From Glandiceps talaboti (lineage: Eukaryota; Hemichordata; Enteropneusta; Spengelidae), in NCBI RefSeq assembly GCF_964340395.1, contig NC_135549.1, positions 13,170,842 through 13,234,841 on the forward strand: a DNA stretch of 64,000 bases. The letters run 5' to 3'. Of this stretch, positions 1-64,000 are shown in pieces. The translations under genes were made by a program, and so were the position numbers. Each line of letters begins with the position of its first letter. Position 1 is the stretch's first letter. Under the pieces are notes generated by a model. The model was not told the DNA's origin, made no database searches, and saw only the letters and a program-made list of their open reading frames with translations.

Positions 1-2012
1 GATATTTTGTTCTGTTCTGTAATCAAATTTTTTTTTGTACGTGGGAATAAATTCTTATTATTATTATTATTTTTACTCCTGATCTAATGATACATGTGTT
101 CAATGGCCAGAAAACAAGGGGTAAAGCCTACTCCTGGTTTCTAAGAAATAAACTATTTTCTAAAAAAAAATGTAAATGAAAACACAAACTTCTGCAAAAT
201 AGTAGGTGTTTGGCCTTGCTTCAAAGAAACTTTCTGAATCGTAGTGTTACTGGTGCGGTGATATCCATATCGATGATGAGAAATTGATATCTGTGCTGAT
301 ACAAATCACAAGGTGTTCATCTTTTTTAAAATACAGTGATCTCTGACATACATGAATCACTTTTTTATCCAAAAAAATTAACAATGTAAATTTACTTATC
401 ATTCCACACATAACTTTCTCATTACTTTTATAATTCACAACTGTCACAGTTTGTTTTATTCTATTAATGGGAGGTATACTGGCACTGTCAGTGAATGTCA
501 CACATGTCTTTGATACCAAATACACAATGCAACAAATTTCAGGTCAAAATAAAACAATTACATCAAATATTAGGACGTTTTAATTTGTACATTGCATCAT
601 CGTTATTTTCATGCCAGGCCAAACATCTGCATTAATTCGTTTTGACACTGACAAATACTGGCGAACAATAGACAAGGCCCGTTGATTGTCAAAAAGCCTA
701 TCATAAAGTACTATAAATAAATAAACACGATATCACTTGTGGTTGCACGTTCGTCATGGTCGACACAATCTGTTTCGCTAAACGTCCATTAAATGATAGC
801 GTTGTCAAGTTCAATTCTAAATTTCAATAACAATTTCATGTCAGGTTTGTGCGGCCAAGGCAAACGAACGGCCTTCGTAGACCCATCTTAGTATTGATCA
901 GTACTTTGAAAACACAATGGCAGACTCAGCTGATTAAAATTAAAATACAGTCACTTCAAGTCAGGACAGCATTCCCTTCTTTGGCTCTTTTAGGCCCACC
1001 TCCCGAAATGACAATTCTCAACACTTTGGGGCAACGTCGTCAGCAGACACTACGTTTTCTAATCACTTACGGAAAGCAATGAATGAAGGTAAACCGGAGT
1101 AAAAATGTGTAACTACTCACCAGATGAAACGAAGCCGTTTCCACAGCCGAAGTATTACATACACTGAGAGACGCAGAAGACTGCGGCTGGTCCCAACTCG
1201 TAGACCGGTGTTCGAATCATCTGAGTGAATTAACAAACGATGCAAACTTCTGGTCCGTTTTAATGATTATGTACTGTGACGCTGATTCAGAGACAACATT
1301 TCTGGTGCATTCGATAAAGGGATCTCTTGCTTTATATGAAACCTTTCAATTTTCACTGTGTACCAATCGCTGCACTTTCGTCCATTTTGGGTTGCTCACT
1401 GTCCCAGGATTCTTTGCGAATGAGGTCATTTGGGGTATCTTGGGACCCTCTAAGTGAACTATTCAAAGTCGAAAATCAAATTATAATCTGGTATATATGC
1501 ATGCTCATGTAGAACTTAAAACATTTAATACATTTTTATGAGTTGATTTACCCAGAAAAATTATATAAAGACTTGCACTTATATAAAGGTGACGTAAATA
1601 ATAGTATGTATATCAATAGTAAACCTAGAGGGTCAAGATACAAATTAAAAGGCGTTGGTGGCGCTCTGACCACTCTACTTATCACACTCACTCGTCGTGC
1701 CCTCGACCCTCCTATGCTATCCGCTTTCCGAGTATTACTATCAGGGAGTCATGAAGACTGTATAATCTGCCGGTGCCATTCATTTTCAGCCACGTGTAAA
1801 TTATACACGGTATTGTGGACCGCATGGGTTTCCTCTTTCGGAGCTCTGAATTAGTTGTGGGTAGTTACGTTTAGTGTATTGCCTTGTCGATCTAGCAATC
1901 CATATAATATTTATGTACCCTTCAATTTCAAGTTCAGAAGCACCGGTTGTTTTGTTGGTGTGTCACCTTCAAGTGTTGTAGTGGACCGCTAGCGTCTTCC
2001 TGTCTTTCAACA
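1..2012. other. Upstream flank of SLC35B4, no gene recognised
   Basis: There is no convincing coding exon here. The open frames are short and lack protein-like composition or splice signals. A short TTA tract lies near 55-72. The last ~100 bases before 2013 should hold the 5' UTR of the SLC35B4-type gene, but I see no TATA box or distinctive promoter motif that fixes a start site. Confidence 0.5.
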
Positions 2013-5000
2013 ATGTTACAGTCGTATGCTATATTCGCTATATTTCTCGTGTTTCTGGGCTGTTGCAGTAATGTGGTGTTCCTCGAACTGATCATCAAGT
2101 AAGTATATGGTTATTATATCTACAAACGTCTGTGTCCATCGGAATGTAATGAGTTTTCATAATTACGTGTAATGGGGAGCTGGAGGGGGGGGGGGGGGGC
2201 TGGAAGTCACAAACCAGTTACCTGATCTTTAGATTTTTCAAAAACACCTTTCACAAAACGAAAAACGTGAGATTCTTGATCAGCATCGTTACATAATCAT
2301 AATAATACCCAAACATATTGTGACTCTTACCATGGAGATATAATTTTTATACCTCCATGCTCTTACTAATATCTTTCAAGTCTGTTTCCTATGTTACCTG
2401 GTATCAGACAACCAACTGCCTACACTATAAGCCCCAGGCAGCAGCCTACATTCTGTGTATCTTCGTACATGTTATTGCGGCATTGTGCTTCTACAATTCC
2501 ATATGTGTCCACATATGTCTCATTTTGTTCTCCATTGTAGTAAGTTTGCATGTCAATGAGATTCATAATAGAATAATAACGCCATTCAGTGTAATCTGTG
2601 TTGAGTTAGACTAGGTCAGCTAATCTCCTTTGCTTGGTCCATAATCATTGTTGTTTGGTTATGCAACACACCTGTATAGGCCTATGTCGGATTATATTAT
2701 TAAAATCACTTGCCTTGCTGGACTATGGAACATATTATGTAAAGAATGGTCCTATCTCTTCATTTTTCTCTGCTGATAAGATAGCATCAATGCACGAACA
2801 TCATGGGATCAAATCCTAGGCATTTACAAGGGCACTTATGGAGAAAAAAAATTTTTTTTTAGAACTTTACGAAGTTGAACCTTATGTTTCAATTTTTTTA
2901 ATTAAGTTAAATTCATTTGATGACTAAAAACCCATTATCTCACACTTAGCTGCAATCAAGCTAAAATATGCATTACTTCAAAAGTTCTTGTGGTCTTCTT
3001 AAAGCCTAAATAACATCCCAAGTGAATAAGCATTGAAATGTCAAAATCAAATTGCAGCATTAAAAAAATTAGTTCTTGAAGGTTATATCTCCTTTTAGAA
3101 GTAAGAATTAATAAAGAGTCTGTCACACTTTATAACTTAGTTTAAATATTTTCCTCAAAATATTTCTGCCAAACAAACATGAGAAAAATATGTATAGCAG
3201 GTGCTCTTTCAGACCAATTCCTTGAATGGTATATCCAAAAGGTAGCACATTAAATTTAAAGTGAGATTATTTCAGCCGACATGTATCCTAGCACCCTTCC
3301 ATCCACAGTAGTAAACAGTCGTATATATATAATTACTCATAACAAGATATTGTACCTGATAATCTGCTCACAGTAGTAACTAGATTGTACTCAGATTCAA
3401 GAAGTTGATCAAACCTTTGGATGCTGAGAAATCATACAACATGTATTTGTTGAACTCTCTTCAAAGCAAAACAAAATTAAAAAATCTGCATTTTGATCTA
3501 TACCATTTATAAATGACTTTGATTCAATATTCCAATTCTGTTATCACTTTTTTTTTTGCAGGGATTGTCCTGGTGCTGGAAATATTATCACATTTTCTCA
3601 ATTTGCCTTTATTTCTGCTGAAGGATTTGTCAATTATTTCAAATGTGGAAGAACAAAGCCAGCCATACCAATCAAGTAAGTTAGTTGACAAGTAAAGATT
3701 TAGAAAGGGTAAAAAGGAATGGCACTCCAGGAAAAGAAAGCATTTTCATAAACTTTGATTTCTAAAGAGACATTTCACATAAATTTCACGCAATTTCCAA
3801 GAAATGCCAAATTGAAACTTGCTTCACATTCATTGTCCTAGCATTGGTTCAGTGTTGCCTCATGGGAGTAAGTAGAGATGCATATGTATTGGGTGAACAA
3901 TACATATACATGACTTTATCTGAAGGTAATACACACGTAGGAGTCATGACATGAATATTTGTTGTCTATCTAATACATACATATGCATTCTGATTGCTAT
4001 GAGGCATCCCTTGATCACTGCTAAATCAGTCACAGAATAAATGATAAAAGTTTCAATTTGGTGTTTGTTGGCAATTGCGCAAAACTTATGTGATGTAAAA
4101 TAATGAAATGACTCCCCAGAACCCAAAGTTTACAAAAAATGCCTTTACATATATTTCCTTGAACAGTGTTCCCCTTGTACCTTCCCACAATAGCAGGAAT
4201 CGGTGGTTAAACAGTTTATGTTTATGATGCTACTGTAGTCTAACAACTTTGCCAGCATTATGTGTAGAAAGTATTTGATTACTAAACTCAGTTGATAGTT
4301 TTGATTTCTGAATATGGTGCTTACATCTCTTTCAGTTAGTCAGGTGCCAGTCAGTTGCCAGTCAATTGCTTGACAGTGTTAACATCCAACAAAACAAGTG
4401 TGAGCAGTTTTGGCTGGCACTGTTACTAGGCCCTAATTTTGGAAAGCCGATTTTTCCAGTCAGAAGGGATGTTTGTGTTTGCAAGGTCCATTGTTGTATT
4501 GTTGACACTGTATGGCTAAGTCAGTATGGAGGTAGAGAGGATATTGTACTGGGTTTGGCTAACCAAATGTACTTATCAGTCCATGTAAACACAACACAAA
4601 TATAAATACCAAATGAAAGTGTAAGACCAGCCATGGACTTGCTCTGGTGTTCCATATCTCAGGGTATGATTATTCATTGTACACAAAATCACATGATCGC
4701 AAAGTACATCTGTATGATTATTACAGAAGTTTACTGTTACGGGAAAAAAATATGATTAAATAATGATAACATTACCCATGCCAGATTGGTGCCCAAGTGT
4801 TGGTACTCGGGAATATTTGCAGTCATGCTTTCAGTGTTTTCTGCTGCACTTTCACTTTATACTCACTGTACTCATGAAAGTATGACCACAGAGAACACTG
4901 CAGAGATCCATGCAAATACACCACACTTGCACTCATGAGTTATGGGGTTGAAGTTCTGTCATATTTTTTATACAAAATACAATCCATACTATAAAACTTC

Positions 5001-8000
5001 AGTCCTGAGTGCAAAAGTGACTATGCCAGAGCTGTATCATATCTGACAAATATTTTTGCAATGCAAACCTACGAAATACTAGTAGCGTCAAGATATTCGT
5101 AAAATCTTTAATTTTTCTCTTTTTTATTTTTACAGGCATTATGCAACCATGGTGATGTTTTTCTTCCTAACCAGTGTTGTCAACAATTATGCACTTAATT
5201 TCAATATTCCAGTACCCCTGCACATGATCTTCAGAGCTGTAAGTACAAGAGTTATGTTATGGCATGGTCATTGCATAGAAGACCATGGCAATGTAACAAA
5301 ATTGTGGCCGAGATAAAAGCAGAAGTGTGATGAACACGTTCAGAGCAAGGAAAGGATATTAATGAGCAAGTTCTGCCATGTTGCTCATAAATTATGCTAT
5401 ATAAATAGTAATGGCCAGACCTGTGACTCTGCTACACTCATTCTTGATGTGAATGTTAGGTTTTAGACTGAGCATGATGGATTCACACATCCAGCAAATA
5501 GACAGGCTATGTAAAAATAGAATATTTGGTAGTTTTGGCACTATAGGACTAGCTAAAGCTTAGAACCATTCATTGTCATAGGATGAACATGACTGTCTGG
5601 TCTTACTGTGTCAATGTCAAGCTCATCCTATGACAACAAAGATTCAAAGTGTAATCATCTGTTAATTAAAGACTGAGTGCTACTAATTTTACACCACATT
5701 CAATACATTTGCAATATTGCCACTCCAAACCGCAGGGATTATGTTTCCTAGATTTGCCATAGTTCATTCATTATCACTGATCTAAAGATTACCTGAATAC
5801 CCTGCGTACTATCTCCATGATAGTTCAAGTGTAGTATTGGAACAGTGACTGTGCAATAGACAGAGACAGATGACCTTTGACCACTTTATTGTCAACAATT
5901 CTAATAAAGAACGGACAATGACCTCCGATATAGTAATCTCACAAATGCTTCTACTAACTCTAGAAGACAAAAGTGCACTTTTTGTTGTGGGTGTAAAAAT
6001 GGGTTTTCGTGCAAGTCACCAATTATTGGAGAGTAATTATTGTAAGGGATAGTACAGTATCAACTATTTTAAGGTCACAGGGCTTAGAGGGCACACTGAT
6101 TTCTAAGGTGACAATAAGTTTTTGCTGAGAGGGCATACTGAGGTGACAATAAGTTTTGGCTGAGAGAGCACACTGAGGTGACAATAAGTTTTGGCTGAGA
6201 GGGCACACTGAGGTGACAATAAGTGCACTGAGTCAAAGATCTTGCGTACTGTCCTCTCTACAAAATTAACGTACTATTTCACCCACAAAACCCAAAAGAA
6301 CATATTTGATGCAAAATCAATATTAACACTGCCTGCCATGCTAACATGCATACATATGATGCAGCCTGAGGTATTTGTTCTAGATGCATTAGTGAGTGAT
6401 TAACAAAAACATCCATGACAAATATTTCAAACAATGAAAAGTTGAAAAGTTAATATGAAAGTCTGCCAAAGTAACACACATACATGTAACATACATACAG
6501 TAACCAATAGTAGGAAACTTGAAAGATTAAAAGAAAAATTTACACAAGAAAGGAAAATATCATGCATGTTATTGAAAACATGTCTGTCTATATATTTACC
6601 TGCAATAAGAACAATTAGAGTTCTTCATTATATGCCAACTATAGGCTAAGAGTCATTGCATGTTAAACACACTCATATAAGTCACCAATCCCATTGACAT
6701 GTACCAACTAAGGAATGTCCAAACATGTGATGATCCTTGTAGTCTAATTTACAACATCTATGCTGTAACTAAGTACAACCTTTCATATTGAAGTTTATGA
6801 GAGCTTTGAAAGCTTTGAAAAGGGCTCAGTAAGATTCTTGCCAGAACATTCAAAGAGTTGATTGATCTGTGATTAGATAAAACTGTTGTCACATAGTCAT
6901 TTTCTTGTTAGCCGTAGTATTTATTGTTTATTTCTTAATTTCAGGGTTCTCTGATCGCAAACATGGTCCTAGGAATTATCATTTTAAAGAGAGAGTAAGT
7001 AAAGAATTATTTGTCTTTTGTGATGACTTTAATAGGAAGTACCTTATAGCTGCTTTGTCTCTTTACTTGTATTACTATTCACGGTCACAAGGTGACTTGA
7101 TTACATCTAGTTATGTGTATGTCAATGCTGGAAAATTGACCACTTTTGTGTACATCAAGACATTGAACAGTGACATTGTTACTACTGCTGTAATACACAT
7201 ATGACATATTATGATAGATTCAATATTGCCACTAAAGAAAATGTTTACATTTTCATTGGTTAAACACCGATAGAAAGTGAAATACCAATTAAATGCATTA
7301 CTATACACAAGAAATGATGCACTACAATGTACTGGTGTACGGTAATAATAATATATTAGGTCCCCCCCAAAAAAATTGTTTCTGGTCATGACATTTTGTC
7401 TAAAGTGAAGCGATGACACAATATTTTTTTCAATTCCCAACAAACCTGTCATTCAATCTACTATTTACGGCAGTTACTGTTCTTTTTATTTAGTACTTGG
7501 ACATTGAGCTCATAGGATAATACATACACCATGTAGTCAATAATGCAAGGCAAATACTAGTACAGTATAATACTAGTAGAAATACTAGTACAGTATAAAA
7601 CACCAATAATGTACTAAATTTTAGCAATACTGACTGACAGAATCTTGCATTATGAAGAAGTATCTCGTTGTACTTATGATAATTGTTCTGTTCTAGGTAT
7701 AATGTGTCCAAATATCTATCTGTATTCATGATAACTATTGGTATCTGTATGTGTACAATAGCATCAGCACAACAAATGGTAAGTCTAGAAATTTAAGTGA
7801 GTTGAGCCTTGGTTAGCTGTAGTAAACTACTTCTAGATGTCATATCCTAAACTTAGTACAGTTTTATTCAATGCTGATTGAAGTTTGATCAAATTGAAGG
7901 TTTGATTTGCTTTCTGAAAATTGTTTTTAACCAATTTCACACAAGTGGAAGTACGAAAGCATCACCAAAAACTTCTGACTATAACCGCTATTTTTTTTCA

Positions 8001-11000
8001 CTTGCTGCCACTAGATGGCGTAATAGCAGATTGACTGAATGTGACATCGTTCGGTTGGCTGCAACAGGTGATCAGGTAGATGTTTTGTCCTCCATCTCAG
8101 TTCTAGCTGGTTTCCTTTGTAGTCTCCCCAAAGGAGGGCCTATAAGGCCAAAAAAAAAATATGTTTGGTTCTGGTCAGCGCGCGCGTGCCCTGAATACCC
8201 CCGCGTCGATCCTTTTTTTTCCGATAATTTTTGCTTTCCCGTTCCTTATTAACAATTCCCCGTCGATCAACACTGTATGCAAGGCTAGCGGAAAAATTTA
8301 ACTCGTGTGATGGCGCACTTCTATTTGGTAACGGGTACCCTTTTCTTCTAGTACTGTTGCATACCCCGTACGATATGTGTACGTAATATGTACGATGAGC
8401 GTGGTTGATGGGAATCACGGGAAATAGTGTGTTCACTGTGCTAGGTGGTAAACCGCTCACATGTTTCGAAAATGTCTGAAGTTTGAGTACGTCGTGAGCA
8501 ATCGAAATGTTGATATCAATTCAGCTGACTTTCGAGGTGTTCTTAGTTCTGGTGATCGTTTCGTTCTGCCTTCTGAATACAAAGATTTTCCTGTAGCGTA
8601 AGCAGTTAGCTCTGGATGTATGCGCTACGATGTTCGACACGTCTTTCCAGCTGCGATGAGATAGAAAGACGTGTCGAACATCGTAGCGTATACAGACTGC
8701 GTATCAGACTGATGACGGACGGTGCTCGAAAGAAAACACTGCCTCCTCTACGTCCGTTGGACAGACCTATTTCTCATTATTTAACGTTACAAGTTGCACA
8801 ATGACATTATACAGTGGTTGCAAGGCAAGACTCATTATTATCTTGGATGGGATTATAACTGCAAATCACTGGGCGATAAGATAAATTTGTAAATGTGACT
8901 AGTGATGATGCCCTGATGGATGATTGATCCGCATCGTATAAAACTTGCCATACAACAGTGCCAACTTCCAGAGTTGTATGACATCTTCCGAGAGCATGTA
9001 AAGTGTCAAAAATGTGTATTTACTAATTTGCAAAAAAAAAAAAAAAAAATTACGAAAAAAAAAAAAAACGCGCGTCGTCGCACCACTTTAGAAAGTTTAC
9101 CCTGACCAGAACCAGATTATTTTTTTTTTTTGGCCTAACAATGGGGTTTGTCTGTCCATCCATCTGCCCGTCCGTAATACATCATTTCTCACACATGTCA
9201 AGTCTGATTTCAATCAAACCTTGTACATAGATGACATATCATATGGGGCATCACATCACTTTGTTTGAAACGTCAACAAATTTAACTGACTGGTAGTCAT
9301 GTTTGTAATCAAAGATCAATATTTACTGTATAACTCAAAAACTGTAATGCAGAGACTCAAATCAAGTGTCTACCCCATATTATCAGCTGCAAGTCTTTGA
9401 CCTTTGACCTTGATCTCCAGGGTCAGTTATCAAAATCAAGACAGTTATTGCATATCACAGACACTTTGTAGTATTTCATTGTTGCCAATTTCTTTTAAAT
9501 CATATTCACAGGTAAAATAGAGGTAAACTAAGTATTAATTACCCAAGTATTAATTTTGGTACTTATATCATTTTTACTGAATTGTGGCTGTACCCTTGGT
9601 ATACAAGCAATATGTTACCACATAAGTCAGAAACTTTAATGCATAGAGACACCATTCTAGTGTCTAACCCAATATGACCAAATGCAGGCTTTCTTGCAAG
9701 ACAGTGAACTTTGACCTTAATCTTTAGGGTGGACTCTCATAATTATGCCGTTTCTTTCATATTGCACATACTTTGTAGCATTTATGTGTCTCCAGTTTAT
9801 TGTAAATAATATTTAAGTGATACAGAACAAAATAATTCTACACCTGCATTCCTTTTTGTTCTCATCTAACTTTTTAGTGAATGGCTGCCATATTTGTAGT
9901 GAACAATCAAGATTTACTGCATACCTCTAAAACTTTAATACTTACAGATGCCATTCAAGTGTGTACTTTCATATTTATTAGGTGTACAGCTTTCTTTTTA
10001 AAAAAGACTTTGAACTTTGACCTTGACTGGCCTCCAGGCCCAATTATCAAAATCGAGCCATTTCTTGCCTATCACTTTGTGTAGTATTTATTTGTTGCCA
10101 CCAATTTCTCTTAAATCATGGCGCCATTGTTATAAGTGAAGTATTTGAGGTAACTGTGTACAAAGACTTGTTATGTATACATGTACTTGAGTTGCTTTAT
10201 TTACTGTATTTGATTTACACCTGGCTTGTTCTTTACTCTCTCTTTTGTTTGTATCTTGGGCGACCCCTTTCCTCCAACACTGTTAAAGAAGAACAATGCT
10301 ATGATCTTTTTCAGGGTAAAGGACCACAATTGAAGTCAGAAACTGGTGATCCTTGGTATGATTTTGTAATGTGGTTGATAGGCAAGTATTGCACTTTGTT
10401 CTGAAACACTGCCCTCTATACACATACTCTGACAAATTACCTTTACTTGGGCTAAAACTGTGTTTTAAACCTCTTCAAGGCTACCTATACCCTATGCAAA
10501 ATTTCATCAACTGTCTAAAAGTTGAAAATGTTCACTCACACATATGCAAACATCAGGCATGCACACTCACCATCTGGGATTTGCATATTGGTGCATACAA
10601 TTTACATGTATGTTTTTCTCACCACTATATGTATGTATGTGTGATTTCATTTTCAAATACAGGAATTGGTATGTTAGTGTTTGCATTATTCATGTCCGCT
10701 AGGATGGGTATCTACCAAGAAGAATTGTATACTAACTTCGGAAAACAACCAAAAGAGGCATTATTTTACTCTGTGAGTATTTCTATTATAGCAGTATCGA
10801 TTGTATCACTTACTTCCCAGCTGCCATAACCCACATAAAGATTCTATGTTAATCATTTTGTTGGAGATGTCAGTTCATAAACTAGACTTGCACTGTCAGG
10901 TATTTATGTTACAATTTGAGTATCAAAATGGGGAAATGTCTTATCAAGAGACAAGAAACAAACTTTAATCAATCCTGTATTTCTTAGATGAATAAAAACA

Positions 11001-12069
11001 CACTGTTACTGTTAGATATTATTGGTATGTTGACTGATACATGCATCAAATTAGGTTCAGTTTTGGAGTTCAGAAAGAGTGGACTTAAAAGTATGCATCC
11101 AAAAATGTCACGAAATAGTGAAATACCGGTAGTGCTCATTTGGTATCCACAACATTAACACAACAACATTGTGTGTCATTACCAAAGTAGAATGTGGAGA
11201 GGGGAGGAGAAAGTCACCAAACCTACAGCATGACATGAATACAGCTGATTCCTGTGGTCAATATCACAAATCACATATATGATTCGCAAGTGATGAGTTA
11301 AGAAATACCATGTCTTACAGAAAATAGTACAGTTCAGTTCATGAATATATCACTAAAGTTATTTGCTTTATTTACAGCATACTCTTCCTCTACCAGCATT
11401 CTTATTCCTAGCATCTGACATCTATAAACATTGTATCTTGTTTTCACAATCAGGTAAGTAGGGTTTACTGTACATATTGTTATACTAAATCACATTCTTT
11501 TCACTACACTAAGATTAAAAAAATTATGAACACCCATTGCTAACTTTGTTTGATTCTATCACACAGAAACCAATAATAAGAAACTGCATGCTACACTTAA
11601 AGACAACAAATTGAATAAATACAATCTCTCGGCGACATTTGAGCTTACTGCCACCATGCAGACATCAAAACATTGGTGCCTGCATTTGTGCATCTAGTTG
11701 CAATACGTTTTTAAATGCAATTGGTTAATTTCATTCAGATTAAAATGGAGCAATCTTGCTCTCTTAAAGTGTCATGCCTGCAGTTTCTTGCTGTTTTCTG
11801 TGATTGTATCAGACAGAGCCAGTGAACAGTTACTTGCAACATGCTATATTAATAGATTTTGTACCATGGTTCCTGTCCAATTGAATAAATGATGTTAGAG
11901 GCAAGTACAAAACAACAACATTACCGTAATAATCCCATCAATTCGACTGCTCTTTTAAATCGACCATCCACAGAGTCTTACATTTGAAATTATTTTTCTT
12001 ATCCTTGCATTTCGAATGCACCAAAGTCAATGTATTTCTTTTTCTCTTTTTATTTCTACCACCAAATGT

Positions 12070-12129
<60 letters not shown>

Positions 12130-12978
12130 TGGGGGGGAGGGGCTTTATTTTTATGAATCTTAAATAAAAATGACATGTATTACCAAGAACTTTCCAATAG
12201 AACCAAGTTTACTCACTGCCACTAGATGGCATAGTAGCAGATATGAAAGGATACATATGTTTTCTTCATTCCATTTCAGAACTATTATTTGGATTTCCCA
12301 AGATGTGGGTATATTTACTTGGAAACTGTATTACTCAGTATCCTTTTTTACTAGAAACAATCCACAATTTGTAATTTATATCAGGTGCTCTATTATGACA
12401 GACTCATTTCAAGTATTTTCACCTACATGGGTGTAAGAAGGAGCCTGTAGCTAGCAAAAACAACCACCGCACTTCCTTCATTTTTCAGTAATTCTGCACT
12501 GGTCCATATAATAATGTGTGTCAACCCATTGTATGCAAATCAGATCATAATGACACTGTTCAAATGTTATTCTGAAAGTAACAGAAATCCTCATGATTTT
12601 TCACCGCCATGTTTATCTCATTATTTTTATGATTTTGTGTGCAATAGAGAAAATACAGGTAGGCTTTGGCACGGTGGATACTTTAATATTTGAGGAGCCT
12701 AAGAAAAATGCATAATTTTCCTTAACCATATTTTCAGGTATCTCTGTATAAATGGAGTGTTCATCTTGACATCGGAGTGTCCATCATTAATCGTCACCTT
12801 GGTGATAACCCTGAGGAAATTTATCAGTTTGTTATTCTCCATTCTGTATTTCAGAAATCCATTTACTATATACCATTGGTTTGGCACTTGCCTTGTATTC
12901 CTTGGTACTTTTCTCTTTGTTGATGTCATCAATAAGGTGCAAAATTTGTTTTCTGTACCAAAACAGAAAGTGCAATGA
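2013..12978 (+). CDS. SLC35B4: SLC35B4-type UDP-xylose/UDP-GlcNAc transporter, 10 coding exons
   Basis: Coding exons: 2013-2098, 3562-3675, 5136-5238, 6945-6994, 7697-7778, 10315-10381, 10663-10772, 11378-11453, 12280-12337, 12738-12978. Splice phases agree throughout and give 328 aa, against 331 aa in human SLC35B4. I recognise the family from GCCSNVVFLEL near the N-terminus, SVVNNYALNFNIPVPLHMIF, GSLIANMVLGIIIL, FALFMSARMGIYQE, LPLPAFLFLASDIY and the last-exon block VTLVITLRKFISLLFSILYF. These are SLC35B4 hallmarks in a drug/metabolite-type fold of about ten membrane helices. The family exchanges UDP-xylose and UDP-GlcNAc across Golgi/ER membranes to feed glycan synthesis. The start ATG at 2013 opens directly into the first helix, as in the family. 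All introns are GT-AG except the one after exon 6, whose donor is GCAAGT at 10382. The region between helices at exon 9 is some 7 residues shorter than in human. No canonical KKxx ER signal is visible at the C-terminus. Substrate assignment is by family only. Confidence 0.95.
2185..2199. repeat. Poly-G tract in SLC35B4 intron 1
   Basis: A run of 15 G lies about 90 bases inside intron 1. It is a simple homopolymer and its length is likely polymorphic. Confidence 0.9.
3700..3930. repeat. Dispersed repeat copy (partner near 53.6 kb)
   Basis: This stretch in SLC35B4 intron 2 shares an ordered series of matches with 53585-53735: 'cataaactttg', 'cacataaattyc', 'ttcattgt', and 'ttgcytcatggga' followed by an A/T-rich 'tatgtat' tail. 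The copies are diverged but collinear, which fits an old interspersed repeat. No protein-coding potential is seen. Confidence 0.5.
6080..6228. repeat. 35-bp minisatellite, about 4 copies
   Basis: Tandem units contain 'aggtgacaataagttttggc' followed by 'tgagagggcacactg', with a 35-base period. A partial first copy starts near 6080 and the array ends near 6224. It lies in SLC35B4 intron 3. Confidence 0.85.
7553..7602. repeat. Short tandem duplication
   Basis: The segment 'aatactagtacagtataa' occurs twice about 27 bases apart in the intron just upstream of SLC35B4 exon 5. Confidence 0.7.
8008..8019 (+). promoter_or_regulatory. CTCF-like motif CCACTAGATGGC, copy 1
   Basis: CCACTAGATGGC matches the core of the bilaterian CTCF consensus (CCASYAGRKGGC) at every position. 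The downstream RSY part is imperfect. The surrounding bases 'tgccactagatggcrtarta' also occur at 12219, so the motif sits in a short repeated sequence. Binding is inferred, not shown. Confidence 0.45.
8145..9136. mobile_element. Non-autonomous DNA transposon with ~34-bp terminal inverted repeats
   Basis: The left end at 8145-8178 begins AGGCC followed by an A-run and ends GGTTCTGGTCAG. The right end at 9102-9136 is its inverted counterpart, CTGACCAGAACC followed by a T-run and GGCCT. The interior is unusually CpG-containing for this window near both ends (CGCGCG at 8179 and near 9069) and holds a strong hairpin (8618-8693). No transposase ORF is present, so it would be mobilised in trans. The length is about 1 kb. 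A target-site duplication could not be assigned with certainty. It lies in SLC35B4 intron 5. Confidence 0.75.
8618..8693. repeat. Near-perfect hairpin: 30-bp arms, 16-nt loop
   Basis: The left arm 8618-8647 and the right arm 8664-8693 are reverse complements with a single mismatch, which becomes a G-U pair in RNA. The arms include CGCTACGATGTTCGACACGT. The hairpin lies in the middle of the inverted-repeat element at 8145-9136. It could be a cruciform of the element or a structured RNA. Confidence 0.9.
9140..10100. repeat. Dispersed repeat with internal ~370-bp monomers (partner at 54.6-55.7 kb)
   Basis: The sequence repeats a diverged pattern: a 'gtccgtc' start, 'gacatatcatatggg', 'gtcaaatcaagatttact', 'ctcaaaaactgtaatgcag', 'gacctttgaccttgatct' and 'ttgcatatcac'. 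The pattern then restarts near 9600 and 9890. The same order occurs at 54640-55690. There is no coding potential. It looks like a higher-order interspersed repeat immediately adjoining the transposon at 8145-9136. Confidence 0.65.
12073..12129. repeat. (TG)n microsatellite
   Basis: Uninterrupted TG dinucleotides are followed by a G-rich tail (to about 12142), in SLC35B4 intron 8. Confidence 0.95.
12219..12230 (+). promoter_or_regulatory. CTCF-like motif CCACTAGATGGC, copy 2
   Basis: The core is identical to that at 8008-8019, in the same orientation. It lies 50 bases upstream of SLC35B4 exon 9. Flanking sequence ('actgccactagatggc' then 'atagtagcaga') is shared with copy 1, so both may descend from one repeat. 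Confidence 0.4.
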
Positions 12979-13069
12979 TCTAATGGGAAAAAAACATATC
13001 AAACTAGAAGAGATTTTAATGACAAACAAAGTATTTTATCTTAATTACTGTTTAGAGTAGACTGTAAGA

Positions 13070-13165
13070 TATGTTGTGTTGCTCCCCCCTCATTGGTTAA
13101 CTCGGCCCTCATCAGTTAACTGATGTGTGAGGGCGCTCATCACGGCATACCTTACAGACTATGAT
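13070..13165. repeat. Dispersed repeat end (partner at 49990-50085)
   Basis: 'gtgagggcgctcatcacggc' followed by 'ataccttacagacta' at 13125-13160 matches 'gagggcgcccagtcacggcg' followed by 'taccttacagacta' at 50047-50083. Both are preceded by a 'tggttaactcggccc' or 'ggttggccgatg' segment. This suggests two diverged copies of one element near the 3' end of SLC35B4 and in SLC46-B intron 1. Confidence 0.65.
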
Positions 13166-13762
13166 AACACAGTTATGTAAATTATTAGAAAGTGAAGCAT
13201 AACTGCCACATACCATATATCACTTGATTACTGAATTTGAAGCAGTCCCAACCAACAGACAAACCGTACAACATTGAATTTCACTTCTTTCAGAAAATGT
13301 TGTCATAACATTGAGCAACAAATTTTAGTTTGTGTCTTATCTTCATAAGCCTAAACCTGGATTGCCCCTGTATTGAGATTTACCTGTTGGTGGATTTTTG
13401 CAAATGTTATTGTATTATGTAGTTCTAGAATTTCTTAGTACTAGAATTTCTTAGTAGCGAAAAAAAACATATAATACATTGTAGTAATCTTCCTCAGTTT
13501 GTTACTAAATTACATCTTTTCAATTTCATGAAATATCTACCAGTACTCCTTGATTTTGTTCCATTTAAAACGAGGCTTGATATATTTCAGTTCAACACAT
13601 ACCTCATTATGACTGTAAAAAAAAAGGACCAACTAAGGGGAAAATACTTCACAAGTGTGTAAGATTGATTCTTTAAGTTGTTTTTTTCTCAGGGCACTTT
13701 TCCAAATTTCTCTGTGAGAAAAATGTATTTGATTGATTTGACAAAGAAGCCTACCTGAGTGC

Positions 13763-14271
13763 CAACCAAACACCATGGTGGGCATACTGGTATGTGTGTT
13801 TCAACCAACCACCATGGTGGGCATACTGGTATGTGTGTTTCAACCAACCACCATGGTGGGCATACTGGTATGTGTGTTTCAACCAACCACCATGGTGGGC
13901 ATACTGGTATGTGTGTTCCAACCAACCACCATGGTGGGCATACTGGTATGTGTGTTCTAACCAACCACCATGGTGGGCATACTGGTATGTGTGTTCTAAC
14001 CAACCACCATGGTGGGCATACTGGTATGTGTGTTCTAACCAACCACCATGGTGGGCATACTGGTATGTGTGTTCCAACCAACCACCATGGTGGGCATACT
14101 GGTATGTGTGTTCCAACCAACCACCATGGTGGGCATACTGGTTTGTGTGTTCCAACCAATGACCATGGTGGGCATACTGGTATGTGTGTTCCAACCAACC
14201 ACCATGGTGGGCATACTGGTATGTGTGTTTCAATCAACCACCATGGTGCGCATACTGGTATGTGTGTTTCA
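13763..14271. repeat. 39-bp minisatellite, 13 copies, open in several frames
   Basis: The unit is 39 bases long, including 'ggtatgtgtgttycaaccaa' and then 'ccaccatggtgggcatact'. There are 13 copies differing by a few substitutions only. Each unit contains the perfect palindrome CCACCATGGTGG. Because 39 is a multiple of three and the unit lacks stop codons in several frames of both strands, it creates several long artificial ORFs. I do not regard these as genes. It lies ~0.8 kb downstream of the SLC35B4 stop. Confidence 0.97.
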
Positions 14272-17200
14272 CAGAAGATTGTGTTGTATAAAACCCAACA
14301 AAGTATTTTGTACAAAATTGTAGTTAGACTAAAAATGTATGGAGAGCAGAATTATGGTCACAAAGCAGGAAATGCACCATCATTTACAGTTTGTTTTACA
14401 TGTGTTACTTGGTTTTTGGCAGTTTCCAAAAATAATGCATTATTGATGTTTTGAAAGCACAGAAATGTAAATAAATTAAAGACTGCCTTAAACAGGGGAT
14501 TTATAACTCAGGGTTATTCTTTTCAACTTAGACAAGATGTTCAAATACTTTTAACCTCTTAACTTATTCAAAACATTCAAATCCAGGACAGGATTTAGTA
14601 CATTTCAGAATAAATATTTAACATATGTACATGGTATTAGTGACTGCCACTACCATGACTTTGCTTGATACACTCATTTCTTTTTAACTCCTTGTGTAAC
14701 TTATTTGAGTAAACTCTATATCAAAGAGAGATATACAAGTTTAAAGACTGGAATATGAGTAAGTTATGGATTATTATGTACATTAAACCAGTCAATATCT
14801 AACCTCAAACATGATCTTTATTTAGCCTATTTAAAGACCCATGCTTCCATCCTGAGTTCTCACAAATAATCATTGTTGACCTAAGGATTGGATAGGACCA
14901 TTCTTATGTTCAGGACCAAATTTTTCTCTAACTCTACCCGACAAAAATGTCTTTCGTACCCAAATTTTAATCCTATTTGTAAATTTGGGTACACCTATAT
15001 GTCAAATGAAATGGTAACATTTTCAGTGGCAACATTCGACTCAACTTTGACATCTCAACTTTGAATTTTAATTAAAAGTAAATTTGCATTTACTATCACA
15101 GCAATAACAGCCTAGTCTAATATATATGGTGTAACATACCGGTAGTAGACAGACTGGAAAGAATTTTGAAAATCTGTCAGCTTCTATTGGAGGAAATTGT
15201 CAGTTCAAATTATGAAATGTTAATCAGGAGAATCCCCTGAGAGTTGTATGGTTTTTGTAGTAATATGTGGGGGCGGAGGGGTGTTTTCGAAATTTTGATA
15301 TCTAGCTCTTTTAAGCTATGCTTGAATGTATAACCAGTGCCAAATAAACACGGGTGTGCAATAAAATTTATTTGTTTACAATTCTACAAGCACTAGTACA
15401 TATACAAACTAATTGGACACTGCAGTATCTTTTGATGAGGTAGTCTAGTGCTAGCCATGGCATCGAATCTCAAGATCTCTCTTTGAGTCTAGCTCAATGG
15501 GATCCTGAGAAGAAATCAACTGAAACCACCCACACAGTAATTAACATAACATCTTTGTTAATCAATCACAGAATTCTATCCAATGATAAGTTAGTGTTTA
15601 CTGGGAGCAGTTACGGAATGTCCAAATATGGTATATTTGTCAGCTCAGGATGCTACTTATACCCTGTTTATGTCATTTGAATAGTTGGGTGTGTACTCAT
15701 TTGCATGAACAACTTTTGCTTTATGATTTCTCATTGAGCTGGACGACATAAAGAATTGATTTGATACCATGGGTAAATCTAGACTATTGATGAAGCAATA
15801 CGGATGAGAATCACATTTGTATTATAAAAAACTTTTTAAAACTAAAATTTTGATTTGTGATGCTGACGTACTTAGCATACTTTGCAACTTACAAGAGTAT
15901 GGTAGTGTTGTCTGACGTTGCTGGTCATTGAGACTCATTTGATCATAGTTCAGTCTGCTATGAATTGCAGACAAGGTATATGCAGACTACATGAAAGTTT
16001 TGGTCAGCAACTTGTTCTGAATGAAACAAACTTTTGTGGGCTCTCCAACCAGGTTAAAAAAAAATCTAACTTTTTAATACACAATCATGGGTTTGCAAAC
16101 AACAGGAAAAAATAATGGCAGATTTTTTTTCACATCACAGCAATCTGCAAATTCTCAGTGAACAGTATTCCAATGCAATAAACAAAAACAACAAGCTACA
16201 AGTTTGACAGCTTTCTATTGAGTAAACTTTTGCAATGACAACCAGATAACAGGTGAAAGTTAGAATGAAAATCAACAAGATATACTAGCCATTTTGGGGT
16301 TTTATCCTCTGAAAAATTACTGAAACTTTCTCTAATCTTGCAATTGCAAAAGGAAAGAAGTCTACATCTTTTGCTCATGAGCTGTTTTATGATCAGTTCA
16401 GTTCTCAGAACAACCAGCATGCACCAGTGAAAAGTACCTAACTACATATAGATTTAAAACTTCAGAATTTGTCGTTCTGATGAGGATCATGGACCAAGAC
16501 AGATCAAAAGCACGATGCTAAAAAACAATTTGAATTGCTTGACTTTGTGTGTTATAACCTGTGTAAGTTATCATTTGATCTATCAAAATGGTGAACAGTT
16601 TTGGTCATCACATTGGAACTATTCAGGTTAATAGGTATATCATTTAAAACCCCACTTTTCAAAGAAGCTTATAAATTCACCTTGTTTGACAATTTTTGAA
16701 CATTGCGAAGTTACACTAAACTCTCCTGTAGTACAAATCATTTAGCCGTGTTTATCAAGGTTTGTCAAGGCAGGAAATTAATCTTGACTTCTACTCACTA
16801 TTAATGCATAAAAAAAAAGTTTATCCTTGTGAAATAGTGATAAGCTACCAAATCGTTATAATACAATATAAAAGCTACTTTGCAATATTTGTAATCCTGT
16901 GTGCTATTATAGGTAATGATATTTTTCATAAACTATTCATCAGAACTATACTGGTAGAAAAAAATTGTAGGCTATAACTACTTTTATGATATTATAATTC
17001 CGTTTTAGATTTTTGAGTTGTGAAGGTTTAGGTATGGCAATCACAAAGTAATTGTGTAACAAAAGTTGACAGGAATTTTATATATACCTGTTATTTCTAT
17101 ATTTGGACATATTTTACCAGGGTTTGATGTAAAAAGTTAAACACCACCTACAGAATTTGTCCATTTGATATTAGTGCTTACACAGTATTTGATTCTAAAT

Positions 17201-18561
17201 ATTTCATAATTATCTTTATGTGTGCTCTTCCTGTGTTTTTTAATTATAGTCCAAATCGGATTTGCAGCTGTTCTAATTTTACAGTGTTACAAAACTGAGA
17301 TGTATTTTTATTCATTTACTGATGTACTTCTCTTTCAGATGTCTTTGTAATAATTTTGTTTTTTATGGCATTCAGTTTCTTCCAATTTTTTTTTCATAAT
17401 AATTTGGAGTGTTCCACAATTTTGAAGAATATTTACGATTTAATACACAGAACAGCCAAATTTGCAATGTTTACTTCTTTTGCGATGTAAATCATGGCTT
17501 ATATTGAAGAATTCACACCTCCATGATTCAAAAATGTTGTGTAGTGTATTGTTTTTCTCATTTTGTATACACTTTTTTTGGATCCATGTTTGACATACCC
17601 ATGTTTAGTATTTGACATACCTATGTTTCATATTTGAAATTTGTCCATTTCTTGTACACCATGTCATGTACTGACATTCTTTCCATTGATATGTTCTGAA
17701 AAGGCATTTGATGATGGTACATTGGTGTATATTTTGAACATAAAATCATACAATCAAAATCACAATATAAGATATTATATTAGACAAACACAGACATGGT
17801 CAATTTATTCATTCTAGTTCTACAAGCCAGTATATGGAAAGACTTATAATAAAATGTACAACTCCAAATCAAAAACATCTATCATGGAGTGAACAAGTCT
17901 GACTGACTATTTACAGTCGAAAACTCTCCCTTAGCTTGTCAGAAGTATGTTGTGTGTAGTGGTTAAAATTTTAGTACTTATAAATATAGTTTTTTTTCAA
18001 TTTGCTGAATGATATACATGATCACAATACATTCATTTCTCATTTGATTCCTTCTCTTCATTAAAGAGCAAATTTGTACCAGTAAGGTAGAAACCACAAC
18101 TATTGTAGGAAGGCTACAGCCTGCTTGTTTAAGTAGAATTCAAATTAAAACTGGCTATAGAATAGAAGAAAACTGTGACATTTTCCTCGACAAGATTAGC
18201 TTCCTGTTAGTAAATTATTGATATTCAATGTGTCATACCTTTTTGAGAAATGTATATTTTCTGATCCATAGATATTAAAGTGAAAATACAAAATCTTGTT
18301 TGTTCATGTCTTTATTTGTATTAATCAGAGGATGTATTGTTGAAAAGACTGCTCCAGCTCATCATACAAGGAGCTTTGAATATTGGGGGGGGGGGGGGGG
18401 GGGGGGGGGGCTTGACATTTTCAGCCACTGCATTGATGATCAAACCCATGGAAAAGTCTTGGTTTCTAATTACTCTGTGAATCAAATTTAACTTCAGAAG
18501 CATTCATCTCATTTGCATGTGTGAAAAATGTCTAGCATATGCCATTGTTCATGTACTATGA

Positions 18562-18592
<31 letters not shown>

Positions 18593-19261
18593 CCTGTGCA
18601 TTGTCTCTTCCCCATTGCAAAACACGAACATTAACAGTTTTACTTGCCAAAAATAGATATTTGAACACCTCGTATACAAATGTTGTATGGCATTGAACAT
18701 TTGGGGCTCAATATTTTTATTAGCCTGGGGGGGGGGGGTGCTATAGAAAAATCAACCAAAGTATTTTACACATTTTATTTAGGAAATAGCTTTCCCATGG
18801 TTACTGAGATATTACAGTCATAATCTACTTTTGCAGGTTTTATTTCAGGTGTTTTTGGTTATTTTTTTTATTTTTTACTATACATAGTCTACAATTTCAA
18901 CCAAAAATCTCTTTACAATATCTAGATATAATAACAACACAAATAATTAAATTTCGTGAAATATGATATATTTATTCAGGTGTGAAGGAATCAAATGATA
19001 TCATTTATATTAAATGGAAGTAATAATAAAGAGATGGACAAAAAAAACCTGAAAAAATAAAGTTTTCAGTTTGCTTGAATTTATTTTCTCCTTTCACCCC
19101 ATTCACTGACAAGGTAAGGTTGCCATGAAAATATTTTTTCACTCGTGCTTAATAGCCATGTATCATTCGTTGATCCGTAAAACTTTATTCCAGGCAAAAG
19201 TCGCAAAACAGCCAATTTGTTGTTTCAGTGAATATTTCGACACATGTACTCAGCATGCTGG
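14272..19261. other. Intergenic SLC35B4-RAB7, no gene seen
   Basis: No exon-like ORF is supported. Simple repeats are present: a run of 26 G at 18385-18410, (GT)n at 18564-18591 and a G-run near 18727. SLC35B4 3' UTR sequence probably occupies the beginning, but I cannot fix its end. Confidence 0.6.
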
Positions 19262-19268
19262 GTATTAA

Positions 19269-19313
19269 TGACGTCATTGGTCTCGTGACCTGCATATGCA
19301 TTACGCCATCTTG
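19269..19313 (+). promoter_or_regulatory. Putative RAB7 core promoter block
   Basis: Within 45 bases there is a perfect CRE (TGACGTCA, 19269-19276) and an inverted CCAAT box (ATTGG, 19276-19280). There is also GTCTCGTGAC (19280-19289), one base from the CLEAR element GTCACGTGAC used by TFEB in lysosomal genes but lacking the CACGTG core. Last is GCCATCTTG (19305-19313), a YY1-type site. The block lies just upstream of a non-coding exon candidate ending in a consensus donor at 19412. The sites are read directly; their use is inferred. Confidence 0.45.
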
Positions 19314-19412
19314 AAACCTCCCTTTGCGAGTTTCGTCAATTCATTGATTTTATAGGTTCTTCTCGATTTTCGACGTTTTTGACATTCGGAACCGACATAA
19401 TTTGAAATAAAG
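19314..19412 (+). other. Putative non-coding first exon of RAB7
   Basis: The sequence ends AAATAAAG|GTGAGT at 19412, a consensus donor. The coding exon's acceptor (TTCCACAG, ending 20458) lies 1 kb downstream and leaves nine bases of leader before the ATG. The transcription start is unknown, so the left boundary is nominal. Confidence 0.4.
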
Positions 19413-20467
19413 GTGAGTTTTTTCAATTTGTAAGTATTTTTTATATTCATTTAATACTCCAAAGACATCATAACATTGACTGTGTTCCTTGAAAATTGAA
19501 TGAAAATGTGGCAATGCAAGAGCAAGTCGTCGTTCCAGTTGTGTAGTCTCCTCCCCAAAACTCGTTGGTCAACTGAAGAATATTTACCTATAAGATGACG
19601 TTTTGTGGTAGTTTTCGAAATTAAAGACCTTTATCAACAAAAAGCTTGTTTGTACCCGTGTGGTTTCGTGAAATATGATATATGTATTCAGGTGTGAAAT
19701 GATTCCAGTCAAAGTGTTGTCACGTATACAGAGTACCCGCCGGGTGTTATTGACACGCACTTCACCGTCAAACGTCACAGAAAAATAACTTGCAAAACCA
19801 CAGTAACTTCTCCATTTTATGTAGCTTTAGTCATAAGATACTGGGCCTATAGTATCGTCATTATATAGACGTAACAGTGTTATGTATTGTTGAGTTGAAT
19901 GGCAATTTATTAATACAGAAAAATAGTTATTATTAATGGAGAAGGTTGGCTACCCGGAAGTGGGAACGCAACGTCACATCAGGGAGAGTCCAGGTTTATT
20001 TATATTGAACGTGCAACGATGGATTGACTTTTTGGGCATTCTGCAGAATTATCGGACTTGTTGGTTTATCACCAGTTCTACGCATAAGAACGAATGAATT
20101 ATTGGTATCACTGGTTTAAATAATTGGCCATGTGCTGCAAACCACCAGTAAACAAAAACAATTAACTGTTAACAGTTATATGTAAATCACCATCACATGT
20201 GTTGTGTGGAAACAAAGATCATGTTCCTTACTGGCTAATAGAAAGGACAATTAAATTTACTTGGAATCTTAGTCTTAAAACACTGTGTAAATACACCAGA
20301 ATTATCAAGCTGAATTGAATTGGAATATACAGTCAGGAAGAGACCATAGTGTAAATGACTCACATTAGCATGATGATATGATGATGGCCCATGTGACCTG
20401 ACATTTTCTGAAAGTAATAAGGTAACAATAAGACTATTTTTTACAATTTTTTCCACAGAAAGTAACA

Positions 20468-27691
<7,224 letters not shown>

Positions 27692-29790
27692 AGTTCATCT
27701 GGACTTGCTCTCGGTATACTCAAGAATTTTCAGTTGTCAGCTGGATGCTTCAGGGAAAGTTCTTAGGTTATAGGGCATAGGTCATGGGTCACATGACCAT
27801 GACTTGGTCTAGGATGAATCCTACTCGATGAGAATAAAAATGCACCGGTGAACATTTACATCCAAACGTCAGAATTTTTGACATCTTTCGTTGAACCATC
27901 TGGCAAGTTACAGAATTTTTGTTATGTTGATCACATTGAATAATGAAAGTGTTTCTTTATTGCTGCTACAGTAACATTTAGCTATACTTTTCAGGTTGGC
28001 ATTTTTAGAAACGACGTCAACACTACTAAGATGATTTATAACTTCAGGGTCAACTAATCATTGTTTGTTAGAACGAATTCACTCCATCAAGTAGTGTTTC
28101 ATAAAGATGGAAATGCTAACAGCCATAATAAGAAATAGTATAAATTATGTATGTCACTTTATGAGAGACTTTCTCCGACTATTCTGACTGGAAATTTTAA
28201 CATCAAATAATCTTGAAGAAATAAATGCTATACATACATACATATATACCATTGCATATTAGAAGCAGAAATAAAGAAATACTTTTTGGCTACTGTCAAC
28301 GACCTAAAGACAGGCGTGTCAGGGCATTGGTAACACATTTAATTCAGCAACAAGTTTATTGTTAAAAGCCATTGTGAAATATAAATACGATGGCGACTAT
28401 TTGCATGGGGGTTAGTGTGTGTTCAGTGTCTACAAAACAGTGAACCAAGCGATTGAGGCAAGGAATTGGCTAATCATGAAAAATCAGCATGTATGTAAAA
28501 GCTTAAGAATTTGTAGTATCTGTTGCACTGTTTAGTGTGTGAATAAAAAAAAAAGAGGGTTGTTTTTTTTTTCTACACTTGAATCTGTCCTTTGAAAACA
28601 AATGCCGCATAAGTAGGTGATATTGACTTGTACATTAATTGTAATTTTATAAAGGAACTCCAGTGACCAAGCCATATGTAATACTTCATAATATTTCTTC
28701 ATTCAAATCTACTTTTATTCTTTAAATTGTATGGTAGTTTTTTTGTTTTTTGTTTTTTGATTTGAGAAAAAAAAACTTTGATGATAATGATGATATAATA
28801 TTATATAAGTGCATCTAGTAAAAATGCCTCACAGGTTTGACTAGTCCATTAAAAGTTATGAAAATTTAGCTTGATGGCATTTTTGCAACGACAAAATATT
28901 GTGATGTAGTGCATTTCAGGCAACTTGACATTAGGTGATTTGTTTTACAGTTTATTTGTAAACCAACCTTTTTCTTCTCCAAGTATGTTACAGAAATTCT
29001 TTAAGAAGGAGATGTAGTTATTTGGTTCCTACATAACTTCTTCCAATGTACTATTGTCAAATATTGCTCTAAATTAATATGCTTACACCAGTAATGTTTG
29101 TTATTGATAACCACATCACTTTTGAAATAGGTCATGAAATGCTCCATCCATGTTGGTGGTAGACTTCCTGATAGACAGTCCTGATGACTACATGATATTG
29201 CAGCTCTGATCAACACAGCTGTTGTAACACAATGTTTGACAACATTTAGTTCACCTGTCTCAAAAACTTAATAGTGTTTATTCAGTGGTTTTACATGTAA
29301 CTATGATACACACACACAAGCATAGATTTATATTGATGTATCATCAATGGCTGTAATATTGAGAGTTTGGTTGTGCCCCAGTAATCTATGCTACACATAC
29401 TAGATTAGGTTATTGGAGCGCCACCAATGACTACATTGTACAGTCTCACTTCACTCAGAAACAAGATTTCAAAAGTGATGTCCTTGTCTCTTCATATATA
29501 CCATATAATCCTAGTTCACTCCCCGTTAACACCTGATTGTAATTTCATATCATATAGAGTTGTATACCTTTTTATCCAAACTTGTTAATTGGATGCATTT
29601 AATAGACTGTGTATCCATGTGGCTTTTTTGATGTATTTTTGGAATAATGTCCCCCAATTGTTAGGTTTGCTACTGCTTTGCCCCGTATAACCAGAACGGT
29701 GTAAATGAATCAAGTTGTAACCCTGCACTCTTGATTGCCTTTACCGTATGTGATAATAAATCATATCTCAAGATGTTTGCTGTCGTGTTG
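27692..29790 (+). other. Probable RAB7 3' UTR
   Basis: About 2.1 kb of AT-rich sequence without ORFs follows the RAB7 stop and ends at a well-formed polyadenylation region. The extent is inferred from that signal; earlier AATAAA hexamers (for example near 28222) could be used as well. Confidence 0.5.
29755..29760 (+). terminator. Candidate RAB7 polyadenylation signal
   Basis: AATAAA at 29755-29760 is followed within 20-45 bases by a GT-rich and T-rich stretch (TGTCGTGTTGTTTTATTTT), the usual downstream element. This is the best-formed signal after the RAB7 stop. Confidence 0.5.
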
Positions 29791-30286
29791 TTTTATTTTA
29801 TGGAAATATGTTTTTGATATTACACTTTCACTATTATGCATATACATTGTATTATATTGAATTGTTCAGTTATGTTTGCATCCAGTTCCTTACAAAACAT
29901 ATACAGAAAGTGCACAAAGGATACCAAATCACTCATATTTTCAGTGGATTTAAAGCCCCAATTAGCTATCACCGAAAGCTGCAAACCTACACTAGCTGTA
30001 ATTGGGGTATCATTTGTTCGACCAGATAACCAACAATATACTCAATGAAAACTCTTAAAATACCAATAAGACATTGTACATGTTAATTAGAGGTCTTTTT
30101 TAATTATAAGTAGTATAGTAATAAGTTTAAATCATGATTCATTGGGATGCTGAATTTGGATGGGGATCCAAAAATCAAAGTGATTCGATATATTGCACCA
30201 TGCTGTGTGTACTGTGACAAATATGGTTATTCCCAGGTGATTGAATACTGTCCAGGGTGTATGATATCATGAGTAAGTTGGTATAT

Positions 30287-30320
30287 CCATGGAAGTATAA
30301 CCCACGTTATACTTCCATGG
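30287..30320. repeat. Small perfect inverted repeat
   Basis: CCATGGAAGTATAAC (30287-30301) and its exact reverse complement (30306-30320) are separated by 4 bases. It lies between the RAB7 and SLC46-A genes. Confidence 0.85.
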
Positions 30321-30777
30321 TATATCTAACAAAAGCAGTTTTAAGAAATATTTAACTGCTAAAATGTGATCCAATCTCTGCTTTGATCTTCCAATTGACT
30401 GGTGTATCTCATTTCAAAAGAGAGGAGCTCAACAACTGAAGATAAATTTTCCATTGTTTTGTAACATTTTGTCAATGACCTCGGATTTGATATGGTAATC
30501 AAGTTCAAGGCTTGTCTGTATCTGGCCTGGATTTTGTGTATGGAGGGGTTGGGATTGGGGGTAATAACTGCAAATAAGTCATTTGATACAGTAAAAGGAA
30601 CATGTAATATTAAACAGTTCTCTCTTCCAAGTGTGTATGCTTCTCGTATGGAGTGACAACCAAGCTGTTAGGTTGAGTGAGGTAGTTGCAAAATGCATGT
30701 GTATGCCATGATTTATTACAGTCAAAAGGGTCAAGGTTAGCTATGAGTCATAATACACAAATGCTAACTACCCCCAC

Positions 30778-30802
30778 CACACACACACACACACACACAC
30801 AC
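30778..30802. repeat. (AC)n microsatellite
   Basis: A simple AC tract. The intergenic region 29790-31413 otherwise contains no feature I can support. Confidence 0.9.
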
Positions 30803-31413
30803 AACAGCAACAGTAAACAACTTCACTGAATGCAACGACATTAATGGGGAACTAAAGTGCTGCTAGAACTGTCAAATGCACTGTTACATGTTTGTTCTAA
30901 TGCCTTGTTGAAAAGTTATGTGTTATTTGTAAGTAAAACATCTTCATAACACAGACAGGCCAGTAAAGGTAACATATACATCCCTACAGTTAAAACTGAA
31001 TATGGGAAACGTGCATTTCACTACAGTGGTGGGGAGTGGTGTTGTTCTATGGAACAATATACCCCTATCCACAAGATCAGCTCCGAACCCATCGATATTT
31101 AAAAGACATCTTAATGTAGTGTGGTAATGTAATTGGCACTGTGCCTCTGTAACTTTTTGTTCTAGTTTGTCCCTTTTTTGTTTATTTTTTCTGTGTAAGT
31201 AATCTTGCAACAGGTTCCATTTGGAGAACAGTGCTTAAGCACTGAAATGGTGTCTGTATATGAAAGATTAATGAATAAAAATAAAAATAAATGTCTGTCA
31301 ACAGCATGTACCAAAGTTACGTTACAGCGCCCTCAAGTTGACAGCTTGATGATGGCAGTTTATGACGAGTGTGTATGTGTGTGTGTAAATATATATTTTA
31401 AATACCTCATTTT

Positions 31414-32783
31414 TAGCACAACTGAACTTGTTCAGTAGTGCTATAGGGATCGCCCGGCGTCTGTCTGTCTGTCTGTGTGTGTGTGTGTGTGTGTGTAAAC
31501 AACTTAAAGTCAAAAACCGCTGAACCGATTGCCACGATATTTGGTGGGTCCATTACTTTGGGTGTCTAGTTGGGAAATTGTTCAAATCAAAATGATCGCA
31601 TCACAGGTGTGTGATTTGGGTCAAAAAATGTGATTTTTGGTCAAAAAACTTAAACTCAGAAACTACTGGGCAGATTGGTGCGAAATTTGGTGGGAACATT
31701 CTTAAGGGGGTGTAAAGTAAGATTTGTTCATGACGGGATGATTCCATCAGTGATATGCAAATTAGGGCTAAAAATGTGTCTTTTTGGTTAAAAATCTATA
31801 ATTCTAAAACTACTGAGCAGATTGGGCTGCAATTTAATGGGAATGTATCTAGGGATGTATGGACGAAGAAATATTAAGCATACCATGATTCCATGAGTGA
31901 TATGCAAATTAGGTGTAAAAATGTTCATTTTTGGTCAAAAACTTATATCTCAAAAAGTACTTGGTCAATTAGTCTGAAACTTGGCGAGATGTTTCTGAAA
32001 CTGTTATTCTGCAGATTTTCTTAAAAACATTTTGACAAAATTGGCCCTAGCGACCATGACCACGCCCTTTAGCAACAACCAAATGGCAGTATATTTTGGT
32101 CAAATAACAACATCATCTGGTAAGCAAGTGAGTAAACATTCAAAAAATGTATGCAAATACCCTAGCAACCATGACCACGCCCATAGCAACAGCCAAACGG
32201 TGGTGTATTTCACAAAGATAACAACAGGGTTTAATAGATAATTGAATAAACATCCAAAAAACGTATGTAAATTTGCATAGCAACAAGACCACGCCCATAA
32301 CAACAGCCAAATAATCATGTATATTGCAAAGATAACAACAGGAATAGAAAGACAGATGAATAAACATTCAAAAAATGTATGCAAATACCCTAGTAACCAT
32401 GACCACGCCCATAGCAACAGCCAAACGGTGGTGTATTTCACAAAGATAACAACAGGGTTTAATAGACAATTGAATAAACATTCAAAAAATGTATGTAAAT
32501 TTTCCTAGCAACAAGACCACGTCCATAGCAACAGCCAAATGATCACGTATATTGCAAAGACAATATCAGGAATTCATACACAAGTGAACAAAAACATACA
32601 CAAATGTATGCAAATATATCTAACAACATGACCACGCCCATAGCAACAGCCAAATGATAGCATTTATCGTAAAGATAGCAACGTGGTTGGATAGGCAACT
32701 GGATAGTTATTCAGCAAATAAACACCTATTGTTAGCATTGACTAGCATATGGATAAACATTTTAAAAAACTAAAGTTGTGCTA
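31414..32783. mobile_element. Non-autonomous repeat element with ~115-bp tandem array, copy 1
   Basis: It begins TAGCACAACT and ends with the inverse AGTTGTGCTA. Next to the left end is a CTGT/TG microsatellite (31460-31495). Then come three diverged units of the type 'gattggtgcgaaatttggtg' plus 'gga'. Then come six tandem units of 114-115 bases, each marked by 'gaccacgcccatagcaacag' plus 'ccaaa' (starts near 32058, 32173, 32287, 32401, 32515, 32630). The same architecture recurs at 51.65-52.38 kb. Shared sequence continues ~20 bases beyond the right inverted repeat in both copies, so the true border may lie further right. No protein is encoded. Confidence 0.65.
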
Positions 32784-34610
32784 CAACGCCATTGGCGGTA
32801 TTTTTCAAAAGTAATGACACCCCCACTCTACTCCTTATTAAGGGATGGTGAAAGAACGATTACCTGGCCGTTGGTGTATTAAATCAAATTACATCATCTC
32901 GCAATAAAGACAAAATATTTGCACTGGCCATGGCAGTATACTCGTACTCTTCACTGACTGACAGAACTAGCTTTGATCACGGAATCCTAATCCGAGATAT
33001 CAACTATAAACGTGTGTGTTGTTTAATATCGAGTGTTATAGGTGAACAATGATGACGAGATGAGAGGACAATACCTCGTACGAAAGCAACGTATTTGGTT
33101 CACACAATCACCATGCTTGTCTTTATTTACACAAAACGTTCAGAAAAAAGATCTACAGTAGAACATCTATTACATTTCTATTTTCATAACAAAGATATAA
33201 GTATTACTTATTGTCAAAACATTGCGTTTTAGTCATAGCCATTGAACTCAACTAAAATGAATATCATTTGATGAAACGAAATTATGGCACAGAATATTAT
33301 GAACTGAGTTGTACATTTTGTTTGTGACATGTCATGTCATGTCGCATCAACTATTTGTCTTTCGTAAATAGATCACGGCAACGTGAACACTTCAATAAGA
33401 GCTGGAAACAATTACCGATAAACGACTTCACTTGTTATCTTGTCAACTACATGATAAATTATGAGAGAAATTTCATATAATGCTCATTACCCTTGGTACA
33501 GACCTATGACGGCACAACATCCAATACATCCCTTGACTCCCTATATATGCGTCTAGCAAGACATTATGGCATGAGAAAACTGACATATGTCAAGATGAAG
33601 ACATGGGGATGACGTCATTACCATTATACTTGAATAGAATACCCCAACCTGTACAAAAATAATACAACTCACTACTAAAGATTAGTCTCCACGAGGTATT
33701 GTTCTTCGTTGCGACAATATCTTGGCAGAACTCACAACTCAAAAATATCTATCACTGTGTACATACATTTGTATATATGTGATGACGTAGGTTTGTTTGT
33801 TTTGAACAAGAGAAATAGCAAAGTCGTCGCTTACGATATTAACAAATTTAAGCCAAAATATAGAAATACAAAAATCGCCCACGCGTTTCTGATAAAAACA
33901 TTGAGTGAACCCCCATTATTGTTATATAATTAATATATATATTATCATTATCAAAATTCTATTATATGTTCATCACGGATATTTAAAGTTAGTTTTCGTT
34001 TCTCCCCGATTTGGTGTAAAGGAAATTATACATACAATTTACAAATGTAAAAAACAGTTTTGCCGGTCATTTCTATTCTATCATGTTGGTCTACTAATGA
34101 TCTATAAAGACAACGGTGTAGATGAAGCATCGTCGTCTGTATCGAGTTTATACAATAAGTAATGTCAATGAAGTGTCACGTTAAATTTGTATCAAAATAG
34201 TTAAAATCGGATCAGAATATACATAGACAAAATATTTTGAGATACACAGGTAAAGCTTACTAAGTAAAAATGTGAACCGCCCCCTAATTCCATGTATCTA
34301 CAATACCACCTTCCTTGAGAACCGATTTGTAAAATCTGACTCCTATCTCATTCCCCGGTCCTCCCCTCCTGTAATTACTGAATGCGTCCTAAGCTTAAAT
34401 ACAAATATAAGATGAATGGTTTGCACTGCCGAGAAGAATCCGACATTGATTCAAATATTCACTTATAATATTTACAATACAAAAAGTAATTAGAGAAAGT
34501 TAGGCGCTGTAAATGTTATGGTAAATGCACATTCTTTCCTAACGATGTGCTGGGCCACCTGAGTCATTAGGGTGGGCTCTTGGACTGGACTCTTGAAGAG
34601 TGAAACTGTT
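32784..34610. other. 3' flank / probable 3' UTR of SLC46-A
   Basis: This is mostly single-copy-looking sequence without credible ORFs. On the minus strand an AATAAA hexamer (plus-strand TTTATT at 33122-33127) could end the SLC46-A transcript, giving a ~1.5-kb 3' UTR. A piece at 34385-34410 resembles, inverted, the terminal repeat of the element at 45417-46037. Confidence 0.4.
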
Positions 34611-37345
34611 TCATTGGTCTCCATCTTCTGTGTTCCTGTTTATGTCATCCAAAGGCATAAAGCGATTTTTCTTTCGACATTCTTGTATTTTGATGGAACT
34701 GAAAAATAAATGTAATAGTAAGAGAACTAAATGTTATGTTGGGTTGGGTTGGGTTGGGTTGGGTGTTGGGTGTTGGGTGTTGAATAGGACTAACGTGGTC
34801 ATGGCAGTTTGTATGTGAGAACACTATTTCCGCCAAACCAGTATCCCTCAGAATGAACCCACACACAGTTTGCCAGTATTGGCTGCATTCACCTACATAT
34901 CCATGATACATTCACCTCTACAACGATGTCTGTATTTACCTACACACCTTCATGTCACATCTTGGAGCATTGTACTATAATTCAAGAAATTCTGAGTCCT
35001 TTCCATTTACTGAAAGAGAAATAATCATGAACTCCAACCCTTCCTTTCATGGATCCATTCCAAGTCACACCATACGTCATGTCTATATAATAGTCTCAGA
35101 CAGTATTACATTTTGCATGTTACTATTTCAATTTCAGATCTAAAATATTGTTTTGATATACATATACAAGTATACTGTTGTATCTACAGACATAATACTA
35201 AGATAATATAATACCCATGAAGGTCGTATGTGGTTTTTATTGTTCGTCTAACATTCGTCCTAAAAGAGCAGCGAGGGTAACGTTTCGGATGGCTACCGCG
35301 AGACAAGTAGTAGGGGAGAGAGTAGTACGTAGCTTGAGTGTGAAGAACTTTCGACTTTCTAGCTCTCCCTGGTTTTACTGCTGGGTTATATAAATAAACT
35401 ATATCCCCTATTGTGAATTCGTGTTGCACAGCTCTCTTGTCATAGTGCTCTTTCATTCTTTCCTGTGCGACTTTCACTATCTTTAAACAGACCAGTCCGA
35501 AGGACCCTACACATTTTATCAAATGTCAGTGATTGTAACATTCACTATACTTATAAACAGCCACGGACAGTGAAAACATTTATTGAGTAATAAACACTAC
35601 ACTTTCAAGCATTTATTTGCAAAAAAAATTACAAATAAATTTATCAAACACATGCCTTCTCAAAGTGTATAAATATCATGGTTACCTTAGTAAGATGAGT
35701 GCTATCACGTAGCAGAATATATAGCAGAAGAATACCAAATTTGGCATAAAGTCAACAGTAGCAGCATAAATGGTATTGAACACAATCGGAGAGATACACT
35801 GTGTTATTCCCTGTATTGCTCCAAGAAAGGAAAATGCGACTCCTGTGAAAAAAATGATATTTGAAGACTGAGTGTATGGGGTGTTATGAGTACTACTGTT
35901 CATGGCCCTTACTAGTACTAGTATATAAACTACCGCTCGTTATTTTTACGATAATATACGATTGTCACTTTCCCAAATATAATGAGATTATTTGGAAGGA
36001 ACGTTGAACCAATGCTATAAGAAAGTCTCTGGTACATGCTAATCAAACTAGTACGGACATACATATCTTATTTTTGACAATGGCACCGACCATTTACACA
36101 TTGTCTTATGTGTATACACGATAACAAAGTGACACAGAAATCCATGCCAGAAACATACCTTGCTCACTCGATCCTACTAATTTTGATACACGGCTGCGAA
36201 TGACTGGGTAACCAAGGCTTGCTAGAGCTCCAAAGACCGGGGCTGAAAAGATAATACAAAAGATTTATATTTCGAATAACGATACGAAAGCATTTCTTTA
36301 GTAATGAACTATTTGAATTTTTGAAGTCTCCGATCCAATCGTAATCAAATATCAATATAGAAGGCAAGAGATAAGCTTAGGTATGACAATCATTCACGTT
36401 TAAGTTACTGACATGTACATTTTGACGAAATTGTTGTATTAATTTATAAATAACGTCCTCCTCTACATTAAACCAAAAAATAATCTGGTCTACTCTTCGA
36501 TCCAAAGGAACGTTTTCAATTGTCGATTATTTAAAATATGTGCGCATGAACAAAGGAAACGGGCTGTAATAGCTTTATGTAAATAATGATATGGAAAATT
36601 TGTTCAGCAATGTCGTTTATATTTTTGTAATTATCAGACACTGAGATAGAGATAATAACAAATGAGTATACAAGTGAATATGTACCAAAATACCAAAATT
36701 CACTTCAATTCAATTCAAATAATCCCTTTCGATTTATGAAAAAACAGTTGATTGTATTACTTCATTAATAAAGTCATAATTTATTCTTACCTATAAGCAT
36801 GGAGACATAATTCTGTGCAAACGCCAAGACAACAAGATTTGCTACAGCCGACAGGTAAGCCAGTGCAGCAATACCAATGTCACCCAAACAAAACGACAGA
36901 AATTTTCCTCCGATCAGTAAACCTAGGGAAAAGAAACGGACACTACATTGAACTCGCAAATAGAAAGAAAATAGTTATTAGTTACAACTGTTTTGTGTGC
37001 TTCCTGACTCGTGTTACAATGTAAAATGTTAAACCCCCTGTAACTATTCTAGTATAATTTTGATTTTAGTGTTGATACAAAATGTAAATGTCTAGGATCT
37101 ATTATATTCTGACGTTGTTAGCTAAGTTGATAGTCATAATGGGTTTCCTTGGTATACTTATCGTAAAATGGTATCATCGAATCATTTACACAATGACTAA
37201 ATACCAAGTTTGAAATAGAAACTGATAGATATGTATGCTTTACCCTCTGCCTACAACTTATCTTTCAACATGCAGGAAACTTTATATATACATTACCTCC
37301 CCTTGACCAAACAAACAAAAACGTGTTGTGTTGTCTGTCTGTCTA

Positions 37346-37388
<43 letters not shown>

Positions 37389-37425
37389 GACTGACTGACT
37401 GACTGATTGACTGACTGACTGACAG

Positions 37426-37456
<31 letters not shown>

Positions 37457-38834
37457 CTGTGTCTGTGTCTGTGTCTGTGTCTGTGATAGTGTGTGTGTAC
37501 GGGTTTCTTCTCATTGTTGTTGCAATACAGTTTTGTCATATACACTATAATACAGTGATGTAAGCTTATATTGTCTTGATTGTAGTGAGCTTACATTCTA
37601 CGGTCACACAAACGTAACGATTCCTTTCGAGTAGTACATTCAACAAAGCCAGAAATGTGAAGGCCGAGAGCAACTCTTAAAATTTGAACTTTGGAATTCA
37701 AACTTTTAAAAAACTTACGACTGAATTTTGAAGAACTCTCTTGGTCTTCGTGCAAAACTTACCTAGACCATTCGATGTAAATGCAATAGTTTGGAAATAT
37801 CCGATGTATACAGAGTCGAAACAAAACGGGGGAACCATAACATATAGTGAAAGTAAATTGAACAAGGAAGTGTCAACCAATGATGCCACGAAGATCACCA
37901 GGGTTGAAACCACCAACTGGTACAGGTCATCACCACGTTTGCTAGAAAACATTCGAGTCATGCCTTTGTACTGGTCACGAATAATTCGCGATGTGTCAAC
38001 TTTTTCACGGACGCCAGTTTCTTTGACCCAAACACAAATATACAAAACCACAAAAACCGACATTCCAAATGTGAACCAGATCGGAGGTACAAAGCCGTTT
38101 GTCCTTATCCAGTATCCGACAGCAAGCTGCGAAATGCAGCCTGAAATATATGCAAAGAATTCCAGAATCACCAAACGTACAGTGCGTTGTTCTTTTGTTG
38201 TGATGTCAGCGATATATGCATTGCTGATGGCTATGACGGAGAAGTAATTCCCCGACAATCCGAGAGCAATTTCACCGATGAAGAAATACTCAAAACGAAG
38301 CTTGAGAACAATAATAGCTAGAGTGACTGCAACATACGCTACACATCCCATCGACGGTATCAACAAAGCCATCTTTCTCCCTCCACCATTCTCGCTGAAA
38401 AAGCCAATAAACGTCGTAGCAAACAACGAAAGAATGGAGGACACAGAGCTGAGAGATAATAACCAATAGGCAGAAATTGATTGTGCTTTTTGTCCTAATA
38501 TATAATTTGGATCACTTAGGTTAACACTGCAACCACCGTACACAGTAGAGCCGTTTTCCAACCACTTTATCCACCCGGTGCCTGTGTAGTTGAGTGAAAC
38601 AGCAACTGTGTGATCTATGTATTGTATACGAATGGTTGAGATGATCATATAGACGAAGATCGTGAAAAAAACGACTGGTTCGACGGTGATTGTACGACGA
38701 AGTCGAATCAACATCGTCGACAGGCGCGACTTTGGGTTTGGTGTATCTCCAGTTGGTATCAGCTTTACATGACTTTCAACAGGTTCACAACTGTCTTGAG
38801 AAGTAGGCATTTCGGAGCGTTTCACGACAGGCAT
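34611..38834 (-). CDS. SLC46-family MFS transporter (SLC46-A), 5 coding exons
   Basis: Minus-strand exons in order: 37763-38834, 36791-36922, 36159-36242, 35686-35842, 34611-34698. Phases join to 510 aa with GT-AG introns. It is a major-facilitator protein. There is a cytosolic N-terminus (1-~50) and a first helix at ~51-70. A large first loop carries N-glycosylation sites at Asn82, Asn94 and Asn105. A motif-A-like turn FFSENGGGRK lies at 145-154, and the SLC46-type YIADITTKEQRT at 207-218. Twelve helices are expected. SLC46 members move folate with protons (A1), and cyclic dinucleotides, muropeptides or other solutes (A2/A3). The substrate of this one cannot be read from sequence. Its paralogue SLC46-B lies immediately upstream on the same strand with the same exon plan. 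The last 29 residues are a short charged tail. A G-rich repeat and a Gypsy relic lie in intron 4. Confidence 0.92.
34741..34783. repeat. (GGGTT)n / GGGTGTT tract, quadruplex-prone
   Basis: Seven or more GGG runs are separated by 2-4 bases (TTGGG pentamers, then TGTTGGG units). They lie 43-85 bases from the acceptor of SLC46-A exon 5 at 34698. On the transcribed (minus) sense the tract is CCCAA-rich. Confidence 0.85.
35184..35522 (-). mobile_element. Ty3/Gypsy-type pol (integrase C-terminal) relic
   Basis: A 112-codon open frame contains AQERMKEHYDKRAVQHEF followed by TIGDIVYLYNPAVKPGRARK. This is the conserved integrase C-terminal stretch of Gypsy retrotransposons (AQxRxKxYYDKR...GDxVWLYxPxxKxGRSxK). 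The usual following 'WxGPYxI' segment is absent, so the frame has decayed or is truncated. It lies inside SLC46-A intron 4 on the same strand as the gene. No LTRs were recognised. Confidence 0.7.
37333..37500. repeat. Compound microsatellite (CTGT)n-(ACTG)n-(GT)n
   Basis: Tetranucleotide CTGT units (37333-37389) pass into ACTG units and then GT and GTCT units, in SLC46-A intron 1. The long ORFs read across it are artefacts. Confidence 0.95.
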
Positions 38835-39109
38835 TATATATGGAAGAAGTCTGTCAAGACAGGAGTCTGTGGTCAGAAATTATCAACGACATCCATTTAC
38901 ACTTTCACTGTTCTGGTTTGAAGGTTGCTTGTAGTCAGCTGATGTGGATGTTATATAACATATTATACAAACACTGATTATATCACATAAAGAAAAAATG
39001 TTTGTGTGACGGTTTTGTTACTAGTATGAACCATGAAAGTATATATGCAAAGTAATTGTAAAGTCGTAGGTATGCCGTTGGAACAAAATATGACATACAT
39101 TAAACAAAC

Positions 39110-39115
39110 AAACAA

Positions 39116-39146
<31 letters not shown>

Positions 39147-39320
39147 TACATACATACATACATACATACATACATACATACATACATACATACATACATA
39201 CATACATACATACATACATGTATGTATGCATGCTTGCATGTATACATGCATGCACGCACGCACACACACAAACACACACACAAACAAACAAACACACACA
39301 TACATACACACACACACGGA
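39110..39320. repeat. Compound microsatellite (AC)n-(CATA)n-(AC)n
   Basis: AC repeats lead into about twenty CATA units (39141-39220), then TGTA/TGCA and further AC repeats. It lies between the SLC46-A start and the transposon at 39972. The remainder of 38835-39971 shows no gene. Confidence 0.95.
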
Positions 39321-40534
39321 CAGACAAACACCCCCTACACATACACGAGAGTTAATATGCGCATGCGAACGTATAAATATACGATCCATGTCCATTTTTC
39401 AAAGTGGTTCAAAGTATGTATATTATACATTGCGGGTACAGATTTGCCAAATGATTACGTCATCCGAAGTAAATATAATCGATTTTTTGAATACCTGAAG
39501 CATCGCTGTTAGAGTATTCCGTCAGAAAATTTAACGTCTCATTTTAGGAGTACACGTGTAAAACTAATTAAAAACATTTAGAGTGAATATGACAGTGTCA
39601 CAGGATCGATGAAAAGCTGGTGATTGCAAGAAAAAAGAAGTCGGAAAAAGCTGTACATGTTAATTTACGTCGGTTTAGTTTAAAGATGATATAAAGGAGT
39701 CTTCAGTAATTACAAGAAAGGAGGCCCAAGGGACATCAGCACACTAAAATACAATTTACTCGACCAAGAACTATGATTTAACGTATAACGACTATAGTTC
39801 AGTTGTCGTAATATATGGGTTAGGATTGTTATATTTGATTTATATATGTAATTCTATGCATCCGTGTCTCTTGGAATTAAATGCTCTTTCATTTAACTGT
39901 GGCAGAGACCCTCCGCCCTGGTTGAGGCTCTATGATTATAGCAAGATAGTGTGAAAATATTGGAGTTCAGGGATAGGGAGGCCCACAGCCTGTTGGGAAA
40001 AAATTGCTGTTTTGAAGATTTTGGAACCTTCATAAATCGTAAAGCAATCAAATATAACTTGTTATTTTCAATTATTTAATAAATATGAGTAGTTGTGTTT
40101 AAGAAAAAGTGGTATAAAGGCATTTGTGGCCGTCCTGATCGTATCTTTTGAAGTTTGAAATTGAAAGAAATTGCAATCGTTCGCGCGTTTTGTGTGTGTG
40201 GTTGGTTGGTTCAATGGTCGCGAGAGACAGCCCCCAACGGCGACTTTTGGAGAGTCTTTAAATACGCCGTTTTCCATTGGTTCTTTAACCCCCTTTGTGC
40301 GAAGATAACGAATAGAAATCGACGAATCAGAAGGCTTGTTTGAAAAGAATTCGACTCCAAGTTTCGTTATTGGCCTGTTCTTATGAGCGACGAGGGATTT
40401 TAACTGACGAGCCTTGCTGCTGTAAGTATGGCTTTTTTTCACAATTAATAGTTTCGACGTTTTGAAAAATTTGACAAATTAACCCCGATGTTTTGATTAT
40501 GTATTTATCACTCTATGTTTCTGCCAAATTTCAG

Positions 40535-40657
40535 GGTGATCTGATGAAAAATGTTTTCGCGCATCGAATTTCTCGATGCCACGGTGACGGAGCCAGCCAA
40601 AACATGGCGGAGGTTGCCAAGTATGTCCCTGCTTCAGCGTGGCTTCAATCCCCTGAC
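40535..40657 (+). CDS. First coding exon of the transposon gene (candidate)
   Basis: It is bounded by an acceptor (CCAAATTTCAG, ending 40534) and a donor (CCTGAC|GTAAGT, at 40658). Start codons are at 40544 and, with a better context, at 40604 (ATGGCGGAGGTTGCC). A preceding exon would end at 40421 (GCTGCT|GTAAGT). Spliced directly to the acceptor at 41650, the frame closes after about 20 codons. Either another exon intervenes or the copy is mutated. Confidence 0.35.
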
Positions 40658-41650
40658 GTAAGTATTGTGTACTCTACTTCTTTTGAATTTTTGGCTTCAT
40701 TTTCCTTCATTTTATACTAATGACTACCTTTTTCATCGATCGATGCCAAGTTATCCGACAAATGATAGCGAGCACAACACCAATTTTACACGGGAAATTC
40801 ACTTCCGGGTTTTTCGAACCAGCTGATTTCTTTACATGGTCGGTAATGACAGTTGTGTATTTTTGTCACATTTTCGCCCCGTTTTTGTCGGCGTACAAGA
40901 TATATCGTCAGAATAATTATTGAATAATGCTCTCTACACTCAATTTCCCAGGTAATGCATATTACTATTTCAAGTTTCAACAAACCATACATACAATGTA
41001 TGAACAAACTATACATATATAGTTTGTTGCATATTTTGTGTAAGTTTTTATTTATTATTGTGGTGATACTGGTAATGGAACTTTTGTGCCATGTCTGCTG
41101 TGCTGTGCTTTGCGCTCCTATGCTTTACTTTGCTTTACATACTAAATAATAAACAATGCAGTAACCTAAGCTTTTAGAAGTAATATGTTTGTCTAGAATT
41201 AAATGCATGTCTAGTGTTTAAAATGTATGTTGAATAACCAATACTCACTCTTGGTACTGCCTTAACTGAACTTAATAATTTGCACAAATTTATTGTATGT
41301 TTTATATGTGGAATGCACTATGATAATAACTGACTTGTTTTGATGGGTTTTGCTCTGCACACAATTTGAAGTTCAAAGCTTTCTTGATGGTCAAAACTTT
41401 GTTTCGTAGTGATTAATCATAAATTAGCAAATGAAAATAATTGATGTATCTTTCATGATGTCTCTGTTTCAGGTATATTTCTAATCGAAAATCTACAAAT
41501 CAGAAAGTGGAAAATATGAGTCGTATTTCACATTGCAACTGCTTAGATTAGACGTTAATTGTTTTTAAGAAATTGTGATTTTAAATTCAAACATATCAAC
41601 AGAAAGTTATTCTAATTGTTTTGTTTTTCTTTTGTTTTTTGCCATTGTAG

Positions 41651-44401
41651 ATCTTGTTTAGTGGAACAGTGTACCAATGGGTCACACAAGGCATTGACCA
41701 ACAAGGAATTCCTTGAACTACACTTCACAAGTCATAAGTTTGGGTCGTCGTTTGGTTGCAGTCCTTCCAGGCTCCTTCTCACCTGGTTGCATAGGTTTTG
41801 CGCAATTGACACAGACAAGAGGACAGAGACACAACTTCGTATGAAGTGTAAAAAAGTGGAGACTAACTACAACAACCTCATCAGAAAGATTCAGAAAAAC
41901 AGACATAGAAATAGTGCATCAGCTTTTCATACTAAATTACACTCGTACCTTGAGCAGTCCTTCACATGGAATTCTCCTGTTCTAGCTAACCAGTCTGATA
42001 CTGTAGATGTTTTACACGAGTCTGAACTGATAGCAGTACAAGGTGGATCATACTTACCCCCTACTCTGCCAACATATGATGATGTGGTCGGAATGGATCG
42101 TATGGATGCTCCACTGCCTCCGACTTATGATGAAGTAATGCTACCAAGTACTAGTACTTACCACGATGTCTCCAATACTAGTCATCTGTACTTGCGAAGT
42201 GGAACTAAATACTCAATGTCACCGAATAAAGCAAAACTAAGAGAAGATAAAAGAAAAGCTGATGCAGAAGTTGCAAGGGTGAAAAGAAAGCTGCAGGTAG
42301 TCACTGCTGAATGAAGGAAATACCATGACATGATTGGTGTAAGAATGAGAAATATTCTACAAGAAAAAGATGATGCTCTAGAGACAGTTAAAAACATGAA
42401 GGAAGTTACCAAGCAGGCAGTCCAAGAATGTGTTTCAATGGAAAACATGCAAAAGAAATGGGAACACTATCTATAGAAAGGGACAACTACAAAGAAGAAG
42501 CTGCAAAATGGAAAGATGCAACAATGTCACTAATAGACGAAACAATTCACTGTGTAACAGACAATCGAAGAGTGAAGAGATGTGAAAGACAGCTTAAAGA
42601 AGTCGAAAATGAAAAGAAGAAGTTAAAGGTACAGCTCTCACAAAAAGAGAAAGAAACAACAACTCTGAAGCAACGGATCAAAGAAGCAGAAGAGAACATC
42701 GAAATGGATCGAGAAGCAGCTACAGTTTTCTTTGATGGTATTGTGAATGAGTTGAAGGAGCAACTGAAGGAGCGCGTGGAGAAAGAGAAAGAGCTAGAGG
42801 AAAGAATACAATGCCTAACATCCTTGGAAACCAAAGAGAAAGGTGGTCTCTATAAGACTGAAATACGCCTTGTGTACTATCATCTTTTAACTTTAGGTGT
42901 CAGTGCCAACCAGGTAGAATCAGTAATAAGAACGGTACTAGCACATCTTTCCCCGGTCGATGACAAAGCTATACAACTACCAAAGAGGTCAACTGCTCAG
43001 CGCATGAAAACTGAAGCTGGACAGCTGGCCACATTAAGAGGACTGGTAGAGTGGTCACAAAGAGAAGAAAAAGATGTGGCCTACCTGACTGACAAAACCA
43101 CCAAGGGCCAACTTGAATGGCTTACACACAAAGTTGTCTTATCTCCTAGTGGTGAAGAGAGAGCTACAGGGTCCCGTACTGTGTTTACTCTGGGTCTTAG
43201 ACCCATCGCTGGGGGAACAGCTGCAGATGCAGCAGAAGACCTTCAAAATTTACTTTGTGAACTTCAGAGACTTGGACAAGAGATGAATTTAGAACATGTA
43301 GAAGAAACATATAATGTCATAAACTTCAAAACTCGCATGTCTGATAGAGCGGCCACTGAAGGAAAAATGACAAAGCTACTGTGTGAAATGAAGACAAGAG
43401 AACTAGAACGACTATTACCAACATGGAATGAAATGACACAAGAGGAAAAGAATGAAAAAATTAGAATACATGCATTTACATGTGGAGCACATAAGCTCAC
43501 TAACATGGCTGAAGCTATGAACAAAGCTGCTGTAAAATACTTGTATGAAAATGATGAAATTGCCAGTAATAACAGAAGAATGATAGGTGCTAAAAAGCAC
43601 ATATATGAGTGTGATAAACTGCTTTGTGAAAATTCAAAAAAGGAATATGCAAAAGGGAAGGATTTTAAAGGATTTTGTTTGTCAAGGGACATACATGTTA
43701 AATCTGGATCTCAACTTTTTAAACCTATAGTGGGATCAAGATACTTGATATACTTCCACAATAGCCTCCCCACCTATGTGGGGAGACAATTCATTCAACT
43801 GTTTCTTGTCGATCACTGTGATTCTAAAGGTCACTGGAACAAACTTGAGGCAAGTGTGTATGATGGATACAATGACCTTCGTATCACAGCAGAGGAAAGA
43901 GCTTATGCAGTACTGTATTATGAAGTATGTCTACCTTTGATGGTTAAAACAAAATCCGTAAATCAGATATTGGAGATGAATGAAGTATATGAAATGACTG
44001 TCAATAAACTGAAAGAGTGGAGTGATGATCCTGAGGGTCTGTTTGAAGGGAGTGAGAAACTGTGGCCAGACTGTAGAAGAAATGACGCACACAAACAATA
44101 CATATTAGAAGTTAGACGACCAGATGAAACAGATGACATGGTAAGGGAGATTTTGAAAGTGTGCTGTGCTGCTGGAGCTGAGAAATTAACACAACGTGCT
44201 CGTGAACATTTACCTGGGGGAGAGTTTGTTGAACCAACCGAACAACAGATTCATGCTGCTGGTCTTCTTATGGGGGCAACGAATGATCAGTGTGAAAGTG
44301 ATTTTGGTCTTCTAGACCAAATGGGTAAACTTCTAGACCAAATGGGTAAAGTAACTGATATTTTAGACCCTTTTAATTCTTATGGCTGGGGTCATTTTTA
44401 A
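41651..44401 (+). pseudogene. Broken transposase-like gene, family unassigned
   Basis: One protein is split over two frames. Segment 1 (41651-42314) is basic, with two PPxY-like repeats (LPTYDDV and PPTYDEV), and ends at an in-frame TGA at 42312. The same frame then continues coiled-coil-like sequence to a TAG at 42472-42474. Segment 2 (42428-44401, 657 codons from its ATG) continues the coiled coil (to ~residue 135) into a globular domain. That domain has YLTDKTT (Asp222), RMSDRAAT (Asp306), a Cys-Gly-x-His pair (FTCGAHKL, 352-355) and NDQCESDFG (Glu623). The spacing suggests a DDE-like nuclease, but this is inference. I recall unnamed invertebrate proteins with a 'TDRA.TE...FCGLH.L.N.A' pattern, which fits a widespread uncharacterised family. 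At 44306-44350 a 21-base tandem duplication repeats LLDQMGK. The stop and frameshift indicate an inactive copy. Confidence 0.7.
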
Positions 44402-44915
44402 TTAATTTGATAAAATCCACTTTTTGGTAATAATACATTTTACTTTGAAACCATTTGAGTGGTAATATTTTAATTTTGCTCTCTCCCAGTGTTATTGTCT
44501 GTCATTTTATCATGAAAATAATTGCTTGGGGTCATTTTTTAAATTAATATTTGACCCTAAAATTGACAACTTGTCATGTTCTGCACATTTCAGATTTTTG
44601 CAGAAATTGTGCAAATCTTCTTTTTCAGATCAGTGTTTCATTCATTTATCAATGTGTGAGAGCTTTGAAATTTTTGCTGTTGTTTGTATGTAGTACAATC
44701 ATTGCAAAAATGAAGGGACCATGTCAGTAACCTTCAATATATTTTGATTAGGTCAACTCAGATATGGCATTTTGTCTTTTGTTTCACACTAGCCATGGGC
44801 CTCCCTATCAGGAGAGAAGCTGAATATCGAACCAACGAGCTTATTGTTGGTACATGGTCTACGATTTCGAACAGCTAAACACGACGGCGACATCTCCTGC
44901 ATCTTGCGATCTTTT

Positions 44916-47900
44916 TCATTCCCCAATCAAAGGATCATCCCTCGCCAATACTGGGTAGTGGTCTTCATCCTCCTCTTTGTCAACGTTGTCATCTAATGGT
45001 ACAAAGCGATTTTTCTTCCGACATTCTCGTATTTTGATGGAACTGAAAATTAAAATATGTGATGGAGATTACTTGTCAAATTTTCTGGGTTTGGGAACAT
45101 ATCACGGTGGAGATGAGGATGTGTAAGCAGCTGTCATTGTATATTCTATTTTACATGCTACTTTTAGAATTGGTTTTATCCCTAGAAACATATGCAACAG
45201 ACGATTACTCAAAACATTGTATCAATACTGTGGCGGGGGCCAATGACATCTCCCAGGAATCTGACGAATTCTGATTATAATAGGTAAAAACGATCGCTTA
45301 TCCTTTTATTATCAAACCACATCTTTAGATTTGTCGTGAATACAAGGAAATAATAGATGCACTCATATCAGTAAATACCTACACTGATGAATCCAATCAA
45401 CTTACCAGTTAGAAATAGGGAGCATTCAGTATTTACAAGGGGGAGGGCCGGAGGAAATCACACATGGTCTGTTAAGAAAAACATGACCCCCCCCCCCCAT
45501 TCATTCATGAACGAGCCTACTACCAAATTATCAATTAATGTTTAGCTTTTTACAATTATTAATACAATTTTGATGATAATTTACAATATAGAGTGACTTT
45601 AATATCGAACCATGGCTGTTCGGACATCAAATATGATTTTCTCACTGCTACTCTACACTTTATCATGTATGTACCTTCAAACCAATCGGTGATCATATTT
45701 TAACAACAACGTTCACGGACAGTGAGTGATAAGGTGAGATGGTACACTCAACAAAATGCATCGTTTTATAAACAATTTCTTACAATATATGTATTTTTAT
45801 TTTTGTATTTAGACATGTAAAGTACTTGTTGAGTGCTCATCTCACGTTTACATCTCAAAACACACAAAACAAATTGACAATAGTTGAATATTCATTTTGG
45901 TCACAAAACTACGTATTGTAAAATGTGACCCTCCCCCAAATATTGTAATGCAAAATATGACCCTCCCCTAAGAACAGGTTTGTAAAATGTGACCCACCCC
46001 CGATTCCCCCCCCCCTTGTAAATACTGAAGGCTCCCTTAGTAAAATGTAAACTCCATTATTTTCCGTAATTTGTAAACTGTTTTTTTCATAGTATTAAAA
46101 TGTTAAAATTGAAATTTTCTCTTCTTGATTTTGTAAATCAACAAAAACTTTTGTTTCCTGTAATTTGTGCCGTTTACCCCCTTTGCCCACCCTCCATGGA
46201 TGACAGTAAACTATGTGTTCAATGGAATATTTCTGTCAGTGTTAATTTGATGGTCTGAGTGTTAACACTGATTGTGTTAATCTACATAACCACAGTCCCA
46301 GAAGAACTGCCATACATCTGTAGATAGGGACGAGGTCTTTAGAATATCTAGTATTTGACGAGTTCAGCTACTATGTGGAGTTTGGAAAGTTTAACGGGAA
46401 AGCTTATCAAAATACACGCCTTCTCAAGATTGTACAAAATACATTGTAAACAAATACAACATTGTTTTTACCATATCAAGGCGAGTACTACCACGTAGCA
46501 GAATATATAGCAGAAGAATACCAAATTCGGCATAAAATCAACAGTAGCAGCATAAATGGTATTGAACACAATCGGAGAGATACACTGTGCTATCCCCTGC
46601 ATTGCTTCGACGAAGGAAAATGCCACACCTGTAAACGAAAAGAACTAAAATACTAACATTCCCCACTATTTTTCTTCGCTCAGCCATGGAAAATACAAGT
46701 GACCTAAGGGGGCCTTGCGATTCATAGTGACATAACTCTTAGATCATGAGTATTTGCATTGCATTCTCGCGGAGGTGGTGAGGCGGAGGAAGGGGAGGAG
46801 GCATGAGGAGGAGGCCGAGGAGGAGAAAGAATAGGAGGGAGAGGAGGAGGAAGAGGAGGAAGAAGAAGAGGAGGAGGAGGAGAAAGAATAGGAGGAGGAG
46901 GAGGAGGAGGAGAAAGAATAGGAGGAGAAGGAGGAGGAAGAGGAGGAGGAGGAGGAGAAAGAGAAAGAGAAAGAGAACCAACCTGTGTGAAAGCAGGACT
47001 ACGCTTTGTCGTGATGTACAATGACTAGGGTATTAATTCCATGTTTGTTGGGTTTGAAAGAAAATGGCAAAAATCATATACATTCTATGATGTACAAGAA
47101 ATAGCTAGGGGCTACAAGTCTTAGGAAGGATAGCTGCGTCACATCGATACAAATAATCACATATGCATGGTTGACTTTACTAGTACATTTTTTGTAAAAG
47201 GCCGAGTAGTGAGAACATTATCGCTCATCACCAGTGGTGGCTTACGGCACTACACGACATGGTGTATCTTGAAACTAAAGACTTTGATAACGATTTTCTA
47301 TTGCTAGAGTCAAACATTTCCAATGGGTTGTGTTTCTCTTTGATTGGCATGCTAACGTCATCCAAAGCTACGTTCACCGAAGCAAACTTTCGTAAAGTCA
47401 AAATAAAAACAACCAATGACACACGTACCTTGTTCATTTTCCCCAACCAATTTTGATATTCGACTTTTGATCATTGGAGCGTTAAGGCTTCCTAGACCTC
47501 CAACGGCTTGGGCTGTAAAAATGACCCCAAAAAATCAGTTTTCAGTAACTCTTCGGTATTATTATTTTTTAAACTCTGCTTGTAGAGTTGGATGTTTCAT
47601 TGATTCCTGTGCTCGAGTGGGAGCGAAATGCATGGATATTAATAAACAATGCGTAATATTGTTTTCCTTCTATCTAGAAATGAAATGGTCTGTAAGATAC
47701 GACGTGGCTCTATTATCAGAAGTCAGTTCAAAAGAGAACCCAGAAGAAGGCTGAACGACATTTACCTTTCATTCTGAGTGTCTTTAAGAGTGTCTTTAAA
47801 CAAATGAATACTTGAGAGGGTGTAAGCCATACAAACTAAGCAATATGTGAGCAATTTATGAGTGAAATTCGTACGTACTTATTATTCAACGAAATAATAA

Positions 47901-50900
47901 AAAAGGCAAAAAAAACCCACCAACTTCACAGAGGTAAAGAGGCTTGAGATAATTTGGGTTGGGTGAAGAGTTATAGAAGTCAGAACAGAAATATCACATA
48001 ACACTTAAAATTTGAGAGTCCAAATGAATTATGTAGTATTATCTTCATTATAATATATAATAATCCAATGTAAAAAAAATCCACAAGTGAGAGGGGGAAA
48101 CGGACAGTATTTCAGTGGCAAAACTTATATTTTCAGCCGTTGATGTGTGGAGAAAGGAAGTGTATTCGCAATGCGGGCGTCATTTGAGCGTTATTGAAGT
48201 TAGAAGAAAAATTCCATTGGTGTTTTTGTTCGGGCGAATAATGACGAATATCCACTGAATGATGGGGGGGGGGGGCAGTGGAGAGTATGAAAAAATGAGG
48301 AGACTGAGGAAAAGAAACACGTACGCAGATATTTTAGGGAGTGGGCAGTGAACATGTGGATCATCAGAGGACGGTTTGTCGTTAAATATTCCAGTGGGGG
48401 GACACATATGAAGAGCGTTCACTTTCCTCTTTAATCGTCAATATAACTCAATTAAAAAAAACAGGGCAAATAGTTGTAGCAACACTGAACACTTTATATA
48501 TCATTGTTTAAAAGTTTTCATCCACATGAAGATCCATCCCTGTTTTCGCCTTTGCAATATACACTGCAATTTTACAGTTCTTATGGACAGTATCTAAAAT
48601 GTTATCTTTTTTCGCTCTCTCGGAATGACTTCAGATACATCTGTAATGGACTCGTTGGCTGCACCTGAAACAGACCAATCGTCAAAGTGTTTCAGGGCTT
48701 ATCAAGTTTGTAATCTAAACACCCAAGGTATACCATATGTACTGATTGAATACTCTTAGAATAAGTGTACATTGAGTGTCACCTATACGTACCTATCAGT
48801 ATTAGGGTCGGACTCTGTGCAAATGCTGTTGTCATGAGAGATGCTATGTACGACAGAAAACTTAGCATAGCAATACTAACATCACCCATGCAGAATGATA
48901 ACAACTTGCCTCCAATCAGTAGACCTGGTAAAAAAACGAAAAGACCTACAAATTACGAATTGAAACAAATCTTCGTAGAAAACTCAGGCTTGAAATCACA
49001 CAGATGCGTACAACAGTCAGTTGCACGTAATTGTGTCGAATTTGCCATGTGACACCATTCTGCAGTGTGAACAATAGTCTGATTACAAATCTCGGACTCA
49101 CCATTTCTATCCCGCTAAAAGATATACATGTCCGTGTAATGATGATTTGATACGCATATCGTCATGAAAGACATCGATATTGTTATTTTCAATAATCTTG
49201 GTGAGATATGCAGCAACTTATGATCTCACAGTCACCATTTCTTACAGAACAATTTACTTGTTAGTATTGTTCGCTACCATTACTCAAAGCCATTTGTGAT
49301 TTAACAACTTTTTGTCTACACCAGTGTCGCTGTATTTCTACTTCTTAGTATTTGGTCACTCAAATTTGTCAATATCATTGGTTATGTACATGTACCTGAT
49401 CTCTAATACAATGAGTAACACTGAAGTAAATCAATTTCTCTATATGCTACACTCATTTATAGGATTCATATCAAGTGCAAAAGTATACTATTTCGGGGTA
49501 TTTACAAGCCTAGCAAGTGGCATTTCTAATGGATCAATTAACAAATGAAACACTTATACTTTTACATTTGATATGAATGTTATAAATGATTGTGGTATAT
49601 ACAGAAAATGTACAACACCTCCACTGTTGCATAAAACCGTTCCAACCAAAAGGTAACAACATCACAGTGACATTAATTTAGATACATGTACATAGCCAAC
49701 ATTTATTGCATTGACAAACAGTTGTATTTTGAACTCCGAGATCTATGATTGTTTCATTGGTTGGCTTAACATCAATTAACTTGGATATGTGATATTGGTG
49801 TCAAAAAGTTACTACTTCAACTTGTATATGTTGCATTTGTATACAAGCTATATATATAAAATCTACATTGAAATTGCAATGTCTATGCCATTGTACCACA
49901 GGCACTCGAATCAATGTGTATGATTTAAAAAAAGATATGTATGTAAATTTACATACATATTTTTTTTAAATCATACACATTGGTTCGAGTGCCTGTCCTC
50001 TTAGGGGTTGGCCGATGTTTGTCCTCTTAGGGGTTGGCCGATGTTTGAGGGCGCCCAGTCACGGCGTACCTTACAGACTACTGTAGTAATATGATAAGAC
50101 GGTTTTAAACCAAAGGTCAATGACCTCTTGTTGCGAGAAGGCGAGATAATAATTGACCAATAGCTGTGACAAAGATAGATTTGTATAAGAATGTTCAAAT
50201 AGTGTATTTTTGGCAAACATTGACAGACAAGCAAAGCATCTTTCTATGTCTATCTTTAAAAAGAATATGTTTTGGAAATATTGGTGGAATATTGTATGGA
50301 AATATGTCGTAGATACAACAGTGAGTCTAAAATGAGTCTCACTTTAATAGCTCAATTTATATCAAAAGGTATATTGAACAAACATGCTATTTGCATTTCG
50401 TTTGGTGTTCGGAGATTGTTTTATTGATATGCCAGTTACATTGTAAAATCTTTGCAAATACAAGTCTGTTCGGGTGAAAATACCTACCTAATGCGTTCGA
50501 TACGTATATCACAGCTAGGAAATATCCAATGAACACAGAGTCTAAACAAAACGGAGGTGCTATAACATAAAGCAAAAGGAGGGTTGGTAGAGAAGTGTAC
50601 ACGAGCGCTGTCATTAACAGGGCCAGGCATAATATGACCAACTGATAAAATTCATCACCATACTTGCTAGAAAACAATCGAATGATTTCCTTGTACTGGT
50701 TACGAAAGACACTTTTTATGTCATACAGTTGTCGCAGGCGAGTCTCTTTTACCCAAATAGAAATAAACAAAACTAGGAACGCCGAGATAGCAGAGGCAAA
50801 CCAGATAGGACTCGCAAAACCGTGCTCCCTTAACCAATACCCAACGCCAACTTGCGAAGTGCATCCTGCTAAAAAGGCAAAGACTTCGAGGATCACCAGA

Positions 50901-51553
50901 CGGGCGGTACGCTGTTCCTTGGTCGTTATGTCAGCGATTACGGCATAGCTAATCGCTACGGTGGCGAAGTAATTCCCAGTCAGTCCACGAATAACTTCAC
51001 TAATGAAGAAATATTCCAAGGGTAGCTCTAGAGTGACCACTAGAAGTATGCTTACAACATACAGTACATATCCCGTCGTAGATATTAACATCGGTATTTT
51101 TCTCCCTCCACCATTCTCGCTGAAAGAGCCAATAAATGATGTGGAAAACAAGGAAAGAATGGAGGACACCAAATCGAGGGATAACAACCAGTAGGACGAA
51201 CTAGCCTGAACTTTTTGTCCCAATATATAATTTGGATCACTCTTATTCACGGTACAATCCCCATAGGCTGAACCATTTGCCTGGCCTTGACCAGGTCCGC
51301 TGTAGTTGAAGGACACTGAAACACTGTGGGTAACAAACTGTACACGAACGGTGCTTATGATTGTAACAACTAACAGTGCGAAAAAAATAACTGGTTCAAC
51401 GGTGACTGTCTGACGAAGTCGGCTCAACGGTGTGCACTGGTCTGTACTCGTATCAACAGCTGGTACATGTATTGAATCAACATCATTAGCGACAGATATG
51501 TAACTATTTGAAGAAACTGCTTTTTCCAAGCGCTTACATTTAGTCACTGGCAT
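44916..51553 (-). CDS. SLC46-family MFS transporter (SLC46-B), 5 coding exons
   Basis: Minus-strand exons in order: 50488-51553, 48793-48924, 47429-47512, 46472-46628, 44916-45042. They join in phase to 521 aa. Exons 2-4 have exactly the lengths of those in SLC46-A (132, 84, 157). I chose the ATG at 51553 (MPVTK), which aligns with SLC46-A MPVVK. An in-frame ATG at 51595 would add 14 residues. The protein shares NKSDPNYILGQK, SLFSTSFIGSFSENGGGRK (motif-A-like), AVIADITTKEQRTARLVILE and the C-terminal CRKKNRF. A glycosylatable NYS/NGS/NKS cluster lies in the first loop. The acidic tail is 13 residues longer than in SLC46-A and ends in an acidic-dileucine-like stretch (DDPLIGE). The substrate is unknown; the family moves folates, cyclic dinucleotides or muropeptides. 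The 3' UTR abuts a DNA transposon, and introns carry a polypurine tract and several mobile-element pieces. Confidence 0.92.
45417..46037. mobile_element. 621-bp MITE-like element with 31-bp TIRs
   Basis: The left end AGGGAGCATTCAGTATTTAC followed by AAGGGGGAGGG is mirrored at the right end with 2 mismatches in 31 bases. Poly-C/G tracts lie at both ends (45488-45499 and 46006-46016). The interior is AT-rich with no ORF. It lies in SLC46-B intron 4. A diverged inverted end of the same family seems present at 34385-34410. Confidence 0.75.
46670..46735. repeat. Element end related to 20648-20700
   Basis: 'cagccatggaaaatacaagt' followed by 'gacctaagggggccttg' matches, with a few changes, the segment in RAB7 intron 1. 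This is a second copy of that dispersed terminus, in SLC46-B intron 3. Confidence 0.6.
46770..46978. repeat. ~200-bp polypurine (GGA/GAA) tract
   Basis: It is almost exclusively A and G on the plus strand (GGAGGAAGAGG-type units, interrupted by occasional 'aata'). On the transcribed strand of SLC46-B it is polypyrimidine, inside intron 3. It could form triplex DNA. The proline- and arginine-rich ORFs here are artefacts. Confidence 0.95.
49898..49996. repeat. ~50-bp-arm palindrome without loop
   Basis: ACAGGCACTCGAATCAATGT at the left is mirrored by its near-exact inverse ending GAGTGCCTGT at the right. The arms meet at GTAAATTTAC. There is about one mismatch and one single-base indel over the full arm. 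It lies in SLC46-B intron 1. Confidence 0.9.
49993..50046. repeat. 26-bp tandem duplication beside the palindrome
   Basis: 'tgtcctcttaggggttggcc' plus 'gatgtt' occurs twice in a row, followed by the dispersed-repeat segment shared with 13.1 kb. Confidence 0.9.
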
Positions 51554-51607
51554 CCTGTTAAAGTGCTGTTCACAATGAAGACTAAAACCCATCAAACAAC
51601 CTTGACT

Positions 51608-51745
51608 TAATCTGATTAAAATCTGATGTTGTGAAAGCAGCTAGATCATTTATTAGCACATTTAACTGATAAGGTTCAGTAGTGCTATAGGCATGGTGAG
51701 GTGTCTGTCCGTCCGTCTGTCTGTATATGTGTGTGTGTGTGTGTG

Positions 51746-51796
<51 letters not shown>

Positions 51797-52551
51797 GTGT
51801 GTATGTGTGTCTGTGTGTGTGTGCGTGTGTGTGTGTTATTCTGCACATTTAGTTCAAAACATTTTTGACACAATTAGCCCTAGCAACCATGACCACGCCC
51901 TTAGCAACAACTAAATGCTAAAATAACATCATCTGATAGGCAAGTCAGTAAACATTGAAAAAATGTATGCAAATATCGCTAGCAACCACAACTACGCCAA
52001 TAGCAACAGCCAAACAATGGTGTATTTCACAAAGATAACAACAGGGATTCTTAGACAAGTGAACAAAATATTCAAAAATTGTATGCAAATATACCTAGCA
52101 ACAAGAATATGTCCATAGCAACAGCAATGTGATGATGGTATTGCAAAGATGACATTAGGGATTCATAGACAAGTGAATGAAGATTCAAAAAATGTATGCA
52201 AATATGTCTAGCAACATGACCACGCCCATAGCAACAGCCAAATGATCGCATATATTGCAAAGATAACAACAGGGCTGAATAGACAACTGGATAATCATTC
52301 AGCAAATGAACACCTTCACCTAGCATGGATCAGCATGTGGATAAACATTTATAAAAACTGTACTGTTGTGCTACAACGCTATTGGTGTTATTTCTACCTC
52401 TATTTCCATCGTGTTGTGACATTTGTTTTGTTCCGGGTGATCGTCGTGGGATGGCGGCGATCATCCCGAACAAAACAAGTGTCACAACACGATGGAAATA
52501 CAGGTAAATACAGACATCTAGCCGCTTTCACATCAGATTTTAATTAGATTA
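51608..52551. mobile_element. Inverted-repeat-bounded composite containing tandem-array repeat, copy 2
   Basis: The outer ends are ~37-bp inverted repeats: 'taatctgattaaaatctgat' and on to 'gctagat' at 51608-51646, mirrored at 52516-52551. Inside is a second copy of the family at 31.4 kb: 'ttcagtagtgctatag', a CTGT/TG microsatellite (51712-51838), four 'accacgcccatagcaacagcc' units (~51891, 51989, 52105, 52218) and the right end 'gttgtgctacaacgctattg'. Then comes a strong hairpin. This looks like one element nested in another, just upstream of SLC46-B. Confidence 0.6.
52401..52500. repeat. Hairpin with 46-bp arms and 8-bp loop
   Basis: The arm 52401-52446 (TATTTCCATCGTGTTGTGAC onwards) is the reverse complement of 52455-52500 with 4 mismatches in 46. 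The centre is GC-rich (ATGGCGGCGATC). The AT/GC make-up differs from the surrounding repeat, so it may be an independent small insertion. Confidence 0.9.
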
Positions 52552-53086
52552 CATGTAAATTCAACTGGTGATAAGCATCTAAAGCCTTATCATTTCGCTC
52601 ACAAATCTTGCTCATTGTTTTCATAAAGGCTTGGAAAGAGGGCAAAGTTAAAGTTTAACTGGTTTCAAATCGAGGGGAAGTGCCGGCTTTGGGTCTACAA
52701 GGCAATTTGCATACATGCTCTTTTCAGCCTATCATCCCCTCCAATTTTTGGAATTTACATAAGTAAACATTGCGTTAAATCTCAAGCCGCTTACAAGTTA
52801 GCGTCACTCAGCATTTTCCCTTGCAAGCAACTACAGCCGCCGCCAGCTTTCACAGCTTTTCCTTCGAAAATTGCCTACTTTGTCCTGCTTCGGACGGTTC
52901 AGTTTGCCAGCTCTGTCTTACCGTAGCTGAGTATCCCTGTGTTCTACCTCACGATACTACTGGTGCATGAGACGTCGCCAAACCTGAAGAATCTTCCGTC
53001 ATTTCTTCACTTCCTGATCCTACAGTCGTATTTACGATGACTATGTAGATGCGACACCGGAATTGTTTTCGAGCGGCCAAACTGCA

Positions 53087-53575
53087 ATGGACCCAGAGAT
53101 TACGATCGATGTGCAACAGTGGGCGGCTGATCACGATATTAGTTCCTTCACTCTGGTAAAATTAGCCTCGGCTGGTTTCACCAGTATTGAGTATTGTTTG
53201 ACTTGTTTGGTGGCAAACCTTCCCCTCCCCGCAAGTATTATTGCACCATCTCTCAATTCTCCCATTCACATCTCCCAATCCCATCCTAAATCTTCAACTC
53301 CTAAACCCACCCACACCCCAGTCTATCTCCACCCTCTTTCCATCCTTACTCAAATCAGGAATCAGGGGAACAGCTGTGTCTGGGGGTGCCTTCGGAGGTC
53401 ACTTAGGTGCGGAAAGTTTCTGATAGTTGTATGTTTGTGCATAGATCTTGAAGGGGACACCTCCTTCATCTATGGTTTGTATCAACTGTGCACGCGTTTC
53501 ACCCATCAAATTGCAATTGAAATTGTAAATCTTAAAATTTATTTGAAATCTCTTCAAGGAGAACTGCACACCTAG
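53087..53575 (+). pseudogene. SAM-like N-terminal fragment of a mobile-element protein (tentative)
   Basis: The ORF starts ATGGACCCAGAG. Its first ~45 residues (WAADHDISSFTLVKLASAGF, then TSIEYCL) resemble the small helical SAM-like module at the N-terminus of some transposon gag-like proteins ('W...H.IS......L...GF.SLE.L'). It becomes proline/serine-rich low-complexity after ~residue 48 and then loses protein-like character. No downstream pol or transposase is found. I propose a decayed fragment; a short single-exon host gene is possible. Confidence 0.3.
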
Positions 53576-53739
53576 AAATAAAGGTATGTTCATAAACTTT
53601 GGATTCTGGAGAGTCAATTCATGAATTCACATCACATAAATTCCGTGCGATTACCAAAACTGTATTTTGCCTTCATTGTGTTCATACTGGTACACTGTTG
53701 CTTCATGGGACTTAGATATGTATAAGTTGAACAGTGGAC

Positions 53740-54247
53740 ATTACAGTGGATTTCCCCAGACCGAGTCAAAGTTATTAAATGAACTATCAAGATCAGTGAG
53801 CCTGATCACAAGGTTTCATATTGAGATAGACACCAAAAAGATGACATACACACATCATTTACACAGTGGGCCCTTTATTTAGTTAATGATATACGAACAG
53901 TAACAGCATGCACACTACTACACAAGGTATAATCTTTGAAGTTCAAACAAAATCCATGGTCAGCAGCCAATGAAAGTTCAACTTGGTAGAATACTCTATT
54001 CCCATAGTACATGTGTACCAAAAAATACAGTCAACGTAATGAAGCAGTTTTCCTGCATATTTTTTTCTTCAATTTTAGGACTTTCCATAGAGACTCTGTA
54101 TGTGAGTATGTGTTTAAACTTTAACAGATTCTATCAACTTTCACTGGCTGCTGAAATGGAATTTGTTTGAACTTCAACAGATCAAGCTCACTGATCTTGA
54201 CAATTCATTTAATAGCTTTGACTCAGTCTGGGGAACTCCACTGTAAT
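53740..54247. mobile_element. Foldback element with ~67-bp and ~41-bp paired inverted segments
   Basis: Segment A 53740-53807 (ATTACAGTGGATTTCCCCAG...) is inverted at 54180-54247. Segment B 53937-53978 (TGAAGTTCAAACAAAATCCA...) is inverted at 54136-54176. On the right B and A are contiguous. On the left they are separated by ~130 bases of unrelated sequence, suggesting a later insertion at 53808-53936. Confidence 0.8.
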
Positions 54248-54603
54248 ATTGTATGGTCTATGATCTGCACCATATGGTACCTTGTCACCTAAAAACTTTA
54301 AGGATACTAGGGAATAGTCGATTGTTTGATTGGGTGATCAAGTCTGAAATTACAAAGAAATGATGAATATATATCTCATAACTTGTTGGACGTAAATAAA
54401 GGACTGGAATTTCAAAACCTCCCATTTCTTTGGATGGATCATGTATAATGTTTTAAAAAACACATATGTGCATATGATCGCAAGCACTAAACGAGCACAC
54501 CGGTGTGTAGCGCCATCACACGTCAGTTTTATTTGTGATTCATGGAATATATGGCCTGGTTGTTCACTCGTCATGATCATCACCTATGTATATAGTCATT
54601 CAA

Positions 54604-55690
54604 TCTTGTAAGCCCCCTCTGGAAGGGGTGTTATAACAATGGATTCCGCCCGTCTGTCTGTACGTTATACACCAGGCCATTTCCCTGATATGCAATATTT
54701 AACTTCATTGAAACTTGATACAAAGGTGACATATCATATGGGACATATACACGCCACTGTTCCAACGCATGCAAAGTTAACCGAATGACGGCTATACTTG
54801 TGGTCAAAAATCCCGATTTACTACATAACTCAAAGAATATAATACACAGAGCCTCGTATCGCCATATTATCAAGTGCAAATTATCTTTTAAGACCTTGAC
54901 ATTGCCCTTCAAGGTCAATTATCACAACCAAGGTAATTATTGCACATTCCTATGTGGCCAATTTCTGTTAAATCTCGTGTTCGGGTAATACAGAACAAGG
55001 GAAATATACAAGTGTTACTTTTGGTGCCCATATAACTCTTTACTGAATGGCAGTCATATTGCTGGAATAAAATCATGATTTATTGCATGACTCAAAAATT
55101 GTAATACTGTACATAAAGACCCTATTCATGTGTCTACCTCAATATTATTAACTGCAAGCTTTCTTTTAAGATTTTGACTGTTGACCTTGACCCTCAGGGT
55201 TATAATATCGAAATCAACATATTTCTTGCAATGCCAATTGCACAAACTTTGTGGTATTAACTGTGGGCATTCCTTTCCTTATCTTGGGCACATTTGATAC
55301 AGAAGAAGGGAAATACACATATACATTAATTTTGGTGCCCATGTTACTTTGTAGTTAATGGCAGCCATATTTGGTGAACATGTACTATTTGTACGATTAC
55401 ACAGGAACCATAAGACATAGGTTGAGTGTCTGCTCTTAAATAATACTATGTGATTTTTCTGCTAGTGACGTTACATTTGACCTCCTCCTTGCCCTTCAGG
55501 AACAGTGACTGAATTTCAGCCACATTTGGTGTACCGAAATAACATTTACTGAATAACACAGAGGCTGTAACGCAAAGAGTCTCCGGTGAAGTGTCCATTC
55601 CTATATTATATGGGACAAACTTTTTTTTTTCGACGCCGACCAAAGTCCATCATGGCCTTGAGGGTTAATAACAAACGTCAGACCATTTCT
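54604..55690. repeat. Dispersed repeat (partner at 9.14-10.1 kb)
   Basis: It carries the same ordered landmarks as the first copy: 'cgtctgtctg', 'gacatatcatatgggacata', 'gatttactacataactcaaa', 'gaccttgacatt' and 'ttgcacat'. It runs through about three diverged monomers. Short minus-strand ORFs inside have no coding character. Confidence 0.6.
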
Positions 55691-56565
55691 CACCCGAGTT
55701 CTATTTGTACACTTTGAGGAATTTAAGCACTGCCAGTCAATATCATTATTTCTTTCAAATTTTGTCCAAAGGTGATACGGAACAACGAACACGCACACAG
55801 ACATGCACGTTTATATTGTGTATTTGTGAATAGTGGGAACCATATTAGATTGTAAAAATTCACAATATGAAGAGAAGCAAATTCAAAAAAGAGACAAACG
55901 CACTTAAATAAAAGTAATATCACCATTATTATCAGCTATAACCTTTCTGCTGCTAGAACTAGTATATTTGTTTTTGACATGGCCTTCACCTGCTGGGTCC
56001 ATATATATTTTAACAAAATGGAGTAAAATATCCATTTCATTGATTTTATTAGTCATATAGAGGTAAAGTACAGTATTTGAATTGGAGTATGTCTCCTTCC
56101 TAGACTTGTCAATATTATTCCATTGATTATACATTGTAATTCATTCGTAAGAATGTTACTAACGACACAGAAGTAAATAAAGACAAGTGGATGGGCAATA
56201 ACTCAATTCTTTCAAGAAGGTCCCCGTAATATTATTTAGTCGTGAGGTCATTACGTGTCTAAGGCTGTGTCAAAAGGCTGTGTCTATCAACTTCACATAC
56301 AATGAGTCAGACAATTGGTGTATCAGTAATGTAGAACTTATTTATTTTTCCAGTTCAAGTTCACGTATGTATTACAAGATACTACATGTTGAAACTCTGA
56401 ATATTACAAATAAATGACTAACTGCATTTTTCTATTTAAAAAAGTCTCCGTGGTTGAGATGTATTTATTTTGGATTTTCATTTAACAAGACTACTTTATG
56501 ATGTTTTCTACTCAATAACAATGTCAAAAAAACATGGGTAAACAAAAGTATATAACACTCTCTCA

Positions 56566-56587
56566 AACACACACAAGCACTCACGCA

Positions 56588-56628
<41 letters not shown>

Positions 56629-56690
56629 ATACACACACAAAGCACGCACGCGCACACACACACACACACATACACACACATACTATCATC
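56566..56690. repeat. (AC)n compound microsatellite
   Basis: Long AC/CACG repeats are interrupted near 56636-56645. The surrounding sequence from 55691 to 57120 shows no supportable gene. Confidence 0.95.
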
Positions 56691-57122
56691 ACTCTCACAC
56701 TGGTGAATATAGTCGAAAAGGAATTATGTATCAATAATTCAGTAAACCCATCGTCAAAATGTCGATGAAATCTTATCGGCAGACGACAAAAGATAACGTT
56801 CCGTCATTCCTAGAAGGCCAATTGTGACATCCCAGGGTTTTCAGTGAAATGTTATATCAGCACATTTTAAAGTTTACGCTTTAAATTTTCCAATATTCTG
56901 TTGTTACATAATTTGTACATTCCAACTCCAGTCTTCCAATTCAACTACCAGAAGTACTTTGCATTTTGGTCGGCATAAATATATATTTCTTTGTTCTCGA
57001 GCTCGTTCTCCTGATTTGCCATATATTGTAAAATGTCATGCAGAATTTGGTACTACCAAACAAGTGGTCATCCTTTAATACGTTAAACAATCTAAATATT
57101 TAATTTCTATAAGATATTTAGG

Positions 57123-57311
57123 TTACTGTCTTTTCGTACGGTCGCCTATATAATCCTCAGGAATTTCCCAAAGTATGTGTTTATCAAAATTACCTATAAA
57201 TCGTTGACAAAAAGCTTTGACAGACAGGCTTCCAAATTGGTCGTTAAAATGTGAGCAGGAGGATCTACAAAAATTATATGCATTTGTAACCAAAGACAAG
57301 ACACTGTCTTT

Positions 57312-57358
<47 letters not shown>

Positions 57359-57591
57359 CGTCGTCGTCGTTGTTGTTGTTTATTGTCAAAAGATTGCTCG
57401 AGGAACATTATAGATGTGGTGGTTTGTGGATACATTCTTGCTTGGTCATCTAAAATTAATTTAAAAATAGCTAGAAGCTTATTTTGATATGAAATCCAAT
57501 ATTGGCACACTTCTTTATCCAACCTTCCAATTTGTCTTGGCAACCTTAATTGAGTTACTGAAAATAATGCTCCCGTGGTTTGAGTCGTCAT
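57123..57591 (-). CDS. Candidate small gene, unknown family, frame change in a CAA tract
   Basis: Two minus-strand frames meet in a (CAA/CGA)n tract. The N-terminal part starts at ATG 57591 in a good context (ACCATGA). It encodes ~70 ordinary-looking residues (ALFSVTQLRLPRQIGRLDKE, then VCQYWISYQNKLLAIFKLI), then Gln/Arg repeats. The C-terminal part, in another frame, runs from the repeat through DSVLSLVTNAYNF and NFDKHILWEIPEDYIGDRTK to a stop at 57123. The non-repetitive parts look like real protein. They would join if the repeat differed by a base or if an intron removed it. Two X-box motifs lie at and just upstream of the start, and an ATTAAA hexamer follows the stop within ~30 bases. I do not recognise the family, and this may be one exon of a larger gene. 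Confidence 0.3.
57313..57380. repeat. (TTG)n/(TCG)n trinucleotide repeat
   Basis: TTG units are interrupted by four TCG. On the minus strand they read as poly-Gln/Arg or poly-Asn/Asp depending on frame. A repeat-length change here would alter the candidate minus-strand gene. Confidence 0.95.
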
Positions 57592-57597
57592 GGTAAC
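57584..57597 (-). promoter_or_regulatory. X-box (RFX/DAF-19) motif 1
   Basis: GTCGTCATGGTAAC fits GTHNYYATRRNAAC at all 14 positions. It overlaps the candidate ATG at 57591, so it may be coincidental with coding sequence. Confidence 0.35.
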
Positions 57598-57681
57598 AAG
57601 ATAAGACTGTCTAGTCAGTGAAAACGAAAATAGAATTCTAAATGCCACTGCTTTCGCAGTGGCTTATCATCATATAAGTAG

Positions 57682-57695
57682 GTTACCATGGCGAC
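57682..57695 (-). promoter_or_regulatory. X-box (RFX/DAF-19) motif 2
   Basis: GTCGCCATGGTAAC on the minus strand (GTTACCATGGCGAC on plus) fits the 14-base X-box consensus completely. It lies ~90 bases upstream of the minus-strand candidate ATG, the usual distance for ciliary gene promoters. A small hairpin GCCACTGC/GCAGTGGC lies between the two motifs at 57645-57664. Confidence 0.4.
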
Positions 57696-57699
57696 AATC

Positions 57700-60600
57700 A
57701 TTTTCCGTTCTGTTCCGTTCGAATCATTTCAGGCAATGTGTTTGCTCAAGTGAAACCGAAGGAACTAAGAACCCCCCCCCCCCGGAAAAAAGAAAAAAAC
57801 ACAAAAAACACATTATCTTCATTATCAGTGGTCATTGTAAACATCCGAGTACTATTATGTTGTATTTTACCTCGTCTTCTTCAGCAAGCTTTATCCTATA
57901 CTGGTAATGCAATCTGAAGACCTGAAATTTAATACAAGCTGAAGTGAATAAAAGTATATGATAGTATATACTATAAATAAATAAAACAGCATCTATCGCA
58001 CGGGTTGATTTGTTTCCATCGCATTTTATTATACACCCGTGTATCGACGAAGTGACATTTTATGACTAAACCTACATACAATTGAAAGCAAGTCATATCA
58101 CATCTCATTGGCAAATTCGCTCACCACGTCTGACGTGACAAAGAGGTATTCACCCGTTCTCATGTCGTGTTTTGGTGGTATGTGCTATACGCATCCACGG
58201 CCACCGTGACGTACGTTCAGAGACGCCGAAGTCAAACATGGTGTATCACTTAACGAAATGTCGATCATGTTGACAGAAGTTCGTCATGTCATATATCGAC
58301 ACCAATACTCTGTTCTCAGAGAGTTGCATAACACGGAATATGTAAATGGCCAAATTACGTACACGTCGTTATCACAGAGATTGGCCTACAAATCGTAAAC
58401 TTAATGCCCAGTTTATGCATACATAAATATGTTTGTTGCCCCTTAAAACAATAGGTCATCACATTGATGGGAAATAAGGTGCATGATATTGAAGTTGGAT
58501 ATAGAACATAAGTGTACAATTGTTTTCATTTCACCAATGTCGTTTTTACTAATTCTATGATGATGTACAATGCCCATCGCCACCTATGTATGGAATATAT
58601 AGGCAATCTACATATATCATAATTCTATGGAGGCAGAGATCAATATAAACGCAACATGTGTCTAGGGGGGGGGGAAACTTGACAAGATAAAAAATATTCT
58701 TTCAATAGCTAACTTTTCGGGAATAACCTTTCAAAGGGGTGAATCCTCACACTACTGGAAATGTCGGAAAGATATGACGTATACGACTTGGCATGTTACT
58801 CGTAGGTTTAACCGTTATACGTGTATGTCAAAATCCCAGTTCAAATACTTCGCACTCCGATCCCGTACATTCAGCATTTCACAACCACTATCATAGCAAC
58901 TATCGACATTTTTCCTAGACCACAGACTAGTACAGTAACTGATATCCATTGTTGAATACTCAATATGTAAACTCTACTGTGATTCGTTCACAAATGACGC
59001 TTGGGTAAACCAGACTGCCATAGGGCCAAGTATTCGTCAAGTATATTGCGACCACTTTCACTCCGTATTTTCAGAGCCAATCCCAAGCAAAACACCTTAT
59101 ATTTCTTTCGCAAGAGAACTCGGACAGTGTAGGAGAACTTGGCCGGTTATGAACTTTGCCAACAGTAATAGTATTAATTATATTTAATAACTAGGCTGGT
59201 CGAGTTCGTAAATGGCCCGACACTTCTTGATACATTTCCTTCACTCGGAAAGATATCTCCACAGCCTTTCTTGAGTACAGAGAATCACAGAAGATATTCA
59301 AGGCATGATTGGTTTTGTCAAGGGAAGGTTCCCCACCACACAAAATGTGCAACTAATATCGATGTAACCAGAATGCATAAATAACCCGCTAGGTACATGA
59401 ACATCAGAGCATAGCTCTTTTTATGTTATAAATAGGCAATTGAGCTAAAGGTTAATTGCTCGCCAACCATCGCATCGATGCTTCTTGGAAATAGCTAGCA
59501 CTTCACTATCCATCATGTGAAATATGTAAAACAGTCACTTGACCCCCCCCCCCCCCCCATGGTTAGATAACAAAGCTATACTATCGGATAGTATTGATAG
59601 ATGGTTTTTTTCCTAAAACCTAACACGCATAGTACATATAACTGCTTATAATTGTGGCAAAATGCTTGTGGAGTTAAATCTTTAACATCTAGGTAGGAAA
59701 TCTAGAAACCTATAGAACAAAGTTATGTATTGAAATGAATGTAACATCTCCATACAACATTAATATTGGTAGGTTTATGCATTTCTCTACGATCACGCAG
59801 TCAACGGCAATTAAGTTTTGTGTGCACCTAAAGTACGTCATAGCAACGCTTATTTGGTTTGCGTCACTGCAGATGTCAGTTTGCTAGTGATCATAAAAGA
59901 TGTTTCATCGAAAAGAAGAACATGCTGAAACAAAACTGATACAGAAAACGTTTAGATGTGACCCATACAACAGCTGAATACACGGAATCAAATGCTCCCA
60001 TCGGTCATTTAGACGATGCCCTAGGTACAAACACTATTATACTTCCGATCTACAAATAGCCATACAATAGGATTGAAATGAGAGATAACGAGCACAGTTA
60101 GAAAATACGATTAACACACAATCTCATATGCTTTATGCATCTGATAAAGTTACCTACGTCATCTCTGTCATTGGATGTGGTCATCTGGAAAGATCAAACT
60201 ATATAATGTCAATATTTCTACCTTGCAAGTAATGGTAAATTCCCCGTGTAGTGTTGGTTACGGTTCACTTCTCGAGAGTCAACAACAGATTTAGATTTAA
60301 GTCTTGTCATTTCATTGATAGGTCTTACCCTCTTGTTGTATGTACGTATGTTTGTATTCACTTTCAATTATGTGAACGATGTACTCATGAATGATATGAT
60401 GTCATTGTCTCACTGAGAACACTCTGAAGTTGTTTCCATGGTTTCAGACAATTACAAGGTTATTAGAATCAGTGTTTGGACGAGAACACTCGGTGAAGGA
60501 TTGTAGTTTTTTGAGATTGTAAAGCTTTCGCGTAAGCTCACATGCCGATTGTATTTGACTACGCGAATTAAAATGCACGTCATAAAATGTCATTTAAGCA

Positions 60601-61590
60601 TGCATCACAAAGTGATCATCTGGATTTTTTTTATGGCGGTTGGTGGTTGTATGGTGTAGTTGTAACTATATGCATTTTTTTTTCGGCGTTTTCTAGGGAA
60701 ACGTGGATAAGATGATCAGACGAACATGTAACAACATAAATACAGGGCACGATATTTAGTCATTTGCAGAGCATTGGCAGAGAAAAACAATGTATAACGT
60801 CCATACAATACATTAACTCTTGAGTCTTGGTACAATTAAAACCATGTCAGCTGAAAGAGACAGTCGTCTGGCTCAACAAACGTTCTAGCATAAATTGTAC
60901 TACATTTCATCATCTTGCCAAACAAAAACCGTAATCATATCTTTTTGCTACATTTTCTGTTTCTAGCATTGTTAGTGAGAGTTGTTGTCAAACCAGTAAT
61001 AAAATGTAACAATATTCATGAGTATTGTCTATTGCATCATGTATAGATTTGTTCCGGCAAGTTGGGGTTTAATTAAGTAAATAACGCATAGTTACGGTAA
61101 AATATGAGAAATATCACACAACTATATATGCAAGTATTCACAACCTGCTTTTGCCGGTGTAGAGTTTTTTACTGTCATTTTTAAATGATTACGGTTTTTA
61201 GCCTTAAAATCAAGCTCGTTATTCTGTACAAGTCTGCCTTTCAGGAACGCAAAATCATAGTCAAAATGCCTTACCAGTTTCTCGCTATGCATTTTTATCA
61301 TTGTCGTGTACTTGTAAAGGTTAACGTCTCCACTGTATATCGTCGAGGGTGTCATATTTCGATGAAAACGAGGCTAGGCAGCAATTCTTCCCGATTAGCA
61401 TCTGCAACGCACCACATCACCTGATTATTGTAAGTGCAGTGCGACATGGACATGACGACATCAAACTATCACTTATGCTGTTAACATTTTGCCTCCCAGT
61501 GGGTTATATGTTGACATCGTGATATTGTCTTGCTTAGTTGGCTCACATCAAGATCGCATGGCTTTGTTTCCGTTGGGTGTATCAGTTTCC
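57700..61590. other. Intergenic, no supported gene
   Basis: Poly-C runs are present (~57773-57783 and 59543-59558), as is a G-run near 58666. There are no repeats with clear ends and no long ORF. An isolated exon-like 31-mer on the minus strand (60154-60184) is reported as a finding only. Confidence 0.5.
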
Positions 61591-61672
61591 ATAAAAGGGC
61601 AGCGTATATAGCATAGAGTGTTGACAGGGTCTGCGTTTTACAACACGTCAATATACCTTCTATAGTATCGTC

Positions 61673-61796
61673 ATGGTTCCAAACTTTTTAACCATATTTA
61701 GGTGTACGGTCTTTATTTATGCGACAGCAGTTTTTGAAGTCTTAGTCGTCGACTTAGAAAATGTGCTCGTGGATGCTGTGCACCTGTTGCCCACAG
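61673..61796 (+). CDS. Candidate first coding exon with signal peptide; gene continues off-window
   Basis: ATG 61673 opens 41 codons ending at a consensus donor (CCCACAG|GTAAGT, 61797). The N-terminus (MVPNFLTIFRCTVFIYATAV) is a good signal-peptide/anchor-like hydrophobic stretch, followed by FEVLVVDLENVLVD. A TATA-like ATAAAAG lies at 61592, some 80 bases upstream. No second exon is found up to 64000, so an intron over 2.2 kb is needed. Family unknown. Confidence 0.35.
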
Positions 61797-64000
61797 GTAA
61801 GTGCCTTCGGCATAATTATATTAGTTTCGACATCGCATGTTTACCGAAGAAAGTATAGAGTATGAGAATATTTGTCAAGAGGCAGGTAAGATCGCCTGAA
61901 TGGTTTCATGAGGAGTTACATTTAATCATACATTTTTACTTTCGTGGGTGAACTGTCTTCAAAGTAGCAATAATATTGATGAGAATGTTTATTTTTCTCG
62001 TATGAAACGTCGACTATCGTGTGCCATTCACGACCTCACTCTCACAGAAGGTTGAATTTAAAGTCCTTAGTAGGTATGCGAATTATCACGTTCCATGAAA
62101 ATTGTCTTTCCAGGAACTTTTGAGTCAAGCCTTCGATAGACAAATTATGACCTCTTGAAAGCCTAAAGACTGTCTTAGTCGGCAAAATCGATTCCTTCCT
62201 GTCGCTGTTATTTTCTGAATGATTTGCCAAACTCAACCTTCACTCATGTAAATCATTATTTTGACTTTAATAGCTATAAATCATAGGTTACAGATGAGAA
62301 TGCCGTCACTATAGTAAAGCTAGTTGTCATCATTCACCATGGCAACCATTTTTTGTTCAAGTGAATGTAAACATTATCGATGCTGTACATGGATGAACAC
62401 TATCACATTAGTTTATGATGAATGACCAACGTTCCTCGAGTGACTTTAATTGCGATATTCGGGTATCTGGGTACCTTGCGATAATAGGCGTTTCGCAAAA
62501 CCAGGAGTGAAAATCTGAGTCCAAATGGGGGCAAGATAAATCATTGTGGTCCGAAAACAAAGGAAAATCATTGAATATAAATTTTCGAGCGCAGTACTTT
62601 CAGGTCACTTTTCACAGGGTTACGGTTCCAAGGCAACGTTATTAATTATGCAAAAACAACAATCTTTCCCTTGATTAATGCAAAAACAAGTGAGTTGAGA
62701 ATAATATCCTTCAATGCAAAATTTGTATCCTATACCATATGTATATTACATTGCCAGGTTTAATTTCTTGCCATGTCATTTATGAATTATCCTTTCTAAA
62801 GCCTCGACGTTATTCTTGTGTGCAGCAAACATAACATACGGCCCTCGCAAACAATGGTTTTGTCAACGTGGATTGGTAATCGGCTTTGACAAATGTCGTC
62901 ATATATGTATATACATACAATGCACGTCCCTTTTGTAGTAAGAAAATGGCACGCAAATCTACTAATCCTCTCTGAATGAAATACGAAAAAAAAAACTCCT
63001 TATGATATCCTGACGACATCTCAGAAAGATCTGTTCATTTAATACATGCTTATACCATACAGCATTCTATCATAGTAGCATCCGCAGTCTTGTGTCGCCA
63101 ATTGGTCTATACCCATGCTGAGTGCGCCACAGATGTTCCAATACAACACAATTAAATTGGGTCGTCGTTCTGTTTTAATGCAAAAAAAATGTATGTATCT
63201 CTATTAGAATATTGAAGTGCTTAGTTTATTACGCTAATACCCTGCAAAGTTACTGTCACTGTTATTATATTTTTTTTGCGTTCAACCTAGGAAATTAACG
63301 GTTGTAAATAATTGACATTCGAGATGAAAGTGTTGACATTCTTCGATGTACGTCTGCGAGACCAAAATAGGTCATATCTTACCGTAAAACGCTTTACGGT
63401 TCAATACGTTGAACTTCGCCTAAAATGATGAAATAGCCATTTAGCTCATTTCAATAGTTTGTTTAATGAAGTGTGAAAACAGCGCTAGACCAGAACAGTG
63501 TATGTATGTATGTATGTATGCCTGTTTGCATGTCTTACAATTAGCTTTGTGGTTCTCTTGCTGTTGTCATTAGCAATTTTAATCTATAACCTCACCAAAA
63601 AATTGAAATAGAGTGATCGATCTTAATTTTGTTGGCCAAGAAGTCATAATATGGAGACAAGCACATATAATAACTCAATTCTGCATGGGTGAACTAAATA
63701 TGTCACTGGCTGTTATTTCTATCACTAGTAGTCATTCAGCGTTACTTCACCCAGCATCATTACATTATTTCAATCCCTGAATATACCAAAACAATGTTCA
63801 GCAATAAATGTTATGGTTACTTATTCTATAAATTATGTCATTAAATGAAAACCCTCGTCTATTATTACCAGTGCATAACTAGTAAAACATATCGTGTGTA
63901 GAAATTTGCATTTAATGTATTTAGAGGAAACTGTCACTTCTAATTTGCGGAAGGGATTTGTGTTCGTAATTTGTGTTCACGGTTGATAAAAAGATACAAC
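61797..64000. other. No supported gene to window end
   Basis: This is AT-rich sequence with only short ORFs and a small (TGTA)n at ~63498-63520. If the exon at 61673 is real, this is its first intron. Confidence 0.4.

Follow-up and report, generated by a model that had tools for sequence, protein, structure and literature searches.

Terminal repeats and flanking sequence

Within the 64,000-nt stretch of the Glandiceps talaboti genome analysed here (the window), a broken gene with transposase-like motifs lies between the 14-bp ends of a 4838-bp element at 39972-44809. The boundaries of this element comprise the following features.

39969..39971, no strand: AGG, left copy of a putative 3-bp target-site duplication (TSD)
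39972..39985, plus strand: left terminal inverted repeat (TIR), GATAGGGAGGCCCA, perfect over 14 bp
44796..44809, minus strand: right TIR, the perfect complement of the left repeat
44810..44812, no strand: AGG, right copy of the putative 3-bp TSD

Perfect 14-bp TIRs with AGG abutting both outer ends had been reported in the first-pass annotation, and both observations hold; the ends have no further match in the window with up to two mismatches allowed. The flanks read TTCAGG on the left and AGGAGA on the right, and the chance of a 3-bp repeat adjoining a 14-bp TIR is ~0.02. In its simplest reading, AGG would represent a 3-bp target duplication from one insertion; an alternative reading of the flanks is an 8-bp duplication, as in hAT elements, from which one base was lost. 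Comparison at the protein and DNA levels revealed no second copy of the element within the window, the upstream frame P0002 giving two fragments with an E-value of 0.95.

Our scan of the window for inverted 14-mer pairs 0.5-12 kb apart returned 688 pairs; removal of 668 low-complexity pairs and of 8 non-maximal ones reduced these to 12. Only the pair of the element carries an abutting 3-bp direct repeat, and 9 of its 14 positions are G/C compared with 3-5 in the other 11 pairs. In 100 Markov-1 sequences treated with the same filters, we observed on average 6.09 inverted pairs and 0.16 pairs with an abutting 3-bp repeat, none of the latter reaching at least 9 G/C. Since these controls yield about six pairs but so few with a 3-bp repeat, the 14-bp repeat by itself is unremarkable, whereas its combination with the 3-bp repeat and the G/C content is not.

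A reading frame with two lesions

The enclosed gene is represented by two main open frames and several associated features.

40544..40657, plus strand: possible 5′ exon that begins with ATG and runs up to the GTAAGT donor at 40658, read by eye and weak, with codon scores that are not positive
41651..42311, plus strand: upstream part of the transposase-like frame, following the AG at 41649-41650 (P0002, translated from 41649, 221 aa)
42312..42314, plus strand: in-frame TGA stop, a nonsense lesion, with coding-like codon use on both sides in the same frame
42315..42473, plus strand: continuation of the frame in a coiled-coil-like stretch, ended by TAG at 42474-42476
42392..44401, plus strand: open frame P0001 (669 aa), which covers the entire putative catalytic domain and the greater part of the coiled coil; its coding signal starts at ~42430
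44309..44350, plus strand: 21-bp tandem duplication right behind the putative catalytic Glu, giving LLDQMGK twice

The gene had been annotated as spliced, with a product starting at 42428. Instead, our analysis shows that the frame begins further upstream and is interrupted by a TGA and a frameshift, and we found no frame-keeping join from the three upstream GTAAGT donors (GT at 40422, 40658 and 41040); joining the possible 5′ exon to 41651 breaks the frame. Frame-specific codon scores, which were trained on the long open frame itself, are negative at 41620-41710 and become clearly positive in the upstream part only from ~41980. Near 42430 the coding signal moves into another frame, placing the frameshift near 42430-42476. 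Splicing in place of the lesions is disfavoured, because codon use runs on in frame through the TGA before it shifts to another frame. We read the acceptor at 41649-41650 by eye, and a simple scan for acceptors gave just 40810 and 41973. Apart from the two main open frames, none longer than 148 aa was found within the element.

The TGA at 42312, the frameshift and the 21-bp duplication are marks of decay, as is common in old transposon copies. This copy is unable to make the full-length protein and would be at most a passive substrate.

Putative catalytic residues and searches for relatives

Four short motifs in P0001 make up its putative catalytic signature, numbered here according to the open frame 42392-44401.

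43091..43093, plus strand: codon of the first putative catalytic Asp, D234 (LTDKTT)
43343..43345, plus strand: codon of the second putative catalytic Asp, D318 (MSDRAA)
43481..43492, plus strand: C/DxxH signature CGAH, C364-H367
44294..44296, plus strand: codon of the putative catalytic Glu, E635 (NDQCESDFG)

These are the residues listed in the first pass as Asp222, Asp306, CGxH (C352GAH355) and Glu623, which are correctly placed in a numbering that starts at 42428. The two Asp residues are 84 positions apart, and the second is followed by CGxH after 46 and by the Glu after 317 residues. Animals have uncharacterised proteins containing SDRA, CGLH and SERDF-like motifs, which may share this motif pattern. 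The order D, D, C/DxxH, E is known from hAT, P, Kolobok, MuDR and Dada (PMC10045372, PMC9587614, PMC3706591), and is present here, in a single sequence, as D234, D318, C364GAH367 and E635. Both AlphaFold models were computed from this single sequence and are poor (pLDDT 38.7 and 44.9). A core fragment was modelled, with very low confidence, as strand-strand-helix-strand-helix, which would suit an RNase-H core. This core model places D234 in a helix, its last strand stops 11 residues ahead of D318, and comparison of the model with the PDB gave helix matches.

Searches of Pfam, NCBIfam and PDB sequences gave no match to a named transposase family. Pfam returned seven weak matches for P0001, the best being the coiled-coil family CALCOCO1 (E 0.0012, below cut-off), five for P0002, all under the cut-offs, and one for four catalytic fragments (ATG31, E 0.18). 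NCBIfam gave no match for the catalytic part and one weak match for P0002 (E 0.056), and PDB sequences gave three weak matches for P0001 (best amphiphysin, E 0.046) and one for the catalytic part (E 1.3). We take these weak matches as chance or coiled-coil similarities.

None of the stretches retrieved from viral contigs with P0001 (53), P0002 (1) or the motif alignments (104, 37 and 104), or from prokaryotic genome contigs with P0001 (319) or a motif alignment (383), was confirmed. The catalytic part alone had no match in viral contigs, and tblastn of P0001 against plasmids and of the 520-aa catalytic part against phages gave none either. Because these viral, prokaryotic, plasmid and phage collections contain few animal sequences, such misses say little. 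A literature search, covering mostly titles and abstract openings, returned no paper that could be matched to this protein or these ends.

The element as a probable DNA transposon

As in cut-and-paste transposons of the TIR type, terminal inverted repeats here enclose a putative transposase gene, recognised as such by motif alone. Matching ends, a flanking repeat, an enclosed gene, the order and spacing of the motifs and two frame lesions are what we observe, and a DNA transposon with this protein as its transposase is well supported by this anatomy. The protein had been proposed to be the transposase of an undescribed family; its role as the transposase of a transposon is supported, and the family may or may not be new. 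No named transposase family matched in Pfam, NCBIfam or PDB sequences, and the C/DxxH motif ties the protein to a known DDE group. Probably, 39972-44809 is a decayed autonomous cut-and-paste DNA transposon whose one long gene combines a coiled-coil N-terminal part with a C/DxxH-group DDE transposase, placed in the group as a whole rather than in one superfamily; hAT proper is counted apart as a rival. The single copy seen in the window counts against this reading, as does the frame upstream of ~41980 with its little or no positive codon score. The same holds for the missing transposase match in the libraries searched, the two poor structure models and the lack of an empty site in the window.

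From these observations we infer the fold, catalysis, mobility and duplication length of the element. The protein would multimerise via its coiled coil and bind the GATAGGGAGGCCCA ends, and D234, D318 and E635 in an RNase-H-like core would cut the element out. Insertion by a short staggered cut would then generate a short target duplication, in the simplest reading the 3-bp AGG. We consider it possible, but rather doubtful, that the element belongs to a superfamily of DNA transposons in animals that has no name as yet, with a C/DxxH-type DDE transposase, a long coiled coil and 3-bp target duplications, known families having been compared by description and with profile libraries.

An unlikely alternative is a divergent element of the hAT superfamily or a close sister of it, which would end in 12-bp TIRs, TAGGGAGGCCCA, and be flanked by an 8-bp target duplication, TCAGGAGA (left 39967-39973, right 44808-44815), the left copy of which is short of one base (TCAGGGA). 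In line with this, the E-x-x-F (CESDF) and the TAGGG terminus resemble the ERxFS motif and the terminal YARNG motif of hAT elements. If one indel is allowed, the flanks of the 12-bp ends agree as an 8-bp repeat, for which the chance is 0.0014 given the 14-bp TIR and ~0.03 given the AGG match. Moreover, the element resembles hAT elements (2.5-5 kb, TIRs of 10-25 bp, TSDs of 8 bp; PMC3942097) in its length of 4838 bp, its TIR length and its D/D/CxxH/E order with a fitting C/DxxH signature. However, the ungapped flanking bases match at only 4 of 8 positions, the simplest reading gives a 3-bp TSD, the GA/TC complementarity at the outermost positions would have to be coincidental, and the 8-bp reading was post hoc. 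Pfam gave no hATC or BED match at E-values up to 10 with this one broken, divergent sequence as query, and the open frame leaves just 34 residues beyond E635. If hAT-like, the element would be a divergent yet ordinary transposon.

It appears quite improbable that there is no transposon unit and that the 14-bp repeats coincidentally surround a host pseudogene or domesticated transposase. The lone copy, the broken frame and the ~6 such pairs per window arising by chance would suit this explanation, but the pair is the only 14-bp one to bracket the gene, between 36001-41650 and 44402-50000, and is GC-rich in a window of 36% GC, with an abutting repeat. An Academ (AcademX-like) transposon, compared by description, is very improbable: AcademX makes TSDs of 3 or 4 bp (PMC10045372), which the AGG repeat would fit, and curated bivalve Academ elements average 5565 bp (PMC10294476), but both lineages are described with a helicase or nuclease (PMC10045372), neither of which Pfam found in either main open frame, and Academ is absent from the published C/DxxH lists (PMC10045372, PMC9587614).

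The preferred C/DxxH-group transposon has the signature between the second D and E in common with P, Kolobok, MuDR and Dada. Its flanks, TTCAGG and AGGAGA, differ from the TTAA target duplication of Kolobok (PMC9587614), and its position beside a protein-coding transporter gene, in a window with no Rfam match at gathering threshold, differs from the preference of Dada, which has a 6-7-bp TSD, for small RNA genes (PMC3706591). Published TSDs of the C/DxxH groups measure 4-10 bp (PMC3706591), compared with AGG or an imperfect 8-mer here, so that a 3-bp duplication, if true, would lie outside this range. Whichever reading holds, the ends as defined provide an exact bait for genome searches. Should relatives prove to have these ends and 3-bp duplications, a family known only as uncharacterised proteins would acquire a function, and an additional branch, unusual in its target spacing, would join the C/DxxH transposases.

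The transporter genes in the window are tandem duplicates. One such duplicate was considered as an empty site and rejected, as similarity stops within the last exon; past this exon the paralog shows none (score 24 versus a shuffle mean of 25.9), so that the window offers no empty site that could be read. The end of the element lies 106 bp past the point where a transporter gene has its apparent stop codon, so its insertion would spare the transporter coding sequence.

Terminal inverted repeats and putative target duplication

The putative DNA transposon at 39972-44809 (the element) most likely represents an autonomous cut-and-paste transposon, of which this copy has decayed. Its transposase would belong to the C/DxxH group of DDE transposases (including hAT, P, Kolobok, MuDR and Dada), with no superfamily assigned. 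The element is bounded by the perfect inverted repeats GATAGGGAGGCCCA (39972-39985) and TGGGCCTCCCTATC (44796-44809), and the similarity between its two ends is limited to these 14 bp. Both the perfect 14-bp ends and the abutting AGG trinucleotides described in the first-pass annotation were borne out: the two ends are exact, nothing else in the window matches them even with two mismatches allowed, and one AGG adjoins each outer end (39969-39971 and 44810-44812).

Inverted repeats of 14 bp alone are not rare. The window holds 688 such pairs spaced 0.5-12 kb, and removal of 668 low-complexity and 8 non-maximal pairs left 12, compared with a mean of 6.09 in Markov-1 sequences passed through identical filters. 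The element's pair is the only GC-rich one among these 12, and the only one bracketing the gene (left end within 36001-41650, right end within 44402-50000). Moreover, an abutting 3-bp direct repeat is found at one of the 12 pairs, the element's own, with 0.16 expected from the Markov-1 sequences.

Given the 14-bp ends, an AGG/AGG match has a chance of 0.02, and the simplest reading of this one insertion would be a 3-bp duplication next to 14-bp ends. Alternatively, the ends can be read as 12 bp long (TAGGGAGGCCCA), in which case the left flank TCAGGGA and the right flank TCAGGAGA would represent an 8-bp duplication whose left copy has lost one base. A fit of this kind arises by chance in 0.0014 of cases, and in ∼0.03 of those already matching AGG (0.000565/0.0196); it was recognised post hoc. 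As it also requires an indel plus a coincidentally extended inverted repeat, we favour the duplication of 3 bp. The 8-bp reading matters because hAT elements are described in PMC3942097 as making 8-bp duplications and having ends of 10-25 bp, and duplications of 4-10 bp are reported for C/DxxH groups in PMC3706591.

Coding capacity and classification

The longest stop-to-stop ORF of the window lies within the element (42392-44401, plus strand, 669 codons), and a second ORF (41616-42314) precedes it in a different frame. Codon scores, which were trained on the long ORF and are therefore not independent of it, give little or no support to the frame of the upstream ORF before 41980, favour that frame from ∼41980 and still do so past its TGA at 42312, and switch to the frame of the long ORF near 42430. 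The residues flanking this TGA appear to form one continuous lysine/glutamate-rich, coiled-coil-like run, ended by a TAG at 42474-42476. The simplest account of these patterns would be a single long frame carrying one nonsense lesion and one frameshift, in which case position 42428, proposed previously as the start of the product, is probably not the true start, since the coding frame would extend in from upstream. The following candidate splice sites are present upstream of the long ORF.

Candidate splice sites of the putative transposase gene
40422, plus strand, GTAAGT donor, candidate 5′ splice site
40658, plus strand, GTAAGT donor, candidate 5′ splice site
41040, plus strand, GTAAGT donor, candidate 5′ splice site
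41649-41650, plus strand, candidate acceptor AG, picked by eye

The join from 40657 to 41651, as read from the sequence and the ORF list, does not keep the frame, and no frame-preserving join was found for the spliced gene suggested in the first-pass annotation.

The strongest reason for calling the product a DDE transposase is that the layout of D, D, CGxH and E along the long ORF fits the C/DxxH group. D234 and D318 are separated by 84 residues, C364GAH367 starts 46 residues past D318, and E635 follows 317 residues past D318, with a 21-bp tandem duplication shortly after this putative catalytic Glu. These putative catalytic residues were assigned from one sequence, taken by itself. We presume, as did the first-pass annotation, that uncharacterised animal proteins share this motif pattern. 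In PMC10045372, PMC9587614 and PMC3706591, the C/DxxH signature is placed between the second D and the E. For the whole ORF, all Pfam matches were weak, the best being to a coiled-coil family (E 0.0012) and falling under its cut-off. The four catalytic fragments together yielded a single Pfam match, which was weak and unrelated; NCBIfam and PDB sequence searches matched no transposase.

Among the known superfamilies, hAT and Academ may be candidates: the 8-bp duplication of hAT would fit only on the gapped reading of the one insertion, with no hATC or BED match in Pfam at E up to 10, and for Academ, whose lineages are described as encoding a helicase or a nuclease, Pfam showed no such domain in either main ORF. 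P and MuDR, compared on the motif alone, have the C/DxxH motif in common with the element. Kolobok and Dada do not fit it by target site. Family-library and literature searches, conducted outside Repbase, Dfam and eukaryotic sequence databases, returned no name for the element. It possibly represents a new superfamily; a new superfamily characterised by 3-bp duplications appears unlikely.

Putative insertion site and neighbouring repeats

Two MFS-transporter-like genes, tandem duplicates on the minus strand, lie on either side of the long ORF and are represented by the following ORFs.

MFS-transporter-like ORFs
37698-38879, minus strand, first ORF, Pfam MFS_1 E 8.2e-7, below cut-off
50387-51640, minus strand, second ORF, Pfam MFS_1 E 5.3e-9, above cut-off

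Their apparent last exons (34643-34710 and 44987-45054) are 90% identical across 68 bp, and a further stretch is common to both genes (35682-35857 and 46468-46643). The second gene has its apparent stop codon at 44916-44918, so that the end of the element lies 106 bp beyond, either within the 3′ UTR or a short way past it. A counterpart of the target was not recognisable at the first gene (score 24 versus a shuffle mean of 25.9), and the window therefore gives no empty site. Tandem arrays with a repeat unit of ∼114 bp occur near both transporter copies (32045-32800 and 51834-52393).

Elsewhere in the window, a MITE-like unit (53740-54247) has 68-bp arms that are 91% complementary, with 372 bp between them, and ends AT-TA-CAGTGGA...TCCACTG-TA-AT; we take it to be probably a non-autonomous Tc1/mariner-type element with a TA duplication. 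Three palindromes of 78-112 bp (49898-49996, 52395-52506 and 8617-8694; self-complementarity 84-96%) are possible fold-back elements. A 39-bp minisatellite (13756-14271) consists of copies ∼93-96% alike and has several frames open on both strands, and a dispersed repeat family is represented by 9183-10119 and 54678-55380, which are ∼65-72% alike.
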